Positions 1 through 38,868 of a DNA stretch of 38,868 bases are shown piece by piece. The notes below the pieces were generated by a model, which searched no databases, was not told the origin of the DNA, and saw only the letters and a program-made list of their open reading frames with translations. Position 1 is the stretch's first letter. The number at the start of each line of letters is the position of its first letter. The DNA comes from a virus. Where the stretch lies: positions 1-38,868 of the IMG/VR virus record IMGVR_UViG_3300028829_004553; one strand, 5' to 3'. The position numbers and the translations under genes are program-made.

Positions 1-45
1 AAGATGACTCGTGATTATTTAAAAGGTTATTTAATTGAGAGGTAA
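1..45 (+). CDS. 3' end of an upstream gene (partial)
   Basis: Frame 1 is open from the window edge to a TAA at 43-45 and encodes the last 14 residues, KMTRDYLKGYLIER. The stop sits two bases before the TTG start of the deformylase gene, and that gene's ribosome-binding site (GAGAGG, 37-42) lies inside this coding end. This is the tight packing seen throughout the window. Too little remains to name the product. Confidence 0.5.
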   Translation, partial: KMTRDYLKGYLIER

Positions 46-47
46 TA

Positions 48-641
48 TTGCGTAAGGTTATAAATTGTCTTAAGGATGAAAATCCTTTAATTAATCAGAA
101 ACTTAGAGAGGTATCAGTTGAAGAGGGAAACTCTATTGCAACAGAACTATTTCAAATACTTAACAAAAGAGGGGACGGTATTGGGTTGGCAGCTAATCAA
201 GTGGGAATTGATGCACAAGTTGCCGTTGTCAATGTTACTGAACCTTTGGTTCTCATTAACCCAAAAATCATCTCAAAAGAAAATGAGATAAGTTATTATG
301 AGGGTTGTTTAAGTTATCCAAAAAAAGGCGTAAACACTAAACGATATGAAATCGTAGAAGTCAAATCAGATAATGTAAAAGGTACTATGAGGTTTGATGG
401 TCTTGAATCGATATGTGTACAACATGAGATTGACCATTTAAATGGTACTACTATATTTGACAGAAAGATTGAGATTGGAAGTTACAGACGAGATACAAAA
501 AAGATTGGCCGTAACGAGATTGTTAAATTAATTGAGAACGGGCATGTTGTTACAGAGATGAAATGGAAGAAAGCTCAGAAGTTTTTATCAGAAGATAGAT
601 GGGAACTATATGACGATTGGAAGATGAACAATAATGAGTAA
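48..641 (+). CDS. def: Peptide deformylase
   Basis: Removes the N-terminal formyl group from nascent proteins in the cytoplasm. All three family motifs are present: GIGLAANQVG (residues 44-53), EGCLSYP with metal-ligand Cys87 (85-91), and QHEIDHLNG with His126, Glu127 and His130 (125-133). The metal site therefore looks intact. After the catalytic core there is an extra charged tail of about 60 residues (from about 140) that I do not recognise; small phage deformylases usually lack it. The TTG start at 48 is chosen because GAGAGG lies just upstream and the protein begins in the usual place before the first motif. Phage-encoded deformylases are known from marine viruses. Here the gene is near a tmRNA, which also acts on nascent chains. 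Confidence 0.93.
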   Translation: MRKVINCLKDENPLINQKLREVSVEEGNSIATELFQILNKRGDGIGLAANQVGIDAQVAVVNVTEPLVLINPKIISKENEISYYEGCLSYPKKGVNTKRYEIVEVKSDNVKGTMRFDGLESICVQHEIDHLNGTTIFDRKIEIGSYRRDTKKIGRNEIVKLIENGHVVTEMKWKKAQKFLSEDRWELYDDWKMNNNE

Positions 642-792
642 GAAGAAATCAATATATGATTCAGGTACTACAAAAGGTAGTGCACCAAGAACATCAGATT
701 ACAAAAAGTATTCTGATAATTGGGATAAAATATTTAGAAAGAAACACAAGGAGAAAAAGACAGATGTCGAGAAAAAAGACAGCAATAGTTAG
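634..792 (+). CDS. Small basic hypothetical protein (52 aa)
   Basis: An ATG at 634 opens a 52-codon frame that overlaps the end of the deformylase gene by 8 bases and the start of the nucleotidyltransferase gene by 29. The product is highly charged, starting MSKKKSIYDSG, with a YKKYSDNWDKIFRKKHKEKK-type basic centre and no membrane segment. Coding is supported by the overlap chaining and by the fact that it occupies the only gap between two clear genes. The general look (short, basic, Tyr/Asp/Lys-rich) resembles small conserved proteins of marine T4-like phages, but I cannot assign a function. Confidence 0.55.
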   Translation: MSKKKSIYDSGTTKGSAPRTSDYKKYSDNWDKIFRKKHKEKKTDVEKKDSNS

Positions 793-1219
793 TGGATACT
801 TTGACCCACTTCATGTAGGTCATATTGAGTATTTCAAATTAGCTAAAGAGATGGCAGATGAGTTAATTGTAATTGTTAACAATCACGAACAATGTATGTT
901 GAAAAAGGGTGATGAGTTTATGGCAGAATATGATAGATTAGAAATCGTGTATCATTTAGATATGGTTGATGAAGTAATCTTAGCTTGTGATGAAACTAAA
1001 TCAGTATGTGAAACTATTAGGATGGTACATAGATTTAAACCTATGAATAAACTAATCTTTTGTAATGGTGGAGATAGAGATGCTAGTAATTCACCAGAGG
1101 TAAAAGTATGTAGTGAATTAGGTATAGAGTTCGTTCAGAACTTAGGTAAAAAAATTCGTTCATCATCAGAAATGACTGGATTAATTGAATATGATACACC
1201 TGCTAATGAACGCTATTAG
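764..1219 (+). CDS. Cytidylyltransferase-like nucleotidyltransferase
   Basis: A 151-residue protein of the HxGH nucleotidyltransferase superfamily (glycerol-3-phosphate and ethanolamine-phosphate cytidylyltransferases). The core is SGYFDPLHVGHIEYF at residues 10-24, with the HVGH signature at 17-20 that contacts the nucleotide phosphates. A second family element, the IRSSS stretch (basic residue plus Ser), is near the C terminus. The ATG at 764 is preferred to the ATG at 656 because AAGGAG lies at 748-753 and the 36-residue extension only translates the overlapping small gene in another frame. It would transfer a nucleotidyl group onto a small phosphorylated alcohol or sugar. The substrate cannot be read from sequence; roles in surface glycans or nucleotide metabolism are both possible. 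Confidence 0.82.
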   Translation: MSRKKTAIVSGYFDPLHVGHIEYFKLAKEMADELIVIVNNHEQCMLKKGDEFMAEYDRLEIVYHLDMVDEVILACDETKSVCETIRMVHRFKPMNKLIFCNGGDRDASNSPEVKVCSELGIEFVQNLGKKIRSSSEMTGLIEYDTPANERY

Positions 1220-1327
1220 AAAAATACTTTGGTATTTGGGAAATTTGAAACATATATATTTTATGTATCAATACAAGAAACACTTAAAAATGAGAATTGA
1301 AAAAAATGACTTTGGGAGAAATGAAGA

Positions 1328-2278
1328 ATGGTAAATAACAAAATTGGTTATGCATGTATCAATATGGCATTGAGCTATCCTACTAAGTATGGTAACAAAC
1401 CAAGAGGTACAAAACCTATCACAACAAATCGTAGTATGATTCGTAGAACCTTTGATGATAAAGGTGTTGATTATGCTTCAGAACTTATCCTACAAAATGT
1501 AAAAGATTTAAATCAGATAGTACAATGGAATGTATTAAATGGTTATGATTTCTATCGTATGAGTAGTGATATCACGCCGTGGAAAACTGAGTATGAATGG
1601 GATGACCTAAAAGATATTGATGAGATTAAACAATGGTTACATTCTGCTGGAACAATGGCAACAACACATGGTGTTAGGTTGACCACACATCCAGGTCCAT
1701 TCAATGTATTAGTATCACCACATAATCATGTTGTTGATAATTGTGTAAAAGACTTAACAATACATGGTGATGTTATGGATATGATGGGATTATCAAGAAC
1801 ACCTTACAACAAGATTAACATTCATCTTGGTGGTGCATATGGAGATAAAGAATCAGCAATGGATAGATTCTGTAAGAACTTTTACAAGTTACCAGAGAGT
1901 GTACAAACAAGATTGACAATCGAAAATGATGATAAGGCATCCATGTACTCAGTACAAGATTTATACGATGGAGTATACAAACGAATTGGTATACCTATTG
2001 TGTTTGATTATCATCACCACAGATTTTGTGATGGTGGATTATCGGAACAAGAAGCGTTAGAACTAGCAGGTTCCACATGGGGTGATATTAAACCAGCAGT
2101 TCACTATTCAGAATCAAGAAGTATTGAACAAGAAGATTCAAAAATTAGACCACAAGCACATTCAGATTATGTGTTGGATTATATTGATACCTATGGTCAA
2201 GAGGTTGATATTATGGTCGAAGCAAAGATGAAAGAATTGGCCGTTAACAAATATAAGGAGATACATAATGTATTATGA
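1328..2278 (+). CDS. uvsE: UV damage endonuclease (UvdE/UvsE family)
   Basis: A 316-residue TIM-barrel endonuclease that nicks DNA 5' to UV photoproducts and other distortions. Family features are the N-terminal IGYACINMAL (6-15), the LNGYDFYRMSSDITPW block, the THPGPFNVL stretch, KINIHLGG, LTIENDD, and FDYHHHRFCDGG, which together supply the metal-binding His, Glu and Asp residues. Length matches the usual 300-330 residues. GGGAG lies 9 bases before the ATG. The gene is preceded by about 100 bases of AT-rich non-coding DNA and overlaps the next small gene by 11 bases. A UV repair enzyme makes sense for a surface-water phage. Confidence 0.9.
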   Translation: MVNNKIGYACINMALSYPTKYGNKPRGTKPITTNRSMIRRTFDDKGVDYASELILQNVKDLNQIVQWNVLNGYDFYRMSSDITPWKTEYEWDDLKDIDEIKQWLHSAGTMATTHGVRLTTHPGPFNVLVSPHNHVVDNCVKDLTIHGDVMDMMGLSRTPYNKINIHLGGAYGDKESAMDRFCKNFYKLPESVQTRLTIENDDKASMYSVQDLYDGVYKRIGIPIVFDYHHHRFCDGGLSEQEALELAGSTWGDIKPAVHYSESRSIEQEDSKIRPQAHSDYVLDYIDTYGQEVDIMVEAKMKELAVNKYKEIHNVL

Positions 2279-2471
2279 AGCACAAGTAGTATTCGTAGAA
2301 GAGATACCAACAAAGAATGGTACGAGAGAAAAAAGAACTCGTAGAGCATTTTTAGTTGAGTGTGATTCAGTAAGTGTTGCTGAAGCAAAAGTAAATGAGA
2401 TGTTAAAAGATTCACCATACTCATTTGAAGTTAAAGTAGTTAAAGAATCTAAAATCGTAGAGGTCATATAA
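2268..2471 (+). CDS. Small protein, possibly DUF4494-like (67 aa)
   Basis: A compact alpha/beta-looking protein. It has a beta-strand start (MYYEAQVVFVEEI), a basic turn, then the pattern FLVECDSVSVAEAKVNEML and a closing strand. The order 'strand - basic loop - V..DS...AEA...E' recalls the DUF4494 family of Bacteroidetes and their phages, though this copy is shorter than usual. It overlaps the UV endonuclease gene by 11 bases and shares its last base with the next ATG, so it is translationally coupled on both sides. No catalytic residues are visible; function unknown. Confidence 0.7.
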   Translation: MYYEAQVVFVEEIPTKNGTREKRTRRAFLVECDSVSVAEAKVNEMLKDSPYSFEVKVVKESKIVEVI

Positions 2472-2602
2472 TGACATTTATAGAAGCATGTGAACTTCTA
2501 ACTGAGATTCTTGTTGGTAAGAAACCCAAGAAGAAAAGAAAAGTTGTAAGAAGAACTGGTACAAAGACCAGAAGAAGATACACAAGGAGAAAGAGTAAAT
2601 GA
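2471..2602 (+). CDS. Very basic small protein (43 aa)
   Basis: Starts on the last base of the previous stop (TAATG arrangement) and ends in an ATGA overlap with the next gene. The first 16 residues are neutral and helical (MTFIEACELLTEILVG). The remainder is almost entirely Lys, Arg and Thr (KKPKKKRKVVRR, then TRRRYTRRKSK). Such a tail would bind nucleic acid or ribosomes non-specifically. The tight coupling on both sides is the main evidence that it is real. No family recognised. Confidence 0.6.
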   Translation: MTFIEACELLTEILVGKKPKKKRKVVRRTGTKTRRRYTRRKSK

Positions 2603-2739
2603 ACTCAAAGGTAGAGATGATATTTGATATCATAATTACAAGTCTTAAACTTGGAGCAGGATGTATCTTATTATATATGATGTATCAATTTTCTCAAGGG
2701 ATGGAAGCATGGGTTGAATTAGATAGGATAATGAGATGA
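2599..2739 (+). CDS. Small membrane protein (46 aa)
   Basis: A 46-residue frame linked by ATGA overlaps to both neighbours. One hydrophobic helix (about residues 8-31, FDIIITSLKLGAGCILLYMMY) is followed by an acidic amphipathic tail. This is the layout of a single-pass inner-membrane peptide. It could be a holin-type or host-modulating peptide, but nothing in the sequence decides this. Confidence 0.6.
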   Translation: MNSKVEMIFDIIITSLKLGAGCILLYMMYQFSQGMEAWVELDRIMR

Positions 2740-3326
2740 TATTACAGAGTTTATTAAGTGGATTAGTTTTATTCACTTCGTTTAGTGCGAGAACACCTAA
2801 CGATGATTCAATCACCAAAGATGATTATGAAATTGCTCTTGGATTTAGGAGTGAAAACATATACTTCAAAAGAGATTGGGAACGAGAGTTAGGACAATCT
2901 TATATTGATGATGAAGTATGGTTTGAATGGGAACCTAAGAACTTTTATTTTAAACCACAATATGTTAATAAAACATCTCGTGATTTACAATATGGTAAAG
3001 CAGATATTCGATATCGTAATGGTGAGTACTCAATTGGTTATACTGGTTTATATTCAGATGATAAATTTGAAAATGGTTTATCGATGGGTATACAAAAGAA
3101 AAAAGAAATCAATGGTAAATTATCATTAGAAGCAAAATGGGATGGTTATTATTTTCATGATGGACTAACAGGTGAGAGTAGATTTGATATGGAAGATTAT
3201 GCTCAATTAAATTGGAAATTATCTGATAAGTTGATACTTACTAATATCTTTGATTACAATGATATCAAAGGTAGGAAGTACTACAAATTTAAAATAGGAG
3301 TAGAATATGAGCTTGGCAGAAATTAA
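2736..3326 (+). CDS. Secreted, outer-membrane beta-barrel-like protein
   Basis: 196 residues. A hydrophobic N terminus (MILQSLLSGLVLFTSFSA) looks like a Sec signal peptide with cleavage near residue 18. The mature part is rich in alternating aromatic and polar residues (for example FYFKPQYVNK, GEYSIGYTGLYS, YYKFKIGVEYEL) and ends in a strand with a terminal hydrophobic pattern. This suggests a small outer-membrane barrel or beta-sandwich. It is ATGA-coupled to the upstream membrane peptide, and its end overlaps the next gene by 20 bases. No family recognised. It is one of several envelope proteins encoded by this phage. Confidence 0.65.
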   Translation: MILQSLLSGLVLFTSFSARTPNDDSITKDDYEIALGFRSENIYFKRDWERELGQSYIDDEVWFEWEPKNFYFKPQYVNKTSRDLQYGKADIRYRNGEYSIGYTGLYSDDKFENGLSMGIQKKKEINGKLSLEAKWDGYYFHDGLTGESRFDMEDYAQLNWKLSDKLILTNIFDYNDIKGRKYYKFKIGVEYELGRN

Positions 3327-3459
3327 AAGAAAATTAGAACGAGCATACAATGAAGAGGATTGGAATCTTGTTGAGGATTTAATCGATGTCCTTGATACTT
3401 ATATTACTCTCGGTGAAGAGGATATAATTGATGATTGGGATTCAGATGAAATCGATTAA
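3307..3459 (+). CDS. Small acidic protein (50 aa)
   Basis: Overlaps the barrel-like gene by 20 bases and stops 5 bases before the tmRNA. It is helical at the start (SLAEIKRKLERAYNEEDW) and ends in a strongly acidic tail (GEEDIIDDWDSDEID). A TAGGAG sequence at 3296-3301 sits 5 bases before the ATG. Function unknown. The acidic tail could mimic nucleic acid or bind a basic partner, but that is speculation. Confidence 0.6.
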   Translation: MSLAEIKRKLERAYNEEDWNLVEDLIDVLDTYITLGEEDIIDDWDSDEID

Positions 3460-3464
3460 AATAT

Positions 3465-3810
3465 GGGGCTGCTTGGTATCGACAGGTGCTGTTTCGTATT
3501 TAAGTGCAACGGAGTTTGAGCAAGACTCGCTACAAAAGGTTCACTTTGATTAATTGGCAATACTGCTAATTACGCTTACGCTTAATGTGTAAGGCTCGTT
3601 CCAAGACTCAGATATTGGGTAACGGGTTCATAAATCTGAAAAGAACTCACTTTAGTTAGAGGGAAGTTAGTGATTAAAGAAACTACCAGTTTTCAAGACC
3701 TGTATATAACTTGACAAGGGTTGTTGGTGACACATTCGGAACCATCTAAAGTTGTAAACGACTTAATATGATAGGTAGACTGGACGGGGGTTCGACTCCC
3801 CCCAGCTCCA
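3465..3810 (+). ncRNA. ssrA: Transfer-messenger RNA (tmRNA)
   Basis: The 5' end GGGGCTG (3465-3471) pairs with CAGCTCC (3803-3809) to form the acceptor stem, including the same G-U third pair as in E. coli. The discriminator A is at 3810 and CCA is not encoded. A perfect T arm GGGGG-TTCGACT-CCCCC lies at 3786-3802, and the conserved GGTATCGAC stretch of the tRNA-like half is at 3475-3483. The best tag frame begins with GGC at 3556 and stops at TAA 3583-3585, giving GNTANYAYA, with an A at -4 of the resume codon as expected. The rest fits the pseudoknot region. It rescues stalled ribosomes and tags the aborted peptide for proteolysis. The exact resume codon is inferred. Confidence 0.93.
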
Positions 3811-3862
3811 CAAAAAAGTTAAAAATAAACTGAATTAATCTCGCGAAAGGAGATATTTATAT

Positions 3863-4414
3863 ATGAGTGTGTATGAAGACCTTCATGATGAAAACATTAT
3901 GAAAAATTTAAAAACATTTTTGATAGTTTCAACCATATTAGTGTTTAACACATATGTTTGGACAGTCATCTTTGACAATTACAAGGAGTTCCACAAGGAC
4001 TCAGTTCGAACAATGAAAGCCGAAAACGAAAGATTAATATCTATAGTTGAGGAATTCAAACTTGAGGGAATGGAAGTGACAGTAACAATGTATCATCCTG
4101 TTTCGTCTCAAACTGATTCTACACCGAACATTCTCGCGGATGGAACGCGTATAAGGGTACACAAAGCTAGTGAGTACCGATTCATAGCGGTTAGTAGAAA
4201 TCTTTTGAAACGACATGGTGGTTTCTTGGATTATGGTGATTTCATTGTTCTTAAGGGAACTGGTCAAAAGGATGGGGTGTATCAAGTCAAAGATACTATG
4301 AACAAGCGATTCGTTAATCGTATTGATATTCTCGAATCGCCTGGCACCAAGCCTTACAAGGTTGATAGTGCAACTATCATGAAAACAAATTTAGTATTGA
4401 ATAACGCGAATTAA
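3863..4414 (+). CDS. Membrane-anchored 3D-domain protein (peptidoglycan-active candidate)
   Basis: 183 residues. A short cytoplasmic N terminus, one hydrophobic segment (about 17-36) and a coiled-coil-like linker (45-67) lead into a double-psi beta-barrel '3D' domain (about 70-175). The domain shows the family pattern: VTMYHP at its start, then DYGDFIVLKGTG, then YQVKDTMNKRFVNRIDIL, which supplies the three conserved Asp. 3D domains occur in lytic transglycosylases and resuscitation or spore-cortex enzymes. A membrane-tethered version could be a late cell-wall enzyme, perhaps with a signal-arrest anchor. AAAGGAG (3846-3852) lies 10 bases before the ATG. It is transcribed from just after the tmRNA. 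Confidence 0.72.
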   Translation: MSVYEDLHDENIMKNLKTFLIVSTILVFNTYVWTVIFDNYKEFHKDSVRTMKAENERLISIVEEFKLEGMEVTVTMYHPVSSQTDSTPNILADGTRIRVHKASEYRFIAVSRNLLKRHGGFLDYGDFIVLKGTGQKDGVYQVKDTMNKRFVNRIDILESPGTKPYKVDSATIMKTNLVLNNAN

Positions 4415-4415
4415 G

Positions 4416-4430
4416 ATTATATTTATTATT
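4416..4430 (+). repeat. 15-base AT element, copy 1
   Basis: ATTATATTTATTATT occurs here and again, identically, at 26773-26787. Both copies sit in the short gap just before the first gene of an operon (the four-gene modification cluster and the T9SS module). The core TATTTATTA also appears at 12112-12120 and 35340-35348, again in leader regions. Its reverse complement contains AATAAATA, which resembles a phage late-promoter core but points the wrong way. It may be a promoter or leader element; the role is unproven. Confidence 0.45.
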
Positions 4431-4449
4431 AAACAATAACGGAGTTACA

Positions 4450-6069
4450 TTGAAAAAATGGTTTTATGAGAGAAGTCGTTTCTCTGAGTTTAAATCAAAT
4501 ACGACATATCACAAACTTCTGCAAATGAGTGCAGATGAATTCACAGAATGGGCACGATTACTTCGTAAAGAAGTTACTGAACAATGGGATGTTTATGGTA
4601 CACCACCTGTCATTGGTAAAAATGAAGATGGGTTGATTACCAAATTTAAAAAGTTAAAAGGTAATCCATGTGATTATTTAATCGAAGATAATACTGGTGA
4701 TAAAGAATCACTTGGTATAATTAAGAACTTCAATAAAGATGCATCTGGTGTAAATCAATTCTTCCCAACAATGTTAAAAACAAAAATCAGTATTGGTGCA
4801 TCAGCCGATAATGGTTTATCTATTTATGACCACTTTGGTGACCCAGAGTTAGAAGATAAGTTTGTTCATATTATGCGTAGAGCAGTAAAGAAAGATTCTA
4901 TGTATAGTTGGAGTAGAAGTATCGTAACCAAGAAAGATGAGAATCCTTTTTGGAATGGTGAGAGTGGTAAAGAATTTATTAAGAATGTACATGATGGTAA
5001 AGTTTCTATTGGTAAGTATTCAGATACAAGATTTGTACTTGCAAGAGTAAAGAAAAGTACAGTCGGTAATTATGGTACTATGAATGAAGAGTTTAAAGGA
5101 CATGGAAATGTTTACTTAACTGCAGAAGAAGTACAAGATTGTAAAGATAGTGGTTACTTGAATGATACACAATTAAGTAACATACCAGATATAGTTTCAT
5201 CTGAAACAAGTAAGAGTGGTAAAGTAACTGAGTTCTTATATCTAATCAGACACTATGATAAAACTATTGGTATCTTTCCAAAGATATTACAAGTGTTTAG
5301 ATTAGCATGTGGACAACCAGCAGTTAACTTCCCACCACTTACAGCAAAACTATTGTACGAAAAATTTACAGACCATATAGATAATCAAGACCAAAGGTTT
5401 CATATCTATGACCCAAGTAGTGGGTGGGGTGGTAGAATCTTAGGAGCAATGAGTTCTCGTAAGAAGATACATTATATTGGTACAGACCCTAATCCAGATA
5501 ACTTCGGTAGATACGAAGCAGTTGCTGATTTCTATAATAGTAATTGTGTAGATGATTTTTCTGAAACATTTACTCAGTTCTTTGAGGTAGAAAAACAAAG
5601 TAATACATATGATGTTTATAGAGAGGGTAGTGAATTAATTGGGAACAATCCTAACTTTCAAGAGTATAAGGGCAAGTTAGATTTAGTTTTCACTTCACCA
5701 CCATACTTTAACAGAGAGCAATACTCACAAGATGAGAATCAATCTTTCAAAGCGTATAGTCAATATGAAGACTGGGTTGATAACTTTCTTAGACCAACAC
5801 TCACAACAGCATATGAATATCTAAAAAATGATAGATACCTACTTTGGAATATCGCTTCTATTAAGATTGGTGCTAACACTTATTATGATTTAGAGGGTGA
5901 TAGTAGAAAGATACTTGAAGAGTTGGGTTGTGAATATAAAGGTAAACTAAAAATGTTAATGACAAGAATGATTGGGTTAGACCCAAGTAAGACAGGAATA
6001 TTAAACTCAGTACAACATGAGAATAATGTTTATAAATTTGAACCTATATTTGTATACTACAAATCATGA
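4450..6069 (+). CDS. DNA amino-methyltransferase-like protein with a novel N-terminal domain
   Basis: 539 residues. The C-terminal half (about 285-539) is a SAM-dependent methyltransferase of the N4-cytosine/N6-adenine type. The motif X-like NFPPLTAKLLYEKF (293-306) is followed by motif I DPSSGWGG (321-328), the acidic GTDPNPD (344-350) and motif IV TSPPY (415-419), with no obvious target-recognition insert between I and IV. The first 280 residues match nothing I recognise. They carry many aromatic and basic residues and may bind substrate DNA or a modified nucleotide. The TTG start at 4450 follows GGAG by five bases. The stop overlaps the next ATG by four bases, and the three following genes are likewise overlapped. 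Ordinary DNA methylation is possible, but the context suggests a step in base hypermodification. Confidence 0.78.
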   Translation: MKKWFYERSRFSEFKSNTTYHKLLQMSADEFTEWARLLRKEVTEQWDVYGTPPVIGKNEDGLITKFKKLKGNPCDYLIEDNTGDKESLGIIKNFNKDASGVNQFFPTMLKTKISIGASADNGLSIYDHFGDPELEDKFVHIMRRAVKKDSMYSWSRSIVTKKDENPFWNGESGKEFIKNVHDGKVSIGKYSDTRFVLARVKKSTVGNYGTMNEEFKGHGNVYLTAEEVQDCKDSGYLNDTQLSNIPDIVSSETSKSGKVTEFLYLIRHYDKTIGIFPKILQVFRLACGQPAVNFPPLTAKLLYEKFTDHIDNQDQRFHIYDPSSGWGGRILGAMSSRKKIHYIGTDPNPDNFGRYEAVADFYNSNCVDDFSETFTQFFEVEKQSNTYDVYREGSELIGNNPNFQEYKGKLDLVFTSPPYFNREQYSQDENQSFKAYSQYEDWVDNFLRPTLTTAYEYLKNDRYLLWNIASIKIGANTYYDLEGDSRKILEELGCEYKGKLKMLMTRMIGLDPSKTGILNSVQHENNVYKFEPIFVYYKS

Positions 6070-6752
6070 TAGTAATTAATTCAAACTCACCAACAGATGC
6101 TTGGATAAAATCACACGAGTATCTTTTAGAGAATGGTAATAAAGATGTGATGAATGAATCTATTAATATGAGTGTAGAGATAGAAGATAACTTTGATACA
6201 GACCCGAAGTTTGATGGTATCTTCAGAGATGTATTTGGTAATGATAGAATTGATTATGCATCATCGGTTACATTTGTACCACCAACAACACATCCTTTTA
6301 TGGATGAGTTACAATACCAACAAAATGATACTTCAGTAAAATGGAATAAAACATATTGGGGCAGAATGATTAATTGGGATAATAGTTTTAATCAAGTGGA
6401 ACAAACTATCAAAAGATTGAAAGAGCATAAGAATAGTAAAACCATAGCGATGAGCATATATGACCCCAAATCCGATGGTAGAAAGACTATGGCAGGAATG
6501 CCATGTTTGTTATCGGTTGATTTGAAACCGCGTAAAGAGGGATTATATCTTACAGCTTTTTTTAGAAGTATGAGAATTAGTAAGAGTGGTTATGCTGATT
6601 GGGTTGCGTTATGTGAGATGGGTAAGTTCTTATGTGAACAAGCAGATTTAAAATTAAAACGAGTTACAACAATTGGTGGTTCAGTTCATCTTGGTGATAT
6701 GAATAATGAAAAGAAAAATGTAAAGGAGATACTTCGTGTGTGGAATAGTTAG
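6066..6752 (+). CDS. Thymidylate-synthase-fold protein, predicted dCMP-type (hydroxymethylase-like)
   Basis: 228 residues, aligning without gaps to the core of thymidylate synthase. MPCLL supplies the catalytic Cys147 (E. coli Cys146). FRSMR supplies Arg167-Ser168 (Arg166-Ser167) for phosphate binding. GGSVHL supplies His208 (His207). The residue equivalent to Asn177, which reads the pyrimidine, is Asp178 in GYADW. T4 dCMP hydroxymethylase also has Asp here, and the change switches preference from dUMP to dCMP. Asp169 of the folate site is replaced by Arg170 and Tyr209 by Gly210, so chemistry or cofactor may differ. It is shorter than normal synthases. The most likely role is C5 modification of dCMP as the first step of a cytosine hypermodification route. 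It overlaps both neighbours. Confidence 0.75.
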   Translation: MIVINSNSPTDAWIKSHEYLLENGNKDVMNESINMSVEIEDNFDTDPKFDGIFRDVFGNDRIDYASSVTFVPPTTHPFMDELQYQQNDTSVKWNKTYWGRMINWDNSFNQVEQTIKRLKEHKNSKTIAMSIYDPKSDGRKTMAGMPCLLSVDLKPRKEGLYLTAFFRSMRISKSGYADWVALCEMGKFLCEQADLKLKRVTTIGGSVHLGDMNNEKKNVKEILRVWNS

Positions 6753-8241
6753 TACGGTCAATCATAGTGATGAAGTTGTACACGATATGTTACTTCAAAT
6801 TGAACACAGAGGTAGGGATAATCGAGAGATTTTTGAGTGTGGTAATGTACACCTGGGCCATAATAGATTAAGTATAAATGATGTAAGTGAAGCAGGAAAT
6901 CAGCCATTTATTTGGAATGATTATGCACTTGTAGTTAATGGTGAGATATGGAACTATCCACAATTAAGAAAAGAATATGAAGAACGAGGTTATACATTTT
7001 TTAGTAATAGTGATTCAGAAATAATTTTATATCTATACAAAGAGAATGAACTAAAAAGATTAGAGGGTATGTTTAGTTTTGTATTACATGACTCATTAAC
7101 TAATGAGTTAGTTATATCAAGAGATTGGGTTGGTAAGATTCCATTATACATTTATAACAATGATACAAATATTTTAATTGCATCTGAAATGAAATCAATA
7201 TTAAAAATATTACCACAAGCAGAATGTAAGTTTGTTCCAAAAAATTCAGTAGTGAGAATAAACACTATAACTGGTTCAGTACATATTGATAAAGATTACT
7301 ATTTTACTTGGACACCATTTGAAGAAAAAGAGTTTGACCAAGATGAGGTTAATAAAAAAACTTATGAGTTGTTAGATACTGCAGTAGAGAAAAGATTATT
7401 AAGTGATGTTAAGGTTGGAACTTGTTTAAGTGGTGGTATCGATTCAAGTGTTATTACTTATTTGTTAAGTAAGAAAGTACCTGATATCGTATCTTATACA
7501 GTCAAGTTCGATGAGGATTCAAGAGATTTAATGTTTGCAAGAATGGTTGCAGAGCATATCAATGTACCATTGGTTGAGGTTGAGATACCAAGAGACCCAG
7601 AAGAATTAAAAAGAAAATTTTTAGAAACAATAAAGGTTATAGAATATCCATCAACAGTCCAAATGGAAGTTGGTATTCTACAAAGTTATGTTGCCGAGAG
7701 AATGGCAGAGGATGGTGTTAAGGTTGCGTTTAGTGGTGAGGGTTCTGATGAATCGTATGGTTCATATGGTACATTCAGAATGTTCAGTAAGAAACCAGAT
7801 TGGAGTGATGTACGAAAGAAATTATTTGAGAAACAATACTATGGTAATTTACTTCGTGGAAATAATATCTTTATGAATTATGGAACAATAGAATTAAGAT
7901 GTCCATTCTTCGATTTAGATTTTTTAGATTACACTACTAACCTTACACAACCAGTATTAGATAATAGTGGAAACCAATGGAAGAAACCACTTGCTGAAGC
8001 ATTTCGTGGACACTTACCAGACGAGGTATGTGACCAAGAGAAAAGAGCATTTCAGAAAGGAACAAACTTCAAAGAGTATATCGAAGATGTAATTCTAAAT
8101 GATACAGAATTAAATTTTAGAAATAGAAAAAAACTATTTCATTGTATCGGTGATAACTTTGAAAGAATATTTGGTTTCAAACATAAAGGTATGAGAGATA
8201 CTTTATCTGGCACTGAAAATGGATTTGGGAAATGGACTTAA
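6736..8241 (+). CDS. Asparagine-synthetase-like class II glutamine amidotransferase
   Basis: 501 residues, both halves complete. The Ntn glutaminase begins MCGI, so Cys2 becomes the N-terminal nucleophile. This requires the GTG start at 6736, which follows AAGGAG (6723-6728). Glutamine-site motifs are HNRLSI (42-47), VNGEIWN (67-73) and SDSE (92-95). The synthetase half has the ATP pyrophosphatase loop SGGIDSS (232-238), GEGSDE (334-339), RCPFFD and a KRAFQKG element like AsnB's. It should hydrolyse Gln, adenylate a carboxylate and pass ammonia to it. E. coli AsnB makes Asn this way. In this operon the carboxylate may instead be a modified base or a free amino acid. It overlaps the gene before by 17 bases and the gene after by 10. 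Confidence 0.9.
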   Translation: MCGIVSTVNHSDEVVHDMLLQIEHRGRDNREIFECGNVHLGHNRLSINDVSEAGNQPFIWNDYALVVNGEIWNYPQLRKEYEERGYTFFSNSDSEIILYLYKENELKRLEGMFSFVLHDSLTNELVISRDWVGKIPLYIYNNDTNILIASEMKSILKILPQAECKFVPKNSVVRINTITGSVHIDKDYYFTWTPFEEKEFDQDEVNKKTYELLDTAVEKRLLSDVKVGTCLSGGIDSSVITYLLSKKVPDIVSYTVKFDEDSRDLMFARMVAEHINVPLVEVEIPRDPEELKRKFLETIKVIEYPSTVQMEVGILQSYVAERMAEDGVKVAFSGEGSDESYGSYGTFRMFSKKPDWSDVRKKLFEKQYYGNLLRGNNIFMNYGTIELRCPFFDLDFLDYTTNLTQPVLDNSGNQWKKPLAEAFRGHLPDEVCDQEKRAFQKGTNFKEYIEDVILNDTELNFRNRKKLFHCIGDNFERIFGFKHKGMRDTLSGTENGFGKWT

Positions 8242-9086
8242 TACAAACACCAATTGAAACATATTCACTTAAGGGTATTGATGTCGATGTCAAGAGAGAT
8301 GATTTAGTTGGAGATGGTGTAACATTTCCACGATGGTCAAAGATAGAGGGTATCAGAAGAATATTAGAAAGTGATAGTATTGATAAATCAAAGCCGTTAA
8401 CACACTTATCAGTTTATGGGAGTTGGACAGGTTGGACACTATCACAATTATGTAAAGAGTATGGTATAGAATTTATTTCTGCGTATCCTAATACAGAAAG
8501 GTTTCCAAAAATATTATTGGAAAGAGTTGAGGGTAATGGTGGTAAGTTACATCCTATGAGACCAAACATGATGGCATTCATGCAGAACAAATTGAACACA
8601 CAAGCAAAAGAGAATGGTTGGCAACAATTACCATATGCATTCAATCATCCCGCATACATTAGTTATATGGGGGCAAGAATGAGAGAAGTTTTAAAAGGTA
8701 GGGAATATGATAACCTTGTAGTTAGTATCGGTAGTGGAGTTACTGCAAGTGGATTGATAAAAGAATTTTTAGAGTATGGAGATGATTGGTGGAAGTTAGA
8801 TTCTGAATCAAGAAAAGTTTACTCTATAACGATGAGTGCTTTCTCATCAACAAAAAAGATTTTAAATGAGAATCATGCAGGTGATTTAAAAAATGTTATA
8901 CTTGAGAAATCACCTTACGCGTTTGATGATATGATGGATGATTACGAAGTACCATTTGATTGTAATGAGTTTTGGGACAAGAAACAATGGTATTGGTTAG
9001 AACAGAATATTGAAACACTAAAGGGTAAGACACTCTTTTGGAATATAGGTGGTTCGTATTTAAAATCAATAAATGAAAAAAAATAA
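8232..9086 (+). CDS. PLP-dependent enzyme, ACC deaminase / D-cysteine desulfhydrase fold
   Basis: 284 residues of fold-type II PLP enzymes. The opening TPIETYSLKGIDVDVKRDDL matches the family's start. The Schiff-base Lys is most likely Lys37 in PRWSKIEGI (family GGNKxRKLE). GSWTGWTLSQL fits the substrate-carboxylate loop (family QSNHTR). IGSGVTASGL is the Gly-rich phosphate-binding loop, and NIGGSYL near the C terminus fits the family's HTGG element. It is shorter than the usual 330 residues. The substrate is probably a small amino acid; deamination, elimination or replacement are all possible. Its start lies inside the amidotransferase gene (10-base overlap), so the four genes from 4450 form one coupled unit. 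Confidence 0.8.
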   Translation: MDLIQTPIETYSLKGIDVDVKRDDLVGDGVTFPRWSKIEGIRRILESDSIDKSKPLTHLSVYGSWTGWTLSQLCKEYGIEFISAYPNTERFPKILLERVEGNGGKLHPMRPNMMAFMQNKLNTQAKENGWQQLPYAFNHPAYISYMGARMREVLKGREYDNLVVSIGSGVTASGLIKEFLEYGDDWWKLDSESRKVYSITMSAFSSTKKILNENHAGDLKNVILEKSPYAFDDMMDDYEVPFDCNEFWDKKQWYWLEQNIETLKGKTLFWNIGGSYLKSINEKK

Positions 9087-9095
9087 AAAAAACAC

Positions 9096-9125
9096 TTGAC
9101 TCGTATGGTCATTTGGCCTTATATT
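9096..9125 (+). promoter_or_regulatory. Sigma-70-type promoter candidate
   Basis: TTGACT (9096-9101) and TATATT (9120-9125) are separated by 18 bases. They lie in the 71-base gap between the modification cluster and the HD-hydrolase gene. GGAG follows at 9141-9144, before the ATG at 9158. It is the clearest host-type promoter in the window and would make the genes from 9158 an independent unit. Confidence 0.6.
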
Positions 9126-9157
9126 ATGGGTAAGAAAATTGGAGATATAAAAACATT

Positions 9158-9934
9158 ATGAAGCAACTAACAGAACAACAGATACAAGATAACTACTTAA
9201 AACTACGCAGTATCATTAATGATACATTTACAGGTGAAAGGTTAGAGAAGTTAAATACAATGTATGACCATTTTGAAGATAGAATGGTATTAGCACCAGC
9301 AAGTGCTAAAGAACATTATCACAATGCTTGTGTTGGTGGTTATGTAGAACATGTCATTCACATTGTAGAGATGTCTCAACAAGTAAGAGATTTATGGTTA
9401 CAGAATGGAGCAGATATTAATTTCACAAATGAAGAATTAATCTTTGCAGCCCTACACCATGATTTAGGTAAGGTTGGAGATATGGAACATGATTACTATG
9501 TAATCAATGAATCGGAATGGCACAGAAAGAATCAAGGAAAGATTTACAATCATAATCCTGAATTAACTTACATGACCGTCACAGATAGAGCAATATTTAT
9601 TTTACAACACTTTCAAATCCCTATGACAGAAAACGAATACATGGGTTTGAAATTAACAGATGGAATGTATGAAGAAGCAAACAAAAAGTATTTAATGACA
9701 TTCTTACCAGAGACTGGTTTGAGAGGTCATATTGCTCGTATACTACACCAAGCAGATATGATGGCAACATATATCGAGGGTGACCAATGGGAACAAGCAG
9801 GACAGGTTGGTAAAAAGAAAGTTGCCAAATCAGTTAACAATATTAAAGCTGCTGTTAAAACTGAAGTAGAAACTAAACTCACAGGTGATTCACCAAAGGA
9901 TTTATTTGATGAGTTGTTTGGAGATAAGAAATGA
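9158..9934 (+). CDS. HD-domain metal-dependent hydrolase
   Basis: 258 residues with a canonical HD domain. The first metal His is in the HNACVGGYVEHVIHIV stretch, the HD pair is in AALHHDLGKVGD (about 97-108), and later His and Asp residues occur in LHQADMMATYIEG (about 206-218). This layout is that of nucleotide phosphohydrolases and of the HD exonuclease group (YhaM-like). Phage members are often dNTP or oligonucleotide hydrolases. The C-terminal 40 residues are Lys-rich and probably flexible. Ribosome-binding site GGAG is at 9141-9144, and a promoter is predicted just upstream. The stop overlaps the next ATG by four bases. Confidence 0.82.
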   Translation: MKQLTEQQIQDNYLKLRSIINDTFTGERLEKLNTMYDHFEDRMVLAPASAKEHYHNACVGGYVEHVIHIVEMSQQVRDLWLQNGADINFTNEELIFAALHHDLGKVGDMEHDYYVINESEWHRKNQGKIYNHNPELTYMTVTDRAIFILQHFQIPMTENEYMGLKLTDGMYEEANKKYLMTFLPETGLRGHIARILHQADMMATYIEGDQWEQAGQVGKKKVAKSVNNIKAAVKTEVETKLTGDSPKDLFDELFGDKK

Positions 9935-10182
9935 TAGTAGAAATAATATTAGGAATAGTTTCAGTAACATTAGGTTTCACTACCTACAATCAAATGAGAA
10001 AAGTTGAGAGGTTAGAAACTTGGGTTGAAAATTATTCCGCTAGAATAATACAAACTAAAAGAATACTTGATGAATTAGATTCAGAGGGTAAGTTCGAATC
10101 GGATGATGAGATAGGAGTAGTCTTTGAGGGTATCCAAGATGCCGTAAATGAATTAACAACAATAACAGAGCAGGAGATATAA
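9931..10182 (+). CDS. Small membrane-anchored coiled-coil protein
   Basis: 83 residues. The first 18 are a hydrophobic helix (MIVEIILGIVSVTLGFTT), followed by an amphipathic, acidic helix that probably forms a coiled coil (about 24-80). ATGA overlap with the HD gene and a TAATG junction with the sigma factor gene couple it to both. No family recognised; position next to the late sigma factor is the only hint of role. Confidence 0.65.
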   Translation: MIVEIILGIVSVTLGFTTYNQMRKVERLETWVENYSARIIQTKRILDELDSEGKFESDDEIGVVFEGIQDAVNELTTITEQEI

Positions 10183-10904
10183 TGCCAAGAAAAGCAAAAA
10201 AAGGTTCACCAAGATATTATTTCAATCAAGATACCGAGAATGCTATCATTCGTCATAATAAAGAAGAACGACCTCATATGAGGGAGAGAATCTATAACGA
10301 ACATATTCGTACACCTTTTGAAAAATTGGCTGAGAATATTATTCACACTTTTAAATTTTACTACTTTGATGTTCCATCGGACGATGTTAAACATGAGGTG
10401 GTTAGTTTCTTGTATATGAACATTCATAAGTTCGCCGAGGGTAAGGGTAAGGCCTTCTCATATTTCTCGATTGTTGCCAAGAATTATCTCATTCTACATA
10501 ACAATAATAACTACAAGAGAATGAAGCAGCATGATGGTGAAGAGGTTACTGATTATAAGAGAGACCCTGTCGGAGAGATGAGAGGGATTGACACCAAGTC
10601 AATGAAATCAGAATACATTGTTCTTCTTGCTGATTATTGGAGAAACAATCTTACTACAGTCTTTAAACGAAAGAAAGACTTGGATGTTGCTAACGCAGTT
10701 GTTGAATTGATTGATATGAGAGAAAATATTGAGAACTTTAACAAGAAGGCATTATACATTTTAATTCGTGAGATGACTGGTTCCAACACACAACACATTA
10801 CTCGTGTTGTCAATGTGATGAAGAAACATCATTGGGAACTACAGAAGAACTACCTACAATCAGGTTCTGTGGAGACAAAGTTCACTGGTTCGTGGTTCAG
10901 TTAA
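10182..10904 (+). CDS. Late-transcription sigma factor (T4 gp55-like)
   Basis: 240 residues. The opening RYYFNQDTENAIIRHN and the following PFEKLAENIIHTFKFYYFD, DVKHEVVSFLYMNIHKF and KAFSYFSIVAKNYLILHNN blocks are the region-2 signature of T4-like late sigma factors. That region binds RNA polymerase and recognises the TATAAATA late box. It is longer than T4 gp55 (185 residues) because of a C-terminal part (about 160-240) that could act like a region-4 or coactivator-binding domain. A matching TATAAATA occurs at 12078 ahead of the virion genes. AGGAGAT precedes the ATG. Confidence 0.88.
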   Translation: MPRKAKKGSPRYYFNQDTENAIIRHNKEERPHMRERIYNEHIRTPFEKLAENIIHTFKFYYFDVPSDDVKHEVVSFLYMNIHKFAEGKGKAFSYFSIVAKNYLILHNNNNYKRMKQHDGEEVTDYKRDPVGEMRGIDTKSMKSEYIVLLADYWRNNLTTVFKRKKDLDVANAVVELIDMRENIENFNKKALYILIREMTGSNTQHITRVVNVMKKHHWELQKNYLQSGSVETKFTGSWFS

Positions 10905-11716
10905 AATTATACCACCAAGACTGGGATTACCGAAAAGATAATACTGAAAAGTATCCGCAGTTAAAACAGATAACTTCACAACCTAATTCTTTTTGGTTAG
11001 TTGATAATCCTATCAAACGACTGAAGAGGTTGTCAAGTAGAGTACACAGATTGTGTAAACGAGCACATCCCTATCAACCTGTTATTGTTTTATATTCTAT
11101 ACCAGATAGGGATGTAGGTGGACATTCAAAAGGTGGATTAACACAAACTCAATATCATGATTTTATTAATGAAGTGGTAGAGGGTATTGGTGATTACTCA
11201 CCTATTGTAATAATCGAACCTGATGCACTTCCACATATGAGAAAGGGTATGAGTTATTATCAAAGACAAAAACGAACTCGTCTCATAAAATCCACAATAC
11301 AAAAACTATCCAAAACTAATGCAGTAGTTTATCTTGATATAGGACATCCTAAATGGTTAAAGAGAACTGATGCAATTACTTACTTGGGTATGTTTCATTC
11401 TAATAAGGTTCAAGGGTTTAGTATCAACACAAGTAACTTCGTAACTACAGATAAGTGTATACGATATGGTGATAAGATTGCTAAACACTTTGGTTGTAGT
11501 TATGTTATTGATACATCACGAAATGGTAATGAAGTTTGGGAAACATTTAATCCACAAGAAATGAAGATAGGAAATAAACCTACTACGGATACAGATTCAG
11601 AATATTGTGATGCATATCTTTGGATTAAAACACCAGGTGAAAGTGATGGTGCAATAAATGGTTGGCCGAAAGCTGGAAGATTTAATGCTGAGAAAACTTT
11701 GGAAATCTTAAAGTAA
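10892..11716 (+). CDS. Glycoside hydrolase family 6 (endoglucanase/cellobiohydrolase-like)
   Basis: A 274-residue protein with GH6 catalytic landmarks in order. VIVLYSIPDRDVGG contains the PDRD Asp (Asp74). IIEPDALPHM contains the expected acid Asp111. Then come VYLDIGHPKWL, GFSINTSNF, YVIDTSRNG and DAYLWIKTPGESDG (the family's WVKPGGESDG). GH6 enzymes invert beta-1,4-glucan bonds. There is no signal peptide and no carbohydrate-binding module, so it acts in the cytoplasm until lysis or travels in the virion. No ATG precedes the domain. GTG at 10892, overlapping the sigma gene by 13 bases, is chosen over TTG at 10832, but neither has a good ribosome site. It ends inside the terminator stem. 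Confidence 0.82.
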   Translation: MVQLKLYHQDWDYRKDNTEKYPQLKQITSQPNSFWLVDNPIKRLKRLSSRVHRLCKRAHPYQPVIVLYSIPDRDVGGHSKGGLTQTQYHDFINEVVEGIGDYSPIVIIEPDALPHMRKGMSYYQRQKRTRLIKSTIQKLSKTNAVVYLDIGHPKWLKRTDAITYLGMFHSNKVQGFSINTSNFVTTDKCIRYGDKIAKHFGCSYVIDTSRNGNEVWETFNPQEMKIGNKPTTDTDSEYCDAYLWIKTPGESDGAINGWPKAGRFNAEKTLEILK

Positions 11717-11746
11717 TATGGGAGCCTCGGAAAAGACTCCCATATT
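11715..11746. terminator. Hairpin terminator between convergent genes
   Basis: AATATGGGAG (11715-11724) pairs perfectly with CTCCCATATT (11737-11746) around a 12-base loop, and is followed by further Ts to 11748. It begins within the stop codon of the GH6 gene and lies 19 bases from the end of the minus-strand gene. It therefore probably ends transcription from both sides. Confidence 0.75.
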
Positions 11747-11765
11747 TTAGGTATCCGATATAGTA

Positions 11766-11987
11766 CTACTTACGGAATAAACCCACCAACACCAACAATG
11801 CGACGAGTCCAGCGAAACCTGATTCGCCGAATGTGTTGATTATTTGTGTTAGGTTACCAATAACATTAACGCCGAAGATACCACTTCCAAATATTACTTC
11901 AGAAATTGCACCAATAGCGACCAAGGATAACATCATCTGAGCTAAGTCGTCTATGTATCCTTTTACGAGTGTTATGATTTCCTGCAT
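11766..11987 (-). CDS. Small two-helix membrane protein, holin-like
   Basis: 73 residues and the only minus-strand gene. It has an amphipathic N terminus (MQEIITLVKGYIDDLAQ), a hydrophobic helix (about 18-40), a Gly/Asn turn, a second hydrophobic helix (about 54-70, FAGLVALLVLVGLF) and a basic RK end. Size, two membrane spans and charged ends fit a small class II holin, though many small phage membrane proteins look alike. GGGAGAG lies about 9 bases before its ATG on the minus strand. It is flanked by a bidirectional terminator and a divergent promoter region, so it is transcribed alone. Confidence 0.7.
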   Translation of the reverse strand: MQEIITLVKGYIDDLAQMMLSLVAIGAISEVIFGSGIFGVNVIGNLTQIINTFGESGFAGLVALLVLVGLFRK

Positions 11988-12024
11988 ATGGTTACTCTCC
12001 CGTTAGTTAATCAATTATGTCAGA

Positions 12025-12105
12025 TTTTTCACCGACATATAATAACTATTGTATATATTTTAGAAAATTTTCCGATATATAAATATATACAACACTTTTT
12101 TAGAA
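12025..12105 (+). repeat. Degenerate tandem repeat in the divergent promoter region
   Basis: Two imperfect units of about 40 bases lie side by side (12025-12065 and 12067-12105). Each starts with TTTTC, continues CGA(C/T)ATATAA(T/A) and ends TTTTAGAAA. The second contains the exact late box. The pair fills the gap between the minus-strand holin-like gene and the virion operon and looks like duplicated promoter or activator-binding sequence. It was found by eye and has several mismatches. Confidence 0.5.
12078..12085 (+). promoter_or_regulatory. T4-type late promoter box (TATAAATA)
   Basis: An exact match to the T4 late consensus TATAAATA, 58 bases before the first virion-operon ATG (12144). 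No -35 element is expected for this class. A gp55-like sigma factor that reads such boxes is encoded at 10182-10904. This is the only exact forward copy I noticed in an intergenic region. Confidence 0.65.
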
Positions 12106-12143
12106 ATCTTCTATTTATTATTAGGTAAAAAACAGGCAAAATT

Positions 12144-12521
12144 ATGGCAATCGATTTCGAAATATTTGAGGGTAAAACCCTGTCAGATGTGTTCAAAGAC
12201 ATCTATGATAACTCTAAACGAAACAAAGAACAATTAGAAGTTCTAATGAAAGAAGTAGTTCAGTTTATCAAGGATGGCGATACGGCCGTACAAATCATTC
12301 CTATGTTGAAAGAGTACTTAGAAATCAATGTAAAGAATGATGAGCAATTAGTTAAACTAGCAACCATCGTACAACGATTAGCACAAGCAAGTGCAAGTAG
12401 TGATAGTGATAGTGAGTTTGGTTTATCTGAGAAAGAAAAAGAACAATTAATGCAAAACATTGAAAATACAGTCAATGAGTTACAAGACCATAGCGATAAT
12501 ATTACAGCAAAAGTAAACTAA
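12144..12521 (+). CDS. Conserved small phage protein at the head of the virion operon
   Basis: 125 residues, almost wholly helical and acidic. Predicted helices cover FKDIYDNSKRNKEQLEVLMKEVVQFI, the AVQIIPMLKEYLEINVKNDEQLVKLATIVQRLAQ region, and EKEKEQLMQNIENTVNELQDH. A Ser/Asp-rich linker (about 92-98) separates the last helix. The overall form (small helical protein just upstream of the spike gene) resembles an uncharacterised protein of marine T4-like phages. A chaperone or assembly role is possible but not shown. It stops one base before the next ATG. Confidence 0.75.
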   Translation: MAIDFEIFEGKTLSDVFKDIYDNSKRNKEQLEVLMKEVVQFIKDGDTAVQIIPMLKEYLEINVKNDEQLVKLATIVQRLAQASASSDSDSEFGLSEKEKEQLMQNIENTVNELQDHSDNITAKVN

Positions 12522-12522
12522 T

Positions 12523-13653
12523 ATGTCATACATAATTGGAAAAAAATCAGGAAATAAAACTGGTCCAATATCATCTCGTATACAAAATACAGAATCTATT
12601 CTACGATTATTAAAAGAAGTAGAAGATTCACCAAACGAATTTTACGAGTTAGAACCATTGGAAGTGGTAGCAGTACATCTTGATGATACTAAAAAATATT
12701 TTCCACAAAAGAAAGATGGTGGACCAGATTATAGTTTTCTTGGTGGAGTAAAGGGTAGATTTGTAAATTCAGAATTAGGAAAAAATATAGATTCACTTTC
12801 TGATTACAAACCATTAAATCCAAACTTTCAAATAACACCTGTAGTTGGTGAGATTGTTATTGGTGTAAGATATCTTGGTCAATTATTTTTTACAACACAA
12901 TTAAATTTATTTGGTAATCCTAATTTTAATACACAACATGGTATTAGTGTTGGTAAGAAAAAGGATACATTAAAATCAACAAAAGATATAGATGATTTAC
13001 CTAACTCTGATGATACAGGTATAGAGACAGGACACTATTTTAAAAAGATAGATGATGCTAGAAAACTATTACCTAATGAGGGTGATGTAACTATTGAGGG
13101 TAGATTTGGTAACTCTATCAGAATCGGTAGTGATATAAAAAATGAAAATGAAAATTCACCCAATGTGATTATTAGTGTTGGACATACAATAGAGGGTGAT
13201 TCAAAAGTCCCAATAGAAGAAAAGATTGATACCGATGCTTCAAGTATTTATATGGTAACTAATCAAGAATTAAAACCAACACTTGGTGCAGAAAGTAAAT
13301 TAATTACAGCACCATATGAGGGTAAACAAATTTTATTAAACTCAGATAAAATAATCTTAAACACAAAAAATGGTGGAGATATTTTGTTCTCAAGTAATAA
13401 GAATGTAGGTATAAGTGCAGTAGGTGAAGTTGTTATCGAAACACCCATAACAAAGATAGGTGGTATAGATGCAGTAGAACCAATAGTGTTAGGTGATACA
13501 TTAGAATCAAAGTTAAATGATATACTAACATTAATAGAAACAGGTTTGTTAGCACCGACAGGACCAGTAGTGGTTGGACCTGGTGCAGGTTTATTAGCAT
13601 CAATAAAATCTACATTAAGTACTATTAAGAGTCCACAAAATAAAACGAAATAA
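12523..13653 (+). CDS. Baseplate central spike protein (gp5/VgrG-like, no lysozyme domain)
   Basis: 376 residues. About 45-150 forms the OB-fold part (LEVVAVHLDD, DYSFLGGVKGRFVNSE, VVGEIVIGVRYLGQLFFTTQLNLFGNPNFN) typical of spike proteins of marine T4-like phages. After a linker, 190-330 has short repeating strands (NSIRIGSD, GKQILLNSDKIILNTK, GDILFSSNKNVGISAVGEVVIETP) like the triple-stranded beta-helix needle of gp5. T4 gp5 also carries a lysozyme domain; this one does not. The C terminus is Gly/Pro/Val-rich. The spike trimer would sit at the baseplate centre and pierce the outer membrane. Confidence 0.8.
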   Translation: MSYIIGKKSGNKTGPISSRIQNTESILRLLKEVEDSPNEFYELEPLEVVAVHLDDTKKYFPQKKDGGPDYSFLGGVKGRFVNSELGKNIDSLSDYKPLNPNFQITPVVGEIVIGVRYLGQLFFTTQLNLFGNPNFNTQHGISVGKKKDTLKSTKDIDDLPNSDDTGIETGHYFKKIDDARKLLPNEGDVTIEGRFGNSIRIGSDIKNENENSPNVIISVGHTIEGDSKVPIEEKIDTDASSIYMVTNQELKPTLGAESKLITAPYEGKQILLNSDKIILNTKNGGDILFSSNKNVGISAVGEVVIETPITKIGGIDAVEPIVLGDTLESKLNDILTLIETGLLAPTGPVVVGPGAGLLASIKSTLSTIKSPQNKTK

Positions 13654-14105
13654 TGAGTTGGGATATATTTAGAGCTGAGTACAAACAAGGTTTAAGTAAT
13701 AATGATGATATGGCAAAAGTAATTGCTGAATCATATGATAAATGTGTAAAGACTGGAGTGAGTGGAGTAGGAACTGCACCACCCGCACCATTAGCAGCAG
13801 GAAATGTAGCAGGGTTACAATCAATGTTAAAATTATGTTTTAGTGCATACGGAGCAGTACCATTATCAACATCATTAGATACAGGTCTAAAACTTTATTG
13901 GTTGGGTGGTGCTACTGCTGCAGGAGCATTGGTAACTAATCCAGGAATAACATCATCATACATTGATGCACAAGGTAAGATGAATGAAACGATTGATGAT
14001 ACAATTGACCAGTTTATAACAGCGTTTAATATTTATCATCAACAGATTGTTTTTACAATCACAGCAGTCCCACCTTTGGTATCGGTAGGATATAATATAG
14101 TATAG
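13653..14105 (+). CDS. Putative structural protein (150 aa)
   Basis: Starts at a TAATG junction with the spike gene. 150 residues, helical at the N terminus (DIFRAEYKQGLSNNDDMAKVIAESYDKCV), with an Ala/Gly-rich centre (about 40-100) and a C-terminal helix ending in a hydrophobic strand. Position between spike and wedge genes suggests a baseplate or tail-tube-associated part. Family not recognised. Confidence 0.7.
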   Translation: MSWDIFRAEYKQGLSNNDDMAKVIAESYDKCVKTGVSGVGTAPPAPLAAGNVAGLQSMLKLCFSAYGAVPLSTSLDTGLKLYWLGGATAAGALVTNPGITSSYIDAQGKMNETIDDTIDQFITAFNIYHQQIVFTITAVPPLVSVGYNIV

Positions 14106-14114
14106 GAGGTCATT

Positions 14115-14597
14115 ATGACTAAAAAAGCACTCGTAAAATTAATTCGAGAAGTAGTAAGAATAGAGGTCAAAAAACAAGCTAAAGAGATATTTATTACTGA
14201 GTATAAGAAAGCAAAAAGTTCTACACTCAAATCTCTAGCACCAAAACAAAAACCAGTCAAAAAAGTTGTTCGACAAAAAAGAGATTTTGTATCTGGTAAT
14301 GATGCATTAAACGATGTTTTAAACGAGACTGTTGCATTGAGTAAAGGTGATTCAGAAATGGATGAATATCCAACGATGGGTGGTGGAAGTTTTGATTCGA
14401 GTAGAGCATCAGAACTATTAGGATACGGAGATGCATTATCAGCAGGTGGTGATAAAGAACAACAAAGAAACATGATAGCTGCACAAACCTTAAAAGAAAA
14501 GAATTTAAATGTGGGTGATGTACCTGAAAGTGTATTAAATGCTTTAACAAGAGATTATAGTGATTTAATGAAACACGATAAATTTAAAAAGAAGTAA
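14115..14597 (+). CDS. Hypothetical protein in baseplate operon (160 aa)
   Basis: 160 residues with a basic helical N terminus (KKALVKLIREVVRIEVKKQAKEIF), a Lys-rich linker, a Gly/Ser-rich middle (around MGGGSFDSSRASELLGYGDA) and a Lys-rich end (MKHDKFKKK). AGGAGG lies at 14105-14110, before the ATG. It looks largely disordered, like assembly factors or scaffolding-type proteins. Function unknown; it lies between structural genes. Confidence 0.7.
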   Translation: MTKKALVKLIREVVRIEVKKQAKEIFITEYKKAKSSTLKSLAPKQKPVKKVVRQKRDFVSGNDALNDVLNETVALSKGDSEMDEYPTMGGGSFDSSRASELLGYGDALSAGGDKEQQRNMIAAQTLKEKNLNVGDVPESVLNALTRDYSDLMKHDKFKKK

Positions 14598-14603
14598 TAA
14601 ACC

Positions 14604-15053
14604 ATGAGTGAAAAAGTATCAACATTAACAAATCCACCAGTACGAGTTATCAATGAAGATAGCGATGCGTTCTTTGGATTAACTTTTCCACTCACATATA
14701 AAAGTGGTAACGCTGGATTCTTTCCAAGAAGTTCTACAATAAGAGAACAAGTTTCCACAAACATAAAAAATTTATTACTAACTATTCCAGGTGAAAGAGT
14801 TAACCAACCAACATTTGGTTGTGAATTAACTTCACTAATTTTTGAACCACAAGAAGATGGTTTGGAAGATAGAATAGAAGCAGCAATTGAAGAGGCGTTG
14901 GCACAATGGTTACCTTATGTATCAATCAACACTATAGATATTATCTTAACACCAGATAGTAATCAAGTGTTAGTAAACTTAGAATTTTTAGTGAATGTGG
15001 ATGATGAGGATGCACCTGAACAGATATCCTTTAATTTCAATACCACAGGTTAG
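14604..15053 (+). CDS. Baseplate wedge subunit (gp25-like)
   Basis: 149 residues of the GPW/gp25 family, the small wedge protein at the base of contractile injection systems. Family landmarks are FFGLTFPLTY near the start, REQVSTNIKNLLLTIPGERV, the conserved PTFGCELTSLIFEP turn (about 69-82), and ending strands VLVNLEFLVNV. Length is normal. It is followed at once by the gp6-like gene, as in many contractile phages. It nucleates the wedge and contacts gp6 and the sheath initiator region. Confidence 0.92.
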   Translation: MSEKVSTLTNPPVRVINEDSDAFFGLTFPLTYKSGNAGFFPRSSTIREQVSTNIKNLLLTIPGERVNQPTFGCELTSLIFEPQEDGLEDRIEAAIEEALAQWLPYVSINTIDIILTPDSNQVLVNLEFLVNVDDEDAPEQISFNFNTTG

Positions 15054-15063
15054 GAGAAAGTAA

Positions 15064-17034
15064 ATGGCTTTGGATGTAGAATACGGAACCAATATTAAAA
15101 AAGAAAAGAAGAAAGTAAAGTATATTGGAAGAGATTTCAGTTCAATAAGACAGAACCTTATTGAGTTTGCGAAATCATACTATCCAACCGCATACAATGA
15201 TTTTAACGAATCATCACCTGGTATGATGTTTATTGAAATGGCATCTTATGTTGGTGATATGTTGAGTTACTATGTTGATAATCAATATCGTGAAACACTA
15301 TTACATTCTGCTGAAGAAAAGAAAAACATTTTTAAGATTGCACAATCATTTGGATATAAACCAAACTTAAGTACACCTGCAACTGCAATATGTGATTTAA
15401 GTTTACAAGTTCCAGCAATTAATGTTGGTGATACTTACGAACCAGATTTAAATTATGCATTGAAAGTAAATGCAGATAGTATATTCTCAAGTAAGAGTGG
15501 TAGAAGTTTTAGATTGATGGATGATGTTAATTTTAAATACTCATCTTCATTTGATACAAGAAAAGATGTGGTTTCTAAAAACGATGGTGATACACCAACA
15601 CATTATACTCTTACAAAAAAAGCAACATTAGAAAGTGGATTTAAAACTTCTGAGGATTTTGTTTTTAGTGATGCTATAAAATTTGATAAAATTATTTTAA
15701 GTAAAGAGAATGTTATTGAGATTACTTCAGTAACGGATGATGATGGAAACACATGGTATGAAGTTCCTTTCTTAGCACAAGATACTGTCTTCCAAGATAT
15801 CGAAAACAATTCTATTAACTCACCTGATGTATCTGCTAATTCACAAGCAGCACCTTTCTTATTAAAGTTAGTAAAATCTGCAAATCGTTTTACTCGATAT
15901 ATTAGAAGTGATGGAAAAACAGAATTAAGATTTGGTGCAGGAACATCTACAAATGCAGATGAAGAGATTATACCTAATCCAGATAATGTTGGTAGTTCAC
16001 TTGGTACAGGTTTATCTAAACTTGATGAATCATTTGACCCAAGTAATTTCTTAAAAACAAAAGCGTTTGGACAAGCACCAAGTAATATTACATTGACTGT
16101 AACTTATACTTATGGTGGTTCTCAAGTGGATAATGTTGTTAGTGGTGATATCAAAAATCTTGATACACTAAGTACATCACTTGAAGAGGATGGATTAGAT
16201 TCTACAAAAGTAAAAGAAACGAAAGATAGTTTATCAATAATAAACAACGAACCAGCAACTGGTGGTAGTTCGGGTGAATCACCTGAAGAGGTTAGACAAA
16301 ATGCTTCAGCACATTTTGCTTCACAGAATCGTGCAGTAACAAAAGAAGATTATGTTATCCGAGTTTATTCACTACCACAAAAATATGGTGCAGTTGCAAA
16401 AGTATTTTTAGTTCAAGATGAACAATTAGAAGTCAATACTCAAACCATTATGAAACAAGGTAGAATTGTTAAACAACCAAACACAAGTGTGATACCTAAT
16501 CCACTTGCATTAAATATGTATGTGTTGGGTTATGATGGTAAGAAAAAATTAGTTGCACTAAATGATGTTGTGAAACAAAACCTTAGAGTTTACTTATCAC
16601 AATACAGAATGGTAACAGATGCAATTAATATTAAAGATGGGTATATTGTTAATATCGGTGTTAGATTTAGTATCATAACACAAAGAGGATTTAACAAGAA
16701 CGAAGTATTATTAAGATGTATTGATGCTGTTAAAAAACATTTCAATACAGATAACTGGCAGATTAGTCAACCAATAGTGTTGAGTGATATTGCCTACAAG
16801 ATTTCTTTAGTAGATGGTGTGGCAAGTGTTGTACCACCCGAAGACGATAATCCAAACAAACAAATAGTAGTTGTGGATAATAAGTATAGAACTGAAGATG
16901 GGTATAGTGGACACATTTACGATGTTCAATCAGCAACAAAAGATGGTATCATATATTCATCATTAGACCCAAGCATATTTGAACTAAAATTCCCTAATAC
17001 AGATATTGAGGGTAGAGTAATAGGAGATGTATAG
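15064..17034 (+). CDS. Baseplate wedge protein (gp6 / baseplate J-like)
   Basis: 656 residues. The N-terminal block DFNESSPGMMFIEMASYVGDMLSYYVDNQYRE (about 47-79) is the strongest gp6/J signature. A jelly-roll-like middle follows, then ESPEEVRQNASAHFASQNRAVTKEDYVIRVYSLP (about 405-440), and the C terminus has KISLVDGVASV, all typical of gp6 of marine T4-like phages. gp6 forms the iris-like ring that ties wedges together and triggers sheath contraction. AGGAG precedes the ATG, and its TAG shares a G with the next gene's GTG start. Confidence 0.9.
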   Translation: MALDVEYGTNIKKEKKKVKYIGRDFSSIRQNLIEFAKSYYPTAYNDFNESSPGMMFIEMASYVGDMLSYYVDNQYRETLLHSAEEKKNIFKIAQSFGYKPNLSTPATAICDLSLQVPAINVGDTYEPDLNYALKVNADSIFSSKSGRSFRLMDDVNFKYSSSFDTRKDVVSKNDGDTPTHYTLTKKATLESGFKTSEDFVFSDAIKFDKIILSKENVIEITSVTDDDGNTWYEVPFLAQDTVFQDIENNSINSPDVSANSQAAPFLLKLVKSANRFTRYIRSDGKTELRFGAGTSTNADEEIIPNPDNVGSSLGTGLSKLDESFDPSNFLKTKAFGQAPSNITLTVTYTYGGSQVDNVVSGDIKNLDTLSTSLEEDGLDSTKVKETKDSLSIINNEPATGGSSGESPEEVRQNASAHFASQNRAVTKEDYVIRVYSLPQKYGAVAKVFLVQDEQLEVNTQTIMKQGRIVKQPNTSVIPNPLALNMYVLGYDGKKKLVALNDVVKQNLRVYLSQYRMVTDAINIKDGYIVNIGVRFSIITQRGFNKNEVLLRCIDAVKKHFNTDNWQISQPIVLSDIAYKISLVDGVASVVPPEDDNPNKQIVVVDNKYRTEDGYSGHIYDVQSATKDGIIYSSLDPSIFELKFPNTDIEGRVIGDV

Positions 17035-18212
17035 TGTATTATTTTGAATATCCAACAACAGACACAACAATTTATGAGGGTAATGTTACATCTTCAATCA
17101 ATACAGGTTTAGACCAAATATTAGAAGTGGAAAAGCATGTAAACTCTTCAGGTACTACAATTAATGCTTCAAGGATTTTAATTAAATTTGATTATTCATA
17201 TATTTCATCATCAGTACAAAGTGGAACAATTCCAAGTGATGCAAAATATTATTTAAATTTATATGATGCTAGTTCAGAAGAATTAGCAGTAGAACAATCT
17301 TTATTTACTTACATGGTAAGTGGAAGTTGGGCAGGTGGTACAGGCACTAAAGATAGAGACCCAGCACTAAGTGATGGTGCTAGTTGGAAGTATCGTGATA
17401 ATGATACAACAAAAACTGAATGGGTTAGTGGTAGTACAACACAAGGTGGAACTTGGTTTACATCAAGTTTAGCAGCTACATACGAGGTAAGTTCATCACA
17501 AGATTTAGTTTATGAAACTCGTGATATTAGAATGGATATTAGTGATTTGGTTAAGAACCATATTTATAGTGGTTCAACATATCCAAACAATGGATTTATT
17601 GTTAAGAGACAAAACCTTGTAACATCACAGAGTATGTATAGTATCTTTGACCCAACAACTGCTACAGGTTCTGCAGAGGGTAACTCTACACCACAAGGTC
17701 AATTAAAATATTTTTCAAGAGAAACACATACAATCTATCCACCTAAGTTAGAAGTAGAATGGGATGATTCAAGTTTCGCTACTGGTAGTTTAACAGCATT
17801 GAGTTCTACTGATTTAGATAGATTAAAAATTTATTTCAATAATTTAAAACCTGAGTACAAGGAAAAATCAAAAGTAAAATTCAGATTCACTGGTCGTGAA
17901 CTATATCCTACTCGTGGATTCGATACTACACCAGCAGCATTGACTGTTAAGTTTTTACCAAGTGGTAGTAGAAGTTTAGGACAGGGTACTTATTATTCTG
18001 TAAGAGATGCCGAAACCGAAGATACAATAATACCATTCGGTACAGGTTCAATTGTGAGTTGTGATTCTACAGGTAACTTCTTTAACTTATGGATGGATGG
18101 ATTTCAACCAGAAAGATTTTATAGATTTGAAATCAAAGTAGTTAGTGGTAGTGGAGCAGACCAAACTTCAATGATATACGATGATGACTTCATATTTAAA
18201 GTGGTGAGATAA
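17034..18212 (+). CDS. DNRLRE-like beta-sandwich baseplate/tail protein
   Basis: 392 residues. The opening YPTTDTTIYEG, NTGLDQILEVEKHV and SRILIKFDYS pattern is that of DNRLRE domains (beta-sandwiches found in surface and virion proteins). MDISDLVKNHI and NNGFIVKRQN continue the same domain. From about 240 a second all-beta domain follows. It is Ser/Thr/Gly-rich with no signal peptide. Start is GTG at 17034 with AGGAG seven bases before. Position after gp6 suggests a baseplate periphery or fibre-attachment protein. Confidence 0.75.
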   Translation: MYYFEYPTTDTTIYEGNVTSSINTGLDQILEVEKHVNSSGTTINASRILIKFDYSYISSSVQSGTIPSDAKYYLNLYDASSEELAVEQSLFTYMVSGSWAGGTGTKDRDPALSDGASWKYRDNDTTKTEWVSGSTTQGGTWFTSSLAATYEVSSSQDLVYETRDIRMDISDLVKNHIYSGSTYPNNGFIVKRQNLVTSQSMYSIFDPTTATGSAEGNSTPQGQLKYFSRETHTIYPPKLEVEWDDSSFATGSLTALSSTDLDRLKIYFNNLKPEYKEKSKVKFRFTGRELYPTRGFDTTPAALTVKFLPSGSRSLGQGTYYSVRDAETEDTIIPFGTGSIVSCDSTGNFFNLWMDGFQPERFYRFEIKVVSGSGADQTSMIYDDDFIFKVVR

Positions 18213-18213
18213 A

Positions 18214-18999
18214 ATGCCTTACATTTTTAATCAAACGGCAAAAAAGAAAAGCCCATACTATGCTAAAGTAATAGAAGCAGATAAAGCAAAACAATTAAAG
18301 GCTGCCGAAGAAGCAAAAAAACGAATGGAGATAAGTGGTTCTATCGTTGATGCCACTAATCCTATAAGAGATGAAAATGGTTTTCTACTATCTTACGAAT
18401 CGCCAGATAAACAAGGACAATCCATTGAAGAGGATTATCAATTAGTAAGATTACAAGTAAGACAAAACTCTGGTACAACAGATAGAGTTATTAAGTTCTT
18501 TGGTGATGATATACAATTTTTAGAAATCTTCCCAAGAGAAAATGAAGAAGAAGAAAATGGTGTAGATATAGATGCACTACAAGCAGAATTGGATGGAGAG
18601 ATAGAACGAAATCAAGTACTAAATAATAGTTTAACTGATGCCATCAATGGTTTGAATAAAAAAATTGCTGAGATGAATAACACAACATCCACAGACCAAG
18701 AAAAGAAAGAAGTTAAAAAGAAAAAGAAAAAGAAAAAGAAAAAGGGTGGAAGATTAAAAAGAGCAGCAAAAAAATTAAAGAAAATATTTAGTGATGAAAG
18801 ATTAAAAAGAGATATCGTACCACTTGGTATAGAGAATGGATTCAACACATATGAATTCAGATACATATGGGGTACACAAAAATATAAAGGTGTTATGGCA
18901 CAAGAAGTTATGAAAACTAATCCACAGGCAGTTGATAGTATATTTGGAGTATACATGGTGGATTACGATGAAATCGGAGTGGAGTTCGGTAAATGTTAG
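18214..18999 (+). CDS. Tail protein with C-terminal S74 intramolecular chaperone and poly-Lys tract
   Basis: 261 residues. The last 70 are a Peptidase_S74 (endosialidase-type) self-cleaving chaperone: SDERLKRDIVPLG (193-205), TYEFRYIWG, YKGVMAQEVMKTNPQAV (224-240), MVDYDEIGVEFGK. Cleavage is expected at Ser193. Before it lie a predicted coiled coil (about 118-156), ten consecutive Lys (168-177), then GGRLKRAAKKLKKIF, an amphipathic cationic helix that would become the C terminus of the mature product. S74 chaperones trimerise fibres and spikes. This protein is short for a fibre, so it may be an adaptor. Its end overlaps the next gene by seven bases. Confidence 0.83.
   Translation: MPYIFNQTAKKKSPYYAKVIEADKAKQLKAAEEAKKRMEISGSIVDATNPIRDENGFLLSYESPDKQGQSIEEDYQLVRLQVRQNSGTTDRVIKFFGDDIQFLEIFPRENEEEENGVDIDALQAELDGEIERNQVLNNSLTDAINGLNKKIAEMNNTTSTDQEKKEVKKKKKKKKKKGGRLKRAAKKLKKIFSDERLKRDIVPLGIENGFNTYEFRYIWGTQKYKGVMAQEVMKTNPQAVDSIFGVYMVDYDEIGVEFGKC
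18715..18744 (+). repeat. (AAAAAG)5 hexanucleotide tract
   Basis: Five perfect AAAAAG units encode the ten-Lys run of the S74 protein. Such a tract is prone to replication or ribosome slippage, but the downstream S74 domain is in frame as read. Confidence 0.9.
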
Positions 19000-21900
19000 A
19001 GTATGGTTTAACGGATAAAGATAGAGAAGAATTAGAATCACCAAGACCCGTATATAGTGGATTTGGTAGAGATAATTCTGATTACTTACATTTGTATGTT
19101 TATGATATGGAAGACAAATATGTCGATGATGATATATTTCCTGCAGGTGAAGTAAAGTTTCCAACACCAAACTTAGTTGATTTAGATGTAGGTACACATC
19201 TTCGTTCAATGGGATTAGAAATTGGTGAGTATAAAGTAAAATATCTTTTCTTAAGAAGATTGGCTGGAAAACAAGAAGATGTTTTAATTAACGAAGATAG
19301 TTTTATTCATATTGGTAAAGCACAAGTAAAAACTGTCAATGGTCGTACTCGTTATTTCACATCTGGTAAACAAAAACTTTCAGAGGGTAAATCTACAGAG
19401 TTATTACCTAAAAAATTACAATACAGAATCAAACAAATCTCACCTAATAAAAGAGAGATAAAAGTTGATTTACAAAGTATAAATAATGTTCCTTACCAAA
19501 AAGATTTTACATCTATCAACAAAGATATGGTGTACACGCCAAAAAAGAATAGAGCAAATGCTGGTAAAATAAAGTTTGATAAAACAGACCCATATGTATT
19601 ACAATTCGTTACAGGTAGAAACGAAAGAGGATTTACTGATAACATGGTTGGTGGAGAAATTGTTATACCTGGTATGTACACTTACACAATCACAAGAGAA
19701 AAAATTGTAGAAAAAATAGTTGAGGATGATGTAGGCCCTAAGAGAAGATTAGATTCAGAAATAGTTAGAAAGGTTGCACGAAAAGCAATCAAAGGTGCAA
19801 CACAAGGTAAACCTACACCAGTCATAGAACAGATAGCAGAAGTACCTGCACCAGATGATAGTTATCAAGATTTAGATAGGTTTGATGATTATGGTAGTGT
19901 TTGTTTTGTAGGTGATACACAAATAAAATTAAGTAACAATCGTACCTTACCAATCAAGATGATGAGACCTGGTATGAAAGTGAAAACTGAACAAGGTTTT
20001 GCAAAAGTATTAAAGGTAGTAAAAGATAACAGACCTTATGGTGATAAGTTAGTTAGGATTGGTAAACTAATCACAACAGACCATCACCCGATTAAACATC
20101 GTGGTAAGTGGTATATGGCAAATGAAGTTGGTACAGAATTTAAATCATCACCATTAGATGTTTGGAATTTAATATTAGATAAACACCACACTATATATGC
20201 TGATAATGTAGTTAGTGCTACACTTGGTAAATGGAGAAGTATGGAACACTTCTTACATCAGAGAAACCATCGTATCAATATGTTAAGATTAGCAGAAGAT
20301 TTTGAAGATGGACAAGGTGGTGGTGGTGATAGTGGAACTGGTGGTGGAGCAGCAACTTCAACACCAAGTACAATCGCACCAACAAATGAATGGGTAATAA
20401 ATGAACAAGTTCCAGCTGTAACAAGAGAAATAGTTGATGAGATAGTAAGGGTTCAAATACAAGATGGTATCACAGATATTGTACCTGAATTAGATGAAGA
20501 AGATACTGCACAAGAACCAGAAGTAATTTTTGAAAATACACCAATTGATTTTGTTGCTACTATTGTAGAGATACTTGATAACAATAGAGTTCGTGTAGAT
20601 AAATCATATGAAATGGGTGCTACAGAATCAGAACATAGTGGTGATGATGTAAGTGGTAACTTCTTTGATGAATTTTATGTTAACTACAGAAAGAACAAAG
20701 TTTCAAGATTAAATAACTACATGGTTACTGAACATGGATATCACTTAGCAATTAGTGTTTTAGATAGTCCAAAAGATGTATTACAAACAGACCCAGGTGT
20801 TGTACCATTGGATGCGTTTTCTGATAAAACTGCTCGTTACTTTAAATTTTATAAACCATTACCTGAAGAATTAGAAGTGGGTGATTTGGCTTATTTTGTT
20901 GAAGAGAAAATGGAACCATATGAAGATAAAATAAAACTAATACCATTTGTTGAAGAAGATGATGAGTATTTATTTCTTAGAGTTCCTAACTTAAACTCTA
21001 CTTCAAATCCAATAAACTTTAGAGGTACAAATTATAAAAAATATGATGACCTATTAAGTAGTGATAGTTCAACCAATGAAGAGATTATAAACTCAGTTCA
21101 CTCAAGTAGTTTACTTGATGTACAATTAAATATTGATTACCAAAAACGAACTGAAAAATTATCTGCAGATGGTGAAACAACCGATTATGGATTTGGTAAC
21201 TTTGTTAACTTTAGTTCGGCAGAAACAAGATTAAGAAATTTTAGAAAGAAAGTAGAATTAGTAGAGAAGTATACTTCATCTTCATTATCAATATCAAATG
21301 TTACAGGTTCTGGTGAGACACAAGCAGATTTTGATTTGAAGAAAAGACAAGTGATAAACTCATTTGGTCCATATGAAAACTTTTTATATACAGTCTCATC
21401 AAGTTATGCATCAAGTTCACTTGGTGAGTTCTATGATGCTAGTTGGCCAAAAGAAAGTTCTACTGAACCACACACACTTTATCATACATCAAGTTCTCAA
21501 GTTACCGCATGGTGGAATACTTGGATTGGTTACTCAAGAGAATATGATAGAGCAAACATGGATAGGTTAACAAATCAATTACCTGCTCATGTAAATCAAG
21601 ATACACAAAACGAAGTGTTCTTAGATTTTATGGATATGGTGGGTGAACAATTTGATGAGATATGGAGTTACTTAAGACACTTCACAGATGTAAATGAAAG
21701 AGTACCTAAAGTATCAGAGGGTATCTCAAAGGATATTGTAAAAGAAATTGCAAAGAATATGGGTTTTGAAGTTAATAGTGGAAATGATTTAGTTATTCTA
21801 CCAACATACTTGTTAGGAAAAGATTCAAGTGGTGCAGCATTAAATGAAACACCAAGTGAAGCATTAACAGAAGAAATATGGAAAAGAATTTTATCTAACT

Positions 21901-23882
21901 TACCTTTCTTTATGAAGAACAAAGGTACTGTCCGTGCTATGAAAGGATTGATGAATTGTTATGGTATACCAAGTTCATTACTAAGAGTTAGAGAATATGG
22001 TGGACCAGATTTAAATGATAGAGTAAGTTATGAAATAAAAAGGAAGTTTACATACGCATTAGATTTTAGGTCAAGTCAGTATTTACTAACGCCATGGACA
22101 AACGATAGTGTTAGTAATATAAAACCACAAACAATTGAATTTAGATTTAGAAGTCCTAAATCACAAAATCAAGTTATTGTTGAATCAGAAAATAATTGGG
22201 CAATAGAATTACTTGATAACGGAGCAACTGATAATCTTGGTAGAGTTCAGTTTAGTATTAGTGGAAGTAGTGGAAATACATTTGTAACTTCTTCTTTACT
22301 ACCTGTATACAATGATGATATGTTTAGTGTGATGTTAACAAGAAAATCATCAAGTGGTGCAGATTTAACATCGGATGATGTTTCACAAGAAGTAACATAT
22401 GAGTTAACTGCAAGACAATATGATGCATCAAGAGAAGTAATTGTATACTCTAACTCATCAAGTTTATCTACAACATCAAATGATATTAATGGTGCATTTA
22501 CTCAAAGTGCTAACTTGTGGGTTGGTGGACATAATGATAAATTCCACAAGACAAGACTTAGTGGTTCTTTGATGGAGTTCAGATTATGGAGTGAACCTTT
22601 ATCACAAAGTGTATTTGAGAATCATGTAATGGCACCAAAAGCATACAATGGTAACACAACATCTTCCATGTATGATAACTTAATATTCAGATTACCATTG
22701 GGTGAGAATAGTAATTTAGGTAGTGGAACAAACTATCAGTTAGATGATAAATCATATCAAACTAATTACTTTGCAAGTGCGAGTGCGGTTGGATATAGTG
22801 AGAATTTATTTAGAAGTATATCCGATAAAGAACAAATGAAAGTTCCAAATATTGGACCAGCAAGAAGAAACGCAACAAAGATTAGAACAGAGAACACGAA
22901 ACTACTTGGTAATCTTTCTTCTAATATTAGACAAGAAGTTTCTGCACAAAGTTTTGCACCAATAGATAGTAATAAACTTGGTGTGTTCTTTTCACCAGTT
23001 GATGTGGTGAACGAAGATATTATGTATTCATTAGCAGATATAAATCTTGATAATGAAATCGGAGACCCAAGAGACCAATACAGAATAGGATATCGTGGGT
23101 TAGATAAAGTACAAAGAGATTATTGGAAAAAGTATTCTCGTAGTAATAACTTTTGGGATTACATGAGAATTATAAACTTCTTTGATAGAAGTATATTTGA
23201 CCAATTATTAAAATTAGCTCCAGCAAGAGCAAATACAACATTAGGTTTATTAATAGAACCTAATCTTTTAGAAAGAAGTAAAGAAGTAGTAGGTAAGATA
23301 CCTGAGTTTGATAATGTATATTATGAGAACGCAGGACATTTTGATAATGGTATACAATTAACAAGTAGATTAAGTAGTTCCGCGGAACCTATACCATATC
23401 GTTTTTTTGGTGAGTACACAACATATAATGGAGATGTAAATTTACACAATCTCGAAAGTGGTTCACTTGGAACATTAGGAATACCTACACTAAATAAAAT
23501 TAATCAAATAGACCCAAGAAGTGATTATGGGAATTTATATGCAACAGCAAGTATAACAGAGGGAGATATAGAACCTACATTTGAAGAGGCGTTCAATCCT
23601 TTTGTTAGTGCATCACGAATATCAGAACACAATGAAATAAAAGAATTCTTTTATTCAAGTGAGGCAAGTGCATCAAGAGGTGAATCATATAGTTCATCAT
23701 TTGCACCAGCAGAATTTCAAAGTGTAGCATATGAATCTAAACTATTTAGATTATTTTACAAACAAGAATTATTAACGAAAAATAATACTATTGATGGTAA
23801 GGAACCTGTTGAAATAACAATAACTTCACCTACAAAACTTGTAACTCAAGAACCAGGCGATTCCAAGTTAAAAGTTGATTAA
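18993..23882 (+). CDS. Giant tail protein with embedded Hint domain and LamG-like domain
   Basis: 1629 residues, the largest gene here. About 1-250 is a beta-rich tail domain. Residues 303-412 form a Hint (hedgehog/intein) domain, described in the findings. A Gly-rich linker (440-453) follows. The second half contains SYLRHFTDVNERV, LPFFMKNKGTVRAMKGLMNCYGIP and RVREYGG (typical of large marine-phage tail proteins with a P2 gpI-like part). It then has a concanavalin/LamG-like domain (YALDFRSSQYLLTPW, IEFRFRSP, LWVGGHNDKFHKTRLSGSLMEFRLWSEPL). The C terminus is Ser-rich. It probably forms the wedge-to-fibre connector or a host-binding part. It follows the S74 gene with overlap. Confidence 0.82.
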   Translation: MLEYGLTDKDREELESPRPVYSGFGRDNSDYLHLYVYDMEDKYVDDDIFPAGEVKFPTPNLVDLDVGTHLRSMGLEIGEYKVKYLFLRRLAGKQEDVLINEDSFIHIGKAQVKTVNGRTRYFTSGKQKLSEGKSTELLPKKLQYRIKQISPNKREIKVDLQSINNVPYQKDFTSINKDMVYTPKKNRANAGKIKFDKTDPYVLQFVTGRNERGFTDNMVGGEIVIPGMYTYTITREKIVEKIVEDDVGPKRRLDSEIVRKVARKAIKGATQGKPTPVIEQIAEVPAPDDSYQDLDRFDDYGSVCFVGDTQIKLSNNRTLPIKMMRPGMKVKTEQGFAKVLKVVKDNRPYGDKLVRIGKLITTDHHPIKHRGKWYMANEVGTEFKSSPLDVWNLILDKHHTIYADNVVSATLGKWRSMEHFLHQRNHRINMLRLAEDFEDGQGGGGDSGTGGGAATSTPSTIAPTNEWVINEQVPAVTREIVDEIVRVQIQDGITDIVPELDEEDTAQEPEVIFENTPIDFVATIVEILDNNRVRVDKSYEMGATESEHSGDDVSGNFFDEFYVNYRKNKVSRLNNYMVTEHGYHLAISVLDSPKDVLQTDPGVVPLDAFSDKTARYFKFYKPLPEELEVGDLAYFVEEKMEPYEDKIKLIPFVEEDDEYLFLRVPNLNSTSNPINFRGTNYKKYDDLLSSDSSTNEEIINSVHSSSLLDVQLNIDYQKRTEKLSADGETTDYGFGNFVNFSSAETRLRNFRKKVELVEKYTSSSLSISNVTGSGETQADFDLKKRQVINSFGPYENFLYTVSSSYASSSLGEFYDASWPKESSTEPHTLYHTSSSQVTAWWNTWIGYSREYDRANMDRLTNQLPAHVNQDTQNEVFLDFMDMVGEQFDEIWSYLRHFTDVNERVPKVSEGISKDIVKEIAKNMGFEVNSGNDLVILPTYLLGKDSSGAALNETPSEALTEEIWKRILSNLPFFMKNKGTVRAMKGLMNCYGIPSSLLRVREYGGPDLNDRVSYEIKRKFTYALDFRSSQYLLTPWTNDSVSNIKPQTIEFRFRSPKSQNQVIVESENNWAIELLDNGATDNLGRVQFSISGSSGNTFVTSSLLPVYNDDMFSVMLTRKSSSGADLTSDDVSQEVTYELTARQYDASREVIVYSNSSSLSTTSNDINGAFTQSANLWVGGHNDKFHKTRLSGSLMEFRLWSEPLSQSVFENHVMAPKAYNGNTTSSMYDNLIFRLPLGENSNLGSGTNYQLDDKSYQTNYFASASAVGYSENLFRSISDKEQMKVPNIGPARRNATKIRTENTKLLGNLSSNIRQEVSAQSFAPIDSNKLGVFFSPVDVVNEDIMYSLADINLDNEIGDPRDQYRIGYRGLDKVQRDYWKKYSRSNNFWDYMRIINFFDRSIFDQLLKLAPARANTTLGLLIEPNLLERSKEVVGKIPEFDNVYYENAGHFDNGIQLTSRLSSSAEPIPYRFFGEYTTYNGDVNLHNLESGSLGTLGIPTLNKINQIDPRSDYGNLYATASITEGDIEPTFEEAFNPFVSASRISEHNEIKEFFYSSEASASRGESYSSSFAPAEFQSVAYESKLFRLFYKQELLTKNNTIDGKEPVEITITSPTKLVTQEPGDSKLKVD

Positions 23883-23954
23883 AAAGTAAGTGATGTTATA
23901 TTTATATAGGAACACTATCCATCTCAGTTCAAAATACAATCAGGAGTAAAAATA

Positions 23955-24713
23955 ATGGGATTTTTAAATAACACAAGCATAACCGTCGATGCTGTTCTTA
24001 CCAAGAAAGGTCGAGAATTACTGGCAAGAGGGCAAGACGAGTTTAAAATAACAAAATTCGCATTGGCAGATGATGAAGTAGATTACAGACTATGGGATAC
24101 ATCCCATCCTAATGGTTCGAACTATTATGGAGCTGTAATCGAGAATATGCCATTGTTAGAGAGTTTTGTAGACGAGAATCAAATAATGAGATTCAAATTG
24201 GTATCATTACCAAAGAACACTGCGAAACTTCCAATCTTGGAAGTTCCATCACCAAACTTACAATTCAACGGACCAGGTGTACAACAAACAATTACACCTA
24301 ACACACGAAATGGAAGTGATAGTGAAGCAGGATATTCTTTCACATTACATGATGCAACAATTGCAAACTTAACACCAGTCATAGTACAGAAGAAAAAGAA
24401 GAAGAAGAGATTCAGACAACTTCCTTTCTTAAAAGGTGGACAAGGATTTGCAGCTGCTAAAATCTTAGATGAGTTAGAATTTATACAAAAAGAAGAAATT
24501 GCAGACTTACAAACAAATGTTGGAGCAACTACTCCAGTATTCTTGGATGAAGAGGAAAGAAAGCGTTCTATTACCTTACAAGGTAAATCAGTTAACCTTG
24601 TTTCTCGTTCTGTAACATCAGATATTTCAACCAACTTAACGGTCACTGGTTTATCCACAGGTGCTACATTTAACATCGCGGTAACAATCAAAGCAGACCC
24701 AAGTACATTATAA
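23955..24713 (+). CDS. Virion structural protein with second poly-Lys patch
   Basis: 252 residues. The N-terminal block TSITVDAVLTKKGRELLARG and FKITKFALADDEVDY resembles a structural-protein domain seen in marine T4-like phages downstream of baseplate genes. A KKKKKKRFRQ patch lies at about 146-155, followed by KGGQGFAAAKILDELEF; the C terminus is all-beta (TNLTVTGLSTGATFNIAV). The poly-Lys patch echoes that of the S74 protein. AGGAG precedes the ATG. The 72-base gap before it carries TATTTATAT at 23899-23907. Confidence 0.72.
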   Translation: MGFLNNTSITVDAVLTKKGRELLARGQDEFKITKFALADDEVDYRLWDTSHPNGSNYYGAVIENMPLLESFVDENQIMRFKLVSLPKNTAKLPILEVPSPNLQFNGPGVQQTITPNTRNGSDSEAGYSFTLHDATIANLTPVIVQKKKKKKRFRQLPFLKGGQGFAAAKILDELEFIQKEEIADLQTNVGATTPVFLDEEERKRSITLQGKSVNLVSRSVTSDISTNLTVTGLSTGATFNIAVTIKADPSTL

Positions 24714-24723
24714 GGAGTGAGAG

Positions 24724-25731
24724 ATGTCAGTATTTACAAGATTCGATAGACAAAACGATGTAGTTGAAAACCAAAAGGTAAAAGTATCAAGTGGTATTTT
24801 TAGTGGTGGGACAGGAACATTAACTTCGTTCTTTACAAGTTCTACACAAACCGCAACAGGTTCTTATTTGGATATCTTTCATCAAGACCCTGCATCAAGT
24901 CCATCAACAGCAGAAATACAATTTGATATTGGATATGCTCATTTTGGTGGAAGTGGTTCGGCAGGAAACACAACAAAGTTAACAACGGGTGGTAGAGAAA
25001 GTGCAGCAAATTATAGACAATTTGCAAATGTATTACTTCCACCATCTACTGAGAAATTTACTTTCACAAGTGCTCCAAGTGCATCAGAAGAATTTTACTT
25101 CGTAGCATTTAACAGAGCAAGAATGAGAGAAAAGATTGACCCAGGTAATTGGGAACTCAGATTAGGTAGCCATAAATTCATTGATGATAGTGGAGCAACA
25201 AATAATCCAACAGTCAATGAGGGTGGTAGAGTATTTAACATTGTTAGTGGTTCATTAGAAACTGGTGTTGGAGTTGTTAACACAGCAGCAGCAAGTCAAG
25301 CAGGTGGTGCGATTGGTTCCTTTTATCCTGATTTAGGAATCTTATTATTTAATCCAACCTACTTAGATGAGACTGTAGCATTTGGTACTGGTAGAAATGC
25401 CGATGCGTTTGCTAACAATCCAAGAAAGTTTTATAACAAAATTGTAGCAGCTAACTATTTCCAAGTTCGTAGAGAAGAGGAGATTAGTTCTACTAACTTC
25501 TTCTGTAGGGTACTAAACAAAGATTATAACTTTAGTGCAAACCCAACATTCTTTACAGGCTCAGATGGTGCTCTAACAAACTCAACATTCTTCAAAGACC
25601 CTAAAGTGTTTATTACACAAGTAGGTTTATACAATGATGAGAATGAGTTGTTAGCAGTTGCTAAGTTAAGTAAACCTATTTTGAAATCATATTCAAGGGA
25701 AGCTATAATAAAAGTTAAACTTGACTTCTAA
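24724..25731 (+). CDS. Virion structural protein, paralogue A (335 aa)
   Basis: 335 residues, beta-rich, Ser/Thr/Gly-rich, no signal peptide. The C terminus (FITQVGLYNDENELLAVAKL, SKPI, then KVKLDF) matches that of the next gene (VTTVGLYNDNNELLVIGKL, AKPI, VVRFDV). The two also have the same length, so they probably arose by duplication with strong divergence of the rest. A central YFVAFNRARMREKIDPGNWEL block is distinctive. Likely tail or baseplate-fibre component; GGAG precedes the ATG. Confidence 0.75.
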   Translation: MSVFTRFDRQNDVVENQKVKVSSGIFSGGTGTLTSFFTSSTQTATGSYLDIFHQDPASSPSTAEIQFDIGYAHFGGSGSAGNTTKLTTGGRESAANYRQFANVLLPPSTEKFTFTSAPSASEEFYFVAFNRARMREKIDPGNWELRLGSHKFIDDSGATNNPTVNEGGRVFNIVSGSLETGVGVVNTAAASQAGGAIGSFYPDLGILLFNPTYLDETVAFGTGRNADAFANNPRKFYNKIVAANYFQVRREEEISSTNFFCRVLNKDYNFSANPTFFTGSDGALTNSTFFKDPKVFITQVGLYNDENELLAVAKLSKPILKSYSREAIIKVKLDF

Positions 25732-25743
25732 GGGAATTTATAA

Positions 25744-26751
25744 ATGTTAAAAAACATTGACCCATCAGATAAGTCAATAAGACCATTCAAAGTTCATAAG
25801 AAATGGTTCTTAAATCAAAACGATAGTGGAAGTGGATTCTTACGCCTAAACGCTGAGAGTGGTTCACTATTTAATTTCAATACTGGAAGTGCTGCCTCAC
25901 AATCATTCGGTCGGTTTCATGGTAGTTCTTCCAAGTTTGAATATGGTACATATTATGATAGACCAAATTGGTTTAGTATAAAACATTTGTACTATGAAAA
26001 TCTTGAACCATACAGAACATTCGGTGGAAATAATTACCAAGTAGAAAAAAGAGAACTACATGGTAATGCAAAAATATTTACTATACCACAAGAACTATTT
26101 GGTGAAGAATTAAAACCAGGTAGTATTAATTTAGATGTAACGAATGGTGGAAAGACTTATCAATTAAGAGATGATGGTGATGGTAACATTTATGATTTTG
26201 CTCATTCAGCAAGTTACGCAGCTTATAAATCAAGTTCATTTGATAGAACACAAGGAATCATAGCAAACGGAAGTGGTTCACAAGTGGGTAATGCTTTTTA
26301 CTCACATGGATTAGTTGTACTTACAGATACAGGTTCATTACTAAATGCAGGTGATACTACATTTGATTTGAACTTTCAAGCAACACAAACAATTTACGAA
26401 TACGAATACTTGGTTACAATCGAACCAGGTGAATTTAACTTAATCACAAATAAATCTGCAACTGAAAATTTAAGTGGCAGTATAAATGTAGCAGAGGGTT
26501 CAACGGACATACACAAGTTCTTCGCACCTTCAGACCAACCAACAGGTGCAGGGACAGGAAGCTACAAAACATCTTACACACAAGCAAGTGGATATCAAGG
26601 GTTTGTATCACATTCAGATTTCAAACCATATGTAACGACAGTCGGTTTATACAATGATAACAATGAATTATTAGTTATTGGTAAATTGGCAAAACCTATC
26701 AAATTAGGTAACGATATCAATACTTCGATTGTTGTAAGATTTGATGTATAA
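25744..26751 (+). CDS. Virion structural protein, paralogue B (335 aa)
   Basis: 335 residues, the last gene of the virion operon. It shares the C-terminal strand-turn-strand pattern GLYND-NELL-KL-KPI with the preceding protein. The N-terminal two thirds are unlike it, with KKWFLNQNDSGSGFLRLN, NWFSIKHLYYEN and EKRELHGNAKIFTIPQELFGEELKPGSI. The GELKPGSI-type pattern occurs in other phage tail-surface proteins that share a C-terminal attachment domain. It may be an alternative tip protein on the same attachment point. No clear hairpin terminator follows. Confidence 0.75.
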   Translation: MLKNIDPSDKSIRPFKVHKKWFLNQNDSGSGFLRLNAESGSLFNFNTGSAASQSFGRFHGSSSKFEYGTYYDRPNWFSIKHLYYENLEPYRTFGGNNYQVEKRELHGNAKIFTIPQELFGEELKPGSINLDVTNGGKTYQLRDDGDGNIYDFAHSASYAAYKSSSFDRTQGIIANGSGSQVGNAFYSHGLVVLTDTGSLLNAGDTTFDLNFQATQTIYEYEYLVTIEPGEFNLITNKSATENLSGSINVAEGSTDIHKFFAPSDQPTGAGTGSYKTSYTQASGYQGFVSHSDFKPYVTTVGLYNDNNELLVIGKLAKPIKLGNDINTSIVVRFDV

Positions 26752-26772
26752 CACATCATTATTTTTTTATAT

Positions 26773-26787
26773 ATTATATTTATTATT
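26773..26787 (+). repeat. 15-base AT element, copy 2
   Basis: ATTATATTTATTATT, identical to 4416-4430, in the 111-base leader before the T9SS-cargo gene. Downstream in the same leader CCCAC (26809-26813) can pair with GTGGG (26821-26825) around seven bases, a small hairpin that might act as terminator remnant or leader structure. Confidence 0.45.
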
Positions 26788-26862
26788 GTGAATTAAGGCT
26801 ACACCAAACCCACCAATCGAGTGGGAGTTGACATAGATTAAAATAACTGAAAAGGAACTACG

Positions 26863-29514
26863 ATGAGATGGTTGATAATAGGCCTAATGTGGTTGGGTTT
26901 TGTCTTCCCACAAGAACCCGTCATTAGGATTATGCAAACTGGCACTTATGATACACCAGAGTATTGGTGGAGAGAAAGTGTTACGCATCAATTACAAACT
27001 TACTTAGCAGATGATAAAGATAATCCTGCTTTGTATAATAATAATTTTGATGCTTGGAGAGATAGTGTAATGACTATGGAAGTTACACTTGATGATGATG
27101 GTGCTGATGTTACTGCACTAAGATTAGATATTATTTTTGATAACGATATAATTGATTGGGATGATGAAGATACTGAAGTATTAAAAGGTTCATGGTTAAC
27201 TCAAGCAACTGAGGGTGATTCTACCGCAGGAGCTGATTATTCATATGAAGTTGTTCACTATTCCGATGTTGGATATATCGATTCTTTACAAACTGCTGAT
27301 AGTGAAAAATCAGAAGCTAATGCAAGATACGATTGGTTAAGAATTACAATGGTATCACACAATGGTGATGAATTTACTTTTGGTGGTGGAGAGGGTGTTC
27401 AAAAACAATTAGTAAAATTAAATTTTAAAATAGAAGATGTTGTGGATGATTTCAGTCCGCGTTCTTTTAGAGTACCAACATTATATGAGGGTGGTGAGGG
27501 ATACTACACTTATATAAGTGATGATTACTTATTAGATTACGATGTTTACATTGATGGTAATTATGGTACGGAAGAAACAGACCAAGGTGGTGCAAGAGGA
27601 GATATTTCTCTACATCCAAAACTTGTTGATGTTGAGGGATACTTTAGGTATGCACAAGATAATGCAATAACTAATGATAACACTTATCCTTATTGGAAGA
27701 TTAGATTTGAATTAGACCAAAGTAATCCAGATGAATACAATAGTTGGTACAACATTGAAGATATTGATAATGAAGCAAACTTAACTGATGAAACAACAAC
27801 CGATGATGTCATTGGTGATGATACATCTACATTTTGGTTTGATGATAAAGGAACTACTGCAGCACAAACGCTACCAGGTGAGGGTTTCTTAGGAGTAAGT
27901 TATTTTGATTCTACATACACAGATGATAGAGGATATTATAATATTCAGTTACCACGAAACCAAAAATATCGTATGTCATTTTATCCACCAGATGCTAGTG
28001 ATGATATTGAATCACATACACCATTAACATTGGATAGATATGGAATTACAAACATCAACGATGCTATTGCAGCATTTAATTTCCAAAGTAATAAGTTTAA
28101 ATCTGTTACAGGTGTAGATACACTAAACGCAGTTGAATACTTTATTGGTGATGTGGATGGAGATGATGTATTCCAATTAAATGATGCATATTTCTTATGG
28201 GCATACACAAGTGGTATCATTGATACATATGTTCACTTAAATGGTGATACACTACAGAGTTGGGCAACTATCGATACACTAAAAGAGGGTGGTGAACCAT
28301 TTCCTTATGGATACTATGAAGATTGGGGTAATCAAAGATATGAGTTTACTATATTCAAAGATGATGATTTTGACCAAGATACTACATTACAATTTGGACA
28401 GATTGAAGTTATCAATCCATTGATGGATGATATTCAGACTGGTTTAGATACCTTAGATATTGGTTTTGCTGGTGGTTCATCTACATATGGAAATGATGTT
28501 AATCCAGATTACACAATTGATAGTTTAGCATACTTCTTTACAGGAGATGTAAACGCAAGTGGTACTAAAGTAAAAGAAGCAGGTTCAACATCAGATGGTG
28601 ATGATTTCGATATTGAAGATGTAGGAAGTACTGATGGATACATTGATATAAATGGCGATACATATTATCGTTGGGGTAATGGTAACCCACCAAGTACTTG
28701 GGCAAACAAAATTGCATTTAATACACCTGATGTGTTTATGACATTACCTGCAGATTCCACAGTCAGAGTTCGTAGTGGTGATATTATTGAAGTACCATTC
28801 ACTCTAACACCAGAACAAGTAAATGTTGCTGGATTTGAGTTTGAAGTAGAATTTAATTCTAATGAATTAGAGTTTGTTGATATGAAGACTGGAAACTTAC
28901 CAGGGCCGTGGTTCACTTATGTGAATGTACACGAACCAATACAAGGTAAACAGAAAGTATCATTTGGTGGTATGGATTATTCACCAGGTAACGCACCACA
29001 AACTTATTGGATAGATAGTCAGATAAATGCTCTAACATTATTATTCAGAGCAGATTTTCCTGATGCAGAGTGGACAGAAGCACCTGTAAACTTCGTTGAT
29101 AAATATGCTGCTGGTAATCCAAGTGGTCAAGATTTATTAGTGAGTAGACAGAGTGGTAAAGTGATGGTATGGAATAAATATTGGGCATTCGGTGGTGGAG
29201 AACCAGAAGAGAATGAGCTAACTTATAACTATCCAAATCCATTTAGAGAAAATACAAGATTCCAATTTTATGTTGAAGAGTTGTCAGATGTAAAACTTTA
29301 CATACTAAACTCTAATGGACAATATGTTGGAACATTGTTAGATGAGAGTGTAGAACCAGGTATACACACATTTGATTTTTCAAATGAACCAAGTGTTTGG
29401 TTACCTGAAGTTAGTGTTTATCAAGAACACCAAACTTTAGAACCAGGTGTTTATATATTTGTTTTACAGAGTGGAAATAAAATTAAGGCCAATAAATTTA
29501 CGGTCGTTAAATAA
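26863..29514 (+). CDS. Secreted T9SS cargo protein with cohesin- and dockerin-like parts
   Basis: 883 residues. The N-terminal signal peptide MRWLIIGLMWLGFVFPQ probably cleaves near residue 16. Residues 68-192 and 622-768 look like cohesin-type beta-sandwiches (ALRLDIIFDNDIIDW; VAGFEFEVEFNSNELEFVDM, ALTLLFRADF). Residues 397-451 contain dockerin-like helices and a calcium loop, GDVDGDDVFQLNDAYF. The C terminus (about 785-883) is a T9SS type A sorting domain: NYPNPF (789-794), VKLYILNSNGQYVGTLLD, EPGVYIFVLQSG, KFTVVK. In FCB bacteria such a tail sends proteins through the outer membrane and anchors them on the surface. The next gene encodes a PorV/Q-like protein. Role in the phage cycle unknown. 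Confidence 0.85.
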   Translation: MRWLIIGLMWLGFVFPQEPVIRIMQTGTYDTPEYWWRESVTHQLQTYLADDKDNPALYNNNFDAWRDSVMTMEVTLDDDGADVTALRLDIIFDNDIIDWDDEDTEVLKGSWLTQATEGDSTAGADYSYEVVHYSDVGYIDSLQTADSEKSEANARYDWLRITMVSHNGDEFTFGGGEGVQKQLVKLNFKIEDVVDDFSPRSFRVPTLYEGGEGYYTYISDDYLLDYDVYIDGNYGTEETDQGGARGDISLHPKLVDVEGYFRYAQDNAITNDNTYPYWKIRFELDQSNPDEYNSWYNIEDIDNEANLTDETTTDDVIGDDTSTFWFDDKGTTAAQTLPGEGFLGVSYFDSTYTDDRGYYNIQLPRNQKYRMSFYPPDASDDIESHTPLTLDRYGITNINDAIAAFNFQSNKFKSVTGVDTLNAVEYFIGDVDGDDVFQLNDAYFLWAYTSGIIDTYVHLNGDTLQSWATIDTLKEGGEPFPYGYYEDWGNQRYEFTIFKDDDFDQDTTLQFGQIEVINPLMDDIQTGLDTLDIGFAGGSSTYGNDVNPDYTIDSLAYFFTGDVNASGTKVKEAGSTSDGDDFDIEDVGSTDGYIDINGDTYYRWGNGNPPSTWANKIAFNTPDVFMTLPADSTVRVRSGDIIEVPFTLTPEQVNVAGFEFEVEFNSNELEFVDMKTGNLPGPWFTYVNVHEPIQGKQKVSFGGMDYSPGNAPQTYWIDSQINALTLLFRADFPDAEWTEAPVNFVDKYAAGNPSGQDLLVSRQSGKVMVWNKYWAFGGGEPEENELTYNYPNPFRENTRFQFYVEELSDVKLYILNSNGQYVGTLLDESVEPGIHTFDFSNEPSVWLPEVSVYQEHQTLEPGVYIFVLQSGNKIKANKFTVVK

Positions 29515-29525
29515 GAGGATAGATA

Positions 29526-30392
29526 ATGAAAAAAGTAATATTAGGTTTGTTGTTTGTAACTTCTCTATTTGGACAGGTTAATCGTGTATTAACGATATCA
29601 CCATCTGCAGAAGAAACAACATTGGGAAACCAATCACTTGCGTTTAGAAATCCCGCAAAAAACCATTTCAATCTTGATACTACAACCAATGTAAGTTTTA
29701 CAAATGTACAATGGTTAAAGAATATCGTAGATGATATGGGATATAACTATATTGATGTAAGATGGAAGAGTTTTGGCTTTAACCTTTTACACTTTGATTA
29801 CGGAGAACAGAAATCGACTGATTTATATGGAACAGTCAATGGTTCGTTTGCACCAACAACCACCAAACTCGGAGTGAGTTGGGGTACACCTTTATATTAT
29901 AAGGGTAATAAGTTGGATAGTGTATCAATAGGTGTAGAGGGTAAAGTAGTCTTTCACGATTTATATACAGAAAAAACTGATGGTATGTTATTCGATGTTG
30001 GTATTCACATGGATGATTTTTGGAAAAAATTAGATATGGATATTATGATTGCTAATGTCGGTATAATGACTAAGATGAATGGATATGAAATTGAGATTCC
30101 AACAAGTTTGAATGTAGGTGTAAAAATACCTATTAATAATTGGGATATTTATAATCAATGGAATATTTATAGTGGATACTATACTATGGGACAAGGTTTA
30201 TCATATAACTTAAAAGATATGTTTTGGTTCAGAGCAGGATATTATAGTGATGTAGACCATCAGTTGAATTATCCATCAATAGGTATGGGATTCGAGTATG
30301 ATAAATACAATGTTGGATTAGGATTTATATCAGGTGATGATACACATCCATTGAAAGATTCAATGTTACTAACTATTAATGTGGAGATATAG
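29526..30392 (+). CDS. PorV/PorQ-like outer-membrane protein (T9SS-associated family)
   Basis: 288 residues. Signal peptide MKKVILGLLFVTSLFGQ, then the family opening SAEETTLGNQSLAFRNPAKN (compare 'LG...ALxNPA'), NVSFTNVQWLKNIVDDMGYNYIDVRW and a run of alternating strands to a terminal barrel strand (LLTINVEI). PorV/PorQ-family barrels carry T9SS cargo to the surface-attachment complex. The match is by pattern, so another FadL-like barrel cannot be excluded. It lies 11 bases after the cargo gene with its own ribosome site, so the two are co-transcribed. Confidence 0.65.
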   Translation: MKKVILGLLFVTSLFGQVNRVLTISPSAEETTLGNQSLAFRNPAKNHFNLDTTTNVSFTNVQWLKNIVDDMGYNYIDVRWKSFGFNLLHFDYGEQKSTDLYGTVNGSFAPTTTKLGVSWGTPLYYKGNKLDSVSIGVEGKVVFHDLYTEKTDGMLFDVGIHMDDFWKKLDMDIMIANVGIMTKMNGYEIEIPTSLNVGVKIPINNWDIYNQWNIYSGYYTMGQGLSYNLKDMFWFRAGYYSDVDHQLNYPSIGMGFEYDKYNVGLGFISGDDTHPLKDSMLLTINVEI

Positions 30393-30393
30393 T

Positions 30394-30453
30394 ATGTGTG
30401 ATTGTAAAGAATGTAAATGTGAGAGTTGTAATTGCTCTTGCTGTGAATGTTAA
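30394..30453 (+). CDS. 19-residue cysteine-rich microprotein
   Basis: ATG at 30394 opens MCDCKECKCESCNCSCCEC: nine Cys in 19 residues, as CxC, CxxC and CC pairs, the ligand pattern of metallothioneins. GGAG (30383-30386) lies seven bases before the ATG, and the frame starts one base after the TAG of the PorV/Q-like gene. It ends two bases before the AAGGAG of the next gene, so it exactly fills the gap. It is very short, so it could be a leader peptide instead, but random sequence would rarely give this composition. Confidence 0.6.
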   Translation: MCDCKECKCESCNCSCCEC

Positions 30454-30468
30454 TTAAGGAGAAATAAA

Positions 30469-30849
30469 ATGGCAAAGGATATAGAACAAGCTATTGAAGA
30501 AGTCAAAGGAAAAAAGTTCGGAGTATCAATTAACAATATTATTGCTATTGTTACTTTTCTTTCTACCGCAATTGCTGGGTGGTATAGTTTTACTGGCCGC
30601 ATTGATTCATTGGAAGAAGTAGTACAAGGATTTGCAGAAGCAAGTGATATAGAAATTGTAACCAATAACTTTGAAAATATTGATGAAGAATTAAAATATC
30701 TACGAGAAAAAGTAGATGGATTAAAAACGCCAAAAGTAAAATCATATGATGGAGATATAATTAAACTACAGAATGAGATTGATAAATTAAATGGTGAGAT
30801 TGAACGATTGGAAAAACTACTGAAAGACCCGTTATCGGATTTCAGATAA
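30469..30849 (+). CDS. Membrane-anchored coiled-coil protein (126 aa)
   Basis: A charged N-terminal helix (1-17), one membrane helix (about 22-42, NNIIAIVTFLSTAIAGWYSF), then a long acidic coiled coil (about 45-122) broken by a KTPKVKSYDG linker. This could be a single-pass inner-membrane or spanin-like protein. AAGGAG (30456-30461) precedes the ATG. It lies inside the envelope module, between the Cys-rich peptide and the CsgG-like lipoprotein. Confidence 0.7.
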   Translation: MAKDIEQAIEEVKGKKFGVSINNIIAIVTFLSTAIAGWYSFTGRIDSLEEVVQGFAEASDIEIVTNNFENIDEELKYLREKVDGLKTPKVKSYDGDIIKLQNEIDKLNGEIERLEKLLKDPLSDFR

Positions 30850-30862
30850 ATAGGAGATAAAA

Positions 30863-31504
30863 ATGAATAAGATATTCTCAATATTGTTTTTAATAGGTTT
30901 ATACGGATGTGCAGCATCAGTATCAACGGAACAATATGTTGGTGAGTATGAGAAACAGAAATCATTAGATGAAATTGAAATAACTAAAGTTGATAATCTA
31001 AAGATTTTGGATGTTAAATTTAATAAAGAACTTGAAGAACAATATCCAGAACTTGGAAATAAACGAGTTGCATTTGGGTTAAACCAAGAACTTGCAAATG
31101 TTATTTCTTACATTGGAAGATTTAATCTTGTTGAGGGAGATAGAGATGTACAATTATCTATCATCAACGATTTAAAAGCCAACGAAGCAAAAATAGAGAA
31201 AACCAAGTACACTGCGTATGTAACTATTTATGATTTTGCTGTTAACTTACAAGAAGATATCAAGAGTGGGAAAGTTCAAACAATAAACGAAACTATTGTT
31301 GGTATTCAAGTTAAAGTAATCAATAATGAAAATACTCAGTATGTGGTTGGTAGTGGTCAAGGAAGAGCTTCCACAATAGGTCAAGGATTCCTAAAAAATC
31401 CAAATATGGAATGGAATCAGAGTTCTTTAAGTTCCGCCTCAAATAAGGCAATGGAAACTGCGGTTGTAAATGTAATTAAAGCAATAGACCGTAGAGGTTG
31501 GTAG
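30863..31504 (+). CDS. CsgG-like outer-membrane lipoprotein
   Basis: 213 residues. Signal and lipobox MNKIFSILFLIGLYGCAAS put the lipidated Cys at about 16. The rest follows the CsgG/curli-assembly fold: NKRVAFGLNQELANVISYIGRFNLVEGD (N-terminal helix/strand), TAYVTIYDFAVNL, ETIVGIQVKVINNENTQYVVGSGQGRAS, and final helix SNKAMETAVVNVIKAI. CsgG family members form outer-membrane secretion pores or regulate peptidoglycan enzymes (LpoB). Homology is by pattern. AGGAG precedes the ATG; it is in the same operon as the PorV/Q-like and second CsgG-like genes. Confidence 0.65.
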   Translation: MNKIFSILFLIGLYGCAASVSTEQYVGEYEKQKSLDEIEITKVDNLKILDVKFNKELEEQYPELGNKRVAFGLNQELANVISYIGRFNLVEGDRDVQLSIINDLKANEAKIEKTKYTAYVTIYDFAVNLQEDIKSGKVQTINETIVGIQVKVINNENTQYVVGSGQGRASTIGQGFLKNPNMEWNQSSLSSASNKAMETAVVNVIKAIDRRGW

Positions 31505-31509
31505 AATGA

Positions 31510-32496
31510 ATGTGGCAGAGAGTATTAATAGTTATAGGATTATTCTGTAGTTTACTCTCTGCACAAGGTTTTTTTTATAATTATGTTGACCCTTGTAATC
31601 AGACGATTGTAAGAAATAACTATAGGGTACAACAAGATGGAAATGGATTCTATGTTTCCTACTATAATAAATCAAGATTTTTTACATTAGAAGAAGTTCT
31701 TGCAGGAGAACTTGAATTATGGGCAGAGAATGTATACAATGATTTCGAAGATTTATTTCCTTGTGCAGTAAGAGTTGCTGAAGAGATTTTGGCGAGTGCA
31801 CTTGCACAAAATGCTACAGAACAATTTAGTAAAGGTGATATAAGTAACCAACCATCACAAGTAAATTATGCTATAAAAAGTTCACCAAGTGTGGATAGTA
31901 GTTGGGTTACCACATTTAATAGTGTGTACACAAGAACATCATTTGATGGTAAGAGTAGGTACGATGGTAATTTCTCATTCACCGATGACTTCACACGATT
32001 TAGTGGTACTTACGGACAAGGTATTAACTTTATTTCGAAGAAGCAGAATCAAGTGATAAGTGGTACGGGTGTAGCATTTGAAACATTTGAGGGGTGGGAT
32101 TGGTTAGTATCTACCTCTTATGCAAAATCTCTGATTAAACCACAATCAGAAGTTATTGTACTAACCACAAGTTTTGGAAGTGTAAGTGATAATACATTTG
32201 GAAACCTTTCAGTATTACATGGTATGGTGATTCCAATTGATTTAAAGATGATTAAGTTTACATTTGCAAACTATACATCTTACACATTACTTAGATATTA
32301 TGGTGGATTAAATCGAGATTCTCAATATTTATTACTGAGAAGTCCAATTATGTTCTTTCCAACTATTTCCGCAGACTGGAAATTAGGACAGGCATTCACC
32401 TTTAATGTAGGTGTGAGTTTTGGATTTAACACGGTCGTGAATGACTATGGTGAAAGAGGAAAATCTTTCAGTATACTATTTGGGACTTACTTTTAA
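31510..32496 (+). CDS. Outer-membrane beta-barrel-like protein (328 aa)
   Basis: 328 residues with signal peptide MWQRVLIVIGLFCSLLSAQ. About 20-110 is a helical plug-like region (LEEVLAGELELWAENVYNDFEDLF), then many alternating strands (DGNFSFTDDFTRFSG, GWDWLVSTSYAKSL, EVIVLTTSFGSV, TFNVGVSFGF) to a terminal FSILFGTYF with aromatic last residue, as in barrel proteins recognised by the BAM machinery. The ATG is at 31510, five bases after the lipoprotein stop. Function unknown; it may be a pore or exclusion protein on the host surface. Confidence 0.68.
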   Translation: MWQRVLIVIGLFCSLLSAQGFFYNYVDPCNQTIVRNNYRVQQDGNGFYVSYYNKSRFFTLEEVLAGELELWAENVYNDFEDLFPCAVRVAEEILASALAQNATEQFSKGDISNQPSQVNYAIKSSPSVDSSWVTTFNSVYTRTSFDGKSRYDGNFSFTDDFTRFSGTYGQGINFISKKQNQVISGTGVAFETFEGWDWLVSTSYAKSLIKPQSEVIVLTTSFGSVSDNTFGNLSVLHGMVIPIDLKMIKFTFANYTSYTLLRYYGGLNRDSQYLLLRSPIMFFPTISADWKLGQAFTFNVGVSFGFNTVVNDYGERGKSFSILFGTYF

Positions 32497-32506
32497 GGAG
32501 AAGAAA

Positions 32507-33025
32507 ATGAAAAAACTGATTATGATATTGTTAATGATGGGATTTGGTTTTTCACAAGATTTACCAAAGCCAGTTGTTGTTGGTGAAGACCTCGATTGGC
32601 CTACATTGAAAGTATCACAATTCGTAAAAACCGATGAATCAATTGGTGTTGCTGATAGTAGAGTTACTATGGGTATTAAACAATTAGTTGAGGAATCATT
32701 TCAAAATACAAGGTATCGTTTAGTTGAAGATGATAATGCAGATTTTACTGCTAATGTAGAAGTACTTTATATTGGTAAACCAAATGAAGCATTTAGTATT
32801 ATTGGATTATTTAACAGAAGAAATCAAAAAACACAAGTTAATCTTCATGTTAATTTAGTCAATAATCTTGAGGGAACACAAAAAATATTTCGTGGGACTG
32901 GTGAGATAGAAACTAATGTAACTGCTACTGGATTACAAATCGAGGAAGAAGCAGACTTTGGAAATACTGAGTTGGGTGGTGCAATTAGAAAAGCCATCAA
33001 TGATGCTGTAAATAGTGTTGAATAG
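32507..33025 (+). CDS. Periplasmic CsgG-like protein
   Basis: 172 residues. Signal peptide MKKLIMILLMMGFGFSQ, no lipobox Cys. The body shows the CsgG/LpoB pattern: KQLVEESFQNTRYRLVEDDNADFTANVEVLYIG, TQVNLHVNLVNNLEGTQKIFRGTGEIETN, and terminal helix GGAIRKAINDAVNSV. The ATG at 32507 is chosen over the upstream ATG at 32441 because AAGGAG (32495-32500) and a proper signal peptide follow it, and it starts after the preceding stop. With the lipoprotein at 30863 it makes two CsgG-like genes in the same module. Confidence 0.6.
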   Translation: MKKLIMILLMMGFGFSQDLPKPVVVGEDLDWPTLKVSQFVKTDESIGVADSRVTMGIKQLVEESFQNTRYRLVEDDNADFTANVEVLYIGKPNEAFSIIGLFNRRNQKTQVNLHVNLVNNLEGTQKIFRGTGEIETNVTATGLQIEEEADFGNTELGGAIRKAINDAVNSVE

Positions 33026-33033
33026 GAGTTAAT

Positions 33034-33783
33034 ATGCTATTAAAAGATTGGCCACAAAAAAGAAGAGAGTGGGTATTAGGTGGATTCCTAAACATTCTCT
33101 TCATTCTATGTATTGTGGGTATTCGTTATTATTACGCTCAAGAAGAAATGGATTTCTTGAGAGAAGATTCTGCTAGACAGGATAAGTTAATTGTTGAGTT
33201 AAATGATACAGTCAATACATTAACAAAACAGAATGAAAATTTATTACTTGATTTACATACACATGATAAAACTCGTGGTATTGAGAACTATTCGTTAAAG
33301 AAGAAGTTAGAGATATTAGAAACGGAAATTGATAGTATCAAGATACTTATTAATGAGTTACCTACACAGACCCAAGAGGTTAAAGTAGGTGATGCCAGTG
33401 GGGTAATACCATTCGAAAAAGAGTTCGGTGTACAAGGAAATTATTTAAGAATTTTCGGTAGGACTGGATATTTAATAAAGGATGGAATATTGACCGATAG
33501 TGAAACTGAACTCGGATTAGATGGAAGTTTACAAATGGGTTTACCTTACATAGAGCAAGGTGAAATAAAAGGTGAATATTATGCAGTTGTACCAGACACT
33601 TTATTTAATGGTGTGAGAATTAGTGGTAGACAAGGAAGTCCCCTAAAATTAAAACCACCGAGAAATCAGATAAGTGTTGGTCCTTTTGCTGGGATAATAT
33701 ATGATTCTAAGACAGGATTAACAGAACCAGTAATTGGATTTGGTGTATCGTATAATATGTTAAAAATATGGGATTGGAGATAA
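33034..33783 (+). CDS. Spanin-like membrane protein with C-terminal beta domain
   Basis: 249 residues. A basic N terminus, one membrane helix (about 14-35), coiled coil (about 36-110), then a beta-rich part ending NQISVGPFAGIIYD and EPVIGFGVSYNMLKIW. The closing pattern 'GP.....GIG.SYN' resembles the end of DUF6808-type proteins of Bacteroidetes phages, many of which are candidate spanins. It could bridge inner and outer membranes for final lysis. It ends the envelope module; AGGAG precedes the ATG. Confidence 0.65.
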   Translation: MLLKDWPQKRREWVLGGFLNILFILCIVGIRYYYAQEEMDFLREDSARQDKLIVELNDTVNTLTKQNENLLLDLHTHDKTRGIENYSLKKKLEILETEIDSIKILINELPTQTQEVKVGDASGVIPFEKEFGVQGNYLRIFGRTGYLIKDGILTDSETELGLDGSLQMGLPYIEQGEIKGEYYAVVPDTLFNGVRISGRQGSPLKLKPPRNQISVGPFAGIIYDSKTGLTEPVIGFGVSYNMLKIWDWR

Positions 33784-33784
33784 G

Positions 33785-33931
33785 ATGCCAAATAGTGCAG
33801 CAAAAATAAGAAAACAAAAAAAACAAAAACTAAACGAAAAGTGGAAAAAAGAAGGTCGTACTGCTAACCAACATAAGAAGTGGAAAGCAAAAAATCCTGA
33901 TTCACAACAACAAAATCGTTGGGGTAGATAA
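33785..33931 (+). CDS. Small basic protein (48 aa)
   Basis: ATG at 33785 starts 1 base after the previous stop and ends one base before the next ATG (33932), so it completely fills the gap. It is Lys/Gln/Trp-rich (KIRKQKKQKLNEKWKKEG, ANQHKKWKAKNPDS) and ends QNRWGR. It is helical and probably nucleic-acid binding. No family recognised; coding evidence is the exact fit plus the absence of any other frame. Confidence 0.6.
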   Translation: MPNSAAKIRKQKKQKLNEKWKKEGRTANQHKKWKAKNPDSQQQNRWGR

Positions 33932-34180
33932 ATGATATTAGAATTATTATTCAGTATAGCACTTATTATTACTGGTGGGCATGTAATAGATGGTAAATTA
34001 AAACTACACCATTATAGTGATGAGGATTATAAGGAAATTTTCTTTTTAAAAGAAAAAAGGGAAATCTCTAAGAAATGTATAAAACATTCTAAAGTAGAAG
34101 TTATCAGTTATAAAAATTTTAAACATACTGATGGAACTACAAAAAAGAACTACAAAATAAGAGAAACAGATAATGATTAA
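33932..34180 (+). CDS. Small protein with N-terminal membrane segment (82 aa)
   Basis: 82 residues. A hydrophobic start (MILELLFSIALIITGGHV) could be a signal or anchor; the rest is basic with one Cys. It overlaps the PAP2 gene start by 8 bases and follows directly after the basic small gene. Function unknown. Confidence 0.6.
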   Translation: MILELLFSIALIITGGHVIDGKLKLHHYSDEDYKEIFFLKEKREISKKCIKHSKVEVISYKNFKHTDGTTKKNYKIRETDND

Positions 34181-34805
34181 ATTAAAAGAACTATTAGAAC
34201 TTCGTACAATGGGATATTACAAGACCGATGAAGAAGTTAAACCGAAACATAAGAAGAGAATGGAAATGAGAACTTCTCTCTTTGATGAAAACTTGGTAGT
34301 ACCAAAAAAGTTACCACCTGAGAATGATTCTAACCTTACATTAAAAGAGATTAAACAATTAGCAAAAATAAAACCTAATGAGGAGTTTGTTAAATTTGGT
34401 GATGATGTTAAAGAAGTATTTATACCATTAATTGAGAAACACGAACTTAGTGTATCAAACGAAATACTCGGAAGAATTATAAAAGAAAGTGGTAAGTTTA
34501 TTATGGCGTTGAAATATCATTATAATCGTCCAAGACCGTTTCAAGTTGCAGAGTTTTATAACATTGATTTAAATGGTACTGAATTAGATAGTATGAAAAC
34601 ACCAAGTTATCCAAGTGGACATGCAATACAAGGATATTTGATTGGTGAGTACTTAGCTAGTATAGACCCAACACATGGAGATGAGTATAAACAATTGGGG
34701 GAAGATATTGCACATAGTAGAATTGTTGCAAAGGCACACTATCCATCTGATAAAGTATATGGAAAGAAAGTTGCTAAGTTCCTTGCTCAGAGTATGAAGA
34801 AATGA
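34173..34805 (+). CDS. PAP2-family phosphatase
   Basis: 210 residues with the three PAP2 (vanadium-dependent phosphatase) motifs: KYHYNRPRP (about 111-119, motif I), SYPSGHA (about 145-151, motif II with the general-acid His), and SRIVAKAHYPSD (about 182-193, motif III with the nucleophile His). No signal peptide or membrane span, so it is a soluble enzyme. The substrate could be a nucleotide, phospholipid headgroup or isoprenoid pyrophosphate. It overlaps both neighbouring genes (8 and 4 bases). Confidence 0.88.
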   Translation: MIKLKELLELRTMGYYKTDEEVKPKHKKRMEMRTSLFDENLVVPKKLPPENDSNLTLKEIKQLAKIKPNEEFVKFGDDVKEVFIPLIEKHELSVSNEILGRIIKESGKFIMALKYHYNRPRPFQVAEFYNIDLNGTELDSMKTPSYPSGHAIQGYLIGEYLASIDPTHGDEYKQLGEDIAHSRIVAKAHYPSDKVYGKKVAKFLAQSMKK

Positions 34806-35194
34806 CAACTCTGAAAGAAATTTATCTATTACAAGAAAGAACTGATTTACTATTTGTAGCTTCTGAGTTAGTTAAATACTATAATTTAAAATCTAAAGTA
34901 AAGTTTGGTACTTATGGTAAAGATGAGGGTGGTTATAATTGGGATACTGATACCATCTATCTAAACAAATACTATCCAAAGGTTTCTGAATTTATCATTA
35001 CTATCTTACATGAGATTCATCATGCTAAACAAATATACAAAATGGGTAGAAGAAAGTTTATGAAAAAATATTCACAGGCTTCTAACATAGCTGATTTAGA
35101 TGGAAAAGATAGATATTGGGCAAATAAATGGGAAAGAAAAGCTGAGAATTGGGCAAAACAAGAATATTCTAAAAAATGGAAAAATAAATTCTAA
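34802..35194 (+). CDS. HExxH metallopeptidase-like protein
   Basis: 130 residues. The zinc motif HEIHHAK lies at about 69-75, with a candidate third ligand Glu in the KAENWAKQEY helix near residue 114. The layout of a small protein with HExxH and a downstream Glu resembles IrrE/SprT-like gluzincins. The strands before the motif (KVKFGTYG, YNWDTDTIYLN) fit that fold. The substrate is unknown; in phages such enzymes are often anti-repressor or host-takeover proteases. It ends the operon before an AT-rich gap. Confidence 0.72.
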   Translation: MTTLKEIYLLQERTDLLFVASELVKYYNLKSKVKFGTYGKDEGGYNWDTDTIYLNKYYPKVSEFIITILHEIHHAKQIYKMGRRKFMKKYSQASNIADLDGKDRYWANKWERKAENWAKQEYSKKWKNKF

Positions 35195-35249
35195 TTTTAG
35201 CAGCCGAGTGCCATATATATTATTAACTATAGTTATGAATTCATTATTA

Positions 35250-35275
35250 AAGGTTTCAAAGAAAAATCCAACCTT
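35250..35275 (+). terminator. Weak hairpin terminator candidate
   Basis: AAGGTT (35250-35255) pairs with AACCTT (35270-35275) around 14 bases and is followed by ATTTTT. The stem is short, so it is only a weak candidate for ending the operon that finishes at 35194. Confidence 0.35.
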
Positions 35276-35359
35276 ATTTTTCTCTGAGAAAAGACTGCCA
35301 ATTAAAAATTAAAAATTACATTCTGAGGGATTTATAATATATTTATTAATAACTAAAAG

Positions 35360-35394
35360 CTTAATAATAATAATTAATAACTTAATAATAATAA
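35360..35394 (+). repeat. Direct repeats in AT-rich leader of the replication module
   Basis: CTTAATAATAATAA occurs at 35360-35373 and 35381-35394. It is bracketed by AAAGCTT (35356-35362) and the palindrome AAAGCTTT (35393-35400). The whole 230-base gap (35195-35424) has no gene and is almost pure A/T downstream of 35300. It also contains TATTTATTA (35340-35348). It may be a promoter and leader region, or a replication-associated site, because the genes to the right are a nuclease, a primase and a recombination enzyme. Confidence 0.6.
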
Positions 35395-35424
35395 AGCTTT
35401 AACTAACTTAATTTAGGTTTCAAT

Positions 35425-35760
35425 ATGAAAACTCGTTCAGCAAAGAACAAAGGAAAGAGATTACAGAATTCAGTAAGAGATATTCTTCTCGAAACATTCA
35501 CAGAACAATTAGAACCAGATGATATTAAATCCACTACTATGGGAGAGAGTGGAGAGGATATTCAGTTATCACCTGCAGCCCGTAAACTTATACCATATTC
35601 ATTCGAATGTAAGAACCACGAAAAACTAAACATATGGAGTGCCTTAGAACAAGCAGAGGAATACTCACATAAAGGAACACCCGTTGTGGTGTTTAAAAGA
35701 AACAGGTCGAAGACCTACGCAGTAATAGAATTTAAGGAATTTGTAGAACTTATTAAATGA
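35425..35760 (+). CDS. PD-(D/E)XK-type nuclease (resolvase-like)
   Basis: 111 residues. A basic N terminus (KNKGKRLQNSVRDILLETF) leads to GESGEDIQLSP, whose Asp can be the first metal ligand, and FECKN, which supplies the E-x-K pair (about 70-74). Then follow ALEQAEEY and PVVVFKRNRSK. This is the classic arrangement of small phage endonucleases, including Holliday-junction resolvases and VRR-NUC types. It begins the replication module after the AT-rich leader. The stop overlaps the next ATG by four bases. Confidence 0.72.
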   Translation: MKTRSAKNKGKRLQNSVRDILLETFTEQLEPDDIKSTTMGESGEDIQLSPAARKLIPYSFECKNHEKLNIWSALEQAEEYSHKGTPVVVFKRNRSKTYAVIEFKEFVELIK

Positions 35761-35981
35761 GTGTAATAACCAAATTAGAAGATGGTACAGAAATAGATGA
35801 TACATATCTAACAAGTATTGATAGCATTATGATATTGAAAGGTTTGATAGGTGATGATAAAGCATTTGATGAGAACCACGAAATGACCGAGTATGGAATG
35901 AAAAAATTAAAAAGGTTACGAAAGAAGTGGTGTAGAGAAAATCAACACAAGAATTATAATAATGAGGATTATGCAAAATGA
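35757..35981 (+). CDS. Hypothetical protein (74 aa)
   Basis: 74 residues, mixed charge, helical second half with a basic patch (KKLKRLRKKWCREN). Overlaps both the nuclease gene and the primase gene by four bases, so it is translationally coupled into the replication module. No motif recognised. Confidence 0.65.
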   Translation: MSVITKLEDGTEIDDTYLTSIDSIMILKGLIGDDKAFDENHEMTEYGMKKLKRLRKKWCRENQHKNYNNEDYAK

Positions 35982-36901
35982 ATCAATTAGTTATAAACAT
36001 ATTAGATAAAGCATTAAAATCAAAAGGACAATCTCTTAAGAAAACCAATGAGTATATGTATTGGAGTCCTTTTGTATCACATCACAAACCTAAACTACAA
36101 GTAAACATTCAAACAGGTAAATGGCATTGTTGGGTAAGTAATCAAGGTGGACATAATCACTTCCAATTACTAAAACAAGTTGGTGCACCACGAGAACTCT
36201 TTAAAGAGATGAGTGATGCAGTTGGTACTACTTACTACTCATCAAATAAAAAAGATGATAAACCTGTCATACTAAATCTTCCAAAGGAAGCTAAACCATT
36301 ATGGAATGGTGGTGATTCACTTCAGAAGTTACACGCTCTAAAGTTCGTCATGGAAAGAGGATTAGAGATGAGTGATATCATCAGATATAATCTACACTAT
36401 TGTTTGAATGGACAATATCAGAATAGAATCATTATACCAAGTTATGATTCAGATGGTAAGTTGAATTACTTTGTAGGTAGAGATTTTTATAAAGGTGGCA
36501 TGAAGTATAAGAATCCACCCGTTCAAAAAGATATCATCGGATTTGACCTATATGTAAATTGGGATGAACCGATAATTCTTTGTGAGGGGGTGTTCGATGC
36601 TATGGCCATAAAAAACAATAGTATACCTTTGTTCGGTAAAACTATATTACCTAACTTAGCTCGTAAAATAGTCGAAAAGCAAGTCTCTCATATAATTATT
36701 TCATTAGATGATGATGCATTTGCTTCATCGGTGAAAATGATAGGAGAGTTTTTGAGAAACGGAATTAAAGTTAGTTTCGTAAAACTCAAAGGTTCCGACC
36801 CAAGTGAACTTGGTTATCACAACATGGTGAATCAATTGTCAACATCAGTTAATGTTGATTTTAAGGAATTAATGAGGATGAAAATCTATGGTAACATTTG
36901 A
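35978..36901 (+). CDS. DNA primase (T4 gp61-like, Toprim)
   Basis: 307 residues. The N-terminal part (YMYWSPFVSHHKPKLQVNIQTGKWHCWVSNQGGHN, about 27-61) is a worn zinc-ribbon-like domain with only one Cys but several His. The Toprim half has IILCEGVFDAMAI (about 199-211, catalytic Glu) and IIISLDDDA (about 238-246, metal-binding Asp). It lays RNA primers for lagging-strand synthesis with the phage helicase. It fits the replication-module position; the 3' end overlaps the next small gene by 14 bases. Confidence 0.87.
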   Translation: MNQLVINILDKALKSKGQSLKKTNEYMYWSPFVSHHKPKLQVNIQTGKWHCWVSNQGGHNHFQLLKQVGAPRELFKEMSDAVGTTYYSSNKKDDKPVILNLPKEAKPLWNGGDSLQKLHALKFVMERGLEMSDIIRYNLHYCLNGQYQNRIIIPSYDSDGKLNYFVGRDFYKGGMKYKNPPVQKDIIGFDLYVNWDEPIILCEGVFDAMAIKNNSIPLFGKTILPNLARKIVEKQVSHIIISLDDDAFASSVKMIGEFLRNGIKVSFVKLKGSDPSELGYHNMVNQLSTSVNVDFKELMRMKIYGNI

Positions 36902-37094
36902 TATATGGGAAATTGGAGAGGGATATCATAAGGTGCATATTCGTAATGAAGAAGTCTACACAAAAATAAAGTCTTTTTTGAGTTTAAAAAATGATACTTA
37001 TTATTATAGAGACGGCGAAACATTTGCATGGGATATTATTGTGAATAAAAAACAATTAGCAAAAGTGAAAAAAATACTCAAGGAGTTTACTTGA
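36888..37094 (+). CDS. Small hypothetical protein (68 aa)
   Basis: 68 residues, alpha/beta-looking with many aromatics (FDIWEIGEGYHKVHI, NDTYYYRDGETFAWDIIV) and a basic end helix (KKQLAKVKKILKEF). Overlaps the primase gene by 14 bases and the recombination gene by four (TTGA). It may be an accessory replication or recombination factor; function unknown. Confidence 0.65.
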   Translation: MVTFDIWEIGEGYHKVHIRNEEVYTKIKSFLSLKNDTYYYRDGETFAWDIIVNKKQLAKVKKILKEFT

Positions 37095-38868
37095 TTCAAG
37101 ACAAAATTAAGGTTCCATTCAGGAAACTAAAACACATCCATCACATTAGTGATATTCAAATCCGAAACCTTAAACGACACAGAGAATACGAACAAGTATT
37201 CGAGGGACTTTACAAAGAAGTAAAGAAGAATCCTAAGAATGCCATATCGTATATCGGTGGTGATATTGCACATTCTAAAACAGAAATGTCACCAGAACTT
37301 ATCGACCAGTTATCTCGTTTATTTAAAAACTTAGCAGACATTTGTCCATTAGTTATTATCGCAGGTAATCATGATTGTAATTTAAATAATCTAAATAGAA
37401 TGGATTGTTTAACACCAATCGTAGAAAACCTAAATCATCCAAACTTACATTACCTAAAGAGAACAGGTGTATACACTTGTGGTGATACTGATTTAGTAGT
37501 GTGGGATGTTTGGGATGAAGAAGAAGATTATATTAAAGCAAAAGATATCGAGGGTGATAGAAAGAAAATTGTATTGTTTCATGGAACAGTCGATAGAAGT
37601 GAAACTGATTTAGGATTCAAGTTACCATCTAAAGTGAAGATGAGTATGTTTGATGGGTATGATTTAGGATTACTTGGTGATATCCATAAAAGACAATTCC
37701 TTGATAAAGATGAGAAGATTGCATATTGTGGTTCATTAGTTCAACAGAATCATGGTGAAGATATTGGTAAAGGTTATTTGTTATGGGATATGGAAACTCT
37801 TAAATCAGAGTACATTGAGATTCCAAATGAATATGGTTATTATACAATTAACATTGATAATGGTAAGTTACCTGAACTACCAGATTTCCCAGCAAAACCA
37901 AGAGTTCGTGTACGAGTAAGTAATACAAAACCATCACAATTGAAAAAGTTGATGGCAGAATTACAGAAGAAAGCAAAGATTCAAGAAAGTGTTATTACAA
38001 AAGTAGATGGATTAAGTACAGATAAAATTCGTGATAATAAGATAAACATTGGTGATGTATATAATGTTGATTATCAATACAATTTAGTATCAAATTATTT
38101 AAATGATAATTATGTTGTTCAAGAAGAAACCATGATTAAAATTAAAGATATCCTAAAAGATTTAAATAATGTTATACCAGAAGCTGATATCCAAAGAAAT
38201 GTACATTGGAAGTTAAAACGATTTGAGTTCAGTAATCTATTTAGTTATGGTGAAGACAATGTAGTAGATTTTACAAGATTAAATGGTATGATTGGATTGT
38301 TTGCTCCTAATGCAAGTGGTAAATCTGCTTTATTAGATGCTTTATGTTTTAATTTATTTGATGTGAGTTCTCGTACATATCGTGCAGATAACATTATCAA
38401 CAAGGCCAAAACAAATCTACATTGTAAAGTAAACTTTGAAATAGATGGAGTAGATTATTTCATTGAGAAGAAAGGTAAAAAGAATCTTCGTAGTGGACAT
38501 GTAAAAGTAGATATTGATTTTTGGTGTATTGATGATACAGGTGATAAAGTTAGTTTAAATGGAGACCAGAGAAGAACTACACAAAATAATATCAAAAAGG
38601 TTATTGGTAACTTTGATGATTTTGTTTTAACAAGTATGAGTTCACAAAACAATAATACAGTCTTTATTGATAAAACACAGAAAGAACGAAAAGAGTTATT
38701 ATCTCAGTTTATGGGATTGAAAGTATTTGATACATTATACCAACAAGCATCAGATGATATCAGAGAAGTAAATACACTATTGAATGATTTCAAAAAAGCT
38801 GATTATGATAAACAATTAGCAAGTATAACTGATGACCTGATTTTACTTGAGGGTAAAGAAAAAGATTT
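37091..38868 (+). CDS. SbcD/Mre11-like nuclease fused to SbcC/Rad50-like ATPase (gp47-gp46 type), 3' end outside window
   Basis: One frame is open from TTG 37091 to the window end (592 codons). I read it codon by codon and saw no stop. The TTG is preferred because AAGGAG ends five bases before it. Residues 1-330 hold Mre11/SbcD phosphoesterase motifs: SDIQIR (motif I), GGDIAHSK, AGNHD, LFHGT and GDIHKR. A capping region follows. Then RFEFSNLFSYGE opens a Rad50/SbcC N-terminal ATPase with Walker A APNASGKSALLDAL around Lys411, and a coiled coil is starting at the end. T4 encodes these as separate gp47 and gp46, which act together in replication-linked recombination and DNA degradation. Motif I has Gln where classical family members have His. 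Confidence 0.85.
   Translation, partial: MIQDKIKVPFRKLKHIHHISDIQIRNLKRHREYEQVFEGLYKEVKKNPKNAISYIGGDIAHSKTEMSPELIDQLSRLFKNLADICPLVIIAGNHDCNLNNLNRMDCLTPIVENLNHPNLHYLKRTGVYTCGDTDLVVWDVWDEEEDYIKAKDIEGDRKKIVLFHGTVDRSETDLGFKLPSKVKMSMFDGYDLGLLGDIHKRQFLDKDEKIAYCGSLVQQNHGEDIGKGYLLWDMETLKSEYIEIPNEYGYYTINIDNGKLPELPDFPAKPRVRVRVSNTKPSQLKKLMAELQKKAKIQESVITKVDGLSTDKIRDNKINIGDVYNVDYQYNLVSNYLNDNYVVQEETMIKIKDILKDLNNVIPEADIQRNVHWKLKRFEFSNLFSYGEDNVVDFTRLNGMIGLFAPNASGKSALLDALCFNLFDVSSRTYRADNIINKAKTNLHCKVNFEIDGVDYFIEKKGKKNLRSGHVKVDIDFWCIDDTGDKVSLNGDQRRTTQNNIKKVIGNFDDFVLTSMSSQNNNTVFIDKTQKERKELLSQFMGLKVFDTLYQQASDDIREVNTLLNDFKKADYDKQLASITDDLILLEGKEKD

Follow-up and report, generated by a model that had tools for sequence, protein, structure and literature searches.

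A tightly packed gene cluster shared by many uncultivated phages is a candidate cytosine hypermodification pathway

Background

The DNA of Pseudomonas phage M6 contains 5-(2-aminoethyl)deoxyuridine (5-NedU) (PMC6449724). In RB69-type phages, an enzyme of the thymidylate synthase (TS) superfamily makes 5-hydroxy-dCMP within the arabinosyl-5-hydroxycytosine pathway (PMC13390438). In the CmoA-CmoX-CmoY pathway of 5-carboxymethylcytosine (Synechococcus phage S-B43, and a cluster in Streptomyces phage TurkishDelight), CmoY, a homologue of asparagine synthetase, ligates glycine to 5-carboxymethylcytosine in phage DNA, and ligases that retain the glutaminase domain are predicted to use ammonia (PMC12783734). 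The activity of CmoX and CmoY was tested in E. coli with LC-MS.

Here we describe a cluster of four genes in a viral contig of 38,868 bases (the window, that is, the whole stretch of DNA that was analysed) that combines parts of three known DNA-modification pathways, a combination that is undescribed. The cluster is probably a phage DNA hypermodification operon that acts on cytosine and includes ATP-dependent amide formation. The original prediction held that the set was not known as a described pathway, and no description of the gene set was found in the literature searched; however, the action of an AsnB homologue on phage DNA has a precedent in CmoY (PMC12783734).

Results and discussion

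The four open reading frames lie on the plus strand (Table 1) and are exactly as originally predicted, with overlaps of 4, 17 and 10 bases between consecutive frames. The arrangement recurs in dozens of viral contigs at 45–98% protein identity, and because the same overlaps (-4, -17, -10) recur across these contigs, it is a real, selected operon and not a product of chance. In the window's phage group the order MT-TS-AsnB-PLP-HD is nearly constant. The HD protein gene, a constant neighbour in this group that also adjoins the ligase gene in records L060 and L138, is a candidate accessory gene.

Table 1. Features of the cluster and its neighbour in the window
Feature	Position	Strand	Description
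MT	4450..6069	+	TTG start, GGAG upstream; SAM-dependent N6/N4-amino-methyltransferase-type protein
TS-like	6066..6752	+	thymidylate-synthase-fold enzyme, dCMP type
AsnB-like amide ligase	6736..8241	+	GTG start, GGAG upstream; ATP-dependent, class II glutamine amidotransferase domain intact
PLP enzyme	8232..9086	+	fold type II; phage M6 gp52 relative
HD-domain phosphohydrolase-like protein	9158..9934	+	phrog_28876 (E=1.2e-12); synteny

A close search detected homologues of the TS-like enzyme in 22 viral contigs and a profile search in 76, with contigs of up to 375 kb among them. Among bacterial genomes a relative occurs at a single locus, in an Ignavibacteria MAG, and this locus is probably viral. 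When TS proteins more than 70% identical were removed, ten lineages with enough flanking sequence were left. The TS gene is adjacent to an amide ligase gene in nine of the ten, to a gene for a TSPPY methyltransferase-type protein in seven, to a PLP enzyme gene in six and to a radical SAM gene in four, and one or other of the last two adjoins it in all ten. The combination of TS, ligase and either a PLP or a radical SAM enzyme is accordingly found in about ten divergent phage lineages, jumbo phages included, often beside genes for ribonucleotide reductase, DNA polymerase and clamp. In another phage group, of Flavobacteria type, the order is NrdB-NrdA-thioredoxin-TS-AsnB-PLP-MT2-DNA polymerase-clamp-MT. 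Conserved co-occurrence of the four families in viral genomes had been proposed as a check, and clusters without the TS-like gene had been named as evidence against the idea; one class of related clusters does lack TS and so goes part of the way towards that refutation, although its other genes stay together.

It turns out that the set is not fixed at the four genes first noticed. In L043 and L156, the position of the ligase is occupied by a synthetase-only protein of 300 residues that has no glutaminase domain. The PLP position holds, in other phages, a radical SAM protein of about 450 residues with a CxxxCxxC motif (PF04055, up to E=2e-16), which in L203 is fused to a PF01555 methyltransferase domain, and PLP and radical SAM enzymes are both present in L010 and L192. 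In the class lacking TS (L060, L119-L144), the PLP enzyme, AsnB-like ligase and TSPPY proteins are accompanied by a 2-hydroxyacid-dehydrogenase-like gene in the place of TS, and no PF00303 protein was found in eight records of this class. Because this class does without TS and modules are exchanged, the common core consists of the ligase, the PLP or radical SAM enzyme and the TSPPY protein. The TS-like enzyme is a feature of a single large branch of this core, to which the window belongs. No cultured phage carrying the whole gene set was found.

Because the genes co-occur and are homologous to those of three established DNA-modification pathways, sequence comparison supports what had been proposed from the window, namely a joint function, a role in DNA modification and cytosine as the target. 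It is very improbable that they are unrelated auxiliary metabolic genes (for asparagine or threonine and for dCMP or dUMP metabolism, with an orphan DNA methyltransferase) that are neighbours by accident. The ligase does pass the broad TIGR01536 asparagine synthase cut-off, and phage annotations name the relative of the PLP enzyme a threonine dehydratase, but accident would hardly keep the TS-ligase pair, with overlaps, in nine of ten divergent lineages, or substitute a synthetase-only ligase in the very position of the full one, and the PLP enzyme has its relative within the hypermodification cluster of M6. We regard as very improbable the view that the cluster makes a small cytosine nucleoside metabolite instead of modified DNA. 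The mildiomycin and blasticidin pathways include CMP hydroxymethylase, PLP and radical SAM enzymes, so the radical SAM and PLP partners found here resemble pathways of that type, and MilA is among the best matches of the TS-like enzyme; however, in many phages the genes lie in the replication module, and the relatives of the PLP enzyme and the ligase belong to DNA-modification clusters.

The TS-like enzyme matches PF00303 (E=3e-7), and its best NCBIfam match is the archaeal-type TIGR03283 (E=3.5e-21). The catalytic Cys (C147), the phosphate-binding Arg-Ser pair (R167-S168), the cytosine-type D178 and H208 are invariant in all 77 TS-like sequences. As originally noted, D178 is of the dCMP type: it aligns with D179 of T4 gp42, and the corresponding residue of M6 gp58 (dUMP-type) is Asn. 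Cytosine is supported as the target base by these alignments. Folate is bound, in thymidylate synthases and hydroxymethylases alike, through the Asp of an RSxD motif. This Asp is lost in 77 of 77 TS-like homologues, where position 170 is Arg (68 sequences; R170 in the window) or Ala (nine), whereas it is present in T4 gp42, M6 gp58, the TS proteins of Enterococcus phage VPE25 and Gordonia phage Forza, and one Vibrio phage TS. Compared with hydroxymethylases of the T4 gp42 and MilA type, the catalytic Cys and the cytosine Asp are therefore shared throughout and the folate Asp is missing throughout.

In structural comparisons of the AlphaFold model (mean pLDDT 80), the first match is 9iqc, a flavin-dependent dCMP monooxygenase/5-hydroxylase with dCMP and FAD, followed by MilA, a CMP hydroxymethylase that ties with it, and by 9iqu, a phage dCMP hydroxylase. 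The universal loss of the folate Asp, together with a flavin-dependent dCMP 5-hydroxylase as top structural match, makes the assumed start at 5-hydroxymethylation doubtful, and formation of 5-hydroxy-dCMP or other chemistry is possible. Against this doubt, the nearest isolate relatives by the TS-like profile, VPE25 (59 bits; its TS gene adjoins genes for a beta-glucosyltransferase and a dUTPase) and Forza (52 bits), are of the dCMP type and keep the folate Asp. Their proximity, the similarity to MilA and the TIGR03283 match would fit a classical route, in which a folate-dependent dCMP hydroxymethylase acts and amino-acid chemistry then takes place on 5-hmC; given 77 homologues that never have Asp at position 170, we consider this route less likely than not.

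Alternatively, a flavin-dependent dCMP hydroxylase might supply 5-hydroxycytosine to the DNA in the manner of RB69-type phages, except that the base would carry an amide or amino-acid group in place of arabinose. This is marginally more probable, although also less likely than not. The structural ranks of 9iqc and 9iqu agree with it, and the Mosigvirus (RB69-type) enzyme is also without the folate Asp, which is replaced by Asn, and scores 28 bits with the TS-like profile compared with 3 for T4 gp42. However, the overall sequence is nearer to VPE25 and Forza, the usual residue is Arg and not Asn, and MilA fits the structure equally well. A firmer lean towards a 5-hydroxy-dCMP synthase was scaled down because the VPE25 and Forza proteins are closer and keep the Asp; the hydroxylase reading draws on the fold and on the lost residue, and descent does not speak for it. 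Both chemistries are sub-readings of cytosine hypermodification and compatible with it. With the folate Asp gone, the balance leans slightly towards a non-folate reaction. The safest statement is that the protein is a putative dCMP C5-modifying enzyme whose ancestor was a dCMP-type TS and in which the customary contact to folate has disappeared; the group placed at C5 would be a hydroxymethyl, a hydroxyl or another one.

The ligase is, as predicted, a complete class II glutamine amidotransferase (GATase)/asparagine synthetase. It matches TIGR01536 above the cut-off (E=4e-87), starts with MCGI, and conserves C2, R44, N68-G69-E70 and D93 of the GATase domain as well as the SGGIDS and GEGxDE motifs of the PP-loop/synthetase domain, so that it has both the class II GATase residues and the PP-loop of metabolic asparagine synthetase B. 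The intact GATase domain is the likely source of NH3. TurkishDelight gp124 is the closest cultured-phage relative (225 bits, compared with 178 for E. coli AsnB) and is itself nearer to the window ligase than to AsnB; its gene lies between those of a C5-MTase with SPPC (CmoX-type) and of a CmoA homologue, gp125, matched by the CmoA model TIGR00740 (E=2.6e-25). The swap of glutaminase-bearing and synthetase-only ligases in similar operons mirrors the CmoY case and, by analogy, suggests that different amines are used.

The PLP enzyme matches phrog_7093 'threonine dehydratase' (E=9e-25). It had been assigned to the ACC-deaminase fold, and it is a PLP enzyme of fold type II, but by sequence the closest protein of a characterised pathway is phage M6 gp52 (tblastn E=4e-21, 96% of the query covered, 30% identity over the full length), not ACC deaminase; relatives of gp52 are matched as well. 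The idea of a PLP pseudo-enzyme, whose catalytic Lys is seemingly lost relative to ACC deaminase, was dropped, since Lys37 is invariant, within an S/A/G-K-I/V/L motif, in an alignment that includes M6 gp52. The gp52 gene lies between those of an amino-acid:DNA transferase (ADDT, PF18724) and a radical SAM protein, with 5-hmdU DNA kinase and TS genes near, and gp52 is said, in work by Lee et al. of 2022, to be a decarboxylase acting on the base-linked amino acid.

MT has the motif TSPPY and matches PF01555 (N6_N4_Mtase), not PF00145, at residues 411–538 only (E=2.9e-6), and a Pfam search gave no match in the first approximately 290 residues, in keeping with the predicted TSPPY-type methyltransferase with an N-terminal domain of no known family; its AlphaFold model (mean pLDDT 44) is too poor to interpret. 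At 71–88% identity among seven divergent phages, it is the best conserved of the four cluster proteins, and TSPPY paralogues, often in several copies, adjoin the clamp and DNA polymerase genes. Because they are highly conserved, multicopy and placed beside clamp and polymerase, TSPPY proteins are the best candidates for the DNA-level step, which MT probably carries out; that a group derived from SAM is used is perhaps conceivable as speculation. MT-like genes also occur in the cultured phages Vibrio 2.058.O, Bacteroides DAC16 and Mammaliicoccus PMS2, but no TS-ligase-PLP set is annotated in their vicinity.

The cluster resembles the thymidine hypermodification system of M6 in its homologous PLP enzyme, its first enzyme of the TS superfamily, the HD protein nearby and, in some relatives, radical SAM partners. 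However, the window TS is cytosine-type (D178) and that of M6 uracil-type (Asn), the radical SAM protein of the relatives has no BLAST similarity to M6 gp53, and an ATP-dependent amide ligase is added, as are methyltransferase-type proteins with the TSPPY motif. The 5-hmdU DNA kinase (PF18748) and ADDT were each found in none of the 12 records tested, contigs of 169 kb and 276 kb included, although contigs may be fragments. With the CmoA-CmoX-CmoY pathway, the cluster shares an asparagine-synthetase homologue, with or without the glutaminase domain, beside a DNA-methyltransferase-type gene, and a ParB-like gene in L212. It differs in that MT is of the TSPPY amino-MTase type and not of the C5-MTase fold with SPPC and a carboxylate-binding Arg, in its additional TS-like, PLP and radical SAM proteins, and in CmoA, the Cx-SAM synthase, found in none of the 16 records tested; a carboxymethyl (Cx-SAM) handle was set aside on that account. 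As ADDT, 5-hmdU kinase and CmoA were not found, none of the known routes by which a base acquires an amino acid or a carboxylate is visible here.

The RB69-type pathway likewise has a TS-superfamily enzyme, a 5-hydroxy-dCMP synthase of the RB69/AfhB type, that keeps the dCMP-type Asp and has lost the folate Asp, but the similarity is distant (28 bits), the replacing residue is Asn and not Arg or Ala, and no arabinosyltransferase is seen in the window cluster. The T4 5-hydroxymethylcytosine pathway also has a dCMP-type TS-fold enzyme beside replication genes; there, however, the folate Asp is present, and glucosyltransferases stand where the window has the amide ligase and PLP enzyme. No T4-type dNMP kinase scored above the cut-off in the records tested.

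The genes, their families, the key residues and the conserved co-occurrence are observed; the following scheme gives the substrates, order of steps, source of the carboxylate and final base as we infer them. Judging from its residues, the TS-like enzyme would attack C6 of dCMP through Cys147 and install an oxygen-bearing handle at C5: flavin/oxygen chemistry would yield 5-hydroxy-dCMP, and one-carbon chemistry would yield 5-hydroxymethyl-dCMP. The modified nucleotide would be incorporated into DNA, on which the SAM-dependent TSPPY protein would then act. Next, the ligase would adenylate a carboxylate of the growing side chain and couple it to ammonia released from glutamine, an amide-forming step comparable to the joining of glycine to 5-carboxymethylcytosine by CmoY. 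Finally, the PLP enzyme (radical SAM in other lineages) would remodel an alpha-amino-acid portion of that side chain, a role like the one attributed to M6 gp52. The phage DNA would thereby be shielded from nucleases.

Conclusion

A marine bacterial virus and many unrelated viruses share a tightly packed set of enzyme genes whose products most likely attach an amino-acid-like group to cytosines in the viral DNA. More tentatively, and with something less than even confidence, we suggest a widespread phage pathway in which a non-folate TS-fold enzyme makes a C5-modified dCMP and the ligase and PLP or radical SAM enzymes build an amino-acid-derived amide on DNA cytosine. The product would be an undescribed base, and phages would vary its amine through exchange of the ligase (ammonia or other amines) and of the tailoring enzyme. 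If this is true, enzyme types of three separate DNA-modification pathways would be joined in a single cytosine pathway of many uncultivated phages, jumbo phages among them, and a new modified base and a TS-fold enzyme working without folate would be predicted. That the ligase, PLP and radical SAM modules can be exchanged suggests that phages assemble their side-chain chemistry from alternative parts.

Genes flanking the cluster

Outside the candidate hypermodification cluster, the window encodes several further proteins of note (see table). The genes for the UV-damage endonuclease and peptide deformylase are both found again 5' of the cluster in several relatives. The Glycosyl hydrolase family 6 protein, which is unusual for a phage, is kept in many relatives within the window's phage group, and its gene overlaps the preceding one. 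The Hint domain of the tail-region protein occupies residues 303–413. The cohesin domain and weak Por-type signal found together in one protein suggest a host of the Marinimicrobia/Ignavibacteria/Bacteroidota kind.

Features of the window and of the comparison loci
Feature	Position	Details
Peptide deformylase	window 48-641	
UV-damage endonuclease UvdE	window 1328-2278	E=4e-60
Glycosyl hydrolase family 6 protein (cellulase/cellobiohydrolase family)	window 10832-11716	E=1.5e-45
Large tail-region protein	window 18993-23882	1629 aa; Hint (Vint) self-splicing-type domain, E=5.8e-19
Cohesin-domain protein	window 26863-29514	weak Por-type C-terminal secretion signal (YNYPNPF)
Radical SAM enzyme fused to TSPPY-type DNA methyltransferase domain	L203:4486-6891	one protein
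TS-free class L119-L144, example	L132:6986-11025	PLP, 2-hydroxyacid dehydrogenase-like, TSPPY and AsnB-like genes, grouped
Enterobacter phage Entb_45, chorismate mutase and U32 peptidase-family genes	L214:5-244	immediately adjacent to 5-hydroxy-dCMP-synthase-type gene
Streptomyces phage TurkishDelight gene set	L217:5127-10155	two ParB-like genes, CmoX-type MTase, glutaminase-bearing AsnB-like ligase, CmoA

Related clusters and cultured phages

In the TS-bearing relative L203, the fusion gene adjoins the TS-like gene. The TS-free class is apparently a different hypermodification variant; its gene group adjoins clamp loader and clamp genes. U32 proteins make 5-hydroxyuridine in tRNA, so the proximity of a U32 peptidase-family gene to the 5-hydroxy-dCMP-synthase-type gene in Entb_45 may be of interest. 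TurkishDelight is a cultured phage, and with this gene set it would lend itself directly to testing the branch of the 5-carboxymethylcytosine pathway that uses ammonia.

What the first reader, a model, noticed from the sequence alone, without database searches (positions are those of the whole stretch)
26863..30392. Phage-encoded T9SS cargo next to a PorV/PorQ-like T9SS-associated barrel
The cargo ends in a textbook T9SS type A sorting domain with NYPNPF and carries cohesin- and dockerin-like parts. The next gene encodes a PorV/PorQ-type outer-membrane protein, the family that brings cargo to the attachment complex. A virus carrying both a sorted cargo and a candidate shuttle would be using the host's own surface-display machine. 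It might remodel the cell surface, block superinfection or add an adhesin or enzyme scaffold. I know of no described phage system of this kind.
Basis: partly seen in the sequence, partly recalled or inferred. Interest (0 to 1): 0.82.

Follow-up and report, generated by a model that had tools for sequence, protein, structure and literature searches.

The report
Phage-encoded secretion cargo with PorV-like shuttle
A group of marine bacterial viruses carries a protein tagged for its host's surface-export machine together with its own version of the machine part that normally collects such tagged proteins, which suggests that the virus dresses the surface of the infected cell with the help of a private delivery protein.

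Summary
The 883-aa cargo has a cohesin domain and a T9SS type A sorting domain. The next gene is a PorV/PorQ-family outer-membrane barrel (NF033709, 99.4 bits, cut-off 90; best PDB fold match PorV of the T9SS translocon). The pair is adjacent in 24 of 27 related viral loci; the other three contigs end first.

Both genes sit in a wider cassette. Scanning with a downstream cassette gene (best 80 of 251 loci) showed a sorting-domain cargo in all 75 loci with enough upstream sequence. The barrel is in 28 of 28 of these in the marine clade and 0 of 47 others. Cultured Flavobacterium phage immuto has the cassette without the barrel. Barrel-paired sorting domains are about 15 residues longer (28 of 28 against 0 of 47), one clade-level event. 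An unrooted tree puts the barrel with PorV, not PorQ.

Best reading: a phage surface-display cassette using the host T9SS and, in this clade, a dedicated PorV-like shuttle. Phage T9SS cargo is already described; my few searches found no phage PorV in print. Binding, host and benefit are inferred; Shine-Dalgarno usage argues against a Flavobacteria host.

The parts
26863..29514 (+). Cargo, 883 aa: N-terminal signal-like segment, long middle part, cohesin domain, T9SS type A sorting domain
   Evidence: ORF; TIGR04183 and PF00963; 27 viral loci
28150..28185 (+). EF-hand-like, dockerin-like motif (aa 430-441), not a Pfam dockerin
   Evidence: D430, D432, D434, D441 invariant in 15 of 15; no Pfam hit
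28762..28899 (+). Cohesin domain, stretch matched by Pfam (aa 634-679)
   Evidence: PF00963 1.8e-5; weak match to a solved cohesin, E 0.27
29230..29505 (+). T9SS type A sorting domain
   Evidence: TIGR04183 30 bits, over cut-off; 26.7 bits on the protein
29380..29439 (+). Region of the sorting domain that holds the extra 15 or so residues of barrel-paired cargoes (limits by eye)
   Evidence: PNP-to-GxY spacing 70 in 28 of 28 barrel-paired, 54-56 in 47 of 47 barrel-less
29526..30392 (+). PorV/PorQ-family outer-membrane barrel, 288 aa
   Evidence: NF033709 99.4 bits; PorV the only PDB sequence hit under 0.5; fold
30469..30849 (+). Cassette: small membrane protein with coiled coil
   Evidence: Conserved position and 76-96% identity in relatives; topology by eye
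30863..31504 (+). Cassette: lipoprotein-like protein (lipobox by eye), homologue of immuto gp017
   Evidence: tblastn 8e-23; hhalign 2e-21
31510..32496 (+). Cassette: secreted protein, N-terminus like immuto gp018
   Evidence: hhalign 2.4e-6 over 75 columns
32441..33025 (+). Cassette: secreted protein, homologue of immuto gp019; true start probably near 32507
   Evidence: hhalign 4.8e-11; near-invariant Met23
33034..33783 (+). Cassette: membrane coiled-coil protein with conserved C-terminal part
   Evidence: Conserved position; alignment

Best explanation
A phage surface-display cassette that runs on the host's type IX secretion system and, in this clade, brings its own PorV-like shuttle. Shown: the cargo has a cohesin domain and a type A sorting domain, the next gene is a PorV-family barrel, the pair is conserved, and the barrel occurs together with a lengthened sorting domain. 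Inferred: in infection the cargo crosses the inner membrane by Sec and enters the host SprA translocon; the phage barrel, in place of or beside host PorV, takes the altered sorting domain out through the lateral gate and carries it to, or holds it at, the cell surface. The other cassette proteins would form its envelope base. Related cassettes without a barrel would rely on host PorV. The benefit is a guess: remodelling of the infected cell's surface, for example masking receptors or adding contacts.
For: TIGR04183 and PF00963 on the cargo. PorV family by sequence and fold, top match PorV in the RemA-CTD-bound translocon. Unrooted tree groups the phage barrels with PorV-type proteins (97/91) and rejects grouping with PorQ-type ones, p-AU 0.0035. 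Adjacent in 24 of 27 loci, other three cut off. Barrel and longer sorting domain co-occur: 28 of 28 against 0 of 47. Barrel distances follow the cohesin and sorting-domain part of the cargo more than its body. Same cassette without barrel in immuto. Low dN/dS. Known biology: PorV loops hold the type A domain inside SprA (PMC10994853, passages); type B cargo has its own shuttle encoded directly downstream (PMC12618676, passages).
Against: No binding or export shown. The barrel is far under the PorV equivalog cut-off (52 of 250); of nine other virus records only two reach the family cut-off of 90, seven score 66.7-75.3. FadL chains are nearly as good fold matches (Z 23.5 against 24.5). The barrel lacks a long region of bacterial PorV. 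Presence of barrel and of the longer domain is one clade-level event, and the distance correlations could come from recombination. The phage branch of the tree is long (1.39). The host is unknown, so a host T9SS is not shown. Extracellular loops as a whole are hardly more conserved than strands (1.18 against 1.22 bits).
Confidence: 0.55

Rival explanations
1. Anchor, not shuttle: host PorV extracts the cargo and the phage barrel only holds it at the surface, as PorQ is part of the attachment complex or as PorP/SprF-like barrels are thought to hold type B cargo.
For: The barrel is short like many PorV-family paralogues and PorQ; 15 of 15 phage barrels also hit PorQ, best E 1.9e-20 against 1.9e-17 for PorV. 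PorP-like proteins are proposed as anchors (PMC9143113, passages).
Against: Tree puts it with PorV-type proteins and rejects PorQ grouping; PDB sequence search finds PorV. These do not exclude an anchor role.
Confidence: 0.2
2. Jamming: the phage barrel occupies SprA in place of host PorV and shuts down export of host T9SS cargo, the phage cargo being a side matter.
For: PorV occupies the lateral opening of SprA (PMC10994853, passages); a short PorV-like barrel could compete.
Against: The constant neighbour with a sorting domain and the linked change in that domain point to a cargo of its own.
Confidence: 0.1
3. Generic FadL-type porin for uptake or a receptor decoy, unrelated to the cargo.
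For: FadL and TodX-type chains match the model almost as well as PorV.
Against: NF033709 over cut-off, PorV the only PDB sequence hit under 0.5, fixed adjacency to the cargo.
Confidence: 0.1
4. The cargo is a virion (tail) protein.
For: In the window it directly follows two 335-aa proteins of the tail region (24724-26751; assignment to the tail by position only).
Against: It ends in a secretion signal and starts with a signal-like segment; in immuto the cassette lies at about 10.5-16.4 kb, far from the baseplate gene at about 82 kb.
Confidence: 0.04

Closest known systems
T9SS PorV shuttle and type A cargo (PDB 8gl6, 6h3i; Flavobacterium johnsoniae)
   Same: Family, fold class and sorting-domain type; porU (which carries a sorting domain, recalled) directly precedes porV in a faecal bacterial record, a layout like this pair
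   Different: Phage-encoded, much shorter, under the PorV equivalog cut-off; single cargo; sorting domain lengthened
Type B cargo with PorP/SprF-like shuttle (SprB-SprF)
   Same: Cargo gene with its own shuttle barrel directly downstream (PMC12618676, passages)
   Different: Here type A signal (TIGR04183) and PorV-type barrel
Cryophage T9SS cargo genes (PMC7468147, passages) and crAss-BACON phages (PMC6949934, passages)
   Same: Phage genes with T9SS sorting domains; Cryophage authors already propose hijacking of the host system
   Different: The passages seen mention no shuttle barrel or conserved cassette
Flavobacterium phage immuto gp013-gp019 (NC_055915.1)
   Same: Homologous cassette with cohesin and sorting-domain protein
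   Different: No PorV-family gene in 160 kb; cargo split over genes; C-type lectin gp013
csgGF genes of pelagimyophages and methylophage Melnitz (PMC9004378, passages)
   Same: Phage-encoded parts of a bacterial outer-membrane secretion system
   Different: Type VIII (curli), not type IX; no sequence link to CsgG found here

Membership tests
PorV/PorQ family (NCBIfam NF033709) | Score over the curated cut-off of 90 bits | tested here: met
   Window 99.4; of nine other virus records two reach it (91.1; 94.1 summed) and seven do not
PorV/PorQ family (NCBIfam NF033709) | 14-stranded FadL-type barrel | tested here: met
   Predicted model only (pLDDT 75.9); PorV Z 24.5, FadL Z 23.5; strand count is my reading of the DSSP line
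PorV equivalog (NF033710) | Score over the cut-off of 250 bits | tested here: not met
   52 bits
PorV equivalog (NF033710) | Binds SprA and type A sorting domains | not testable with these tools
   No complex prediction or experiment available
PorQ equivalog (NF033711) | Score over the cut-off of 220 bits | tested here: not met
   45.6 bits; PorQ grouping rejected in the tree, p-AU 0.0035
T9SS type A cargo (TIGR04183) | Sorting domain over the cut-off of 23 bits at the C-terminus | tested here: met
   26.7 bits, residues 790-881
T9SS type A cargo (TIGR04183) | Sec signal peptide | tested here: inconclusive
   Typical by eye in the alignment; no predictor run
T9SS type A cargo (TIGR04183) | Exported by the T9SS | not testable with these tools
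   Needs experiment
Cohesin (PF00963) | Score over the cut-off of 24.1 bits | tested here: met
   25.4 bits; 14 of 15 homologues hit at E <= 1
Dockerin | Pfam dockerin match | tested here: not met
   No hit; EF-hand-like motif only
CsgG (curli pore) | Sequence match of the 30863 or 32441 proteins to CsgG | tested here: not met
   No Pfam, PDB or HTVC008M CsgG match; fold not tested

The most novel reading that the evidence does not exclude
A phage carries its own subunit of the host's T9SS translocon: a PorV-derived shuttle that reads a private, lengthened type A sorting domain. It was added when the cassette moved between phages of Bacteroidia (no Shine-Dalgarno sites, no barrel) and phages of another T9SS-bearing phylum that uses such sites, so that the phage cargo is exported whatever the new host's PorV prefers.
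Probability: 0.3. Interest if true: 0.9.

Novelty: new variant of a known kind. Interest (0 to 1): 0.8.

Why it matters
Phage genes for T9SS cargo are known, but a phage that supplies the machine's own shuttle did not turn up in the searches run. If real, it is a natural, short shuttle-signal pair for studying T9SS specificity, with a natural comparison set: homologous phage cassettes with and without the barrel. A barrel-less cassette sits in a cultured phage-host pair (immuto on Flavobacterium sp. LMO8), so the role of the cassette could be tested now.

Tried and rejected
31510 against PDB sequences, against phage CsgF, and the HTVC008M porin against the barrel: no match.

Flavobacteriales MAG NAT55 as host (it holds a contig of this phage clade, L056, and has its own PorV and tens of sorting domains): put aside because marine-clade phages use Shine-Dalgarno-like sites and NAT55 does not. 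Marinimicrobia as host, my first hunch, could not be tested: no genome known to be of that group was reached. For it speaks nothing but a recalled likeness of sorting domains.

PorV hits in GenBank phage records: three unverified faecal records. The two examined carry bacterial genes (PorU-PorV-IspF-MnmA; SusD) and are probably bacterial DNA; the third, MT835954, was not examined.

Cargo model too poor to use as a whole (mean pLDDT 41.5). A bacterial-PorV pattern scan of viral contigs found no relative, but it uses short exact patterns and did not find the phage barrels known either, so it says little. Viral fold library: best TM-score by query 0.43 among the 50 rows shown. Genome scan with the whole cargo alignment: no relative. 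A generic bacterial sorting domain against GenBank phages: no match, although immuto has one, so that search was not sensitive.
Full report
1. What is there. The window is a 38,868-base IMG/VR record with myovirus baseplate genes and a primase. The 883-aa cargo (26863-29514) and the 288-aa barrel (29526-30392) are 11 bases apart. The cargo passes TIGR04183 (26.7 bits, cut-off 23) and 15 of 15 aligned homologues hit that family. A cohesin domain is found in the window protein (25.4 bits, cut-off 24.1) and in 14 of 15 homologues. No dockerin is found; an EF-hand-like segment (D430, D432, D434, D441) is invariant in 15 of 15.

2. The barrel. NF033709 (PorV/PorQ family) scores 99.4 bits (cut-off 90); the PorV and PorQ equivalog cut-offs are not reached (52 of 250; 45.6 of 220). 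Of nine other virus records, two reach the family cut-off and seven score 66.7-75.3. A profile of 15 phage barrels against PDB sequences finds PorV (6h3i and six 8gl entries) at 8.2e-7; the only other row is at 0.55. The model (pLDDT 75.9, pTM 0.75) matches PorV of the RemA-CTD-bound translocon best (8gl6_F, E 3.1e-11, TM by query 0.67; Z 24.5, rmsd 4.3, 264 aligned); FadL chains are close behind (Z 23.5). I read 14 transmembrane strands from the DSSP line, leaving out two short strands. One extracellular loop, WLKNIVDD, is very conserved (0.45 bits of entropy), but extracellular loops as a whole are not (1.18; strands 1.22; periplasmic turns 1.79). Aligned with four bacterial PorV-type proteins, the phage barrels share WL...D, a G-E/N-Q...D-x-x-G stretch, the NPA motif and a PL..(T/S) C-terminal motif, and lack a long region.

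3. Tree. In an unrooted tree of 43 rows, the phage barrels and four PorV-type proteins are split from 21 other family members (97/91); grouping with three PorQ-type proteins is rejected (p-AU 0.0035). Of the four, two score over the PorV cut-off (496; 272) and two just under it (243.5; 237.8); of the three PorQ-type rows one was checked (250.8, cut-off 220) and two I labelled by eye. The labels were given partly after the tree was seen, and the phage branch is long (1.39).

4. Conservation of the pair. The cargo query found 27 viral loci. A barrel follows in 24; the contigs of L018, L025 and L029 end inside or just after the cargo. Several of the 27 are near-copies. dN/dS in four pairs is 0.14-0.21 for the barrel and 0.15-0.21 for the cargo. 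Neither protein has a match in 50,697 GenBank phage records. Of 25 virus records picked from 80 loci with a related baseplate gene, 9 have the cargo and 4 the barrel. The five with cargo only break off inside the cargo. Sixteen have neither; most are fragments, but one is 77 kb long. The pair thus looks accessory in this phage group.

5. The cassette. In the loci that extend far enough the same genes follow: 30469, 30863, 31510, 32441, 33034. The 30863 protein has a homologue, gp017, in Flavobacterium phage immuto (27.6%, 8e-23, four records); immuto's baseplate protein is related too (38%). Beside it lie gp015, a cohesin and sorting-domain protein (TIGR04183 44.8 bits) that matches the cargo's C-terminal part (hhalign 95%, 2.5e-8), gp018, whose N-terminus matches 31510 (2.4e-6), and gp019, which matches 32441 (4.8e-11). 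gp013 has a C-type lectin domain (3e-15). gp013 and gp014 show no significant match to this cargo. In other phages gp014 and gp015 are fused in one protein of about 640 aa, which suggests that the split parts work together. immuto has one sorting-domain gene and no PorV-family gene.

6. Barrel present or absent. A scan with the 30863 family confirmed 251 relatives; the tool kept the best 80. I used the barrel profile and a sorting-domain profile of my own, iterated on these same loci and so leaning towards them. In the marine clade (76% identity or more) 28 of 29 loci have both cargo and barrel; L219 lacks upstream sequence. Of 51 others (about 30% identity), 47 have the cargo and none the barrel; the other four lack upstream sequence. 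Distinct cargo C-termini number 20 and 34. As an independent check I gave 36 of the 51 to the curated models: TIGR04183 is over its cut-off in 34 of 36 (best scores of the 35 with a hit 21.8-53.3 bits, median 42.4 by my count) and NF033709 hits 0 of 36. Sorting domains of nine barrel-bearing virus records score 26.5-32.5. The PNP-to-GxY spacing is 70 in 28 of 28 barrel-paired and 54-56 in 47 of 47 barrel-less domains. This is one evolutionary event, not 75 independent ones.

7. Coupling within the clade. Across 14 phages barrel distances correlate with cohesin (0.84) and sorting domain (0.87) more than with the cargo body (0.60); the partial correlation with the sorting domain given cohesin is 0.56. 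Functional coupling or a recombination break near residue 620 would both give this, and the permutation test ignores relatedness.

8. Host. immuto infects Flavobacterium, and a contig of the marine clade was binned with a Flavobacteriales MAG that has its own PorV. Yet marine-clade genes have Shine-Dalgarno-like sites (window 13 of 29; eight loci, some near-copies, 54 of 113; chance 4%), against 0 of 20 in immuto, 8 of 121 in barrel-less phages and 0 of 37 in the MAG. Bacteroidetes mRNAs lack such sites (abstract starts of PMC6847099 and PMC9976891, listing). The MAG assignment is therefore doubtful and the host stays open.

9. How it probably works. PorV sits in the lateral opening of SprA and its extracellular loops wrap around the sorting domain (PMC10994853, passages). 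Type A substrates are said all to use PorV, while type B substrates use a cognate barrel encoded directly downstream (PMC12618676, abstract and passages). The phage pair has a type A signal in a type B-like layout; some bacteria also show a sorting-domain gene before a PorV-family gene (L060, L070; PorU-PorV). The simplest account is a dedicated shuttle or anchor. Shown: families, pairing, conservation, linked change of signal. Inferred: export route, binding, purpose.

10. Prior art. Phage T9SS cargo genes were described in Cryophage, whose authors suggest use of the host system and superinfection exclusion (PMC7468147, passages), and near crAss-BACON genes (PMC6949934, passages). Searches: phage with type IX secretion and sorting domain (5 papers, two seen in passages, three only listed), Marinimicrobia with phage and type IX (0 papers), PorV with phage-encoded (one paper, PMC5714932, only listed). 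None showed a phage PorV; subscription papers are mostly not held.

Noticed in passing
L205 (NC_055915.1), 8782-14664: The cultured Flavobacterium phage immuto carries a cassette of a C-type lectin protein, a cohesin plus T9SS sorting-domain protein and homologues of the window's cassette genes; its annotation names only the lectin and cohesin domains.
   Followed up: partly
L060 1-2331; L070 65-2049: In two bacterial loci a gene ending in a sorting-domain-like tail lies directly before a PorV-family paralogue, the same layout as in the phage (tail judged by eye, PorV family of L060).
   Followed up: partly
L127 527-1936: Pilin-like proteins (GFTLIE N-termini) lie just before phage structural genes on this viral contig: phage-borne pseudopilins, host flank or a chimera.
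   Followed up: no
window 18993-23882: A 1,629-aa protein with a Hint-type (Vint) domain (5.8e-19) and a weak laminin-G-like stretch, in the tail region.
   Followed up: no
L299 (MT836897.1), L300 (MT836010.1): GenBank records filed as faecal phage that hold bacterial genes (PorU-PorV-IspF-MnmA; SusD), probably bacterial DNA.
   Followed up: yes
L017 12900-13727 against L022 2211-3080: One barrel lacks a 14-residue stretch that its near-identical relative has: assembly error or a decaying copy.
   Followed up: no
window and marine phage loci: Shine-Dalgarno-like sites in about half of the genes, unlike the related Flavobacterium-type phages; a sign of a host switch between groups sharing one cassette.
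   Followed up: partly
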